Origin: Aromatoleum toluolicum
GTDB lineage: Bacteria > Pseudomonadota > Gammaproteobacteria > Burkholderiales > Rhodocyclaceae
Direction: 5' to 3'
Assembly: GCF_012911005.2 (NCBI RefSeq)
Contig: NZ_WTVS01000045.1
Span: 1-48,726, forward strand
DNA: 48,726 bases
Part shown: positions 1 through 48,726 of the stretch, in pieces
Position numbering within the stretch: the first letter of the stretch is position 1
How the letters are laid out: every line of letters starts with the position of its first letter
Notes under the pieces: generated by a model
Database searches by the model: none
What the model saw: only the letters and a program-made list of their open reading frames with translations
Told to the model about the DNA's origin: nothing
Translations under genes and position numbers: made by a program

Positions 1-14
1 GTGCTGCACGCTAG

Positions 15-176
15 CTCCCTCCCCTTCAAGGGGGCGGAGGCGGGGTTTCGTGGAGCACCGCTCCGCGCCGCCGCAGCGGCGGAGCGAAGCGGAGACTCCC
101 GGGTTGGGGTGGGGATGGGTTAAGCAGGCGCCGCAGAAACCCATCCCCCTCCTAACCTCCCCCTTGAAGGGGGAGG
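15..176. repeat. Dispersed palindromic repeat, left copy
   Basis: This non-coding stretch contains nested inverted repeats: 111-121 pairs perfectly with 138-148 (GGGGATGGGTT against AACCCATCCCC), a GC-rich hairpin lies around 61-95, and a near-perfect palindrome sits at 156-176. The outer edges (CTCCC-CTTCAAGGGGG and CCCCCTTGAAGGGGGAG) are related to each other. A second copy in the same orientation starts at 48585, aligned without gaps at an offset of 48,570. It behaves like a REP/BIME- or MITE-type intergenic element. No ORF in it looks real. Confidence 0.7.
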
Positions 177-241
177 AACAAGGTGCCCGAGGCAGCCGGC
201 GTGAATTCGACTGCCGCGCTAATAATCCGCCCCGGCTGCGC

Positions 242-1375
242 TCAGTCGCGCCGCGCGCGCTCGTAGCGCTGACGCCAGTCGCGCCGCGAGTCCTGCCACC
301 ACGCGCGGTCGAACACCCACGACAGCGTCGGCAGCAGGGGGCCGAGAAAGGTGTTCGCCAGCGACTCGCCGCCGCACACGGGGACCTCGGGATCGACGCG
401 CAGCACGCGCAGACGTTCGGCCAGCGTGGGGTGGAAGTCGGCCTCGGACGCGGCACCGGCGAACATGCTGCGGATGTCCATCGGGCCGGGTTCCGGGCGG
501 CGGAAGCCGGCAAGCACGCCCAAGCCCATCTCGCGGAAGGGGCGGATCAGCGGCTGGGGCGTGGTGCGGCTTTGCGCCATGATCTTGCGCCAATAGTCCT
601 CATTGAGGAAACGCTCCTTCAACGCGACCTCGACGAGCGCCTCGCCGACCCGCTGCGCACCGACCACGCGCGCCGCGCCGGCATCGGCCTCGAACTCTTC
701 GAGGCGCGACAGGCGCATCGCGGCGCGCAGGTCACCCGCGGTCCAGTTGTCCAGCGCGCGACCGAGGCGCGGCGCATCCTCGATGCAGCGGTCGAGGGCG
801 CGGAACCACCATGCACGCAGGTGGCCCCACCAGCCGTCCAGCCCGCGGCGCTGCGCCGCAAGATGGGCGAACTCGTGCGCGAGGATTGCGCGGAACTGGC
901 GCCGGGTCACGCTGTGGGCCAGCGGCAGGCCGATCATCAGATGGGTTTCCAACGGACCGATCCAGCCCCAGCGGGGGCGCTGCAGGATTGCTGCATTCAT
1001 GTCGCCAACGACCCACACCGCGTCGATGCGGATTCCGCCGAAACGGTTGCCGGTGCGCTCGATGAGGCGGAACAGCCCTTCCGCGAGCTCCTCCGGCAGG
1101 CGCACGCCGTCGGGCCGGGCTACCGGCGCGAACAGCCAGCCGCACACCAGCACGCACGAGGCCGTCGCGATCAGGAAGCTGACGACCGCGGCCAGGGCCC
1201 AAACCACGTTGCCCGCAACCAGGGCAGACCAGGTGCCCCCCACCAGCAGCACCACGATGGCACCCAGGGCGAGCGCGAGCAGCCCCAATGCGGAGAGGCC
1301 CGCCGTGGCGCGCAGACCAAGCCTGCGAGCAAGACGTGCGCGAGTGCGCGAGAGGCGGTTTTGGACAGCTGCCAT
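242..1375 (-). CDS. M48-like membrane zinc metallopeptidase
   Basis: A protein of about 377 residues with two hydrophobic segments near the N-terminus (about residues 25-45 and 55-80) followed by a cytosolic or periplasmic peptidase region. The HEFAH sequence is the HExxH zinc/catalytic motif, and EEFEAD about 65 residues later supplies the expected third zinc ligand (Glu), as in family M48 (HtpX/Ste24/YfgC relatives). It differs from HtpX in the length of the C-terminal part, so the substrate is unknown. The ATG at 1375 is preferred over an in-frame GTG at 1384 because a GGGGT stretch lies a few bases upstream. The gene is transcribed divergently from the helicase gene. The family call is firm; no specific role is supported. 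Confidence 0.75.
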   Translation of the reverse strand: MAAVQNRLSRTRARLARRLGLRATAGLSALGLLALALGAIVVLLVGGTWSALVAGNVVWALAAVVSFLIATASCVLVCGWLFAPVARPDGVRLPEELAEGLFRLIERTGNRFGGIRIDAVWVVGDMNAAILQRPRWGWIGPLETHLMIGLPLAHSVTRRQFRAILAHEFAHLAAQRRGLDGWWGHLRAWWFRALDRCIEDAPRLGRALDNWTAGDLRAAMRLSRLEEFEADAGAARVVGAQRVGEALVEVALKERFLNEDYWRKIMAQSRTTPQPLIRPFREMGLGVLAGFRRPEPGPMDIRSMFAGAASEADFHPTLAERLRVLRVDPEVPVCGGESLANTFLGPLLPTLSWVFDRAWWQDSRRDWRQRYERARRD

Positions 1376-1527
1376 GCTTGGCACCCCGATAAACCATGAT
1401 CGAAACGCGGAATATACTTAACAAGAAGTAAGCGCAACATTGCACCTTAGTAATACACACACCAACAATTTGCATATAAATCAATGTGAAAGGCGCACAA
1501 ACCGGAGGGAATTGCCTTACAGGACCC

Positions 1528-1557
1528 TTGTTGCACTGCAGGAAACCTGTGTACAAT
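1528..1557 (+). promoter_or_regulatory. Candidate sigma70 promoter of rhlE
   Basis: In the AT-richer gap between the metallopeptidase and helicase genes, TTGTTG (1528-1533) and TACAAT (1552-1557) are separated by 18 bp, upstream of a leader of roughly 130 nt that contains a T8 run near 1619. The remainder of the 1376-1698 gap holds no credible gene. Long leaders are common for DEAD-box helicase genes induced by cold, but no cold-box was identified. This is a sequence match only. Confidence 0.4.
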
Positions 1558-1698
1558 TACAACACCTGTGTCCTTGGCCAATCGGCCGCAGGCCCTCCGC
1601 TAACATCCTGTGGCGACCCTTTTTTTGGTCGCACTACCCCGCCCGCCTCGATTGGTGTCGCTCTAACGCAGCGACAGGCCGTCGCTGGAGCATCCTTC

Positions 1699-3258
<1,560 letters not shown>

Positions 3259-3271
3259 GCGTCACCGCGAC

Positions 3272-3297
3272 GGGTGCGGTTCAGCTACGCCGCACCC
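3272..3297. terminator. Hairpin between convergent genes
   Basis: GGGTGCGG (3272-3279) pairs with CCGCACCC (3290-3297) across a 10-nt loop, in the junction between the rhlE stop and the 3' end of the leftward rquA-like gene. There is no T-run directly after it on either strand, so it is a weak terminator at best. The better candidate for rhlE lies just downstream. Confidence 0.35.
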
Positions 3298-4048
3298 CGA
3301 CGACCTTTTGATAGAGACCACCGAACAAGGTGGTCTTTTTCCATGCGAACTCCTCGCCCAACGGCGACAGCGCCGTGATATCGGTGTCGAGCAGCGAGGG
3401 CGCAAACGGCTCGAGCCAGCGGAACACCTGCGCCATGACCGGGCGCAGGGGGTGCCAGGGCCGGGTGCGGTGGTAATCGACGAACACGATCTTGCCGCCC
3501 GGCTCGACCGCCCCGAGGAGGTTGTGCACGATGCACGCGCGCTCGAGCGGCGGCACTTCATGCAGCAGGAAGAAGCAGCACACGGCTTCGTGCGACGCGG
3601 CCGCGAGGCAATCGGGCCGCGCCAGATCGCCTTGACGTACCTCGGCGTGCGCGAGGCCGTCGAGCTTGCGGCGGGCGTTCGCGACCTGGATCGGCGCCAC
3701 GTCGACGACGTCGAGCGCCCCGTTGCAGCCGACACGCTCGGCGAGCAGGCGCGAGAACGGGCCATAGACGCACGCCGCCTGCAACAGACGCTGTCCCGGA
3801 GCGAACTCCTCGACCGCTGCGCGCATCAGGCGCCACGCATTGCCCCACAGGATGGCCGAAACGACCCATTCCCGGTCCAGCCAGGGCAGGGTGCGGTGGC
3901 TGAGATAGGCCCAGTGATAGGTGCGCGACAGGTAGGACGGCACCGCACAGGCTTTTGTCACGGGCTGCATCATGGCGGAATCTGCAGAAATCTGTGTCAT
4001 ACCCGCCAGCATAACCGGATCCGCTGGCGCGCGGAACGCCGACTGCAT
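3281..4048 (-). CDS. rquA: Rhodoquinone biosynthesis enzyme RquA-like (SAM-binding fold)
   Basis: Up to 255 aa, class I methyltransferase fold. Instead of the usual GxGxG nucleotide loop, motif I reads LLQAACVYGPFS, and the protein carries VPSYLSRTYHWAY, ILWGN, DVVDVAPIQVANARRKL, CCFFLLHEVP, VFVDYHR-RPWHPL and a terminal FGGLYQKVVG. As I recall the family, these are the hallmarks of RquA, which uses SAM as amino donor to convert ubiquinone to rhodoquinone for fumarate respiration at low oxygen. The protein is probably membrane-associated. Start codon uncertain: in-frame ATGs at 4048, 4012 and 4000 all lack a good ribosome site, and 4000 would give the more usual short N-terminus. It is divergent from the B12 operon and convergent with rhlE, so apparently monocistronic. 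The alternative is a generic UbiE/COQ5-like methyltransferase. Confidence 0.75.
   Translation of the reverse strand: MQSAFRAPADPVMLAGMTQISADSAMMQPVTKACAVPSYLSRTYHWAYLSHRTLPWLDREWVVSAILWGNAWRLMRAAVEEFAPGQRLLQAACVYGPFSRLLAERVGCNGALDVVDVAPIQVANARRKLDGLAHAEVRQGDLARPDCLAAASHEAVCCFFLLHEVPPLERACIVHNLLGAVEPGGKIVFVDYHRTRPWHPLRPVMAQVFRWLEPFAPSLLDTDITALSPLGEEFAWKKTTLFGGLYQKVVGVRRS
3316..3340 (+). terminator. Intrinsic terminator of rhlE
   Basis: GACCACC (3316-3322), a 6-nt loop and GGTGGTC (3329-3335) are followed directly by TTTTT (3336-3340), the textbook layout for a rho-independent terminator reading rightward. It lies wholly inside the coding sequence of the last residues of the opposite-strand rquA-like gene, where it encodes part of the KKTTLFGGLYQK segment. 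Confidence 0.7.
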
Positions 4049-4142
4049 ACGCCCGGAGTATTCCGGGAAAGTGGACTACCCGGTTAGGGCAGGCGGCGCG
4101 AAATCGCTTGCCGGATCGGCTGCCGAATGACGTAACGGCAAC

Positions 4143-4171
4143 TTGCGCGCCCGGCGCGCTTCCCCTATTCT
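4143..4171 (+). promoter_or_regulatory. Candidate promoter of the cobalamin operon
   Basis: TTGCGC (4143-4148) and TATTCT (4166-4171) are spaced by exactly 17 bp and sit just upstream of the riboswitch aptamer, so a transcript would start about 10 nt before the aptamer. The placement relative to the RNA element is the main support. Confidence 0.5.
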
Positions 4172-4188
4172 CCGCGTTGAATTCGATC

Positions 4189-4380
4189 CGGGTTCCCCGC
4201 CGCGCAGCCGCGTGACGGGGTGAAACGGGAAGTCCGGTGACGTCGGAGGACACGCTCCTTCGACCAGTCCGGCGCAGCCCCCGCTGCTGTAAGCCTGACG
4301 GATCCGCCACACGCCACTGAGCCTTGCGCTCGGGAAGGCGGCGGAATCCGGTGGAAGGCGAGCCAGAAGACCGGCCCGAT
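4189..4380 (+). promoter_or_regulatory. Cobalamin (B12) riboswitch
   Basis: The conserved blocks of the adenosylcobalamin aptamer occur in order: GGGAA-GTCC-GGTG (4227-4239), a CAGCCCCCGCTGCTGTAAG-type core (around 4275-4292), GCCACTGAGC (around 4313), GGGAAGGCGG (around 4332) and the B12-box AGCCAGAAGACCGGCC (4361-4376). About 190 bases separate it from the first ATG of the operon at 4573. That stretch (4381-4572) shows no gene and presumably holds the expression platform. Ligand binding is expected to switch off the corrin genes downstream. Confidence 0.93.
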
Positions 4381-4572
4381 CGATTTGGAAGGTTTGTGCC
4401 CCGGGGTGTGGGCTTGCCGACTGGAATCCGATCGCGTCTGTCACGGGCCTCAAGCGCCCGAACGCAGCCACTCATCGACCCAGCCTCAAGCTGCGCCCGA
4501 CCGTGCCGTCCGTCGGCGCCGTCGGCTGTCGCCATCCCCCGGTGCTTGTTCAATGCACTCGCGGGGAGCCGT

Positions 4573-5382
4573 ATGCATTCCAAGTCCTTGCCGGGAACCG
4601 TGTGCTTCGTCGGCGCCGGTCCGGGCGATCCGGACCTGATCACCGTAAAGGGTCGCCGCCTGCTCGAGCAGGCGGGCGGGATCCTGTTCGCCGGCTCGCT
4701 GGTCGACCAGGCGGCGACGCTCCATGCGCCGGAAGGCTGCGCGATCCGCGATTCGAAGGACATGACGCTCGAGGAGATGAGCGCGTGGCTGATCGACGCG
4801 GCATCCCGCCACGAAACCGTCGTGCGGCTGCAGACCGGCGACCCCGGTCTGTATGGCGCGCTCGTCGAAATGACGCGGCTGCTCGATGCGGCCGGCGTGC
4901 CGTGGAAGGTCGTACCGGGGGTGTCCTCGGCGCTGGCCTCGGCCGCCGCGGCGGGCGAGACGCTGACGCTGCCGGAAGTCACGCAAACGGTGATCCTGAC
5001 GCGCGTCGCCGGGCGCACGCCGATGCCCGCGGGCGAGGAACTCGACGCGCTGGCCGCGCACCGCACGACGCTGTGCATCTTCCTGTCGATCACGCTGCTG
5101 CACGAGGTGCAGGACGCGCTGCGCCGCGCCGGCTGGCCGGAGGACGCGCCAATCCTGGTCGTGCAGAAGGCGAGCTGGCCGGGCGAGGAGAAGATCGTCC
5201 GCGGCACGCTCGCCGACATCAAGAAGAAGTGCCAGGCGGAGAAGATCGCCGCGCAGGCGATGATCATCGCGAGCCCCGCACTGGGCGCCCGCGACTGGCC
5301 CGAGATCGCCCGTTCCAAACTCTACGACCCGGCTTTCAGCCACCGCTTCCGCCGGGCCACCGTCACGGAAGACGCATCATGA
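4573..5382 (+). CDS. cbiF: Cobalt-precorrin-4 C11-methyltransferase (CbiF/CobM)
   Basis: This enzyme methylates C11 of the corrin precursor using SAM. The protein is 269 aa and belongs to the tetrapyrrole methylase family: VGAGPGDPDLITVKG at the N-terminus is the SAM-binding signature, followed by LQTGDPGLYG and VPGVSSALASAA, typical of CbiF/CobM. The ATG at 4573 follows GGGGAG and matches the family N-terminus; the frame is open further upstream into the leader, but that part is not protein-like. It is the first gene of the riboswitch-controlled operon, and its stop overlaps the start of cbiX by four bases (ATGA at 5379-5382), implying translational coupling. Confidence 0.93.
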   Translation: MHSKSLPGTVCFVGAGPGDPDLITVKGRRLLEQAGGILFAGSLVDQAATLHAPEGCAIRDSKDMTLEEMSAWLIDAASRHETVVRLQTGDPGLYGALVEMTRLLDAAGVPWKVVPGVSSALASAAAAGETLTLPEVTQTVILTRVAGRTPMPAGEELDALAAHRTTLCIFLSITLLHEVQDALRRAGWPEDAPILVVQKASWPGEEKIVRGTLADIKKKCQAEKIAAQAMIIASPALGARDWPEIARSKLYDPAFSHRFRRATVTEDAS

Positions 5383-6332
5383 ACGACACCACGATCCTGC
5401 TGGTCGGGCACGGCTCGCGCAACCGCGCGGGCAACGACGAGATCGAACGCTTTGCCGCCGAGTGGCGCGCACGCCGCCGGGAGTGGCGCATCGAGGCCTG
5501 CTTCATCGAGTACGCCGACGTGCTGCTCGATACGGGGCTCGACCGCGCTGCGACAGGTGCTGCACGCGTGATCGTGATCCCCTTCATCCTCAACGCCGCG
5601 GGCCACGTGAAGATGGAGATCCCGGCGGCGATCGAGCAAGCGCGCGAGCGTCACCCCGGCGTCGCGTTCGAATGCACCCGCCACCTCGGCATGGGACGCG
5701 AGATCTTCAAGGTGCTGATGGGCCAGCTCGAGCGCCTGATGCGCGCGCTGCACATGCCTGATCCCTGCACCACCGGCGTGATCCTGCTCGGTCGCGGGTC
5801 GTCGGACGCCGGCGCGAACGGCGAGCTCGCGAAGATGGCGCGCTGGATCTTCGAGGACACCGATCACGAGCTCGTCGAGCTCGCCTTCACCGGCGTGACC
5901 TGGCCGCGACTGGAAACCGCCGTGCAGCGCCAGGTGCGCCTCGGCATGACGCAGATCGCCGTGGTGCCGGTGTATCTCTTCACCGGCGTGCTGATCGAGC
6001 GCATCGACGCGCAGCTCGCACGCCTGCGCGCACAGTACCCGCAGATCGCGTTCGCGCTCGGCACGCATTTCGGTTTCGACGCGGGCATCTTCGAACTGGT
6101 CGAGGCGCGCGTTGCGGACGCGGAAGGCGATGGAGAGGCCCTGCTCGAGTGCGACGGCTGCAAGTATCGCCTCGCCGCCGAGGCCGAACACCTGCACGAC
6201 CACAGCCACACCGCAGGCCATCACGACCACGCCCACGATCACGGTCAGATGCATCACCACCACGAGCACGGCCACGGCTGCGCCCACCCCCACGCACCGC
6301 ACGCCGGCTGCGCCCACCCCGCCCACGCCTGA
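5379..6332 (+). CDS. cbiX: Sirohydrochlorin cobaltochelatase CbiX, long form with His/Cys-rich tail
   Basis: Inserts Co2+ into sirohydrochlorin, the committed step of the cobalt-early pathway. Two chelatase half-domains are visible: LLVGHGSRNRAGN (His10 region, the catalytic half) and ILLGRGSSDAGANG near residue 130, in which the His is replaced by Arg. CDGCKYR near residue 256 resembles the Cys pair that holds an Fe-S cluster in long CbiX proteins. The last 50 residues are extremely His-rich with interspersed Cys (HDHSHTAGHHDHAHDHG, then GCAHPHAPHAGCAHP), a likely cobalt store or delivery segment. At 317 aa it is clearly longer than the short archaeal CbiX. The assignment is firm; the role of the tail is inferred from composition. 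Confidence 0.93.
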   Translation: MNDTTILLVGHGSRNRAGNDEIERFAAEWRARRREWRIEACFIEYADVLLDTGLDRAATGAARVIVIPFILNAAGHVKMEIPAAIEQARERHPGVAFECTRHLGMGREIFKVLMGQLERLMRALHMPDPCTTGVILLGRGSSDAGANGELAKMARWIFEDTDHELVELAFTGVTWPRLETAVQRQVRLGMTQIAVVPVYLFTGVLIERIDAQLARLRAQYPQIAFALGTHFGFDAGIFELVEARVADAEGDGEALLECDGCKYRLAAEAEHLHDHSHTAGHHDHAHDHGQMHHHHEHGHGCAHPHAPHAGCAHPAHA

Positions 6333-6335
6333 ACC

Positions 6336-7022
6336 ATGCACAGCAACGTCGTCACCGAACAGCTCACCGCCGCCGGACGCGCGATCGAGCACGATTCCTT
6401 CGCGATCATCGACGCCGAGGTCGGGCGCCACGACTACCGGGCGGAGCAGTGGCCGGTCGTCCGCCGCATGATCCACGCCAACGCGGACTTCGAATTCAAC
6501 GGCCTGACCGACTTCCACGCGGACGCGGTCGCGGCGGGTCTTGGGGCGATCCTCGCCGGCGGCACGCGCATCGTCGCCGACGTCGAGATGATCTGCGTCG
6601 GCCTGTCGGCCTCGCGCCTCGCGCACTTCGGCATGCGCACGCACCAGTTCATCTCCGACGCGGACGTGATCGAGCAGGCGAAGGCCGAGGAAACCACGCG
6701 CGCCGTGCAGGCGATGCGCAAGGCGCACCGTCAGGGGCTGCTGGACGGCGCGATCGTGGGCATCGGCAACGCGCCGACGGCGCTGATCGAAGTCGTGCGC
6801 CTGATCCGCGAGGAAGGCGCGCAGCCCGCGCTGGTCGTCGGCATGCCGGTCGGATTCGTGTCGGCGGCCGAATCGAAGGACCTGATGGCGGAAGTCGCGG
6901 ACGTGCCGTGGATCGTGATCCGCGGCCGCAAGGGCGGCTCGACGCTGGTCGTCGCGGCGATCCATGCGCTGCTGGGCTTGGCCGAGGCGCGCCAGCGCGA
7001 GCAACAGGCGCCGGCGGCGTAA
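6336..7022 (+). CDS. cbiC: Cobalt-precorrin-8X methylmutase CbiC/CobH
   Basis: Moves the C11 methyl group to C12 of the corrin ring, giving cobyrinate. The 228-aa protein matches the whole family length: VVRRMIHANADFEF supplies the catalytic His, DVEMICVGLSASRL and VGIGNAPTALIEV are conserved, and the chain ends near IRGRKGGSTLVVAAIHALL. The start ATG at 6336 lies 3 bases after the cbiX stop codon, within the operon. Nothing unusual was seen. Confidence 0.93.
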   Translation: MHSNVVTEQLTAAGRAIEHDSFAIIDAEVGRHDYRAEQWPVVRRMIHANADFEFNGLTDFHADAVAAGLGAILAGGTRIVADVEMICVGLSASRLAHFGMRTHQFISDADVIEQAKAEETTRAVQAMRKAHRQGLLDGAIVGIGNAPTALIEVVRLIREEGAQPALVVGMPVGFVSAAESKDLMAEVADVPWIVIRGRKGGSTLVVAAIHALLGLAEARQREQQAPAA

Positions 7023-7037
7023 GCGGGGACGCGATCG

Positions 7038-8201
7038 ATGGCAGCAGGCCACGTCTTGCCGGAGAAGGTACGCAAGGGCGATGCGAAGCGCGAGCGCGGC
7101 AACCGCACGGGCTTCACGACCGGCGCGAACTCGGCCGCCGCCGCGACCGCGGCGACGCTCGGCCTCGCGCAGGGTGAAGTCCCGGCCGAGATCGAGTGCG
7201 TGCTGCCGAACACGATGCACGTGACTTTTCGCATCACCGACGGGCGCGTCGAAGGCGACTCGGCCCACGCGGTGAGTATCAAGGACGCGGGCGACGACCC
7301 GGACGCGACCGACAAGGCGCATCTCACCGCGGACGTGCGGCGCATCCCGAACGGCGGCGGCGAAGTGATCCTGAAGGGCGGACCGGGTGTCGGTGTGGTC
7401 ACGAAGCCCGGTCTCGGCCTCGAAGTCGGCGGTCCGGCGATCAATCCGGTGCCGCGCAGGAACATCTGCGACAACGTCGCGCGCGCCGGCGCCGCGATCC
7501 TCGCGGCCGGCGACAGCCTCGAAGTGACGATCTCCGTGCCGGGCGGCGAGGAGATGGCGAAGAAGACGCTCAATGCGCGCTTGGGCATCCTCGGCGGCAT
7601 CTCGATCCTCGGTACGACGGGCATCGTGCGCCCCTACTCGACCGCGGCCTTCCGCGCGAGCGTGATCCAGGCGGTCGACGTCGCCGCGAACCAGGGCCAG
7701 ACGACGGTCGTGTTCACGACCGGCGGGCGTACCGAGAAGTGCGCAATGCGCGAATTCCCCGAGCTCGACGAGGCCTGCTTCGTGCAGATGGGCGACTTCG
7801 TGAAGGCGGCCTTCACGACCGCGGTCAGGCAGGGCATGCAGCGCATCGTCGTCGGCGCGATGGTCGGCAAGCTGACCAAGATCGCACAGGGCCTGTCGGT
7901 GACGCACGCCTGGCGCGAGGAGATCGACCGCCAGCTGATCGCGGATGCCGCGACCGAAGTCGGCGCGCCGTCGGAGGTCGTCGAGCAGATCCGCGCCGCC
8001 GAGACCGCGCGCTTCGCCGCCGAGAGCCTCGCCGAACTGGGGCTCACCGTGCCCTTCCACCGCGCGCTCGCGGTCCGTGCGATCCGCAGCCTGCGCGAAC
8101 GCTACCCCGGCCCGCACCGCCTCACCGTGCTCGCCTGCAATTTCGAAGGCGTGCCCATCGTCACCGTGGAGGAATCCGAATGTCTGACCCTCGCTGCCTG
8201 A
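7038..8201 (+). CDS. cbiD: Cobalt-precorrin-5B C1-methyltransferase CbiD
   Basis: CbiD is specific to the cobalt-early (anaerobic) pathway, where it methylates C1 after CbiG has opened the lactone. Family landmarks in the 387-aa product are RTGFTTGANSAAAATAA near residue 23, ILGTTGIVRPYS in the middle and TTGGRTEKCA with the following acidic stretch. The first 20 residues before RGNRTGFTTG are slightly longer than in many homologues, so a later start is possible, but no better initiation site is seen. It overlaps the following cbiET by 22 bp, in another frame. Confidence 0.92.
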   Translation: MAAGHVLPEKVRKGDAKRERGNRTGFTTGANSAAAATAATLGLAQGEVPAEIECVLPNTMHVTFRITDGRVEGDSAHAVSIKDAGDDPDATDKAHLTADVRRIPNGGGEVILKGGPGVGVVTKPGLGLEVGGPAINPVPRRNICDNVARAGAAILAAGDSLEVTISVPGGEEMAKKTLNARLGILGGISILGTTGIVRPYSTAAFRASVIQAVDVAANQGQTTVVFTTGGRTEKCAMREFPELDEACFVQMGDFVKAAFTTAVRQGMQRIVVGAMVGKLTKIAQGLSVTHAWREEIDRQLIADAATEVGAPSEVVEQIRAAETARFAAESLAELGLTVPFHRALAVRAIRSLRERYPGPHRLTVLACNFEGVPIVTVEESECLTLAA

Positions 8202-9544
8202 TCCTGGGCATCCTCGACGACGGCTGGGACGGCCTGTCGGCCGCCGGCCGCGCGCGTCTCGCTGCCAGCCGTGTCGTGATCGGCGCGCGCCGCACGCTGG
8301 ATCTCGTCGCGCCGCATCTCGGTGCCGAAGTCGAGCTGCGCGACATGGACGGCGCGCTCGGCAAGACGCCGGAATGGGTACGCGCGGCGCTCGCCGACCA
8401 CCTGGCGGTCACCGTGCTCGCGACCGGCGATCCGCTATGCCATGGGATCGCGCGCTTCCTGATCGACAAGATTGGCGCAGCGAGCGTGGAAGTGCTGCCG
8501 GCGCCGTCGACGATCGCGATCGCCTGTGCACGGCTGAAGAAGCCGTGGCAGGACGCGGCGACCCGCTCCTGCCACGGCACCGATGCCGGCGAATGGCACA
8601 CCGGCGCGACGCCCGGCCACGGCCTGTACGGAATCGTGCGCGCGGTCGCGGAACACGAGCGCGTGGCCGCCTTCACGAGCCCGGCGAACAGCCCGGGCCG
8701 CATCGCACGCGCTCTCCTCGCGGCAGGCTACGGTGCCGACCTGCGCATCTCGGTCGCTGCGCGCCTGTGTCTGCCCGACGAGGAAATCTTCGCCGACCTC
8801 ACGCTCGCGGAGGCCGCGGAACACGAGTTCCCGCACCCCAACATCGCCGTCATCGACTGGAAAAAACCGCAGAAAAAACCGGGGACAGACCACGGTTTTC
8901 CGGAAGGAAACCGTGGTCTGTCCCCGGTTTATTCACGCGCGGTTTTCGGTTTCGAGGACGGTGACTTCGTGCAGCGCCACCCGGAAAAGGGGCTGATTAC
9001 CAAGCTCGAAGCGCGCGCGGTGTCGCTCGCGAAACTCGGGCTGCGCACCGACAGCCTGGTGTGGGACATCGGCGCCGGCTCAGGCTCCGTCGGGCTCGAG
9101 GCCTCGCGCATCGCCCGCCTCGGCCACGTCTGGGCGATCGAGAAGAACACCGGCGACGCCGCGAACGCGCGCGAGAACGCGCAGCGCCTGCAGGCGACGA
9201 ACTACACGCTGGTCGAAGGCAAGGCGCCAGACGGCCTCGACGCGTGGCCCGATCCGGACGCAGTTTTCATCGGCGGCTCGGGCGGCGAACTCGCGGGCCT
9301 GATCGAGCTGTGCCTCGCGCGGCTGCGACCCGCCGGACGCCTCGTGATGAACTTCGTCACGCTCGAAAACCTCGCGACCGCGACGACAGCGCTCGCCGCG
9401 GCCGGCGCGGATTGGGAGGTGACGATGCTGTCGGCCGCGCGCAGCCAGCCGATCCTCGACATGCACCGGCTGGCCGCGCAGAACCCGGTGTGGATCGTCA
9501 CCGCGCGTAAAGAACTCCCCGCTACAGAGACCAATAATGAATAA
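8180..9544 (+). CDS. cbiET: CbiE-CbiT fusion (CobL-type): precorrin-6B/7 C5- and C15-methyltransferase, decarboxylating
   Basis: A bifunctional 454-aa enzyme. Residues about 1-228 are the CbiE half (tetrapyrrole methylase fold: LATGDPLCHGIARFL, PAPSTIAIACARLKKPWQDA), which methylates C5. Residues about 255-450 are the CbiT half (class I fold with DIGAGSGSVGLEASR and AIEKN), which methylates C15 and decarboxylates the C12 acetate. The ATG at 8180 follows GGAGGAATCCG. The linker (codons about 233-251) is encoded by a perfect 23-bp-arm inverted repeat that stays in frame (see the separate entry). The stop overlaps the next start (9537-9544). Confidence 0.93.
   Translation: MSDPRCLILGILDDGWDGLSAAGRARLAASRVVIGARRTLDLVAPHLGAEVELRDMDGALGKTPEWVRAALADHLAVTVLATGDPLCHGIARFLIDKIGAASVEVLPAPSTIAIACARLKKPWQDAATRSCHGTDAGEWHTGATPGHGLYGIVRAVAEHERVAAFTSPANSPGRIARALLAAGYGADLRISVAARLCLPDEEIFADLTLAEAAEHEFPHPNIAVIDWKKPQKKPGTDHGFPEGNRGLSPVYSRAVFGFEDGDFVQRHPEKGLITKLEARAVSLAKLGLRTDSLVWDIGAGSGSVGLEASRIARLGHVWAIEKNTGDAANARENAQRLQATNYTLVEGKAPDGLDAWPDPDAVFIGGSGGELAGLIELCLARLRPAGRLVMNFVTLENLATATTALAAAGADWEVTMLSAARSQPILDMHRLAAQNPVWIVTARKELPATETNNE
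8876..8930. repeat. In-frame palindromic element in the CbiE-CbiT linker
   Basis: Left arm 8876-8898 (AAACCGGGGACAGACCACGG and on) and right arm 8908-8930 are perfect 23-bp inverted repeats around a 9-nt loop. The 55-bp element adds 18 to 19 codons without frameshift or stop, giving the unusual linker peptide around PGTDHGFPEGNRGLSP. Dispersed palindromes with a GGGGACAGACCACGG core are known to me as repeated intergenic elements in beta- and gammaproteobacteria; that is recollection, not a search. Confidence 0.85.
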
Positions 9545-10352
9545 GCATCTCCCCTCCCCCCGCTACGGCCGCCTGATCGGCGTGTCGCTCGGGCCCGGCG
9601 ATCCCGACTTGATCACGCGCCGCGGCTGGACCGCTCTGCAGTCGGACGCGCTCTGGACTTATCCGGTGAAGAAGGCCGAGGAACGCTCCTACGCGCTCGA
9701 CATCGTTGTGCGCGGCGGCCTCGACGTGCCGGCCGACGCGGTCGAGCTGGTGTTCCCGATGACGCGCGACGCGGTCGCGCTCGCGAAAGCCTGGGCGCGC
9801 GCCGCCGCCCGCACTGCCGAGCTCCTCGCCGAAGGGCGCGACGTCGCCTTCCTCGTCGAAGGCGACGCCTCCACCTACTCGACCTTCCGCCACCTCGCCC
9901 GCGCGGTGCGCGAGCTGGCGCCGGAAGTCGAGGTCGAGACGATTCCCGGCGTCAGCTCCTTCGCTGCGGCCGCGGCCTGCGCCGACGTCGCGCTCGCCGA
10001 GGAGGATGAAACCGTCGCGGTGATCCCCGCAGCCTACGGTGTGTCGGTGATCGACCACCTGCTCGACGAGTTCGACACGCTGGTGCTGATGAAGGTGAAA
10101 CCGCTGCTCGACGAGGTGCTGGATCTCCTCGAAGCACGGGACCTGCTGACGACCAGCTGCTTCGTCGAGAAGGTCGGCTCGCCCGAGGAGCGCGTCGTCA
10201 AGGACGTCGCGAGCCTGCGCGGCGAGAAGGTCAATTACCTGTCGCTGCTGCTGGTGCAGAACCCGAAGCGGGCGCGCGGCGAACTGCGTCGCGGCTGCCG
10301 CAAGCGCGCTGCGACTGCCGAAGGCAAGACCACTGCGGAGGCCGTGGCATGA
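9537..10352 (+). CDS. cbiL: Precorrin-2/cobalt-factor-2 C20-methyltransferase CbiL/CobI
   Basis: Methylates C20 of the cobalt-loaded factor II made by CbiX. The tetrapyrrole methylase signature GVSLGPGDPDLITRRG sits at the N-terminus, with VEGDASTYSTFRHLARAV and IPGVSSFAAAAAC following, as in CbiL/CobI. The length (271 aa) exceeds the usual 230-245 because of a basic, Ala-rich C-terminal extension (after about residue 240) that looks disordered. The start overlaps the cbiET stop by 8 bp, and the stop overlaps the cbiG start (ATGA at 10349-10352). Confidence 0.92.
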   Translation: MNKHLPSPRYGRLIGVSLGPGDPDLITRRGWTALQSDALWTYPVKKAEERSYALDIVVRGGLDVPADAVELVFPMTRDAVALAKAWARAAARTAELLAEGRDVAFLVEGDASTYSTFRHLARAVRELAPEVEVETIPGVSSFAAAAACADVALAEEDETVAVIPAAYGVSVIDHLLDEFDTLVLMKVKPLLDEVLDLLEARDLLTTSCFVEKVGSPEERVVKDVASLRGEKVNYLSLLLVQNPKRARGELRRGCRKRAATAEGKTTAEAVA

Positions 10353-11122
10353 GCGTCCACCTCCCCTTCCCGAACGAACGCGTCGCGGTCGTCTCGATCA
10401 CCAGGCACGGCATCGCGCTCGCCGGCAAGGTCGTCGCGGCGATCCCCGGCGCACGGCTCTTCGCGCCGGAAAAATTCCGCGCCGAAGCCGACGCTGCCGC
10501 CCCCGGCGCCGCGACCTGCTACACGGGCAAGACCGGCGACCAGATCCCGGCGCTCTTCGCGGGCTTCGACGGCATCGTCGCAATCGTCTCGCTCGGCGCC
10601 GTCGTGCGCCTGATCGCGCCGCACCTGAAGGACAAGGAACAGGACCCCGGCATCGTCGTGCTCGACGAAGGCGGCCGTTACGCGATCCCGATGCTCTCCG
10701 GCCATCTCGGCGGTGCCAATGCGCTCGCCGGCGTGCTCGCCGCGGCGCTCGGCGCGCAGCCGGTGCTGACCACCGCGTCGGACGCGCGCGAGACGCTCGC
10801 CGTCGATCTGCTGGGCCGCGAACTCGGCTGGACCTTCGATGCGAGCCACGACGAGATCGTGCGCGCGAGCGCCGCGGTCGTGAACGACGAACCGGTCGCC
10901 CTCGTGCAGGAAGCGGGCAGCCGCGACTGGTGGACTCGTCATGCGAACGGCCGCAGCGGTCCGCTGCCTGCGAACCTGAAACGCTTCGAGCGCCTCGAGG
11001 ACGTCGATCCCGAGAATTTCGGCGCGGTACTGTGGATCAGTGATCGGGAACTGCCCGCCGGCTGGGCCGAACGCCTCGCCGGGCGCCGCGTGATCTACCG
11101 TCCGCCGCAGGAAGCGGCGTGA
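10349..11122 (+). CDS. cbiG: Cobalt-precorrin-5A hydrolase CbiG, N-terminal and central domains
   Basis: CbiG opens the delta-lactone of cobalt-precorrin-5A, releasing acetaldehyde; it is diagnostic for the anaerobic route. The 257 aa contain the N-terminal domain (VVSITRHGIALAGKV, GIVAIVSLGAVVRLIAP) and the conserved LSGHLGGANALA segment, then a central region. The C-terminal domain found in full-length CbiG is absent here and is encoded by the next gene, so the protein is split. The next start overlaps the stop by 4 bp (11119-11122), which would keep the two halves stoichiometric. Confidence 0.9.
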   Translation: MSVHLPFPNERVAVVSITRHGIALAGKVVAAIPGARLFAPEKFRAEADAAAPGAATCYTGKTGDQIPALFAGFDGIVAIVSLGAVVRLIAPHLKDKEQDPGIVVLDEGGRYAIPMLSGHLGGANALAGVLAAALGAQPVLTTASDARETLAVDLLGRELGWTFDASHDEIVRASAAVVNDEPVALVQEAGSRDWWTRHANGRSGPLPANLKRFERLEDVDPENFGAVLWISDRELPAGWAERLAGRRVIYRPPQEAA

Positions 11123-11544
11123 TGTCATCGCAGATCGCGTCGTCCGGCGTCGCCTTGGGTCTCGGCTGCGACCGCGGCACGCCGTCGGAGACGATCGCCC
11201 GCGCGATCGCCCAGGCGCTCGCCCAGGCCGGCGCAAACCTCGCCGACGTACGTGCAGTGGCGAGCATCGACCTCAAGGCCGACGAGGCCGGGTTGCTCGA
11301 ACTCGCAGCCAGTCACGGCTGGACGATCGCCTTCCACCCGGCGGCGGCACTCGCCGACGTGCCCGTGCCGAATCCGTCCGAAACGGTACGCCGCCACACC
11401 GGCACGCCATCCGTGTCCGAAGCCGCGGCGCTGCTCGCCGCCGGGGCGGATCTGACGCATCTGATCGTCGAAAAACACAAGCTCCGCGGCGCCGACGGCC
11501 GCAACGCCACCGTGTCGGTCGCCCGCATGTCGGCATCGAACTGA
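11119..11544 (+). CDS. cobE: CobE / CbiG C-terminal domain protein
   Basis: A small 141-aa protein matching the C-terminal domain of CbiG, known as CobE when separate: ALGLGCDRGTPSETIARAI near the start, ASIDLKADEAGLLELA in the middle and the VSEAAALLAAG-LIVEKHKLRG segment at the end. It probably works with the upstream truncated CbiG. It ends 41 bp before cbtB, the largest gap so far in the operon, and that gap carries a good ribosome site (AAGGAGAA) for cbtB. Confidence 0.85.
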   Translation: MMSSQIASSGVALGLGCDRGTPSETIARAIAQALAQAGANLADVRAVASIDLKADEAGLLELAASHGWTIAFHPAAALADVPVPNPSETVRRHTGTPSVSEAAALLAAGADLTHLIVEKHKLRGADGRNATVSVARMSASN

Positions 11545-11585
11545 TTTTCAAACGCTGTCACACCCATCGAAGAAGGAGAACCACC

Positions 11586-11771
11586 ATGCAACAGCAAGCC
11601 GCCCTGCAAATCGCCCGCCCGAAGAGCGCCCTGATGGCGATCGCCATGCCCGTCCTCACCGCCGCGCTGCTCGGCGCCGTGATCGTCTATGGCGTGGGCT
11701 TCAGCCCGATCGCGGCGGCCCACAACGCCGCGCACGACGCCCGCCACGTCAACGTCTTCCCCTGCCACTGA
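11586..11771 (+). CDS. cbtB: Cobalt transporter subunit CbtB
   Basis: A 61-aa protein with one central transmembrane segment (about residues 17-40) and the characteristic His-rich end HNAAHDARHVNVFPCH, which fits the CbtB family (a single helix with a metal-binding C-terminus). CbtB and CbtA together form a B12-regulated cobalt uptake system. It is embedded in the riboswitch-controlled operon, 14 bp before cbtA. A strong AAGGAGAA ribosome site precedes its ATG. Confidence 0.9.
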   Translation: MQQQAALQIARPKSALMAIAMPVLTAALLGAVIVYGVGFSPIAAAHNAAHDARHVNVFPCH

Positions 11772-11785
11772 GCGCGGAGCCCGGC

Positions 11786-12571
11786 ATGCTGTTCCGTCGT
11801 ATCGTCCTGTGCGCCCTGCTGGTCGGGGCGCTGGCGGGCCTGCTCGTGAGTGCCGTGCAGCACTGGCAGGCCATCCCGCTCATCGCCGCCGCGGAGGTGT
11901 TCGAAGGTTCCACCGACCCGGCCGAACCGGCCACGCCGCTCGCCGCAACCGCGCATGATCACGACCACAGCCACGACGATGCGCACGCACACGACGCTGC
12001 CGAGTGGGCGCCGGAAGACGGCACCGAACGGCATGTCTGGACCGCCATCGCGAACGTCCTTACCGCGATCGGCTTCGGCCTCGTCCTGGTCGCGGCGATC
12101 ACGATCTGGGAACACCTGCGTGGCCGTCCCCTGGCGTCAGCGCGCACGGGTCTGGTTTGGGGCGCGGCCGGCTGGATCTGCGTCTTCGGACTGCCGACGC
12201 TGGGCCTTCCACCGGAACTTCCGGGCAGCGTCGCCGCGCCGCTCGGTGATCGTCAGGCGTGGTGGCTGCTCGCGGCTGCGAGCGGCGCTGCGGGCCTCGG
12301 GCTGCTCGCCTTCGTGCGCGGGCCGCTGCGCTGGGCGGGCCTTGCGGTACTCGCACTGCCCTTCGCGGTCGGAGCGCCGCATCTCGCCGGCGGGCCGTTC
12401 GCCGGCTACGACATCGGGATCGCCCAGCAGATGGAAGCGCTCGCCGGCCCCTTCGCGATCGCGACCACCATCGCCACCGCCGTTCAATGGCTCGCGCTGG
12501 GCGGGCTCTCCGGCTGGGCCGTCGCACGCTGGGTGCGACCCGCGCTCGCAGACCTGGCAACGATACCGTAG
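11786..12571 (+). CDS. cbtA: Cobalt transporter subunit CbtA
   Basis: An integral membrane protein of 261 aa with about five to six hydrophobic segments. The start (LFRRIVLCALLVGALAGLL) and the loop after the first helix, with a metal-binding run HDHDHSHDDAHAHD near residue 55-68, are typical of CbtA. Together with CbtB it should import Co2+ for CbiX. Its stop codon (TAG at 12569-12571) lies inside the left arm of a dispersed inverted repeat that separates it from cbiH. Confidence 0.9.
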   Translation: MLFRRIVLCALLVGALAGLLVSAVQHWQAIPLIAAAEVFEGSTDPAEPATPLAATAHDHDHSHDDAHAHDAAEWAPEDGTERHVWTAIANVLTAIGFGLVLVAAITIWEHLRGRPLASARTGLVWGAAGWICVFGLPTLGLPPELPGSVAAPLGDRQAWWLLAAASGAAGLGLLAFVRGPLRWAGLAVLALPFAVGAPHLAGGPFAGYDIGIAQQMEALAGPFAIATTIATAVQWLALGGLSGWAVARWVRPALADLATIP

Positions 12572-12663
12572 GGCGGGAGGAGCATAGCGCATCCCGCCAA
12601 TCATACGTAAAGGGTGGCTCAGCCGCCGCTTTGGCGGGATCCGCTGCGCTACGCCCGCCCTAC
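12568..12663. repeat. 96-bp dispersed inverted repeat (GTAGGGCGGG type)
   Basis: GTAGGGCGGG (12568-12577) pairs with CCCGCCCTAC (12654-12663), and inside it ATCCCGCCAA (12591-12600) pairs with TTGGCGGGAT (12631-12640). The AGCGC-flanks also match with one mismatch. The whole unit can fold into a long interrupted stem. GTAGGGCGGG-ended repeats of this kind are common in proteobacterial intergenic DNA (recollection). It lies between cbtA and cbiH and supplies the cbtA stop codon. Confidence 0.8.
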
Positions 12664-12687
12664 GTCCTCAACACAGAGAAGAACATC

Positions 12688-13662
12688 ATGACCACAGGCA
12701 AGATCATGCTGGTGGGCCTCGGGCCCGGCAGCGTCGAGCACATGAGCGGCCGCGCGCGCGCCGCGATCGCCGAAGCCGACACCATCATCGGCTATGTCAC
12801 CTACATCCGCCTCGTCGCCGATCTCGTCGACGGCAAGGAGGTCGTCAAGAAGTCGATGACCGAGGAGCTCGACCGGGCCATCGAAGCGCTTGACCGGGCG
12901 AAGCAGGGCAAGAAGGTCGCGCTGATCTCGTCCGGCGATGCCGGCGTGTACGGCATGGCCGGACCGACCTTCGAAGTGCTATTCCAGGCCGGCTGGACGC
13001 CGCCCACTGGCCGACCTGGGGATATCGAAGTCGAGATCATCCCCGGTGCCTCGGCGCTCAACACCTGCGCGGCACTCGTCGGCGCACCGCTGACGCACGA
13101 CTTCTGCGCGATCTCGCTGTCGGATCTCCTCACGCCGTGGCCCGTGATCGCACGCCGCCTCAACGCCGCCGCCGCCGCCGACTTCGTCGTCGCCCTCTAC
13201 AACCCCAAGAGCGGCCGCCGCGCCCGTCAGATCGTCGAGGCGCAGCGCCTCTTCCTCGCGCACCGCCGCCCGGACACCCCGGTCGCGATCGTGAAGTCCG
13301 CCTACCGCCCCAAGCAGCGCATCGAATTCACGACGCTGGCGCAGATGACCGAGTGCGACATCGGCATGCTCAGCACGGTGCTGATCGGCAACTCCAACAC
13401 CTTCGTGCGCGACGGCCTGATGGTCACGCCGCGCGGCTACGCGAACAAGTACGACGTCGATACGGGCGACACGCGCGACGGCGAAAAGGCCGGCCGCTCG
13501 CTGTCGACCGGCCTCGACGGCTGGCTCGAGGCGCTCCGCAGCAGCGACGAGACGCTCGAACAACTCGCACGCCGCCACGGCCTGCCCGCCGACTACATCG
13601 CCGCCGCGCTCGCCGACAGCCGCGACGACGAACCGACCGCCGCGGACGAGGCGCTCGCATGA
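12688..13662 (+). CDS. cbiH: Precorrin-3B/cobalt-precorrin-3 C17-methyltransferase CbiH/CobJ
   Basis: The ring-contracting C17-methyltransferase. The 324 aa include LVGLGPGSVEHMSGRA (SAM site), LISSGDAGVYGMAG and IPGASALNTCAALVGAPLTHDFC, then KSAYRPKQRIEFTTL and STVLIGNSNTFV, all typical of the family. A C-terminal extension of about 60 residues beyond the methylase core (rich in Asp, Glu and Ala) has no assigned function. The ATG at 12688 is 24 bp after the dispersed repeat. It is coupled to the next gene by an ATGA overlap at 13659-13662. Confidence 0.92.
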   Translation: MTTGKIMLVGLGPGSVEHMSGRARAAIAEADTIIGYVTYIRLVADLVDGKEVVKKSMTEELDRAIEALDRAKQGKKVALISSGDAGVYGMAGPTFEVLFQAGWTPPTGRPGDIEVEIIPGASALNTCAALVGAPLTHDFCAISLSDLLTPWPVIARRLNAAAAADFVVALYNPKSGRRARQIVEAQRLFLAHRRPDTPVAIVKSAYRPKQRIEFTTLAQMTECDIGMLSTVLIGNSNTFVRDGLMVTPRGYANKYDVDTGDTRDGEKAGRSLSTGLDGWLEALRSSDETLEQLARRHGLPADYIAAALADSRDDEPTAADEALA

Positions 13663-14036
13663 GCGCGCCATCGGAAGCGACGGCACTGCCGTCCGGCATG
13701 CCCGAAAAACCGAAACTCGGCAGCTACCGCCGCCACCTGCTGGTATGCACCGGCCCGCGCTGCACGCAGAACGGCGAATCGCAGGCGCTGTTCGACAGCC
13801 TCGGCGACACCTTCAAGGCCGCCGGTCTCGACAGCGGCGAACTGCGCGTCAAGCGAACCCGCGTATCCTGCTTCGCCGCCTGCAAGGGCGGCCCGATCGT
13901 GTGCGTACAACCCGACGGCGTGTGGTACTACAATGCCATCCGGGAGAACATGCAGCGCATCGTCGAACAGCACCTCGCAGGCGGCCAACCGGTCGAGGAA
14001 CTGGTTTTCCACCGCGGCCCCGCCGCACCCTGCTGA
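13659..14036 (+). CDS. Thioredoxin-like [2Fe-2S] ferredoxin
   Basis: A 125-aa protein with a pattern of four Cys (CTGPRC near residue 30 and SCFAAC near residue 70), plus KGGPIVCVQPDGVWYYN, matching the thioredoxin-fold [2Fe-2S] ferredoxin family. It is the last gene of the B12 operon, translationally coupled to cbiH. Inference: it may donate electrons for cobalt reduction or another redox step of corrin synthesis; sequence alone does not say which. The first 20 residues before GSYRRHLLVC are not conserved-looking, and a start at the second Met is possible. Confidence 0.8.
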   Translation: MSAPSEATALPSGMPEKPKLGSYRRHLLVCTGPRCTQNGESQALFDSLGDTFKAAGLDSGELRVKRTRVSCFAACKGGPIVCVQPDGVWYYNAIRENMQRIVEQHLAGGQPVEELVFHRGPAAPC

Positions 14037-14041
14037 CCGCC

Positions 14042-14063
14042 GGCTCCGTCGATAGGCGGAGCC
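14042..14063 (+). terminator. Hairpin after the cobalamin operon
   Basis: GGCTCCG (14042-14048) pairs with CGGAGCC (14057-14063) across 8 nt, starting 6 bases after the ferredoxin stop codon. Downstream sequence is AT-richer but has no continuous T-run, so this is a possible rather than proven terminator. Confidence 0.45.
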
Positions 14064-14074
14064 AATCGAATTTC

Positions 14075-14113
14075 CCATACGCATCCGTACGTTTTCCATA
14101 CGCACCGGTATGG
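14075..14113. promoter_or_regulatory. Two tandem operator-like palindromes
   Basis: CCATACGCATCCGTACG (14075-14091) and CCATACGCACCGGTATGG (14096-14113) begin 21 bp apart, exactly two helical turns. Each is an imperfect palindrome of CATACG/CGTATG half-sites. The second would cover the -35 region of the promoter whose -10 is TATAAT at 14121-14126. This arrangement suits a dimeric regulator binding co-operatively upstream of the CoA-transferase gene. No regulator gene is adjacent. Confidence 0.5.
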
Positions 14114-14126
14114 ACGCGGCTATAAT
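14098..14126 (+). promoter_or_regulatory. Candidate promoter of the CoA-transferase gene
   Basis: A perfect -10 hexamer, TATAAT (14121-14126), lies about 50 bp before the ATG at 14175. At 17 bp spacing the -35 position (14098-14103, ATACGC) is poor, which fits a promoter needing an activator or blocked by a protein at the overlapping palindrome. Confidence 0.5.
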
Positions 14127-14174
14127 CGCGCCCGAATCGATTCACAGATAGTCGAAGCCAGGGAGAGGAAGGAC

Positions 14175-15470
14175 ATGAGCGTACAGACCCAGTATCAGCA
14201 GAAAAGGATGAGTGCCGCGGACGCCGCGGGACTCGTGCAGTCGGGCGACACCGTCATCGTCCCGACCGGCGTCGGCGAGCCGCCCACGCTGCTCGAAGCG
14301 CTGTCGGCACGCCGTCACAGTCTCGAGAACGTCGTCGTCAGCCAGATCCTGCCGCTGCGCAAGTACGGCTATTTCGACCCCGAGACGGTCGCCAACGTGC
14401 GCCACAGCGCGTACTTCTTCGGCGGTGCATCGCGCCCGGGCGGACAGGCCGGCTGGGTGGACTTCATGCCCAACTACTTCTCCGAGATCCCGCAGCTCAT
14501 CGACCGCGGCCTCACGCCTGCCGACGTCGTGTTCTCGATGGCCTCGCCGATGGACGAGCACGGCTACTTCGCACTCTCGCTCGGCCCCGACTACACGATG
14601 GCCGCGGTGAGGAAGGCGCGCGCGGTGGTCCTCGAGGTGAATCCGAACGTGCCCTTCGCCTACGGCGACTGCCACGTGCACATCTCGCAGGTCGCGGCAC
14701 TGATCGAAAGCGACGCCCCCATCCTCGAAGTCGGCCTGCCGACGATCGGGCCGGTGCAGGAAGCGATCGGCAAATACGTCGCCGACCTGATCGACGACGG
14801 CGCGACGCTGCAGATCGGCTACGGCGGCATCCCCGACGCCGTCGTGATGCAGTTGAAACACAAGCACGACCTCGGCATCCACACCGAGATGATCGGCGAC
14901 GGCATCCTGTCCCTGATCGAGTCCGGCGCCGTGACGAACCGCAAGAAGACGCTCAAGCCGGGCAAGATGCTGGCGACCTTCGCGCTCGGCTCGAAGAAGC
15001 TGTACCAGTACATGCACCGCAACCCGACGCTCGAGATGCACCCGGTCGACGTCACCAACGATCCCTACTACGCCGCGCAGAACGACAGTCTCGTCGCGAT
15101 CAACGCGACGATGCAGGTCGACTTCCTCGGCCAGTGCGGCTCGGAGAGCCTCGGCCCTCTGCCCTACTCCGGCACCGGCGGGCAGGCCGACTTCGTGCGC
15201 GCGGCCAACCGCTCGAAGGGCGGCAAGGCCTTCATCGTGCTGCCGTCGACGGCCAAGGACGACACCATCTCGCGCATCGTGCCGACCCTCACCCCGGGCA
15301 CCCACGTCACGACCAGCAAGAACGACATCAACTATGTCGTCACCGAGTACGGTGTCGCCCAGCTGCGCGGCAAGACTGCCAAGCAGCGCTGCGAGGCCCT
15401 GATCGGCATCGCGCACCCGGATTTCCGCGGTGAGCTGCGCGAAGCCGCGAAACGTCTGAACCTCCTGTAA
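14175..15470 (+). CDS. Acetyl-CoA hydrolase/transferase family, 4-hydroxybutyrate CoA-transferase-like
   Basis: A 431-aa family I CoA-transferase. GYGGIPDAVVMQLKHKHDLGIHTE leads into Glu238, which coincides in number and context (HTEMIGDG) with the catalytic Glu of 4-hydroxybutyrate CoA-transferase as I remember it. GTGGQADFVRAANRSKGGKAFI and YVVTEYGVAQLRGKT are conserved C-terminal segments. It would move CoA between acetyl- or butyryl-type CoA esters and carboxylic acids in the cytoplasm. The true substrate is unknown. The ATG at 14175 follows GGGAGAGGAAGG. It is preceded by its own promoter and paired palindromes, and followed 79 bp later by a MaoC-type gene. Confidence 0.85.
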   Translation: MSVQTQYQQKRMSAADAAGLVQSGDTVIVPTGVGEPPTLLEALSARRHSLENVVVSQILPLRKYGYFDPETVANVRHSAYFFGGASRPGGQAGWVDFMPNYFSEIPQLIDRGLTPADVVFSMASPMDEHGYFALSLGPDYTMAAVRKARAVVLEVNPNVPFAYGDCHVHISQVAALIESDAPILEVGLPTIGPVQEAIGKYVADLIDDGATLQIGYGGIPDAVVMQLKHKHDLGIHTEMIGDGILSLIESGAVTNRKKTLKPGKMLATFALGSKKLYQYMHRNPTLEMHPVDVTNDPYYAAQNDSLVAINATMQVDFLGQCGSESLGPLPYSGTGGQADFVRAANRSKGGKAFIVLPSTAKDDTISRIVPTLTPGTHVTTSKNDINYVVTEYGVAQLRGKTAKQRCEALIGIAHPDFRGELREAAKRLNLL

Positions 15471-15549
15471 GAAACACCCCCGCGCGCCCCCGGCGGCCAG
15501 GAATGCCGCAAAATATCGCCCTGACAAGAAATCAGGACGACCTCACCCC

Positions 15550-16011
15550 ATGCGCCACCACCGCTACCTCGACGACTTCGCCCCCGGCGAACGCTTCGCC
15601 ACCGCCGGCATCACCCTCACCGAAGGCCAGATCATCGACTTCGCAATGGCGTACGACCCCCAGCCCTTCCACCTCGACACCAATGCCGCCGCCCAATCCC
15701 CCTACGGCGGCCTCATAGCCAGCGGCTTCCAGACTGTCGCCCTGACCTTCCGCCTCTTCATCCAGACCGGCATCATCGCCGAGTCCAGCATCGGCTCCCC
15801 CGGCATCGACGAACTGCGCTGGCTCGCCCCGGTGCACCCCGGCGACACCCTGCACGCCGAACTCGAAGTCCTCGAAGTCAGGCCCTCGCGCTCCAAGCCC
15901 GACCGCGGCATCGTCCGCATGCTGTATAAGACCATCAACCAGCACGGCGAGACCGTCGCCTCCTACATCGGCAACCACCTCCTCAAACGCGCCCCGACGC
16001 TGGCCGACTGA
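15550..16011 (+). CDS. MaoC-like (R)-specific hydratase/dehydratase
   Basis: A single hot-dog-fold protein of 153 aa. The hydratase motif appears as AMAYDPQPFHLD near residue 33 (catalytic Asp and His), followed by GGLIASGFQTVAL. Such proteins hydrate enoyl-CoA esters or act on mesaconyl-type CoA compounds; the sequence does not settle the substrate. It lies between the CoA-transferase and dinB, all rightward, so it may be co-transcribed with the former. Confidence 0.85.
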   Translation: MRHHRYLDDFAPGERFATAGITLTEGQIIDFAMAYDPQPFHLDTNAAAQSPYGGLIASGFQTVALTFRLFIQTGIIAESSIGSPGIDELRWLAPVHPGDTLHAELEVLEVRPSRSKPDRGIVRMLYKTINQHGETVASYIGNHLLKRAPTLAD

Positions 16012-16036
16012 AGCGCCGGCGTACGCCGCGCCTTCC

Positions 16037-17176
16037 ATGCAACGCCGCATCGCCCACCTCGACATGGACGCCTTCTTCGCGTCCGTCGAACTCCTGCGCT
16101 ACCCGCAACTCGCCGGCCAACCCGTCGTCGTCGGCGGACGGCGCGGCGCGCTCGCGGGAGACAGCCTCGAAGACTTCCCGCGCCTGCGCCACTACGTCGG
16201 CCGCGGCGTCGCCACCACCGCGACCTACCCCGCCCGCGCGCTCGGCGTGCATTCGGGCATGGGGCTGATGAAGGCTGCGGCGCTCGCCCCCGACGCCATC
16301 CTGCTGCCGGCCAACTTCGACGACTACATCCGCTACTCGCGCCTGTTCAAGGCCGCCGTCGCCGAAATCGCCCCGCTGATCGAGGATCGCGGCATCGACG
16401 AGATCTACATCGATCTCACCGAGGTGCCGGGCGAAACCGTCGCGCTCGCCCAGCGCATCAAGGACGCCGTACGCACGGCGACCGGCCTGTCGTGCTCCAT
16501 CGGCGTCACGCCCAACAAGCTGCTGTCGAAGATCGCCTCCGACCTGCAGAAGCCCGATGGCCTCACGGTGCTCGACTACTCCGACATCCCCACGCGCATC
16601 TGGCCGCTCGCCGCGCGCAAGATCAACGGCATCGGCCCGCGCGCGGGCGAAAAGCTCGACGCGCTGGGCATCCACACCATCGGCGAACTCGCCGCCGCGG
16701 CACCGGAAACGCTGATCGAGGAATTCGGCCAGCACTTCGGCCACTGGCTCACCGAAGTCGCGCACGGCCGCGACGAGCGTCCCGTCGTGACCGAGCGCGA
16801 AACCAAGTCGATCAGCCGCGAAACCACCTTCGAGCGCGACCTCGACGTGCGCGCCGACCGCGACACGCTGACTGACATCCTCGTGCAACTGTGCGACCGC
16901 GTCGCCGGCGACCTCAAGCGCAAGGGCTATGTCGGGCGCACGATAGGCCTCAAGCTGCGCTACGACGACTTCCGCACCGTGACGCGTGACATCACGATCG
17001 AACAGGCGACCGACGACGCGGCGACGATCCTCGCCGCGGTGCGCAGCTGCCTCAAGCGCGTGCCGCTCGACCGCCGCCTGCGCCTGCTGGGCGTGCGCGT
17101 CGGCACGCTGCTGCCGCCCGGCGAGGCCGCTCCGCGCCCGCCACAGCGCGGCGAGAACCTGCGCCTCTTCGACTGA
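16037..17176 (+). CDS. dinB: DNA polymerase IV (Y-family)
   Basis: A translesion polymerase, 379 aa. The first catalytic Asp is in AHLDMDAFFASVE and the second acidic pair in DRGIDEIYIDLTE near residue 118, where Gly replaces the Ser of the usual SIDE motif. The HhH region (KINGIGPRAGEKLDALGIHTIGELA) and the little-finger domain (ISRETTFERDL onwards) follow. The C-terminus lacks an obvious QL-type clamp-binding peptide but ends in NLRLFD, which could serve as one. No LexA box was recognised upstream. The assignment is secure. Confidence 0.92.
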   Translation: MQRRIAHLDMDAFFASVELLRYPQLAGQPVVVGGRRGALAGDSLEDFPRLRHYVGRGVATTATYPARALGVHSGMGLMKAAALAPDAILLPANFDDYIRYSRLFKAAVAEIAPLIEDRGIDEIYIDLTEVPGETVALAQRIKDAVRTATGLSCSIGVTPNKLLSKIASDLQKPDGLTVLDYSDIPTRIWPLAARKINGIGPRAGEKLDALGIHTIGELAAAAPETLIEEFGQHFGHWLTEVAHGRDERPVVTERETKSISRETTFERDLDVRADRDTLTDILVQLCDRVAGDLKRKGYVGRTIGLKLRYDDFRTVTRDITIEQATDDAATILAAVRSCLKRVPLDRRLRLLGVRVGTLLPPGEAAPRPPQRGENLRLFD

Positions 17177-17179
17177 GAA

Positions 17180-18691
17180 CTACATCCGCTCGCCGCGCAG
17201 CGCGCGCAGGTGCCAGCTGAACACTTCCTCGAGCAAGTGCGGCGTCTGCTTGCCGGGCGAGAACTGCAGCGCGCGCTTGTAGTAGTCCGACAGCGCCGGC
17301 CGGAAGTTCGGGTGCGCGCAGTTCTCGATGACCGCCTTCGCACGCTGCTTGGGCGAGAGCCCGCGCAGGTCGGCGAGGCCCTGCTCGGTGACCAGCACCT
17401 GCACGTCGTGCTCGGTGTGATCCACGTGCGAGGCCATCGGCACGATGCACGAGATCGCACCGTTCTTCGCCTGCGACGGCGTCATGAAGATCGACAAGTA
17501 CGCGTTGCGCGCGAAGTCGCCCGAACCGCCGATGCCGTTCATGATCTGCGAGCCCATCACGTGCGTCGAATTGACGTTGCCGTAGATGTCGGCCTCGATC
17601 ATGCCGTTCATCGCGATCACGCCCAGGCGGCGGATCACTTCCGGATGGTTGCTGATCTCCTGCGGGCGCAGGATGATGCGCTCGCGGTAGCGCGCGAGGT
17701 CCGCGTTCAGTTCCGCCAGCGCCTCATTGCTCAGGGAGAACGCCGTTGCCGACGCGCTCGCGAGCTTGCCGGACTTCAACATCTCCAGCATGCCGTCCTG
17801 CAGCACCTCGGTATAGGCGGTCAAGTTCTCGAACGGCCCCTCGTTGAGGCCCGCCATCACCGCGTTCGCGATGTTGCCCACGCCCGACTGCAGCGGCAGC
17901 AGTTCGCGCGGCAGGCGGCCCTTCTTCACCTCGTACTGCAGGAATTCCAGGATGTGGCCGGCGATTCTTTTCGAGTTCTCGTCCGGCGGCGTGAACGCCG
18001 AGTTGCGGTCCGGCGCGTGCGTCTCGACGACCGCAATCACCTTCTCCGGGTCGCAGCGTAGGTAGGGCTCGCCGATGCGGTCCGAACTGCGCACGAGCGG
18101 AATCGGCTGGCGATTCGGCGGCAGCTGCGTGCCGTACCAAATGTCGTGCATGCCTTCGAGCTGGCTGCTCTGCCACGAATTGACCTCGAGGATCACCTTG
18201 TCGGCCTGGTCCAGCCAGGTCTTGTTGTTGCCGATCGACGACGACGGGATCAGGCGCCCGTCCTCGAGGATGCCCGCGACCTCGACCACCGCGACGTCGA
18301 GCTTGCCGAGGAAACCGAACCACACGAACTGCGCGACGTGCGACAGATGGATGTCGATGTACTCCATCTCGCCGGCATTGATGCGCTTGCGGCAGGTCGG
18401 ATCCGACTGGTAGGGCAGGCGCATCTCGATGCCGTCGACCATCGCCAGCGCGCCATCGAGGTCGGGCGCGGTCGAGGCGCCCGTCCACACGCCGATCTTG
18501 AAGCGCTTGCCGTTCACGTTCGCGTCCATGATGCGTTTGGCGAGCGCCGACGGCACGGCTTTCGGGTAGCCCGCGCCGGTGAAGCCGCTCATGCCCACGT
18601 TCATGCCCGATTGGATCAGGCTCGCCGCCTCGTTGGCGGACATGACCTTGCTGCGCAGCGCCGCACAATGGATGCGGTTTTCTTTATTCAT
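17180..18691 (-). CDS. Succinyl-CoA:acetate CoA-transferase / acetyl-CoA hydrolase family
   Basis: A 503-aa family I CoA-transferase of the AarC/ScpC/Ach1 type, beginning MNKENRIHCAALRSKVMSA. AYTEVLQDGM places Glu295 where the catalytic Glu of succinyl-CoA:acetate CoA-transferase lies. GNVNSTHVMGSQIMNGIGGSGDFARNA-type C-terminal sequence is characteristic (only part quoted in order). The ATG at 18691 is chosen over upstream in-frame codons because the preceding 49 residues are unrelated to the family. It probably channels acetate/acetyl-CoA into the TCA cycle. It is convergent with dinB (3-bp gap) and divergent from a LysR gene that may control it. Confidence 0.87.
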   Translation of the reverse strand: MNKENRIHCAALRSKVMSANEAASLIQSGMNVGMSGFTGAGYPKAVPSALAKRIMDANVNGKRFKIGVWTGASTAPDLDGALAMVDGIEMRLPYQSDPTCRKRINAGEMEYIDIHLSHVAQFVWFGFLGKLDVAVVEVAGILEDGRLIPSSSIGNNKTWLDQADKVILEVNSWQSSQLEGMHDIWYGTQLPPNRQPIPLVRSSDRIGEPYLRCDPEKVIAVVETHAPDRNSAFTPPDENSKRIAGHILEFLQYEVKKGRLPRELLPLQSGVGNIANAVMAGLNEGPFENLTAYTEVLQDGMLEMLKSGKLASASATAFSLSNEALAELNADLARYRERIILRPQEISNHPEVIRRLGVIAMNGMIEADIYGNVNSTHVMGSQIMNGIGGSGDFARNAYLSIFMTPSQAKNGAISCIVPMASHVDHTEHDVQVLVTEQGLADLRGLSPKQRAKAVIENCAHPNFRPALSDYYKRALQFSPGKQTPHLLEEVFSWHLRALRGERM

Positions 18692-19017
18692 GTGATTCAC
18701 GACTCCACGAAAACGGGACGCCGGCATTCCGGCGCCAACGACCGCCCGGCGGAGGAGTCCGCAAACCTGCCCTGCATGGAATCCGGTGCCGGAACGACAT
18801 GGCGAAGGCGCGGCGAATGGGGCGAGCCGCGCAAGCAATGCGCGCCACCGGCAACCCGATGGCGCGCAATCCGATCGATCGAAGATTCCCGACGGCGAAG
18901 GAGGGAGGAGGACCGCCGGACACCACGATGGATGTGGAGCGCAGTCTAGGCAGCGGCTGGCTCGGCGACAAACGACGGTTTATGATGCGACGGATTAGTA
19001 AGACTTAACCGTCACCG
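18692..19017. other. 326-bp divergent intergenic region
   Basis: The region separates the leftward CoA-transferase gene from the rightward lysR gene and holds no credible ORF. Near the lysR start, TTAGTAAGACTTAA (around 18995-19008) is an interrupted dyad of the kind LysR-type proteins bind, but it is a single weak site. No clear promoter hexamers were found. Confidence 0.4.
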
Positions 19018-19977
19018 ATGAGCTACCGCCTGCCCGGCCTCGCCCTGCTGCGCACCTTCGAAGCCGCCGCGCGCCACCTGAGCTTCAAGCAGGCCGCGGC
19101 CGAGCTGTGCGTGACCCCCGCGGCCGTCAGCCAGCAGATCAAGGCGCTGGAAGACTGGCTGGGCGTGCCGCTGTTCCGCCGCATGACGCGCGCGCTGGCG
19201 CTCACCGAACACGGCCGCGCGATGCTGCCCAAGGTGCGCGAAGGCTTCGACTGCTTCGCCGCGGCCATCGAGAGCACCCGCCAGGCAGTCGCCGGACCGC
19301 TCACGGTGATCGCCCCGCCCTCGTTCGCGAGCCACTGGCTGGTGCCCCACCTCGCGAGCTTCACCGGCGCGCACCCGGAAGTCGCGCTGCAGCTGTCGAG
19401 CACCGCCGACACCGTGGACCGCCGCGGCCAGGCGGCCATCGTTGCCGCGCTCGCCATCGACCCGCGCGACGCCGAGAGCAAGGTCGCCATCCTGTACGGC
19501 ACCGGCAGCTATCCCGGCCATGTCGTCGACCGGCTCTTCGCCCCCGACTACGTCCCAGTGTGCGCACCGGCGCTGCTGCACGGCGACCACGCGTTGCGCA
19601 CGCCGGGCGACCTCGCACGCCACGTGCTGATCCACGACGACACCCTGCGCGATGCCGGCCCCGGCGTCGCCCGCTCCGGCTGGGGGCTGTGGCTGGAACG
19701 TGCGGGCGTCGCGGGTGTCGACCCGCAGCGCGGCCCGCGCTTCGCCAACGCCGCGCTGGCGCTCTCCGCGGTGCTCGCCGGCCAGGGCGTCACGCTCGCA
19801 TCGCGTTCGCTGATCGAATCGCGGGTCGCAGAAGGCAGCCTCGCAATCCCCTTCGACATACCGCTGCCCTCGCCCTTCGCCTATTATCTGGTCATGCACG
19901 AGGCGATCGCGCGGCGCCCGGCCGTCGCCGCCTTCCGCACCTGGCTCACGGCCGAAGCCGCGGCCCAGGCCGCCTGA
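19018..19977 (+). CDS. LysR-family transcriptional regulator (GcvA-like)
   Basis: 319 aa. The N-terminal winged HTH reads RTFEAAARHLSFKQAAAELCVTPAAVSQQIKALEDWLGVPLF, quoted here only as the region about residues 12-53. Its GcvA-like features are the PLFRRMTRALALTEHG segment and a periplasmic-binding-like effector domain after residue 95. The effector is unknown. It is divergent from the succinyl-CoA:acetate CoA-transferase gene, a common arrangement for a LysR protein and its target. An SDR gene starts 8 bp after its stop and is probably co-transcribed. Confidence 0.9.
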   Translation: MSYRLPGLALLRTFEAAARHLSFKQAAAELCVTPAAVSQQIKALEDWLGVPLFRRMTRALALTEHGRAMLPKVREGFDCFAAAIESTRQAVAGPLTVIAPPSFASHWLVPHLASFTGAHPEVALQLSSTADTVDRRGQAAIVAALAIDPRDAESKVAILYGTGSYPGHVVDRLFAPDYVPVCAPALLHGDHALRTPGDLARHVLIHDDTLRDAGPGVARSGWGLWLERAGVAGVDPQRGPRFANAALALSAVLAGQGVTLASRSLIESRVAEGSLAIPFDIPLPSPFAYYLVMHEAIARRPAVAAFRTWLTAEAAAQAA

Positions 19978-19984
19978 CCCGAGC

Positions 19985-20728
19985 ATGACGACAATGAAAG
20001 CGATCCTCACCGGACACACCCAGGGACTCGGCGCCGCGATCGCCGAAGAACTCCTCGCCCGCACGATCCCCGTGCTGGGACTGGCGCGGCACGCGAACGA
20101 CGCCCTCGCCGAGCGCTATCCCGACGACCTCTCGCAGGTGCGCATCGACCTCGCCGACACCGACGTCGTCGCCGACTGGCTCGGCGGCGAGACGCTGCGC
20201 AGCTTCCTCGCCAACTGCTCGCAGGCGCTGCTCATCAACAACGCCGGCATGCTGCAGCCGGTCGGCCAGCTCGACGTCCTGCCGCCGGAAGCGATCGCGC
20301 GTGCCATCGCACTCAACACCGCGACCCCGCTGATGCTCGCCAGCGCCTTCACCGCCGCCAGCACCGAGGTCGCGGACCGGCGCATCCTGCACGTATCCAG
20401 CGGCGCCGCGCGCAGCGCCTATGCCGGCTGGAGCGTGTATTGCGCCTCCAAGGCCGCGCTCGACCAGCACGCGCGCGCTGCCGCGATGGACGGCATGCCC
20501 GGCCTGCGCATCTGCAGCCTCGCCCCCGGCGTGGTCGATACCGCGATGCAGGCCGAAATCCGCGCGACGCCCGACGACCGCTTCCCGGTGCGCGCGCGCT
20601 TCGAGGCGCTCAAACGCGACGGCGCCCTCGCCCGCCCCGACGAATGCGCGTTCCGGCTCGTGAACTACCTGCTCGGCGACGAATTCGGCCAGGCCGCGAC
20701 GGCCGACCTGCGCCAGCTCGCGCCCTGA
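19985..20728 (+). CDS. Short-chain dehydrogenase/reductase
   Basis: 247 aa with a Rossmann fold. The nucleotide motif is [14 protein letters not shown] (TGxxxGxG type), followed by LLINNAGML (NNAG) and [11 protein letters not shown] (catalytic YxxxK), with the Ser in HVSSGAA. Overall it resembles sepiapterin reductase-like and YciK-like SDRs with NADPH preference, but the substrate cannot be read from the sequence. The start at 19985 is followed by a second in-frame ATG (MTTMKAIL), so initiation four codons later is possible. Confidence 0.85.
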
Positions 20729-20777
20729 GCCCCGCGCCACTGTCCACTTCCCACTGAGCACTTCACAGGAATACGCC

Positions 20778-21098
20778 ATGCTGATGACCACCACGCCCAC
20801 CGTCGAAGGCAAGACCATCCGCGCCTACCACGGCGTCGTCACCGGGGAAGCCATCATAGGCGCGAACTTCCTCAAGGATATGTTCGCCGCCGTGCGCGAC
20901 TTCGTCGGCGGGCGCTCGGGCGCCTACGAGAAGACGCTGCGCTCGGCGCGCGACACCGCCTTCGAGGAAATGGCCGAAGCCGCGGAAAAGCTGGGCGCCA
21001 ACGCCATCGTCGGCATCGACCTCGACTACGAGGTCCTCGGCGAGACCAACGGCATGCTGATGGTGGCGGTCAGCGGCACCGCCGTGACGATCGCCTGA
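20778..21098 (+). CDS. YbjQ/UPF0145 family protein
   Basis: A 106-aa protein of the YbjQ (UPF0145, putative heavy-metal-binding) family: a beta-rich start ([18 protein letters not shown]), a helix with [30 protein letters not shown] and a terminal [11 protein letters not shown] strand. Family members form pentamers; the function is unproven. It follows the SDR gene by about 50 bp and is convergent with the LysE gene. Confidence 0.85.
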
Positions 21099-21110
21099 AC
21101 GCCGGACGGC

Positions 21111-21737
21111 TCAGCGCTCGGCCAGCACCAGCCGCGCCGCCAGCCCCAAGAACACCAGCCCCGCCGACTTGTTGAGCACGCGCCGCGCGGTCGCCGAACT
21201 GCGCAGGCGCTGCCCGATCGACGCCGCGAACAGCGCGATCGCGCCGAAGGTCAGCAGCGTCGCGACGATGAACACGAAGCCCAGCCACATCACCTGCAGC
21301 GCCACCGGCGCCGCGCCCGCTTCGACGAACTGCGGCAGGAAGGCGAGGAAGAACAGGATCACCTTGGGGTTGGTCAGGTTCATGACGATGCCGCGCACAT
21401 ACATGCGCCAGCCGTCCGGCGCCGCCGCGCCGACGGCCGGATCGCCCCCATCGGGCGCGCTCAGCGCCTGCCATGCGAGCCACGCCAGATAGCCGGCACC
21501 GACGAACTTCAACACCGTGAAGGCCGTCGGCGACGCCGCGAACACCGCCGCAAGGCCCACGGCGACCGCCGCGGTGTGCCCCAGCAGGCCCGTGCACAGC
21601 CCCAGCACGACCAGCATCCCGGCCCGGCGCCCGCGCATCGCCGACTGCATCAGCACGAACAGGTTGTCCGGACCCGGCGCCGCGCCGAGCAGCACCGACA
21701 CGGCAAAGAATGCGAGGGTGGTTTCGACCGAGGTCAT
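21111..21737 (-). CDS. LysE/RhtB-family amino-acid exporter
   Basis: 208 aa, six predicted transmembrane segments. The N-terminus LLGAAPGPDNLFVLMQSAMRGRRAG carries the conserved PGPD motif of LysE/RhtB transporters, and NLTNPKVILFFLAFLPQFV is the second hallmark. These export amino acids or homoserine-like metabolites across the inner membrane. The ATG at 21737 (MTSVET) fits the family better than one 6 codons upstream at 21755. The substrate is unknown. Confidence 0.88.
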   Translation of the reverse strand: MTSVETTLAFFAVSVLLGAAPGPDNLFVLMQSAMRGRRAGMLVVLGLCTGLLGHTAAVAVGLAAVFAASPTAFTVLKFVGAGYLAWLAWQALSAPDGGDPAVGAAAPDGWRMYVRGIVMNLTNPKVILFFLAFLPQFVEAGAAPVALQVMWLGFVFIVATLLTFGAIALFAASIGQRLRSSATARRVLNKSAGLVFLGLAARLVLAER

Positions 21738-21786
21738 GGCCGTTCCACCCACCAAGACGTCGGCCGGGATCCTGACGCGCCCGCGC

Positions 21787-22434
21787 TCACAGCAGCCCGG
21801 CCACGATGCGCGGCGCGGTGGCGGCGAGGTTCTCGGCGCTGCGTACCTCGGGGAAGCGCTGCCGCGCCCGCTGCCCGTTCACGGCGTAATCGACGCCGAA
21901 GCAGTCCATTCCGAGCAGATGCGTGCCGGCCGGCACGCTGCCGGCGAGTTGATGCAGCAGATCCGCCTCCGCCGCTTCCGCCAGCACGGGCAGCCCGGCC
22001 CAGCGCTCGTCCTCGATCCAGCCCATCTTGCCCGGGCCGCCGATGTAGCGGATGCGCTTCGGCTGCAGGCGGAAGAAGGCGAAGTCGAGCTCGAGGTACT
22101 GCTTCGCGTCCGGCTGATAGCGCAGATAGCGCGCAAGCAGCTCCGCCGACGGTTCGAAGCGCTCGACGTCGCCGATCAGCGTCATGCGCACCCCGGCCTG
22201 GACGCTGCCGTTCTCGGTGCCGACCACCGAAAGACTCGCGCGCGGGTCCGCGAGCAGGTTCTTCGTGTGCTCGGCGAGCAGGCTGATGCAGAACAGCGGA
22301 CGCTGTGCCGCATCCACGACACAGGGCAGCGCCGTCGCGTAGGGGTAGCCCGCGAGCTGCGTCGAATGCGTCGCCAGCGTGGCGTGAACCGCTTCGTGCA
22401 GCAGGTGGATGGCGGGGACGATGGTGATCTTCAT
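21787..22434 (-). CDS. Pyridoxamine 5'-phosphate oxidase-fold protein (HugZ-like)
   Basis: 215 aa. An FMN-binding split-barrel N-terminal domain (YPYATALPCVVD, PLFCISLLAEHTKNLLADPRASL, TLIGDVER) is followed by a C-terminal DUF2470-like region with LELDFAFFRLQPKRIRYIGG and GMDCFGVDY, as in HugZ-type proteins that bind haem or act as flavin reductases. The ATG at 22434 starts the domain. The same frame is open further upstream across the next gene, but that part is a shadow of the FKBP gene. The exact activity is not determinable. Confidence 0.8.
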   Translation of the reverse strand: MKITIVPAIHLLHEAVHATLATHSTQLAGYPYATALPCVVDAAQRPLFCISLLAEHTKNLLADPRASLSVVGTENGSVQAGVRMTLIGDVERFEPSAELLARYLRYQPDAKQYLELDFAFFRLQPKRIRYIGGPGKMGWIEDERWAGLPVLAEAAEADLLHQLAGSVPAGTHLLGMDCFGVDYAVNGQRARQRFPEVRSAENLAATAPRIVAGLL

Positions 22435-22514
22435 GACTGCCACTTTGTCGCCCCTGCATGCCGGCGTCAATGAACTATTTCTGCTCCCGACGGAAAATTT
22501 GCTGCCCTGCCCGC

Positions 22515-22916
22515 CTAGCGCCTGACCTCGAGCAGCTCGACAACGAAGGTCAGCGTGCTGTCGGGCGGAATCGTCCCGGGGATGCCGCGCGCGCCATAGG
22601 CCGTCTGCGGCGGGCAGGTGATGCGCACCGCCCCGCCCGGCTTCATCAGCTGCAGCACCTCGGTCCAGCACGGAATCACGCCGCTGACCGGAAATTCCGC
22701 CGGCTGCCCGCGGCTGTACGAGCTGTCGAACTCCCGCCCGTTCGCGAGCGTGCCCTGGTAGTGCACGCGCACGACGTCGGTCTTCGTCGGCGCGGCGCCC
22801 GTTCCCTCCTTGTAGCGCTCGACCGTCACGCCGGACGGAAGGGTCTCCGCCGCCGGGCCGGCAGCGTGGGCGGCAATCGAGAAACAGGCAAGTACAAGTG
22901 CGGAGAACAGGCGCAT
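22515..22916 (-). CDS. FKBP-type peptidyl-prolyl isomerase, exported
   Basis: 133 aa. Begins with a clear signal peptide (MRLFSALVLACFSIAAHA, cleavage after AHA), then one FKBP domain: VRVHYQGTLANGREFDSSYSRG, FPVSGVIPCWTEVLQLMKPGG, CPPQTAYGARG-GTIPPDSTLTFVVELL. Two Cys residues (in PCWTEV and ITCPPQ) could form a disulfide in the periplasm. The start at 22916 is preferred to 22952, because the longer form would bury the signal peptide. It is a periplasmic folding helper. Confidence 0.88.
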   Translation of the reverse strand: MRLFSALVLACFSIAAHAAGPAAETLPSGVTVERYKEGTGAAPTKTDVVRVHYQGTLANGREFDSSYSRGQPAEFPVSGVIPCWTEVLQLMKPGGAVRITCPPQTAYGARGIPGTIPPDSTLTFVVELLEVRR

Positions 22917-23054
22917 CACGTGGCTCCAATCCTGGCTGGCTGTTCCAGCCAATCAAAGGGGACGACTCGACCGCGATCGAGGACCGCGATCTTTCGCATC
23001 CCGCAATTATTGTCGAAAACGGCGTCTCCGCCTCGCTTTGCGCACGCGGCGGCG

Positions 23055-23666
23055 TCAGCGACTCCGCTCACGTGCGATGCACCTCGTCAGCTGCGCCTTC
23101 GGCACGCGTTGAATCCGGCGCAGAAGCTGGACGGACACGTCATTCACCTCGTGACGTTCACGCAGCTCATCTTCCAGGCGCAGCAGGAGGCTCGCCGCCA
23201 TTTCCGCATCGGCCAAAGCCCGGTGGTAGCGGCCCGCCACCGGCAGGTTTGCGTACTCGACCAGGGCACCCAGCTTGTGGCTCGGCGCCAGCGGAAAAAT
23301 GCGGCGCGACAGCAGCAACGAGCAGACGAACTCCTGCTGCCTGCTTCGCTCGATTCGCGCCAGCTCGGCATCCCAGAATTTGCAGTCGAACGAAGCGTTG
23401 TGGGCCACCAACGGACGGTCGCCGACAAAGTCCGCCACCTCCTGCATGACCTCCGCCGCCGGCGGCGCCCGCCGAATCATCGCGTTGGAGATCCCGGTCA
23501 GCGACTCGATGAAGGACGGAATCCGGACGCCGCCGTTCATCAGGCTCTGGTAGCGGTCGACAATCCTGCCGTCCTCCAGTATCACTGCCGCAACTTCCGT
23601 TGCACGGTCACCTTGCCCTGGCGACAGTCCGGTCGTTTCAAAGTCGATTACCGCGACGACTTCCAT
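23055..23666 (-). CDS. DEDDh 3'-5' exonuclease (DnaQ-like)
   Basis: 203 aa beginning MEVVAVIDFETTGLSPGQGD. The catalytic acids are Asp and Glu in DFETTG, Asp in HNASFDCKFWD (second motif) and His plus Asp in YHRALADAEM (third, DEDDh type). This is the RNase T/DnaQ epsilon fold, without the polymerase-binding tail of DnaQ. It follows the DUF5710 gene by 11 bp in the same direction, suggesting an operon. It probably degrades single-stranded DNA or RNA in repair or turnover; which one is not clear. Confidence 0.85.
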   Translation of the reverse strand: MEVVAVIDFETTGLSPGQGDRATEVAAVILEDGRIVDRYQSLMNGGVRIPSFIESLTGISNAMIRRAPPAAEVMQEVADFVGDRPLVAHNASFDCKFWDAELARIERSRQQEFVCSLLLSRRIFPLAPSHKLGALVEYANLPVAGRYHRALADAEMAASLLLRLEDELRERHEVNDVSVQLLRRIQRVPKAQLTRCIARERSR

Positions 23667-23677
23667 GCTCCCGCCCC

Positions 23678-23995
23678 CTAAACCCGGCTGGACAGGGCCG
23701 TGGCCCGACACTTGTCGCACACCTCCCACGGCGGGCAATCACACACCCGAGGATGCTCAACGTAGTGACTGCCGACCTGGACCTTGCCGGACGAGTCCTG
23801 ATTCTTGGCCGAAGCGCTCTTCGGCGTCCGCCCGTCATCAGCAGAAGCATCGTGCGGCGTCGGCGACCATCTGGAAAACGGGGCCAAGTCTTCCTTGCCC
23901 TCGACGTACCAGATTTTTCGCCCAGCATCCCACCGCGCACCAAGCTTCTTGGCTTCGTCCTTTTCCGCGAAAGGGACCTTCAGGTTCAGCCTCAT
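23678..23995 (-). CDS. DUF5710 domain protein with Cys cluster
   Basis: 105 aa. Residues 1-40 (NLKVPFAEKDEAKKLGARWD, then RKIWYVE) match the DUF5710 signature, found in primase- and toprim-related contexts and in mobile elements. A polar linker follows, and the C-terminus holds four closely spaced Cys (VCDCPPWEVCDKC), a plausible zinc knuckle. It lies directly upstream of the exonuclease gene. A nucleic-acid role is inferred from the domain, the zinc-like motif and the neighbour. Confidence 0.75.
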   Translation of the reverse strand: MRLNLKVPFAEKDEAKKLGARWDAGRKIWYVEGKEDLAPFSRWSPTPHDASADDGRTPKSASAKNQDSSGKVQVGSHYVEHPRVCDCPPWEVCDKCRATALSSRV

Positions 23996-24238
23996 CTTGC
24001 TCCCACGCCGAGATTACGGGCGGCCATTATATGGTGCGCCACCGCTGATCTGGTCGCTGCAGTCACGCACCCCCTGGAGCCTGCCGTCTGGCAGATCGCC
24101 CGGTTTTTCAGTGACGAGAGCGATGCCGGCCCGGTAAAGCGTCCTTCACCGAGCCAGCGCAAATCGACGAAGTTCAAACAGGAAAGCGACACATCTTCAT
24201 CGGAGGGGAAATGCGGGCTGCAACGAGCCCGATTTGAT

Positions 24239-25195
24239 TCAGCGCAGGACGCTCGCCAGCTCCGGCACGACCTCGAACAGATCGCCGACCAGACCGTAGT
24301 CGGCCACCTGGAAGATTGGCGCTTCCGGATCCTTGTTGATCGCGACGATCACCTTGGAGTCCTTCATGCCCGCCAGGTGCTGGATGGCGCCCGAGATACC
24401 GACCGCGATATAGAGCTGCGGCGCGACGATCTTGCTGGTCTGGCCGACCTGGCAGTCGTTGGGCACATAGCCCGCATCGACCGCGGCGCGCGAGGCACCC
24501 AGCGCTGCGCCGAGGGCGTCGGCGAGCGGCTCCAGCAGCTTGTGGTAGTTCTCGCTGTTGCCGAGGCCGCGGCCGCCCGAGACGATGATCTTCGCGGCAC
24601 CGAGTTCAGGCCGTGCACTCTTGGTGAGTTCGCGGCCTTTCATCGTCGAGAGTCCCAAGTCGGGGCCGGCGGCCAGTGCGTCGACCGTCGCGGCACCATC
24701 CTCATTTGCCACCACTGCGGCCGCTTCGAAGGCGGTGGTGCGCACGGTGAGCACTTTCACGGCGTCGGCGGATTTGACGGTGGCCATCGCGTTGCCGGCA
24801 TAGATCGGCCGCACGAAGGTGTCGGCGCTTTCGATGCTGGTGACGTCGGAGATCTGTGCCACATCGAGGAGTGCCGCGACGCGTGGGGCGACGTTCTTGC
24901 CGTTGGCCGTGCTCGGCGCGAGGATGTGGGTGTAGCCCGATGCCCCATTGGCAACGAGGGCGACGACGAGCGCGGCGACGTTCTCGGCGGTGTGCGATTC
25001 GTAGTGCGCGGCATCAGCCACGCGTACCTTCGCGACGCCGACGATCTTCGCGGCTTCACTCGCGGCGGCGGCGCAGTTCGCACCGGCCACCAGCACGTGA
25101 ATCTCACCACTCAGTTTCGCGGCGGCGGCCACGGTGTTGAGCGACGCGGCCTTGATCGTTCGATTGTCGTGTTCTGCAATTACCAGGATCGCCAT
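24239..25195 (-). CDS. etfA: Electron transfer flavoprotein alpha subunit
   Basis: 318 aa. The N-terminal AMP-like domain ([39 protein letters not shown]) is followed by the C-terminal FAD domain with [15 protein letters not shown], the [30 protein letters not shown] region and [23 protein letters not shown] (cited as region, about residues 245-310). Cytoplasmic ETF accepts electrons from flavoprotein dehydrogenases and passes them to ETF:quinone oxidoreductase, which is not in this window. It lies 2 bp after etfB and is the last gene of the leftward catabolic unit. Confidence 0.95.
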
Positions 25196-25197
25196 GA

Positions 25198-25971
25198 TCA
25201 GATCACCTTCGCTTCGCTCTTGAGCTCGTCGACGAGTTGCGCGACGTCCGCCACGCGCACGCCGGCACTGCGCTTCGGGGGCTCGGCGACTTTCAGCGTC
25301 GCCAGGCGCGGCGTGACATCGACACCGAGGTCGGCCGGCTTGACGATGTCGAGCGGCTTCTTCTTCGCCTTCATGATGTTGGGCAGCGTCGCGTAGCGCG
25401 GCTCGTTCAGACGCAGATCGGTGGTGACGACCGCCGGAAGCTTCATCTCTAGGGTCTCGAGGCCGCCGTCGATCTCACGCGTGACGGTGGCTCTCATTTG
25501 TGTCCCGTCACCGGCCAGCGTGATCGTCGAGGCGAAGGTGGCCTGCGGCCAGCCCATCAGCGCGGCGAGCATCTGGCCGGTCTGGTTGGCGTCGTCGTCT
25601 ATCGCCTGCTTGCCACAGATCACGATCTGCGGGGCCTCCTTGTCGCACAGCGCCTTCAGCAGCTTGGCCACCGCCAGCGGCTGCAGCTCGACATCGCTCA
25701 GTTCGCCACACTCGACCAGGATGCCGCGGTCGGCGCCGATCGCCATCGCTGCACGGATGGTCTCCTGGCAGGCCGCAACCCCGCAGCTCACCGCCACGAC
25801 TTCCATTGCCACGCCGGCTTCCTTGAGGCGCACTGCTTCTTCCACTGCAATCTCGTCGAAGGGGTTCATCGACATCTTCACGTTCGCAATATCCACGCCC
25901 GTGCCGTCGCCCTTCACTCGCACCTTGACGTTGTAATCGACTACGCGTTTGACGGGTACCAGGATCTTCAA
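25198..25971 (-). CDS. etfB: Electron transfer flavoprotein beta subunit
   Basis: 257 aa. [18 protein letters not shown] at the N-terminus and [19 protein letters not shown] are standard EtfB sequence, as is [31 protein letters not shown] (cited as region, about residues 165-200). The start is TTG at 25971: GGAGG sits 7 bases upstream, and the codon falls exactly where the family begins (M-KILVPVKR), while the in-frame codons beyond are not conserved. It pairs with etfA. It lies 27 bp after the hemerythrin gene. Confidence 0.94.
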
Positions 25972-25998
25972 AATTAATCCTCCAGAAGTTCTCACAAT

Positions 25999-26604
25999 TC
26001 AGTCGGCAGTCCGAAAACCCTGGTTCGCGCTGGAGCCGCCAAGGCCGATTGGCGCAGGCGCAAGGCTGACGATCCTTTCGAACAAGGCCGCATACTCGTC
26101 CTCGACCCCACGCCAGGGGTTGTGGTTGGTCAGGAAGGCGGCATCAATGATTGCCCAGTCATCCGCAAGCAACCTCTCCTGCGCCAGGGGAAGCAATTCG
26201 CGCTCTTCTTTCAGGATGTGTTGCCACTGAAAGTCGACATACTCATTCACCTTATTGTGGAATGCGTCGAGTCCTGCCTTTTCGGCATTGCGATAATGAA
26301 TCAGCGCCCGTTCCAGCGCGGCGGTCAATTTCGGCCCACGCGCGTGCTGCCGCATCAATTCGTCAATAAGCGGCCCGGCATCCGGGGCGCGCAGGCGCAG
26401 CCGGGCGAACAGGTATTCGTCTTCCTTGTGATGATGTACCTGCTCCGGAACCTCAGTGACATATTCGATCATGGCCGCAAGGAGTCCAAAGTCCGCCGTG
26501 TAGCGACCTGCGGCGATACCGTCCACAAATTCACGCAGCGCCGTCAGTACGGACTCGAAGGCCCGATGCTCGTTAAGAATCAGATCAATCGAAGTCTTTT
26601 TCAT
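25999..26604 (-). CDS. Hemerythrin HHE-domain protein
   Basis: 201 aa, all-helical. Metal-ligand candidates are NEHRAF, HHHKEDEYLF, MRQHARG and FQWQHILKEERELL, the four-helix di-iron pattern of HHE proteins (as in Hemerythrin-like domain of YtfE relatives, without the N-terminal Cys segment). It may sense or buffer oxygen or NO. The ATG at 26604 follows GAGGAAT and fits better than one 8 codons upstream. It sits between etfB and hemB in the leftward unit. Why a di-iron protein is in this operon is not obvious. Confidence 0.85.
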   Translation of the reverse strand: MKKTSIDLILNEHRAFESVLTALREFVDGIAAGRYTADFGLLAAMIEYVTEVPEQVHHHKEDEYLFARLRLRAPDAGPLIDELMRQHARGPKLTAALERALIHYRNAEKAGLDAFHNKVNEYVDFQWQHILKEERELLPLAQERLLADDWAIIDAAFLTNHNPWRGVEDEYAALFERIVSLAPAPIGLGGSSANQGFRTAD

Positions 26605-26670
26605 GGCATTCCTCGTTTGCAGTCGCATCCGCGGCCAGGGCTGCGGACATCGGGGCTTTCATAGTGGTCG

Positions 26671-28446
<1,776 letters not shown>

Positions 28447-28460
<14 letters not shown>

Positions 28461-29448
28461 TGGCGTGTTCCTTTACTGAAAGCATGATTTTTCCGATATG
28501 CCGGCTACTCTCCATCAGCGCATGCGCGGCTCCCGCGTCCGCCAGCGGGAAGACCGAATGAATGACCGGCAGGCACTTGCCTTGTTCGAGCAGCGGCCAT
28601 ACCGCGGCTTCAAGCCGGCGTGCGATGTCCGCTTTCTGGTCGTCGCTGCGTGCCCGGAGCGTCGAACCGGTCAGCGTCAGGCGCCGCAACATGATGGGTG
28701 TCGCATCGAAATCGAAATGACTGCCCTCGAGGAATGCAATCTGGAGCAGGCACCCCTCCAGCGCGAGGCAGCGGAGATTCCTTTCGACGTAGGGGGCTCC
28801 GACCATGTCGAGGACGACATCGACACCGCGGCCGGAGGTTTCGCGCGCGATGACCGCGGCAAAATCCTCGCTGCGGTAATTGATCGCCCGCGTCGCGCCT
28901 GCCGCGACGCAGGCCTGCAGTTTTTCCCCGCTCCCGGCGGTGGCATAAACCGTTGCACCGAAGGCATTCCCCAGCTGGATCGCCGTCAGGCCGATGCCGC
29001 TCGATCCGCCATGGACCAGCAGGGACATGCCCGCATCCAGACCAGCGCGGTCGAACACGTTCGCCCACACGGTGAAGTAGTTTTCGGGCAGCGCGGCGGC
29101 CTGCAACATTGTCACTCCCGTCGGAATCGGCAGGCAGTGGCGCGCATCGGTGACACAGAACTCGGCGTAGCCACCGCCCGGCGTGAGCGCACACACGGCA
29201 TCGCCCGGCCTCCACCGTGTGACGCCCTCACCGACGGCAACGATGACACCCGACACCTCGAGCCCAAGCCACGGCGAGGCGCCCGTCGGCGGCGGATACG
29301 ATCCGGAACGCTGCAGCACGTCGGGGCGATTGACGCCGGCGTAATGCACCTCGATCAACACCTGGCCAGCGGCGGGTGACGGACACACATCATCGACGAC
29401 GCGGAGCACGTCCGCGGCGCCGCCCGAACCATGATCGATTCGTTTCAA
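28447..29448 (-). CDS. NAD(P)H:quinone oxidoreductase, zinc-free MDR (PIG3/QOR type)
   Basis: 333 aa. MDR fold without zinc ligands: VHYAGVNRPDVLQRSGSYPPP, GLEVSGVIVAVGEGV, ALPENYFTVWANVFDRAGL and the cofactor loop VHGGSSGIGLTAIQLGNAFGA. The C-terminal part (RHIGKIMLSV) is typical of the PIG3 group. Two starts are possible. TTG at 29448 lies 8 bases after AGGAG, while the ATG at 29469 has no ribosome site and would put AGGAG inside the gene, so I prefer TTG. It may reduce a quinone or act as an enoyl reductase. Confidence 0.85.
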
Positions 29449-29512
29449 GGCAACATCTCCTGAATTCATTGGCCAGGCCGCGCCGGCAACACCGCCGGCG
29501 GCCCGGGATCGC

Positions 29513-30217
29513 CTACATGCCGAGGTAGGCTCGTCTGACGTGGTCGCTGTCGAGCAACTCCTGACCGGTGCCACTCAGCGAGATTTCTCCGTTCTCGAGA
29601 ACGTAGCCGCGGTCGGCGAGCTTCAGCGTGTGGAACACGTTCTGTTCGACGATCAACACGGTGATGCCCTGCGCCGTGATCTTCTCGATGATCTCGAACA
29701 TCATCTCGACCAGCAGCGGCGACAGGCCCAGCGAGGGCTCGTCGAAGATCAACAGTTTCGGGGAAGCCATCATGCCGCGCGCGATGGCAACCATCTGCTG
29801 CTCGCCTCCCGACAGCGAGCCGGCGTGTTGCGCCAGTCGCTCGCGCACGCGCGGAAACATCTCGAGCACTTCCTCGTACCGCTTTGCGACCGTCGAGCGG
29901 GCTGCCTTCTTGTAGGCGCCCATCAGCAGGTTGTCCTTGACCGTCAGGAACGGGAACAGTTGCCGGCCTTCGGGGATCATCGTCAGTCCCCGCTCGACGA
30001 TCTCGTTGGCGGGGCGATTCGAGATATCGGCACCATCGAAGGTGATGCGGCCGCTTTGTGCACGCACGACGCCGCACAGCGTCTTCAACGTCGTGCTCTT
30101 GCCCGCACCATTGACACCGACGATGGTGACGACCTCGCCTCGATTCACTTCGAACGAGATGCCGCGAAGCACTTCGCTTTTGCCGTAGCCGGCCCTCAGA
30201 TCATGCACTTTGAGCAC
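29513..30217 (-). CDS. livF: HAAT-type ABC transporter ATPase, LivF
   Basis: 234 aa, the normal LivF length when started at GTG 30217 (AAGGGG lies 7 bases before it), giving MLKVHDLRAGYGKSEVLRG. Walker A is GVNGAGKST, signature SLSGGEQQMVAIARGMM, Walker B LLIFDEPSLGL. With LivG it powers import of a branched-chain-amino-acid-like or carboxylate substrate. The start overlaps the end of livMG by 17 bp in another frame, so translation is coupled. Confidence 0.93.
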   Translation of the reverse strand: MLKVHDLRAGYGKSEVLRGISFEVNRGEVVTIVGVNGAGKSTTLKTLCGVVRAQSGRITFDGADISNRPANEIVERGLTMIPEGRQLFPFLTVKDNLLMGAYKKAARSTVAKRYEEVLEMFPRVRERLAQHAGSLSGGEQQMVAIARGMMASPKLLIFDEPSLGLSPLLVEMMFEIIEKITAQGITVLIVEQNVFHTLKLADRGYVLENGEISLSGTGQELLDSDHVRRAYLGM

Positions 30218-32078
30218 TTTGATACCCCTTGCCGTCTTGCACACGGATGGCGTCGGTCTTCGTCGCCCGATCCTGCCGTTCGCTACCGCCCGCCCCGGGC
30301 TTTGCGCTTTCATAGCCCTTGCCGAGATACGCCTGGATGACTTCGGTATTGGTCACGACCTCCTGCGGACTGCCGCTCGTCAGCACCTGGCCGGTGTGGA
30401 TCACCAGGATGCGATCGGACAACGCCATCGTCGCCTGCATCAGGTGCTCGATGAGGAGCACCGAAACACCCGAGTCGCGAATCCTGCGTACCATCGCAAT
30501 GGCCTTCTCGACGTCGGACGGATTCAGCCCGGCCATGACTTCGTCGAGGAGCAGCACCTTCGGCCGGGTCGCGAGCGCCCGTGCGACCTCGAGGCGCTTC
30601 AGGCCGCCGACGGTCATGCTCTTCGCTTCGGTTCCGAGCAACGCGCTCAGGTCGGTCAGATCGGCCACCTCGCGGGCAATCTGCTCGGCCTCGGCGCGGC
30701 TCTTTGTGTGCATGAAGGCGCCGAGCATGATGTTCTCCAGCACGCTGAGGCCGGAGAACGGCTGCGCGATCTGGAACGTGCGGCCCACGCCTGCACGGGC
30801 AAACGCATTCGGTGAGGCCGGGCTAAGCCACCCGCCACCATCGCCAGCAATCGTCACCGAACCGCTGTCGGGCCGGATGAAACCTGACAGCTGATTGAAC
30901 ACCGTCGTCTTGCCCGCACCGTTGGGCCCGATGACGCCGAGGATTTCGCCCGAATGCAGCGTCAGTGACACGTCGTCGGTCGCCTTCAGTCCGCCGAAAT
31001 TCTTCTTGAGATGTTCGGCCTTCAGGATCGGCTCGCCCTGCGGCGGCCGCGCAACGTGGTGCAGCTGCGACGTCACCTTGGGCTCGGTGATCGTCCCCAA
31101 CCGAGGCAGGCGGTCGACGAGTCCCCGGACACGGTTGCCGAACTGGCCGACGATACCTCGCGGCATGGTCAGCACAACCACCACGAGGATGACGCCATAA
31201 ATGAAGCCGTGCGTCCCGCTACCGAGGCTGCTCAACCAACCGCGTGCAAGTTCCGCGACCGGCAGCACCAGCACGGTACCCGCCAGCGGGCCCGCCACAC
31301 TGCCAAGTCCGCCAATCAGGGCGAACATCGCAACCTGGATCGAGAGCTCAAGCGAAAAGGCGGCCGATGGTTCGATGAAGGTGAGATACATCGCGTGGAA
31401 GCTGCCCACCATGCTGGTGAGGATTGCGGAGATCACGGCAGCAATGATTTTCACGCGTGTCGTATTGACGCCTACCGCCTGGGCGGCATCCTCACGCTCG
31501 CGCACGGCAACGAGGTAGAAGCCGAGACGCGACTGGCGTACGTACCATGCGACCCACAAGGTGGCGAGCAGGAATCCGAACGCGATCAGCAGGTAGGGCA
31601 GCTTCTCGCGAAAGATCATCCACGGCAGGCCGATGTTCAGCGGCACACTGAGTCCCGCCGAGCCGCCGGTCCAGTTGCCTTGGTGGACCACCAGCAGCTT
31701 GACCACCTCGAGCATCGCAATCGTCACCAGTGCGAAGAACGGTCCGCGCAGCCGGAGGGTCGGATAGCTGATCGCAACCGCAAGCACGGCCGACACGGCA
31801 GCACCCACGAACATGCCGATCCACGGCGACACGCCGAAATTGATGGTCATCAGCACGGCCGTGTAGCTGCCTACACCGTAAAACACGGCATGGCCCAGCG
31901 ACATCTGTCCGGCATAGCCGCCGACCAGGTTCCATGCCGTCGCCAGCGCACCGTAGACACAGATCAGGACGAACAGGTGATAGACGAACGGGGAGTTGAA
32001 CGCCAGCGGCACGAGCACCAGCAACGACAACACCAGCAGGCTCACGTACGTTCGTGGGTGACGCAGATTCGGAATCAT
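30201..32078 (-). CDS. livMG: Fused HAAT permease-ATPase, LivM-LivG
   Basis: 625 aa. Residues about 1-320 are a LivM-type permease with many hydrophobic helices (NLVGGYAGQMSLGHAVFYGVGSY, ALIGGLGSVAGPLAG). Residues about 345-600 are a LivG ATPase (ILGVIGPNGAGKTTVFNQLSG, VGRTFQIAQPFSGLSVLENIM, MTVGGLKRLEVARALAT, VLLLDEVMAGLNP). LivM-LivG fusions are known in this transporter class. The last 40 residues, after the ATPase, contain two similar units (GKGYESAK and GKGYQSAQ). The ATG at 32078 follows AGGAG. Confidence 0.93.
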   Translation of the reverse strand: MIPNLRHPRTYVSLLVLSLLVLVPLAFNSPFVYHLFVLICVYGALATAWNLVGGYAGQMSLGHAVFYGVGSYTAVLMTINFGVSPWIGMFVGAAVSAVLAVAISYPTLRLRGPFFALVTIAMLEVVKLLVVHQGNWTGGSAGLSVPLNIGLPWMIFREKLPYLLIAFGFLLATLWVAWYVRQSRLGFYLVAVREREDAAQAVGVNTTRVKIIAAVISAILTSMVGSFHAMYLTFIEPSAAFSLELSIQVAMFALIGGLGSVAGPLAGTVLVLPVAELARGWLSSLGSGTHGFIYGVILVVVVLTMPRGIVGQFGNRVRGLVDRLPRLGTITEPKVTSQLHHVARPPQGEPILKAEHLKKNFGGLKATDDVSLTLHSGEILGVIGPNGAGKTTVFNQLSGFIRPDSGSVTIAGDGGGWLSPASPNAFARAGVGRTFQIAQPFSGLSVLENIMLGAFMHTKSRAEAEQIAREVADLTDLSALLGTEAKSMTVGGLKRLEVARALATRPKVLLLDEVMAGLNPSDVEKAIAMVRRIRDSGVSVLLIEHLMQATMALSDRILVIHTGQVLTSGSPQEVVTNTEVIQAYLGKGYESAKPGAGGSERQDRATKTDAIRVQDGKGYQSAQSA

Positions 32079-32092
32079 TGTGCGCACTCCTG

Positions 32093-32965
32093 TTATTCCG
32101 ATCCGCGCCCCAGGCCAAGCAGACCGGTCGGGCGAACCACGAGAATGAGGATGAAGATGACGAAATAGACGACCTCTTTCAGGTCGGGCGAGATGTAGTA
32201 ACCCGCAAGGCTGTCGACCAGACCGATCAGCAGGGCACCGATCAACGCGCCGTAAAGGCTCCCCATGCCGCCGAGCACGACGACGACAAATGCCGTCAGC
32301 GTGAAATAGCTGCCAACGGTGGGGAACACCGGGTACTGCGTCGACAGCAGGGCCGCAGCAAGACCAACGCATGCCGCCCCGAGCCCGAATGCGTAGACGT
32401 ACATGCGGTCGACATTCACGCCCATCAGGCTGGCCGCATAGCGGTGCTGCGACACCGCGCGAAAGGCCCGCCCGACGTAAGTGCGCTGCAGGAACACGTG
32501 CAGGCCGCCGACCAGTGCGATAGCCATCAGGAAGGTCACCAGCTGGCCGCTGACGATACTCAGCTCTCCCAGCTGAAAACTCTCCGCACCGAATCCCGGC
32601 GAGATCTGTCTGACGTCCGCACCGAAAATCAGCAGCCCCAGATTGAGGAGGGCCGTGGAGACGCCAACGGTCGCAAAGATCTGAATGTGCGGATCCGCCT
32701 TGAGCAGCGGCTGAATGACGAAGCGCTGAATCACTGCGCCGGTCACGAACAGCATCAGGGCGACCGGAATGGCGGAAACATACGGATGCCAGCCGAGTTG
32801 CTGCGACGCCAGGAACACCGCGTACATCCCGATCATCAACAGCTCGCCGTGCGCAAAGTTGACGACGCGTACGACGCCGAAAATCAGGGTCAGGCCGATG
32901 CTGATGATCGCGTAGGCACCACCGAGCAACAGGCCATTTACGATCAATTGAAGGAAGATATCCAT
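32093..32965 (-). CDS. livH: HAAT-type ABC transporter permease, LivH
   Basis: 290 aa, about eight transmembrane segments. Conserved pieces include LLLGGAYAIISIGLTLIFGVVRVVNFAHGEL at the N-terminus (cited as region about residues 12-43) and GMGSLYGALIGALLIGLVDSL near the C-terminus. It pairs with LivM in the inner membrane. Its ATG at 32965 follows AAGGAG at 5 bases. A 12-bp-arm hairpin lies between it and the binding-protein gene, which may lower expression of livH and the downstream genes relative to the binding protein. Confidence 0.93.
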   Translation of the reverse strand: MDIFLQLIVNGLLLGGAYAIISIGLTLIFGVVRVVNFAHGELLMIGMYAVFLASQQLGWHPYVSAIPVALMLFVTGAVIQRFVIQPLLKADPHIQIFATVGVSTALLNLGLLIFGADVRQISPGFGAESFQLGELSIVSGQLVTFLMAIALVGGLHVFLQRTYVGRAFRAVSQHRYAASLMGVNVDRMYVYAFGLGAACVGLAAALLSTQYPVFPTVGSYFTLTAFVVVVLGGMGSLYGALIGALLIGLVDSLAGYYISPDLKEVVYFVIFILILVVRPTGLLGLGRGSE

Positions 32966-32980
32966 TTCGGCTCCTTGTCC

Positions 32981-33013
32981 CGACGTATCGACCGGAAGCC
33001 CGTCGATACGTCG
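32981..33013. repeat. Hairpin between the binding-protein gene and livH
   Basis: CGACGTATCGAC (32981-32992) and GTCGATACGTCG (33002-33013) form perfect 12-bp arms around a 9-nt loop. No T-run follows, so it is more likely an mRNA-stabilising or attenuating structure than a full terminator. It would favour extra binding protein over permease, as is usual in such operons. Confidence 0.6.
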
Positions 33014-33031
33014 AAACCTGGGTTTATCCGG

Positions 33032-34246
33032 TCAGCGGCCGACCACCGGCTCGCTGACAGCCACTTCCTTCGGGAATACCGTGACCAGCTTGCCGTTCTG
33101 CCACTGCATCAGGTTGGCCTTGGCCTGGCGATTCTGTCCGTCCTCGCCAAACTCGAAACCCCAGCCGCTTGCCGTTGAGCCAACGGGTTTCTTGTAGGCC
33201 ATGACGGCCCCGCGGATCTTGTCCTTGTCGGTCGAGCCTGCGGCAGCCAGCACATCCAGGAATGCCTTCGCGCCGACGTAATTCGTCAGGCTATGGCCCG
33301 AGCGCGGCGCGGTGCCATAGCGCTTGGTGTACAAGGCGACGAAACTCTTCAGGCCCGGCGCGCCTTCCTCACGCGTTTCATACTGGGTGAAGTCGACGTT
33401 GAACGCACCGTTGAGGGTTTCGCCCAAAGCTGTCGCGGTATCCGCCATCGAGTAGCCGCCACCGGCGCCGATCAAGGCCTTCGGCTTGAAGCCGGCCGCC
33501 TTGGCCTGATTGAAGAACAGGATCGTGTCGTTCTGGTAGGAGGTCTGCATAACAACGTCGGCCTTCGCCCCTTTTAGCCGCAGGATCAGGGAAGACAGAT
33601 CGACGGTCTTCGCCGAATACGGCAGGATCTCGACGACGTTCAGCCCGTCGCGGGCCGCCTTCTCCTTCTGGAATCCGGAAATGGTCGTGCCGTAGAGGCT
33701 GTCCTCATGGATGATCGCGATCTTCAGCGATTTCGGATCGACCTTCAGGGCCGGCGCAATGACGTGCGTCACCGCATCCACCATCCCCTCCGCGAAGTTC
33801 TTCGCGGTCGGGTTGCTGCGGAACACATACTTGTAACCGCGTCCGGTTACGGAGTCGGAGACCGCACCGAGTTCAAAGTAGGGCACGCCCGCCAGTTCGG
33901 TAACCTGTGTGGCCGCAAAGGCGAGCGCCGAAGAATAGCTGCCGAAGATCGCCGAGACCCCTTCGACCGAAGTCAGCCGGCGCGCCTCGCCGACCGCCTG
34001 GTTCGCATCCACGGCATCCGCCTTCACCAGCGCGATCTTCTGCCCGTTGATGCCGCCGGCGGCGTTGCGCTCCTCGACCGCCAGTTCAAGACCGCGGTAG
34101 CTCTCATTGCCGAGGAGCGCCAGGCCGCCACTGAACGGGTATAACGCACCCACCTTGAGGTCGGCGGCAGCAACCGAACCGGCCGCAATCAGCGACATGC
34201 CGAAGCCGGCACACAGCGACAGACACTTCCGTGCGAATGTTTTCAT
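33032..34246 (-). CDS. HAAT-type periplasmic substrate-binding protein
   Basis: 404 aa beginning with a signal peptide (KTFARKCLSLCAGFGMSLIAAGSVAAA). The mature part is a type I periplasmic-binding fold: LKVGALYPFSGGLALLGNES, GGINGQKIALVKADAVDANQAVGEARRL and IFGSYSSALAFAATQVTE (cited as regions). It is a LivK relative, but members of this class bind amino acids, aromatic acids, urea, amides or polyol acids, so the substrate is open. The ATG at 34246 follows GGAGGAG. First gene of the leftward unit; its promoter is covered by LacI-type operators. Confidence 0.9.
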   Translation of the reverse strand: MKTFARKCLSLCAGFGMSLIAAGSVAAADLKVGALYPFSGGLALLGNESYRGLELAVEERNAAGGINGQKIALVKADAVDANQAVGEARRLTSVEGVSAIFGSYSSALAFAATQVTELAGVPYFELGAVSDSVTGRGYKYVFRSNPTAKNFAEGMVDAVTHVIAPALKVDPKSLKIAIIHEDSLYGTTISGFQKEKAARDGLNVVEILPYSAKTVDLSSLILRLKGAKADVVMQTSYQNDTILFFNQAKAAGFKPKALIGAGGGYSMADTATALGETLNGAFNVDFTQYETREEGAPGLKSFVALYTKRYGTAPRSGHSLTNYVGAKAFLDVLAAAGSTDKDKIRGAVMAYKKPVGSTASGWGFEFGEDGQNRQAKANLMQWQNGKLVTVFPKEVAVSEPVVGR

Positions 34247-34293
34247 AAACGTCTCCTCCTCACGATTTCACGATGTTCGCGACACTCATTAAT

Positions 34294-34305
34294 TGAAGCG
34301 CTTTA
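34294..34305. promoter_or_regulatory. LacI-type operator O1 (livK side)
   Basis: TGAAGCGCTTTA is 11/12 identical to the perfect palindrome TGAAGCGCTTCA at 34359-34370. It overlaps the candidate -10 and start site of the binding-protein gene, so a bound repressor would block RNA polymerase. The central GCGC step is the usual mark of LacI-family operators. Confidence 0.75.
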
Positions 34306-34330
34306 TAGTTGCAACTTGCATGTGCTTCAA
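34302..34330 (-). promoter_or_regulatory. Candidate promoter of the livK-etfA unit
   Basis: Reading leftward, TTGAAG (34330-34325) and TATAAA (34307-34302) are separated by exactly 17 bp. The start site would fall near 34296, giving a leader of about 50 nt before the ATG at 34246. O1 overlaps the -10. Confidence 0.6.
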
Positions 34331-34358
34331 CGTATAAAGAGATTAGCACACCTTTTTT

Positions 34359-34370
34359 TGAAGCGCTTCA
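34359..34370. promoter_or_regulatory. LacI-type operator O2 (livK side)
   Basis: A perfect palindrome, TGAAGCGCTTCA, between the -35 of the leftward unit and the lacI gene. Its centre is 65 bp from that of O1, about six helical turns, which suits looping by a LacI tetramer or binding by two dimers. It may also mediate autoregulation of the regulator. Confidence 0.8.
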
Positions 34371-34499
34371 TTTTTTTAATTCGATGCCGTTAACAAATTT
34401 TCCGGGCTATCATCACAGCGTAGATGAAGGCATCTCCGCGGCAACGTAACAGCGTTACTCATACACAGTGGACATCCACACACCCAGCTGAACAAGGCA

Positions 34500-35525
34500 A
34501 TGCCAAAACAGACCAGACCCGCCACCCTGGAAGATGTTGCACGTCTCGCAGGCGTCTCGTTGGGCAGTGCGTCGCGCGCGCTGTCGATACCTGAAGCCGT
34601 GAAGCCAAAGACGCTGACCAAGGTCATGACCGCCGTGTCACAACTTGGCTATGTGCGCAATGGTGCCGCCAGGGCCCTGGCATCGCGCAAAACACACACG
34701 ATTGCGGCGATCTATCCGACGCTGAAAAACCCGACGTACGCCAACTCGGTCGACTCGCTGCAGCAGACCTTGTCCAGCGTGGGCTACCAACTCGTCATTG
34801 GCAGCCATGAATACAGCGTCGAGCGCGAGATCAACGTGGTGCGAGCGATTGTCGAGAACAGCATCGACGGCATCATCCTCGTCGGCGCGGACCACGATGA
34901 AGAAGTGTTCCGGCTGATCCGCCAGCGCAATCTCCCTTATGTCCTGACGTGGTCGGTCGATGAGAGCGACTATCAGCACAAGGTCGGCTTCTCGAATCAC
35001 GTTGCCGCGTACGAGATGGCGAAGCGCGTCCTCGCGATAGGCCACACGCGCATCGCGCTGTGTGGCGGGCCGACCATCCACAACGAACGCGCCCGCGCTC
35101 GAATCGCGGGCACACTCGCGGCGATCCGCGAAGCGGGACTGGAGGTGCCACCCCACTGGATCATCGAAGCACCGTTCTCACTCGAAGGCGGGAGTGAGGT
35201 GATTGCCAAGCTATGGCAATCAGCTGACCGGCCGACGGCGCTGATGTGCGGCACCGACCTGCACGCCATTGGCGCACTGCACGAATGCAGGCTGCGGGGC
35301 ATCGAGGTGCCGAAAACCCTCTCCGTAACCGGCTTCGACGATATCGAATTCGCCCGCATCGCGACGCCCCCCCTCACGACGGTGCGGGTACCGATCACCG
35401 AGATCGGGGTGCACACCGCCCACAAGATCGTCGCGCTGATCGAAGATCGGCCGCAGGGAGATGAACCCCTGCTGTTGACGCAGATCGTCGAGCGCGAAAG
35501 CCTCGCCGCACCGCCGGCACAGTAA
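34500..35525 (+). CDS. LacI-family transcriptional regulator
   Basis: 341 aa. The N-terminal HTH and hinge (TLEDVARLAGVSLGSASRAL, then YVRNGAARALASRKTHTIA) precede a periplasmic-binding-like effector domain (AIYPTLKNPTYANSV, GIILVGADHDEEV, GFDDIEFARIATPPLTTVRVP). It lacks a leucine-rich tetramerisation tail of the LacI kind; the chain ends shortly after the core. It stands between the two leftward operons and is divergent from the first. The four TGAAGCGCTTCA-like sites upstream of these operons are its presumed targets. The effector is unknown. Confidence 0.92.
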   Translation: MPKQTRPATLEDVARLAGVSLGSASRALSIPEAVKPKTLTKVMTAVSQLGYVRNGAARALASRKTHTIAAIYPTLKNPTYANSVDSLQQTLSSVGYQLVIGSHEYSVEREINVVRAIVENSIDGIILVGADHDEEVFRLIRQRNLPYVLTWSVDESDYQHKVGFSNHVAAYEMAKRVLAIGHTRIALCGGPTIHNERARARIAGTLAAIREAGLEVPPHWIIEAPFSLEGGSEVIAKLWQSADRPTALMCGTDLHAIGALHECRLRGIEVPKTLSVTGFDDIEFARIATPPLTTVRVPITEIGVHTAHKIVALIEDRPQGDEPLLLTQIVERESLAAPPAQ

Positions 35526-35559
35526 GCCGGCGAGGGCGCGGCGAGGTGCGGCGCGCGAT

Positions 35560-37157
35560 TCAGCCGCGGCTGGCATCCTCCAGAATCAGGTCCGCCGCCT
35601 TCTCGGCCACCATCATCACGGCCGCCTGGGTGTTCCCGGAAACCATTTTGGGCATCACCGAGGCATCGACGACGCGTAGTCCGGCGAGCCCGCGCACGCG
35701 CAGGCGCAGGTCGACCACGGCATCGTCGTCTTCTCCCATGCGGCACGTGCCGATCGGGTGATAGATCGTCTGGCCGTTCGCACGCGCAAACTCGACCCAG
35801 TCGGCATCGCTGACGACGTCGCTGCCGGGACTCATCTCATGCTCGATGTACTTTCGCAGCGCCGGCCGCCCGACGATGCGTCGTGCAATCTCCATGCCGC
35901 GCACCATACACTGCTGGTCGACCTCTGAAGCGAGGAAGTTCGGGCGGATCACCGGCCCCGCGTGAGGGTCGGCCGAGCGGGCGTGAATGCTGCCGACCGA
36001 CTCGGGGCGCAATTGGGTCACGCCGATCGTCATGCCGGGGGCCCGGTCGAGGATCCGCTCCGCCGCGTTGGCGTAACTCGCATGCACGAAGAAGTACTGC
36101 ACGTCGGGCGTCGGCAGATCGGGCCGAGTCCGCACGAACCCGTGCACCAGGCCGGTCCCCAGCGTCAGGATGCCCGTACGGCGAGTGAAATATTCGGCCA
36201 CCGCCAGCGCAAGGCGCCATCCACGCGCCATCTCGTTCAGCGTCACGGTATTCCTAACGCGCCAGTTCATTCGCGTCGCGAAATGGTCGATGTAGTTCTC
36301 GCCGACGCCAGCGAGCGGGTGCAGCACCGGAATCCCCAATGATTGCAGCAACGCAGGCCTGCCGATGCCGGAGAGCTCGAGAATTTGCGGCGTCTGGACC
36401 GCACCGGCGGCCATGACCACCTCGACCTTCGCCTGCACCGTGACTTCCCGCTCACCCACGCGATAGGTCACGCCGACACAACGCCGCCCGTCAAGATTCA
36501 AGCGAAGCACATGGGCATTGGTCACGATGCACAGATTGCCACGCCGGCGTGCCGGCTTCAGGTAGCCATCGACGACACTCCAGCGGCGGCCACGGTGCTG
36601 GGCGACCTGATAGTAGCCAAAACCGTCCTGCCGGCCGGCGTTGTAATCCTCGTTCAGAGCATGCCCGTCTTCACGCGCAGCGTGCAGGAAGGCATCGGCG
36701 ATCGGAAAGCGCTCATCCACGCGTGACAGATTCATCGGACCGTCATGGCCTCGCCGCTCGTCGCCTTCCTGGTAGCTTTCGAGCTTCCTGAAATACGGCT
36801 CGACGTCGCGCGCCCCCACCCACGGGCCCCGGCCTGCTCCCATGAATCATAGTCCTCGGGCTGACCACGGGCGTAGATCATCCCGTTGATCAGGGTCGAT
36901 CCGCCGAGGCCCTTGCCACGTGGCACGGCGATCTTGCGGCGCAGCGTGTTGTCCTCGGGTTCGGTCTCGAAGCACCAGTTGAATTTGCGATTGGTCAGCA
37001 GCTTGCTGAAGCCAGCCGGGATGGGAATCCACATGCTGCGTGCCTCGCCACCGGCTTCGAGCATCAAGACGCGGAAGCGCCCCGATGCGGTCAAACGGTT
37101 GGCCAGAATGCAGCCGGCAGTCCCGCCGCCGACGATGATGTAGTCAAATTGGTCCAT
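35560..37157 (-). pseudogene. GMC-family FAD alcohol dehydrogenase with a +1 frameshift
   Basis: The N-terminal part (from ATG 37157, MDQFDYIIVGGGTAGC, through PRGKGLGGSTLINGMIYARG) and the C-terminal part (ARDVEPYFRKLE to the end, with HPIGTCRMGEDDD and SGNTQAAVMMVAEKAADLI) lie in different frames. The break maps to a C5 run at 36813-36817 (G5 on the coding strand): removing one base restores the family sequence RGWGARDVEPYFRK. The repaired protein would be about 531 aa, normal for choline-dehydrogenase-like GMC enzymes that oxidise primary or secondary alcohols. Active-site His and Asn are present. It is either a true mutation or a homopolymer sequencing error. It is the last gene of the ALDH unit, 7 bp after the FAD dehydrogenase gene. 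Confidence 0.85.
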
Positions 37158-37164
37158 GGCACCG

Positions 37165-38565
37165 TCACCGGGTGACAATTGTTTGAGGAAGTACCTTGCC
37201 CGGATTCATCAACCCGGCCGGGTCGAGGGCAAGCTTGATGCGCCGGGCCAGCTCGAGTTCCGGAGCCGACCGACAGCGGTGTAACTCATCGACCCGGTAC
37301 TGGCCGATTCCGTGTTCCGCTGAAATGCTTCCACCATGGGCGACGACAAGGTCATGGACGAGGCGATTCAGGACCTGACTGTCAGCGTCAGGCGGAATGA
37401 TCACGTTGTAGTGGATATTGCCGTCACCGGCATGGCCGAATGCGTTGATGCGCGCCTGGGGAAACGCTTTCATCACCGCCTCGTCGGCGACTCGCAGAAA
37501 GGCCGGAATGAGCGCGATCGGAACCGACACGTCGTGCTTGATCGAACGCCCCGCGCGCGCTTCCGCCTCGGTGATCGATTCGCGAAGGTGCCACAACTCA
37601 CGCTCTTGTTTCTCGGACTCGGCGATCACTCCGTCGCTCGCCGCGCCGCGCTCAAGGACGTCAGCCAACATCTCCTCCACAGCATCACGGAGCGACGGCA
37701 GCGAGGAACTGGCCTCCAGCAACACGTACCACGGAGCCGGGGCCAGGGGCGTGGTCAGTCCGACATGGCGTGCAACAAGCTCGAGTGCGGGCCCCGCCAT
37801 CAGCTCGAACGCATTCAGCGTCTCGCCGATCGCCTGGCGTGCCAGACGCAGGACCGCCAGCGCATCGTCCGCGGATGGCACCGCCAGCAGCGCCGTCACC
37901 CGGTGCCGCGACTTCGGCGCAAGCTGCAGCACCGCCGCGGTAACGATGCCCAGCGTGCCTTCGGTACCGATGAACAGCTGCTTCCAGTCGTAGCCCGCAT
38001 TGTCCTTGCGCAACTGTCGCAAACCGCTGACGATCGTGCCATCGGCCGTCACCACCTCCAGCCCGAGCACCCGCCCGCGCGCCATGCCATAGCGCAGCAC
38101 ATTGGTGCCCCCGGCATTGGTCGACAGGATGCCGCCTATCCGTGCCGAACCTTCGGCAGCAAGGGTAATCGGTAACAGCAGCCCCGCGTCGGCCGCCGCC
38201 TCCTGGGCGACCTGCAGGATGCAGCCGGCTTCGACTTCCATCGTCTCGCCGATGACGTCAAGACTGCGAATCGCCGACATGCGTGACAGTGACAGGATCA
38301 CCTGCTCACCGCTGGCGTCAGGCGTCGCCCCTCCCGAAAGGCCGGTGTTGCCGCCATGCGGAACGATCGGCACACCGGCCGCGGCGCACAGTCGCACCAC
38401 CGCCGCAACCTCCGCCGTGCAGCGCGGCAACACCGCACACCGTGCCCTGCCCTTGAACATGCCTCGCCAATCAGTGCAGAACGGCGCCAGATCGGCCTCG
38501 TCGGTGATGACGCCACGCTCGCCGACAACGCGGCGCAATGCTTCAATCGAGAAGTCTTCCATCAT
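37165..38565 (-). CDS. FAD-linked 2-hydroxyacid dehydrogenase-like (GlcD/D-lactate/D-2HG type)
   Basis: 466 aa. The PCMH-type FAD domain shows PHGGNTGLSGGATPD and GGILSTNAGGTNVLRYG, and the C-terminal domain shows NAFGHAGDGNIHYNV and SAEHGIGQYRVDEL, as in D-lactate, glycolate and D-2-hydroxyglutarate dehydrogenases. Several bacterial D-2-hydroxyglutarate dehydrogenases pass electrons to ETF, which fits the etfBA genes of the neighbouring unit. The specificity is not readable. The start ATG at 38565 overlaps the stop of the AroE-like gene (ATGA). A second ATG follows immediately. Confidence 0.88.
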   Translation of the reverse strand: MMEDFSIEALRRVVGERGVITDEADLAPFCTDWRGMFKGRARCAVLPRCTAEVAAVVRLCAAAGVPIVPHGGNTGLSGGATPDASGEQVILSLSRMSAIRSLDVIGETMEVEAGCILQVAQEAAADAGLLLPITLAAEGSARIGGILSTNAGGTNVLRYGMARGRVLGLEVVTADGTIVSGLRQLRKDNAGYDWKQLFIGTEGTLGIVTAAVLQLAPKSRHRVTALLAVPSADDALAVLRLARQAIGETLNAFELMAGPALELVARHVGLTTPLAPAPWYVLLEASSSLPSLRDAVEEMLADVLERGAASDGVIAESEKQERELWHLRESITEAEARAGRSIKHDVSVPIALIPAFLRVADEAVMKAFPQARINAFGHAGDGNIHYNVIIPPDADSQVLNRLVHDLVVAHGGSISAEHGIGQYRVDELHRCRSAPELELARRIKLALDPAGLMNPGKVLPQTIVTR

Positions 38566-39371
38566 GCCCCCGCCGCCTCGGCGATTCCCATGAATGCCGC
38601 CATCAGCTCGATCTGGCACGCGAGCATCGGCGCACCGTAGTGAATGCGGCAGCCCTGCCGCCTGGCAGCCAGCAGCAATGGCGTGTCGGCCGGCTGCATG
38701 ATGATTTCCGCGACGATCTGGTTCGCTTCCAGGTGTTGCGCATCGCACGGCAATGCATCCCCCGGGCGCAGCCCCAGCGAGGTTCCATTGACGACAATGT
38801 CATGCCCTGTCGGATCGCCCGTGCCGACGGCAAGCGGCAGGAGCGGGTAGGCCGCAGCGAGGCGGTCGACGAGGTCGGTGGCCTTTGCAAGCGTGCGGTT
38901 GGCGACGGTCAGCCGCGCCACACCGGCCTTCGCCAGGGCAAACGCGATCGCGTTGGCCGCCCCGCCGGCTCCGGCGAGATACGCGCTGCGTCCCGCGGGG
39001 TCAATTCCCTCCCGACGCAACCCGGCGATAAAGCCTTCACCGTCCAGAATCTCGCCAATCAGGCGGCCGTCCGGACTTCTCCGTACCACGTTGACCGCTC
39101 CAATTCGCGCCGCAGCCGGTGACACCTCGTCGCACAGCGCCACCATCGCGGTCTTGTGCGGCACGGTCACAACGAAGCCGTCCAGGTTATTCATCCCCCG
39201 CAGGCCGGCCACCACCGACGCAAGGTCTCCGGCGGTGACATGAATCGGCACCATCACGCTATCGACCCCGCGCAGTTGCAGCAGACGATTGATCCCCTGA
39301 GGGGTTTTCACGTGATGGATCGGGTCGGCAAGAATGGCGCAGATTCGGGTCGTTCCAGTGATCTCGTTCAT
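38562..39371 (-). CDS. AroE-like (shikimate/quinate dehydrogenase family) oxidoreductase
   Basis: 269 aa. The family fold is clear: FVVTVPHKTAMVALCD holds the catalytic Lys, LDGEGF the catalytic Asp, AYLAGAGGAANAIAFALA the nucleotide loop and ANRTLAKA the cofactor-selecting strand. The substrate carboxylate motif, usually SxS in HSxSP, is replaced by V-K-T (HHVKTP), so shikimate is unlikely to be bound in the standard way. It may oxidise a different polyhydroxylated ring or acid. ANRT lacks the second Arg of strict NADP+ enzymes at a comparable place, so NAD+ is possible. It lies 4 bp after the aldehyde dehydrogenase gene. Confidence 0.82.
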   Translation of the reverse strand: MNEITGTTRICAILADPIHHVKTPQGINRLLQLRGVDSVMVPIHVTAGDLASVVAGLRGMNNLDGFVVTVPHKTAMVALCDEVSPAAARIGAVNVVRRSPDGRLIGEILDGEGFIAGLRREGIDPAGRSAYLAGAGGAANAIAFALAKAGVARLTVANRTLAKATDLVDRLAAAYPLLPLAVGTGDPTGHDIVVNGTSLGLRPGDALPCDAQHLEANQIVAEIIMQPADTPLLLAARRQGCRIHYGAPMLACQIELMAAFMGIAEAAGA

Positions 39372-39375
39372 GGAT

Positions 39376-40809
39376 TCACGCCAGCGTGTAGGTTGTTTTC
39401 ACCGAGGTATAGAACTCGCGTGCGTAACTGCCCTGCTCACGCGGCCCGTAGCTCGAACCTTTGCGACCGCCAAACGGGGCGTGGTAATCGACGCCGGCCG
39501 TCGGCAGATTCACCATCACCATCCCCGCCGTCGATCGCCGCTTGAAATCCGTCGCATGCTTCAACGAGGTCGTGCAGATACCCGACGACAAGCCAAACAC
39601 GGTGTCGTTGGCGACCGCCACGGCCTCTTCGTAATCCCTGACCCGGATGACACTCGCGACAGGGCCGAACACCTCCTCGCGGTTGATGCGCATCGCATTC
39701 TCGGTGTCAGTGATCAGTGCCGGCGACAGGTAATGGCCAGCGGTCGCGCGCTGCAGCAGATCGCCGCCGAACACCACACGCCCCCCCTCGGACCGCGCGC
39801 TCTCGATGTAGGACAGATCCTGATCGAGCTGATCCTGCGAGACGACCGGCCCAATGTCGGTGCCGGGCTGCAAAGCGTCATCAATCCTGAGCGCCGACAG
39901 CTTCTCGACCATCGCAGCGACGAAGCGGTCGTGGATGCCGTCCTCGACGATCAAGCGACTCGAACCCGTGCAGCGCTGACCGGTCGAGTAAAACGAACCG
40001 TTGATCGCGACCGACACCGCCACATCGAGGTCGGCATCGTTGACGATGACCAGCGGATTCTTTCCGCCCATCTCGAGCTGCACCTTCGCCCCCCGCTCCA
40101 TGCAGTCCAACCCGATGCGTCGCCCCGTACCGGTCGACCCGGTAAAGGTCACGGCGCGAACCTTGGGCGACTTGACCATCGCGTTTCCGACTTGGGAGCC
40201 GGCACCCATCACCAGGTTGAACACACCGGGAGGTAATTTGCCGGCACGCACAATGATCTCGGCCAGCGCCCACGCACTGCCCGGCACGAGATCGGCGGGC
40301 TTGAACACCACCGAGTTGCCATAAGCCAGGGCCGGAGCGATCTTCCATGCCGGGATCGCAATAGGGAAGTTCCACGGCGTAATGATGCCGATGACCCCTT
40401 CCGGCTCACGGTGTACGTCCACGTCCACCCCGGCGCGGATTGCCGGCAAGCGCTCCCCGCCGAGGCGCAGTGCCTCGCCCGAGAAGAATTTGAACACTCG
40501 CCCCGCACGCGTCACTTCTCCGATGCCTTCGGGCAAGGTCTTCCCTTCTTCACGCGACAGCAGTCGGCCAAGCTCCTCGCGCCGCGCCAGCAACTCCGTG
40601 CCGATGCGGTCCATCGCATCGGCACGCTCTTCCGCAGTGCTGCGCTGCCACGTTTGCTGCGCGTCGAATGCCGCATCGATCGCATGCTGCGCCTGCGCCT
40701 CGTCTGCCCGCGCGTATTCACCAACCAGGTCGTCCAGATTCGAGGGATTGATGTTGCGGTTGATCGCAACACCCTCCATCCATTCGCCACCGATAAAGTT
40801 CTTGAACAC
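39376..40809 (-). CDS. Aldehyde dehydrogenase (2,5-dioxovalerate/ketoglutarate semialdehyde type)
   Basis: 477 aa, NAD(P)+-dependent. TPWNFPIAIPAWKIAPAL (catalytic Asn), LEMGGKNPLV (Glu) and STGQRCTGSSRLIV (nucleophilic Cys) are all in place. The C-terminus with APFGGRKGSSYGPREQGSYA and EFYT resembles alpha-ketoglutarate-semialdehyde dehydrogenases of sugar-acid and hydroxyproline pathways, so a C5 dicarboxylic semialdehyde is a reasonable substrate guess. The start is GTG 40809: AGGAG lies 8 to 9 bases upstream, and the chain then begins MFKNFIGGEW as the family does. It is the first gene of the four-gene unit. Confidence 0.9.
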   Translation of the reverse strand: MFKNFIGGEWMEGVAINRNINPSNLDDLVGEYARADEAQAQHAIDAAFDAQQTWQRSTAEERADAMDRIGTELLARREELGRLLSREEGKTLPEGIGEVTRAGRVFKFFSGEALRLGGERLPAIRAGVDVDVHREPEGVIGIITPWNFPIAIPAWKIAPALAYGNSVVFKPADLVPGSAWALAEIIVRAGKLPPGVFNLVMGAGSQVGNAMVKSPKVRAVTFTGSTGTGRRIGLDCMERGAKVQLEMGGKNPLVIVNDADLDVAVSVAINGSFYSTGQRCTGSSRLIVEDGIHDRFVAAMVEKLSALRIDDALQPGTDIGPVVSQDQLDQDLSYIESARSEGGRVVFGGDLLQRATAGHYLSPALITDTENAMRINREEVFGPVASVIRVRDYEEAVAVANDTVFGLSSGICTTSLKHATDFKRRSTAGMVMVNLPTAGVDYHAPFGGRKGSSYGPREQGSYAREFYTSVKTTYTLA

Positions 40810-40895
40810 CGACCTCTCCTTTCGTCGATCCGTGTGAATCACATGGCTCTCCGGCGGCTCCAGCATTCAAGCCCAATCCTTCAGCCACTCACTTT

Positions 40896-40907
40896 TGTAG
40901 CGCTTCC
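40896..40907. promoter_or_regulatory. LacI-type operator O3 (ALDH side)
   Basis: TGTAGCGCTTCC matches TGAAGCGCTTCA at 10 of 12 positions and keeps the central GCGC. It lies about 15-25 bases downstream of the likely start site of the ALDH unit, a blocking position. Its centre is 66 bp from O4. Confidence 0.6.
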
Positions 40908-40927
40908 AAAACACGTGTTATCAGAAT

Positions 40928-40955
40928 TTATATAAGTGCCAGGACAAAGTAAACG
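40928..40955 (-). promoter_or_regulatory. Candidate promoter of the ALDH unit
   Basis: Reading leftward, GTTTAC (about 40955-40950) precedes TATAAA (40933-40928) by 16 bp, between operators O4 and O3. The -35 is a moderate match. The location between two operators is the better evidence. Confidence 0.45.
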
Positions 40956-40961
40956 TTTTTA

Positions 40962-40973
40962 TGAAGCGCTTCA
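40962..40973. promoter_or_regulatory. LacI-type operator O4 (ALDH side)
   Basis: A perfect copy of TGAAGCGCTTCA, identical to O2 upstream of the binding-protein gene 6.6 kb away. It lies just upstream of the candidate -35 of the ALDH unit. Between here and 41291 (about 320 bp) I see no further gene or clear site; small ORFs there are not protein-like. Confidence 0.8.
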
Positions 40974-41291
40974 TTTTTATAATGTCGACTCAATGCGGTT
41001 CAACGTCTCGGTCGTGTCATCACGTCGCCCGCTACCGTCGATGCGCCACCCGGGCCCGCGCCATGAAGGTCCATCTGGGCACCGACCCGCACCCCATCGG
41101 CAGAGCTGCACGGGACGACCGTTGACAGCGCGACAGCAGCAGACGGCCATGAGCCGTCCGCCGTCGTTACATTTCGCTTGAATGTCATCGGTGGCAGGCT
41201 ATGTTGAATCAATGACGTGACGAGCGACTCTCTTCGGCCAGAACGACGAATCAACTTCTCTCCGCTACGCAGCCAATGTCAGGAGTCGGTT

Positions 41292-42265
41292 ATGACGACC
41301 AAGCGCGAATTCCTGAGAATCAGTACGCTGGCTGGCGCGGGGACGTTCCTTTTCACCAAGTTCGGGTTCATCCGGCGTGCCTTTGCCGCGATACCGGGTG
41401 GCACGCTGGATCCCGCTTCAATCACGAAATACGCCATGCCATTGGTCATCCCGCCGGCGATGCCCAAGACAAGCGGCGGGCGAGTCGACTACTACGAGAT
41501 CGCGGTCCGGCAGTTCCAGCAGCAGATCCTGCCTACCCCCTGCCCCGTACGACGGTATGGAGTTACGGCTCGGCCAACCACCCGGATACGTTCAATTACC
41601 CGGCCTTCACCATCGAAGCCAGGTACGGCAGGCCGGTCCGGGTCAAGTGGATCAACGACCTGAAAGACGCCGACGGGAACTTCCTTCCCCACCTCCTGGC
41701 GGTGGATCCGATGCTCCATTGGGCTAACCCGCCGGGCGGCGCCGCGGGCCGGGACATGCGCCCGAGCTTCGCGAGCACCCCGGGCCCCTATACCGGCCCG
41801 GTCCCGATCGTGACCCATCTGCACGGGGGGCACAGCGCCCAGGAAAGCGACGGCTATGCCGAGGCCTGGTACCTGCCTGCGGCGAACGACATCCCCGCGG
41901 GCTTCGCCAGCGAGGGCACGTGGTACGAATTCTTCAAGAGCGAGTTCTCCAGCAAGTTCGGCGAGGTCTGGGAGCCTGGCACGGCGACGTTCCAGTATGA
42001 GAACGATCAGCGGGCGAGCACGTTCTGGTATCACGACCATACGCTGGGCATGACCCGCTTGAACGTCTACGCGGGCCCCGCCGGGTTCTATCTCCTGCGC
42101 CGCGGACCGGGCGATCTTCCGGACCCGGTTCTCCCCGGTCCGGCCCCGGAGGTGGGGGCCGACCCCTTCGGGAGATTCTATGAGGTTCCCATCGCGATCC
42201 AGGACCGCTCCTTCAACGCGGACAACCACGACCGACGGCTTGTGGCCGAATGCTGTCTGTCATGA
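41292..42265 (+). pseudogene. Multicopper oxidase (CotA/bilirubin oxidase-like), frameshifted and truncated
   Basis: The first part (ATG 41292 after AGGAG) is MTTKREFLRISTLAGAGTFL, a Tat-like leader with KR in place of RR, and continues to QFQQQILPTP. The frame then breaks at a C5 run (41536-41540); one extra C would restore LPRTTVWSYGSANHPDTF. The second part includes THLHGGHSAQESDGY and FWYHDHTLGMTRLNVYAG, the copper-binding HLHG and YHDH motifs of cupredoxin domains 1-2. It stops after IQDRSFNAD, where the family continues for some 250 more residues with the type 1 copper site, so it is cut off as well as shifted. It lies next to a Tn7-like end and may be eroded cargo. Confidence 0.85.
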
Positions 42266-42321
42266 CTCGCTGTCTTACCGTCCGGTCCGGCCGAAGTGAA
42301 GACGGCCACCATCGACTGTTC

Positions 42322-42355
42322 CTCGGCCTTATGCATAGCTTTCCATAAGGCCGAG
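42322..42355. repeat. Perfect 12-bp-arm hairpin
   Basis: CTCGGCCTTATG (42322-42333) pairs with CATAAGGCCGAG (42344-42355) around a 10-nt loop. It lies in the unannotated stretch between the multicopper oxidase remnant and the terminator at 42410. Function unknown; there is no T-run. Confidence 0.6.
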
Positions 42356-42409
42356 CACCCGACGTCTGAGTGGAAGCGCGCAGCTCAACCTCATCCCTAA
42401 CCAACTAAC

Positions 42410-42438
42410 GAAAACGCCCGGACGAGCCGGGCGTTTTC
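42410..42438. terminator. Bidirectional intrinsic terminator
   Basis: GAAAACGCCCGG (42410-42421) pairs with CCGGGCGTTTTC (42427-42438) over a 5-nt loop. The stem is G+C-rich with an A-run on one side and a T-run on the other, so it can terminate transcription in both directions, including leftward read-through from glmS into the accessory region. Confidence 0.85.
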
Positions 42439-42450
42439 ATGAGGCAATCC

Positions 42451-42537
42451 AGTTTTCGACTTTATTGCCCAGTTTTCGACTTTAATGACGAGTTTTCGAC
42501 TTTAATGACGAGTTTTCGACTTTAATTGTCAGGAACA
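42451..42537 (-). mobile_element. Tn7-family right-end remnant at attTn7
   Basis: Four tandem 20-bp repeats run from 42451 to 42530. On the minus strand each reads close to CAATTAAAGTCGAAAACT, resembling the TnsB-binding sites of Tn7 (GACAATAAAGTCTTAAACT, from memory). The array ends in TGTTCCTGACAA with the terminal TGT at 42537-42535. The outermost base is separated from the glmS stop codon by exactly 25 bp (42538-42562), the Tn7 insertion distance, and the end beside glmS is the right end in Tn7, which has four packed sites. The adjacent AGATC (42538-42542) would be the target duplication. No tnsABCDE genes and no left end were found, so this is a remnant or solo end. Confidence 0.8.
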
Positions 42538-42562
42538 AGATCACTTTATCGCTGCCAACCCC

Positions 42563-44389
42563 TCATTCCACCGTAACCGACTTCGCCAGGTTACGCGGCT
42601 TGTCCACGTCGGTCCCCTTCACCAGCGCCGCATGGTAGGACAGCAACTGCAGCGGCACGACGTGCAGCACCGGCGACAGCAGGCCGTAGTTCTCGGGCAT
42701 CTGCAGGATGTGCACGCCCTCCGACTCGGGGATCTCGCTGCCGGCGTCGGCGAACACATACAGCTCGCCGCCGCGCGCGCGCACTTCCTGCAGGTTCGAT
42801 TTCAGCTTTTCCAGCAGCTCGTCGGCCGGCGCGACTGCGATCACCGGCATGTCTTTGTCGACGAGTGCCAGCGGGCCGTGCTTCAGCTCGCCGGCCGCGT
42901 AGGCCTCGGCGTGGATGTAGGAGATTTCCTTGAGCTTCAGTGCCCCTTCCATCGCGATCGGCCAATGCTGGCCGCGGCCGAGGAACAGCGCGTGCTGCTT
43001 GCCGGCGAAGCGTTGCGCCCAGCGTTCGATCTCCGGCTCGAGATCGAGCACCTTCTGCACCGCCACCGGCAGGTGGCGCAGCGCCGTCAGGTGGCGCGCC
43101 TCCTCCGCTTCGGGCAGGCGGCCGGCGAGCTTGGCGAGCGACAGTGTGAGCAGCGCCAGCGCTGCGAGCTGCGTCGTGAAAGCCTTGGTGGAGGCGACGC
43201 CGATCTCGGGACCCGCGCGCGTGATGAAGCGCAGCGCCGCCTCGCGCACGATCGCCGACTCGGGCACGTTGCAGATCGCCAGCGTGCGCTCCATGCCCAG
43301 CACCTTGGCATGCTTGAGCGCGGCGAGCGTGTCGGCGGTCTCGCCCGATTGCGAGATCACGACCACCAGCGTGTCGGGGTTCGCGACCGATTCGCGGTAG
43401 CGGTATTCGCTCGCGATCTCGACGCTGCACGGCACCTTCGCGATCGCTTCGATCCAGTAACGCGCGACCAGACCGGCGTGGTAGCTCGTGCCGCACGCGA
43501 GCACCAGCACGCGCCCGACACCGCCGAGCAGCTCGGGCGCCTGGGTGCCGAACAGCTGCGGCGTCACCGAGCCGCCGCCGGCGATGATTTCGAGCGTGTT
43601 CGCCAGCGCCTGCGGCTGCTCGAAGATCTCCTTCTGCATGTAATGACGGTACTGGCCCAGCTCGACCGCGTCGGCCGACAGGCTCGACACATGCGTCGCG
43701 CGCTCGACCGGCGTGCCGTCGGGGCGTGCGATGCGGTAGCCGTCGAGGCGCAGCTCGGCGATGTCGCCATCCTCGAGGTAGATCACCTTGCGCGTGACCT
43801 GCAGCAGCGCCGCCGTGTCGGAGGCCGCATACATCCCGTCCTCGCCCACGCCCAGCAGCAGCGGCGCGCCGTGGCGCGAAACGATCACGCGCGCGCGGTC
43901 GGTTTCGCTGATCACGCCGATCGCGTACGCGCCGACGAGCTCGTTGGTGGCCAGGCGCACTGCCTCGAAGAGATCCGGCTGGACCGCGAGCTTGCTGTGG
44001 ATCAGGTGGGCGATCGCCTCGGTATCGGTTTCCGAGACGAACTCGTAGCCCTGGGCCATCAGGCGCTGCTTGATCGCCTCGAAGTTCTCGATGATGCCGT
44101 TATGCACGACGGCCAGCCCCGCCGACACATGCGGGTGCGCGTTGCGCTCGGACGGCACGCCGTGCGTCGCCCAGCGCGTGTGCGCGATGCCGATGCCGGC
44201 GTCGAGCTTCTGCTCATCGGCACGCGCCGCGAGTTCGGCGACGCGGCCGGCCGCGCGCACGCGCTGCAGCCCGCCATTGAGCACGGCCAGGCCGGCGGAG
44301 TCGTAGCCGCGATATTCCAGCTTGCGCAGGCCTTCGAGGAGGACGGGGACGACGTTCTTCGTCGCGATGGCTGTGACGATGCCGCACAT
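42563..44389 (-). CDS. glmS: Glutamine-fructose-6-phosphate aminotransferase
   Basis: 608 aa, full length. MCGIVTAIA provides the N-terminal Cys nucleophile of the glutaminase domain (residues about 1-230). The two SIS domains follow with [19 protein letters not shown] and [17 protein letters not shown], and the chain ends in the conserved [12 protein letters not shown]. It makes glucosamine-6-phosphate for peptidoglycan and LPS. Its 3' end is the recognition site of Tn7 TnsD, which explains the transposon end 25 bp downstream. It lies 15 bp after glmU. Confidence 0.97.
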
Positions 44390-44404
44390 GATTTCTTCTC
44401 CGGC

Positions 44405-45763
44405 TTACTTCTTCTTCACCGGCCGCTTCCAGCCGGCGATGGTGATCTGCTTGGCCCGCGACACGGTGAGCTGCTCCGGCGGGGCGTCCTTGGTCAGCGT
44501 CGTGCCCGCGCCCAGCGTCGCCCCGCGACCGACGCGCACCGGCGCGACGAGCTGGGTATCGGAGCCGATGAACACGTCGTCCTCGATGATGGTGCGGAAC
44601 TTGTTGGCGCCGTCGTAGTTGCACGTGATCGTGCCCGCGCCGATGTTCACGCGCCGGCCGACGTCCGCATCGCCGACATAGGCGAGGTGGTTGGCCTTCG
44701 AATGGTCGGCGATCGCGCTGTTCTTGACCTCGACGAAGTTGCCCAGATGCACGTCGTCGCCCAACGTCGTGCCGGGGCGCGTGCGCGCGTACGGGCCGAT
44801 CACGCATTCGCGCCCCGTCACCGTGTCCTCGATGTGCGAGAAGGGTGCAATCCGGGTGCCCGCGCCGATGCGCGCGTTGCGGATCACGCAGTTCGCGCCG
44901 ACGCGCACGTCGTCGCCGAGCTCCACGCGCCCCGCGAACACGCAACCGACATCGATCTCGACGTCGCGACCGCATTCGAGCTCGCCGCGCACGTCGATGC
45001 GCGCCGGATCGAGCAGCGTCACGCCGGCGTCCATCAGGCGCTGCGCGATGTTGCGCTGGTGGATGCGCTCCAGTTCGGCGAGCTGCGGCTTGCTATTCAC
45101 GCCCAGCGTCTCCCACACCGCGTCCGGCAGCACCGTGACGATGTCGACGCCCTCGGCGACCGCCAGGCCGATGATGTCGGTCAGGTAGTACTCGCCCTGT
45201 GCGTTGTCGTTGCCGATGCGCCCGAGCCAGTCGCGCAGGCGTGCGACCGGCGCCACGAGGATGCCGGTATTGACTTCGCGCACGCGGCGCTGTTCGGCGC
45301 TCGCATCCTTCTCCTCGACAATGCGCGTGACACGGCCGTCGGCGTCGCGCAGGATGCGCCCGTAACCGGTGGGGTCGTCGAGTTCCACCGTCAGCAGAGC
45401 AAGCTTGCCGCTGCCGGCGGCGGTCTGCAGGCGACGCAGCGTCGGCGCGCCGATCAGCGGAACGTCGCCGTACAACACCAGCGCCATCTCGCCGTCGGTC
45501 AGCTCCGGCAGCGCCTGCTGCACCGCGTGCCCCGTGCCCAGTTGCGGTTCCTGCCGCGCCCAGCGCAGCGCCGCGTCCTGCATGCGCTCGCGCACGACCT
45601 CGCCGCCATGCCCATACACGACGCAGATGCGCGACGCGTCAAGGGAGCGGGCAGCCCCGATCACATGCGCCAGCATCGGCCGTCCGGCGATCGGCTGCAG
45701 CACCTTGGGCAATACCGAACGCATGCGCTTGCCCTGCCCGGCCGCGAGAATCACTACTTCCAT
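44405..45763 (-). CDS. glmU: Bifunctional GlcNAc-1-P uridyltransferase / GlcN-1-P acetyltransferase
   Basis: 452 aa. The N-terminal pyrophosphorylase ([43 protein letters not shown]) occupies residues 1-230. A left-handed beta-helix of hexapeptide repeats with the acetyltransferase site ([39 protein letters not shown]-like) occupies the rest. It makes UDP-GlcNAc downstream of GlmS. The ATG at 45763 begins MEVVILAAG; the longer frame upstream is not conserved. It is divergent from the MaoC-phosphotransacetylase gene. Confidence 0.97.
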
Positions 45764-45955
45764 GAAAGCCCCATCCCTGTTCGAACCGCGGGCGATTTTA
45801 GCATGCAGCCCGAGCCGCCCCGCGCGGCACACGGCACTGTCGCACGGATGAAACACGGATGCGGCAGCGCAAACACGTTTTTACAGTGCAGCAGGCAAAT
45901 CTCTGATAAGGCGCCTAAAATGCAGTTTTTGCATCGCAACGGAAACACACCGACC

Positions 45956-47368
45956 ATGGATCGCAACGTCACCGACTTCATCCAGAACCGCACCTTCGAC
46001 GAGATCCAGGTGGGCGACCGTGCCCAGCTCGTCCGCACCTTGCGGCCCGACGACATCCACCTCTTCGCCATCATGTCGGGCGACGTGAACCCGACCCATG
46101 TCGATACCGAATTCGCCCGCTCCAGCCAGTTCCGCGAAGTCGTCGGCCACAGCATGTGGGGCAGCACGCTGATCTCCACCATCCTCGGCACCGAATTCCC
46201 CGGCCCCGGCACCGTGTACGTCTCGCAAGGGCTCAACTTCCACCGCCCGATCACGATCGGCGACACGCTCACGATCACCGTCACCTGCCGCGAGAAGTTC
46301 GAGCACAACCATCACATCGTGCTCGACTGCCTCGCGCTCAACCAGGACGGCCTGAAGGTCATCGACGGCGTCGCCGAGGTGCAGGCGCCGACCGAGAAGA
46401 TCAAGCGCGCCCGCATCCACCTCCCCGAAGTCACGATCTCGGACCGCGAGCTGCGCTACGGTCACCTGCTGTCGATCACGGCGGGCAAGGCGCCGATTCC
46501 GATCGCCGTCGCCCACCCCTGCGATGCCGAGTCGCTGCGCGGCCCGATCCAGGCTGCCCAGGCCGGCCTCGTCATTCCGGTGCTGGTCGGCCCGGAGACG
46601 AAGATTCGCGCAGTCGCCGAACAGGAAGGCATCGACCTGCACGGCGTGCGCATCATCGACGTCGCGCACAGCCACGAGGCGGCCGAAACCGCCGTCACGC
46701 TGGCGCGCGAGGGCCAGGTCGAAGCGCTGATGAAGGGCTCGCTGCACACCGACGAGCTGATGAGCGCCGTCATCTCCAAGGCAGGCGGGCTGCGCACGTC
46801 GCGCCGCATCAGCCACGTGTTCATGGCCGACGTGCCGACCTACCCGCACCCGCTGCTGATCACCGACGCCGCGATCAACATCGAGCCCACCCTCGAGGAC
46901 AAGGTCGACATCATCCAGAACGCGATCGACCTCGCCCACGTCATGGGCCTGCCCGAGCCCAAGGTCGCGATCCTCTCGGCGGTCGAGACCGTCACGTCGA
47001 AGATCCGCTCGACCATCGATGCCGCCGCGCTGTGCAAGATGGCCGACCGCGGCCAGATCAAGGGCGGCCTCCTCGACGGCCCGCTCGCCTTCGACAACGC
47101 CGTGTCGCTCGTTGCCGCCAAGACCAAAGGCATCCGCTCGCTGGTCGCCGGCAACGCCGACATCCTCGTCGTGCCGGATCTGGAGTCCGGCAACATGGTC
47201 GCCAAGCAGCTCGAATACCTTGCCAACGCGCTGATGGCCGGAGTGGTGCTCGGCGCGCGCGTGCCCATCGTGCTGACCAGCCGTGCCGACACCGCCGAAA
47301 CGCGCGCCGCCTCGTGTGCGATCGCCCAGCTCATCGCACACAAGAAGCGCGAGGCGCGTCTCGCATGA
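45956..47368 (+). CDS. MaoC-phosphotransacetylase fusion (bifunctional enoyl-CoA hydratase/phosphate acetyl- or butyryltransferase)
   Basis: 470 aa. Residues about 10-135 are a MaoC/hot-dog hydratase (FAIMSGDVNPTHVD, FREVVGHSMWGSTLIS). Residues about 155-465 are a PTA/PTB domain (ISRRISHVFMADVPTYPHPLLITDAAINIEPTLEDK as region 285-320, GPLAFDNAVS, NADILVVPDLESGNM). The second half converts acyl-CoA and phosphate to acyl-phosphate, feeding acetate kinase next door. Two starts are possible; the ATG at 45956 is preferred to 45920. The stop overlaps the ackA start (ATGA at 47365-47368). Confidence 0.92.
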   Translation: MDRNVTDFIQNRTFDEIQVGDRAQLVRTLRPDDIHLFAIMSGDVNPTHVDTEFARSSQFREVVGHSMWGSTLISTILGTEFPGPGTVYVSQGLNFHRPITIGDTLTITVTCREKFEHNHHIVLDCLALNQDGLKVIDGVAEVQAPTEKIKRARIHLPEVTISDRELRYGHLLSITAGKAPIPIAVAHPCDAESLRGPIQAAQAGLVIPVLVGPETKIRAVAEQEGIDLHGVRIIDVAHSHEAAETAVTLAREGQVEALMKGSLHTDELMSAVISKAGGLRTSRRISHVFMADVPTYPHPLLITDAAINIEPTLEDKVDIIQNAIDLAHVMGLPEPKVAILSAVETVTSKIRSTIDAAALCKMADRGQIKGGLLDGPLAFDNAVSLVAAKTKGIRSLVAGNADILVVPDLESGNMVAKQLEYLANALMAGVVLGARVPIVLTSRADTAETRAASCAIAQLIAHKKREARLA

Positions 47369-48552
47369 AGTCGGTCCTCGTCATCAACGCGGGCTCCAGC
47401 AGCCTCAAGTTCGCTCTTTTCCCGATCGAACCGGAGCTCGCCCGCAACCCCGCCCTGTCCGGACAGATCGAAGGCATCGGCGCGACGCCGCAGCTGTCCG
47501 CCAAGGACGCCGACGGCAATCACTATCAGGAATCGGTGCTGACCGGCGGCAGCCAGGGCGAACAGCACAAGGACTCGCTCAACCACCTGTTCCGCTGGCT
47601 GAGCGCCCACAATCCCGATCTCGACGTCGTCGCAGCAGGACACCGCATCGTGCACGGCGGCGAACTCCACAGCGCACCGGTGGTGCTCAACGAATCGGTG
47701 CTGCGCGACCTCGAAGGCTTCATCCCGCTCGCCCCGCTGCACCAGCCGCACAACCTGCGCGCCGTGCGCGCCGTCGCAGCGCTGATCCCGGAGATTCCGC
47801 AGGTCGGTTGCTTCGACACCGCCTTCCATCGCACGCAATCCCCGCTTGCGCAGGCCTTCGCGCTACCGCGCGCGATCAGCGCCGAGGGCGTCAAGCGTTA
47901 CGGTTTCCATGGACTGTCCTACGACTACGTGGCGCGCCAGCTCCCCGACGTCATCGGCGAACGCGCGAACGGCGCGGTGCTGATCGCCCACCTGGGCAAC
48001 GGCGCGTCGATGTGCGCGCTGCGCGAGGGCAAGAGCGTCGCCACGACGATGGGCTTCACCGCCGTCGAGGGCCTGATGATGGGCACGCGCACCGGCAGCC
48101 TCGATCCCGGCGTGCTGCTCTACCTGATGGAACAGAAGGGCATGAACGCCAAGACCCTGACCAACCTGCTGTACAAGGAGTCCGGCCTCCTCGGCGTCTC
48201 CGGCATCAGCCAGGACATGCGCACCCTGCTCGCATCCGATGCCCGCGAGGCGCGAGAAGCGGTGGATCTGTTCTGCTACCGCATCGCCCGCGAAATCGGC
48301 TCGCTCGCCGCCGCGGCCGGCGGTCTCGATGCACTCGTATTCACGGGCGGAATTGGCGAGCACGCCGCGCAGGTGCGCGCCCAGGTCGCGAAACTCTCCG
48401 CCTGGCTGGGCGTCGCCATCGCCCCGGAAGCGAACGACGCGCACGCGCTGCGCATCGACGCCCCCGACAGCCGGGTGGCCGTCGCCGTCGTGCCGACCAA
48501 CGAAGAAGGCATGATTGCCCGCTACACGCTGGAGCGGCTGGCGCACCACTAA
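47365..48552 (+). CDS. ackA: Acetate kinase
   Basis: 395 aa. VINAGSSSLKFALF is the first acetate kinase signature and GFHGLSYDYVARQLP the second; HLGNGASMCALREGKS and FTGGIGEHAAQVR are further conserved segments. It converts acetyl (or butyryl) phosphate and ADP to the acid and ATP. Coupled translationally to the upstream phosphotransacetylase fusion, it completes an acyl-CoA to acid plus ATP route, also usable in reverse for acetate activation. Confidence 0.96.
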   Translation: MKSVLVINAGSSSLKFALFPIEPELARNPALSGQIEGIGATPQLSAKDADGNHYQESVLTGGSQGEQHKDSLNHLFRWLSAHNPDLDVVAAGHRIVHGGELHSAPVVLNESVLRDLEGFIPLAPLHQPHNLRAVRAVAALIPEIPQVGCFDTAFHRTQSPLAQAFALPRAISAEGVKRYGFHGLSYDYVARQLPDVIGERANGAVLIAHLGNGASMCALREGKSVATTMGFTAVEGLMMGTRTGSLDPGVLLYLMEQKGMNAKTLTNLLYKESGLLGVSGISQDMRTLLASDAREAREAVDLFCYRIAREIGSLAAAAGGLDALVFTGGIGEHAAQVRAQVAKLSAWLGVAIAPEANDAHALRIDAPDSRVAVAVVPTNEEGMIARYTLERLAHH

Positions 48553-48584
48553 GTCGAATAATTGCCCGCCGCGTCGATAGCAGG

Positions 48585-48726
48585 TTCCTTCCCCTTCAAG
48601 GGGGCGAAGACGGGGTTTCGCAGAGCACCGCTCCGCGCCGTCTGAGCGACGGAGCGAAGCGGAGGCTCCCAGGACAGGATGGGGATGGGTTTCTGCGACG
48701 GCTGCATAACCCATCCCCACCCCAAC
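48585..48726. repeat. Dispersed palindromic repeat, right copy (runs off the window)
   Basis: From 48585 the sequence aligns without gaps to positions 15-156 near the left edge, in the same orientation, with about 14 mismatches in the 100 positions matching 21-120. The inner inverted repeat is preserved: GGGGATGGGTT at 48681-48691 pairs with AACCCATCCCC at 48708-48718. The closing palindrome seen in the left copy lies beyond the window. It directly follows ackA. Confidence 0.7.

Follow-up and report, generated by a model that had tools for sequence, protein, structure and literature searches.

A probable old Tn7-like element without transposition genes behind glmS in Aromatoleum toluolicum

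The DNA analysed here, which we call the window, is a stretch of 48,726 nucleotides from Aromatoleum toluolicum (contig NZ_WTVS01000045.1). Positions 22,941–42,537 are very probably an old Tn7-like element that reached glmS by TnsD-type targeting and lost tnsABCD; its interior would have been replaced species by species, with the end facing glmS kept. The island is thus best read as defunct or non-autonomous, with cargo that turned over behind a glmS-side end that stayed. The observations are two ends, their position, a search that found no cognate TnsB, relatives that carry tns genes and target duplications, and interiors that differ between species.

The right end of Tn7 faces glmS and is packed with TnsB sites of about 20 bp; the element terminates in TGT and the sites of its left end are spaced. 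The window has a packed end of this type on the minus strand at 42,451–42,537. It consists of a TGT terminus (42,535–42,537), TGTTCCTGACAAT and four 14-bp cores in 20-bp steps; the minus-strand sequence of the terminus is TGTTCCTGACAATTAAAGTC. TRF calls a 20-bp tandem repeat at 42,449–42,526 (3.9 copies, 94% matches), and four exact minus-strand copies of the 14-mer TAAAGTCGAAAACT start at 42,451, 42,471, 42,491 and 42,511. Allowing two mismatches, 0.09 matches to TAAAGTCGAAAACT are expected in the window, and four were reached in none of 100 shuffles. With up to one mismatch, the 14-mer is absent elsewhere in the 6.16-Mb draft genome. We also built a weight matrix (PWM) for ends from 99 termini. 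The right end scores 47.2, the top of 97,398 window positions.

A spacer of 25 bp (42,538–42,562), measured from ORF positions and by reading the sequence, separates the terminus from the stop codon of glmS (42,563–44,389, minus strand; SIS and GATase domains). Its first five bases, AGATC (42,538–42,542), lie directly outward of the TGT and occupy the place of a target duplication. In Tn7 the 3′ end of glmS is the attachment site; according to the available text of PMC2918618, TnsD recognises it and directs insertion there. The array is AT-rich, as judged by reading, in GC-rich surroundings. A 14-bp hairpin lies just inside the array on the minus strand (42,408–42,440) and, from its folding, may be a glmS terminator; the segment 42,390–42,450 folds at −25.5 kcal/mol (z −3.32). 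A consensus terminator scan did not call this hairpin and returned no terminator-like site. Further in is a truncated multicopper oxidase gene (41,276–42,265, plus strand), of which the genome G001, from the same genus, has a longer copy. An earlier sequence-only reading of this DNA had listed the four 20-bp repeats, the TGT, the 25-bp gap, the AT-richness, the hairpin and the truncated oxidase, and our analysis confirms all of them.

The loose pattern AAAGTCNNAAACN8AAAGTCNNAAAC was used to scan the genomes of 84,980 species. This returned 118 stretches with 119 arrays; by title, 98 of the stretches are betaproteobacterial, 8 are unspecific and 12 belong to other groups. A glmS stop codon lies within 60 bp of 66 of the 119 arrays, and for 57 of those 66 the distance is 22–25 bp. 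At the expected terminal position, 46 arrays have TGT and 50 have TAT (96 together); some of the arrays with neither are probably chance matches. Many of the TAT arrays (uncounted) carry Comamonadaceae names, and one element with a TAT terminus and a target duplication exists (G045, described below). Within the first 5 kb inside the 119 arrays, no protein family was shared by more than four loci. Viral contigs gave no exact match to the array. Plasmids gave three records, one of them a Polaromonas plasmid with a related end (E 2e-3).

Relatives with the same end carry transposition genes. In Limnobacter parvus (G077), packed-end sites at 307,406, 307,426 and 307,446 and three spaced left-end sites at 283,570, 283,638 and 283,691 bound an element of 23.9 kb, with GCTTT on either flank as a 5-bp target duplication. 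No glmS lies within 8 kb around this array. In Acidovorax 210-6 (G045), the packed end is behind glmS at 521,926, the other end is at 596,560 and both flanks are CCGGC, again a 5-bp target duplication. Both elements hold TnsA and the cognate TnsB between their ends, with tnsC assigned by ORF position. The G077 TnsB matches Tn7 TnsB (7pik) with an E value of 7.8e-31. In Simplicispira (G041), Polaromonas (G044) and Rhodoferax U11-2br (G057), glmS is followed by the packed end, and TnsA, the cognate TnsB and a PF15978 TnsD-domain protein are encoded some 7–26 kb further in. A second TniQ accompanies the TnsD in all three; of these genomes, G044 alone has a tnsC identified by Pfam. No far end was found for any of the three elements. 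At least 30 TnsA loci were recovered, six of which could be assigned to the contig of an array (G041, G044, G045, G057, G077 and G078). Each of these loci lies inward of its array, by at most 45 kb; the TnsB of G078 is a distant match only (E 2.7e-25). In G041, G044, G057 and G077 the genes of the tns operon point to the packed end, the reverse of Tn7.

The tns genes of the relatives, their target duplications and the match of the G077 TnsB identify the motif as the end of a Tn7-like family. They support the proposal of the sequence-only reading that a Tn7-family end sits at attTn7. That right-end sites occur genus-wide at glmS could also be expected of a native repeat at the 3′ end of glmS whose likeness to a Tn7 end is accidental. 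However, this explanation is refuted by the transposons with target duplications that have the motif at their borders. In addition, the L. parvus array stands apart from glmS, an array in the genus genome G014 is situated within an EAL-domain gene, and conservation drops at the TGT. Hence, a native repeat has almost no probability. The possibility that the array is the end of some other class of element, for instance IS21, is placed at the same very low level, although ends of the IS21 type also carry repeated sites. A PF22483 protein, a family that we take to be IS21-type, is encoded inside one element of the family (G043, described below) but away from both ends of that element, and none of the 37 window ORFs scanned encodes a PF22483 protein. 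For the family as a whole the idea, which the sequence-only reading had raised against itself, is refuted by the cognate machinery of TnsA, TnsB and TnsD/TniQ.

Searches with TAAAGTCGAAAACT found the right end only, because the left end is too decayed. The sequence AGATCTGT, considered as a second junction, gave no signal, with 16 matches at up to one mismatch where 19.4 are expected. A candidate left end, TGTTCCAGCCAATCAAAGGGGACGACT, lies on the plus strand at 22,941–22,967; it aligns with the left ends of G001, G002, G009 and G016. Its PWM score of 1.8 ranks fifth of the 97,398 positions, behind the right end and three inner array units, and was reached by 4 of 100 simulated sequences, so that the left end of the window is weak taken alone. 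It also overlaps a GGCTGG/CCAGCC palindrome, a possible mimic of part of the terminus, which counts against it. A second decayed site, TATTGTCGAAAACG, lies 54 bp inward on the plus strand (23,008–23,021). The corresponding distance is 54–56 bp in the window, G001, G002, G009 and G016, versus 67–68 bp in G043, G045 and G077, a difference that likewise counts against the left end. The left end adjoins a gene for an FKBP-type peptidyl-prolyl isomerase (22,515–22,916, minus strand, ATG start). When the window was divided by GC content into three segments, with cuts allowed every 100 bp, the best pair of cuts fell at 22,900 and 42,600, with a GC content of 62.9% between them and of 68.9% and 67.8% to the left and right. 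Since six relatives have an end at the same FKBP-side place, and the GC cuts are independent of the matrix, we take the element to extend from 22,941 to 42,537 (19,597 bp). The five bases outside its left end (22,936–22,940) are CTGGC and not a copy of AGATC. Thus, the search for a second end that the sequence-only reading had advised led to a decayed candidate, but the window has no 5-bp target-site duplication.

We compared 17 genomes of the genus Aromatoleum, with the window genome as G000. Right-end sites (up to four mismatches; 0.044 expected per 200 bp) occur behind glmS in 14 of the 17, with one to four units each; G004, G011 and G014 have no unit there. The end is therefore old and is no peculiarity of the strain analysed here. 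In several species the array has been lost or has decayed. Left-end matches adjoin the FKBP gene in each of the seven genomes whose examined stretch contained this gene. The scores of the six congeners are 29.5 (G016), 29.1 (G012), 21.9 (G001), 16.9 (G015), 10.4 (G009) and 7.6 (G002); the first four exceed the maximum of 11.0 in 40 simulated sequences of 20 kb and the last two fall below it. The left-end survey excludes G003, G005 and G010, whose contigs end near glmS. No left end was found in the 20–40 kb read behind glmS in G004, G006, G007, G008, G011, G013 and G014. We also looked for an empty site behind glmS in these seven genomes and G017. No FKBP homologue (E 1e-15) was present in the 20–40 kb read of any of the eight, so no empty site of the kind that the sequence-only reading had proposed to look for was found. 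In G006–G008 a PRC-type gene follows glmS; the stretches compared contain nothing that matches it.

The DNA between the ends differs across the seven genomes with both ends. The element is 3,070 bp long in G002, 3,447 in G001, 10,964 in G012, 13,014 in G015, 23,238 in G016 and 44,516 in G009. Two genes just inside the left end, on the minus strand, encode an RNase_T exonuclease (23,055–23,738) and a DUF5710 protein (23,678–23,995). They are common to four of the seven elements (the window, G001, G002 and G016). Next to them is a 17-kb catabolic and transport block (24,082–41,150) with genes for ETF, ALAD, a branched-chain-type ABC transporter, LacI, GMC and FAD oxidases and an aldehyde dehydrogenase. 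It is absent from G001, where the sequence joins the positions of 24,081 and 41,151 directly with a 5-bp overlap, GAGCC. The block was therefore either inserted within the element in the window genome or deleted in G001. In the window, GAGCC flanks the block at 24,077–24,081 and 41,151–41,155, and in G001 it is single. Just inside the two copies, GCCGTCTG and CAGACGGC form an inverted match. The pair of copies resembles a duplication of 5 bp, but none of the window ORFs scanned encodes a transposase. The sequence-only reading had suggested that the accessory genes to the left of the array may be former cargo; this is supported, with the qualification that the catabolic block is missing from G001.

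A tblastn search with 12 Tn7-like proteins (E 1e-3) gave no match to tns genes in the window. The same search found none in the fetched stretches of G001, G002, G009, G012, G015, G016 and G043, and none in the G014 array region. No Mu- or rve-type transposase occurs among the 37 of 191 window ORFs scanned with Pfam, which thus gave no sign of the IstA/IstB pair of an IS21 element. With the G077 TnsB as the query, no cognate TnsB was found in the window genome or its 16 congeners; at E 1e-5 these 17 genomes gave two distant matches only, in G016 (26% identity) and G005 (22%). A five-sequence TnsB profile had no match in G000 or G014. That the end stands without its machinery, as the sequence-only reading had it, thus holds up, and the telling result is that none of the 17 genomes yielded a cognate TnsB. 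The lack of tnsA beside the right end, which had been offered as a sign of loss, is uninformative: in G041, G044, G045, G057 and G077 the distance from tnsA to the packed end is itself about 13–33 kb. Without tns genes and a target duplication, the window element is a transposase-less derivative and not an autonomous member of the family.

Three other sets of Tn7-like genes were considered as the cognate machinery and rejected. A search of the window genome itself for tnsABCD homologues, as the sequence-only reading had advised, led through a TniQ match to one operon. It lies on contig C235 (locus L036, 8,715–14,005), where a tRNA-Ala gene (8,715–8,790) is followed 230 bp on by genes for TniQ, TnsC and a TnsA–TnsB fusion of 890 aa. 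The array core is not nearby, and the operon belongs to a different Tn7-like branch. A genome search with PF08722 missed this fusion, so the absence of machinery is argued from TnsB. In G002, the 4,838-bp contig C23 (L061, 1–4,838) is one small Tn7-like element from end to end, with TnsA (213 aa), TnsB (556 aa), TniB (300 aa) and TniQ (469 aa) encoded between TGTCGTTTTCCG and its inverse; the TnsA of G002 belongs to this separate element. The TnsB of G113, a genome of the same taxonomic family, is 42% identical, but the part of its contig that was read (36 of 56 kb) contains no AAAGTCG-type sites.

Conservation of the right end was assessed in ten close species. The mean p-distance is 0.72 for the 20 bp outside the TGT, 0.13 for the 13 terminal bases and 0.234 for the 4-fold sites of glmS, so that conservation falls sharply at the TGT. 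For the first and last units it is 0.125 and 0.041, figures that lean on units chosen for their similarity. Tn7 has target immunity, by which further insertions are repelled, according to the available text of PMC11406308. The low distances of the units could thus mean that the array is kept as a decoy, a right end that repels incoming relatives from attTn7. We regard this as improbable, since the conservation figure depends on how the units were picked and several species have a lost or decayed array. Furthermore, L150, L156 and L154 each have two ends of the array motif that face each other, with 5 bp between them in the first two and 4 bp in L154, which gives the impression that another element inserted beside the one already there.

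The distance of 0.72 between close species counts against simple descent. Between some related species the sequence of the spacer from glmS to the TGT is wholly replaced, and its length is 23–25 bp in seven of the ten. Such turnover at near-constant length is odd under simple descent; repeated insertion would fit. It is one of the points that favour a different history, in which the element was never autonomous in this lineage and TnsABCD from outside repeatedly placed transposase-less elements at attTn7. Another is Rhodoferax sp. U2-2l (G043), where an element of 14,783 bp with both ends sits at attTn7 between two copies of AACAC. The ten ORFs scanned in it give a metabolic cargo, no Tns protein was found inside, and the genome has no TnsB match at E 1e-20. 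Its intact ends and 5-bp duplication show that it moved recently, and a perfect duplication in a genome where no cognate TnsB was found points to movement of such elements in trans. Within the genus, G012 and G015 share a left-end variant that differs from those of G000, G001, G002, G009 and G016, so more than one insertion is possible. In G014 (L052, 7,553–7,619) a three-unit right end abuts an EAL-domain gene fragment at the TGT, and the glmS of that genome is without an array. The genome also has an intact EAL paralogue, 14 kb away. However, a target duplication is missing from all seven left and right pairs in the genus (for G001, the right flank was read by eye). The left end of the window also looks too decayed to work, judging by its sequence, and the 17 genus genomes hold no cognate TnsB, though the donor need not be there. 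Taken together, placement in trans is a serious but rather unlikely alternative. The missing duplications also count against our preferred reading of an old insertion.

Under that preferred reading, TnsD-type targeting would have placed a Tn7-like transposon behind glmS long ago, and the tns genes would have been lost after insertion. The hairpin at the right end may then have taken over termination of glmS, for which reason the right end would have been retained; the null result of the terminator scan counts against this step. Cargo would have been exchanged between the fixed ends by recombination or by later insertions.

How often the family lacks its own transposase was gauged from 50 of the 118 loci, picked by size of contig, in 48 genomes. 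In 34 of the 48, no TnsB reaches E 1e-20 against the family profile, and 38 lack a strong TnsB match; some TnsA-like gene is present in 25. These shares are rough, because it is not stated how complete the draft genomes are and because the arrays are not all at glmS. We tentatively suggest, as a possibility with somewhat less than even chances, that the majority of the glmS-linked ends that this family has in Betaproteobacteria are those of transposase-less, long-lived shells with fixed ends and exchangeable cargo, mobilised on occasion by the TnsABCD of another element. If islands that are defined by their ends and lack a transposase are indeed common, glmS hotspots have been built in part by borrowers of transposase. 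Its two ends provide the island with exact borders at which such borrowing can be tested. According to the available text of PMC8649781, the published census of Tn7-like elements takes tnsB as its starting point; it therefore misses elements without tnsB. Among the titles listed in literature searches, none dealt with a transposase-less Tn7-like island at glmS in a betaproteobacterium.

Compared with Tn7 itself, the window has the same packed right end facing glmS, the TGT and the position about 25 bp behind glmS; the sites of its candidate left end are spaced as well. It differs in having no tns genes, no duplication and a left end that is decayed. The family agrees with Tn7 in the 5-bp duplication of the relatives and in a cognate TnsB that is homologous to Tn7 TnsB. 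The tns genes read in the opposite direction to those of Tn7 in G041, G044, G057 and G077, and in the same direction in G045. These five relatives share with the window the motif AAAGTCGWAAAC, the 20-bp steps and the terminus TRTTCYG. All except G077 are behind glmS, as in the window; unlike the window, all five carry TnsA and a cognate TnsB. A heavy-metal island of Burkholderia is likewise an accessory island bounded by Tn7-like ends but, in contrast to the window, carries tnsA, tnsB, tnsC and tniQ, as described in the available part of PMC10702557. The element of Rhodoferax sp. U2-2l resembles the window in its two ends, its place at attTn7, its metabolic cargo and the lack of any Tns protein found inside, and differs in that its ends are intact and flanked by a 5-bp duplication.
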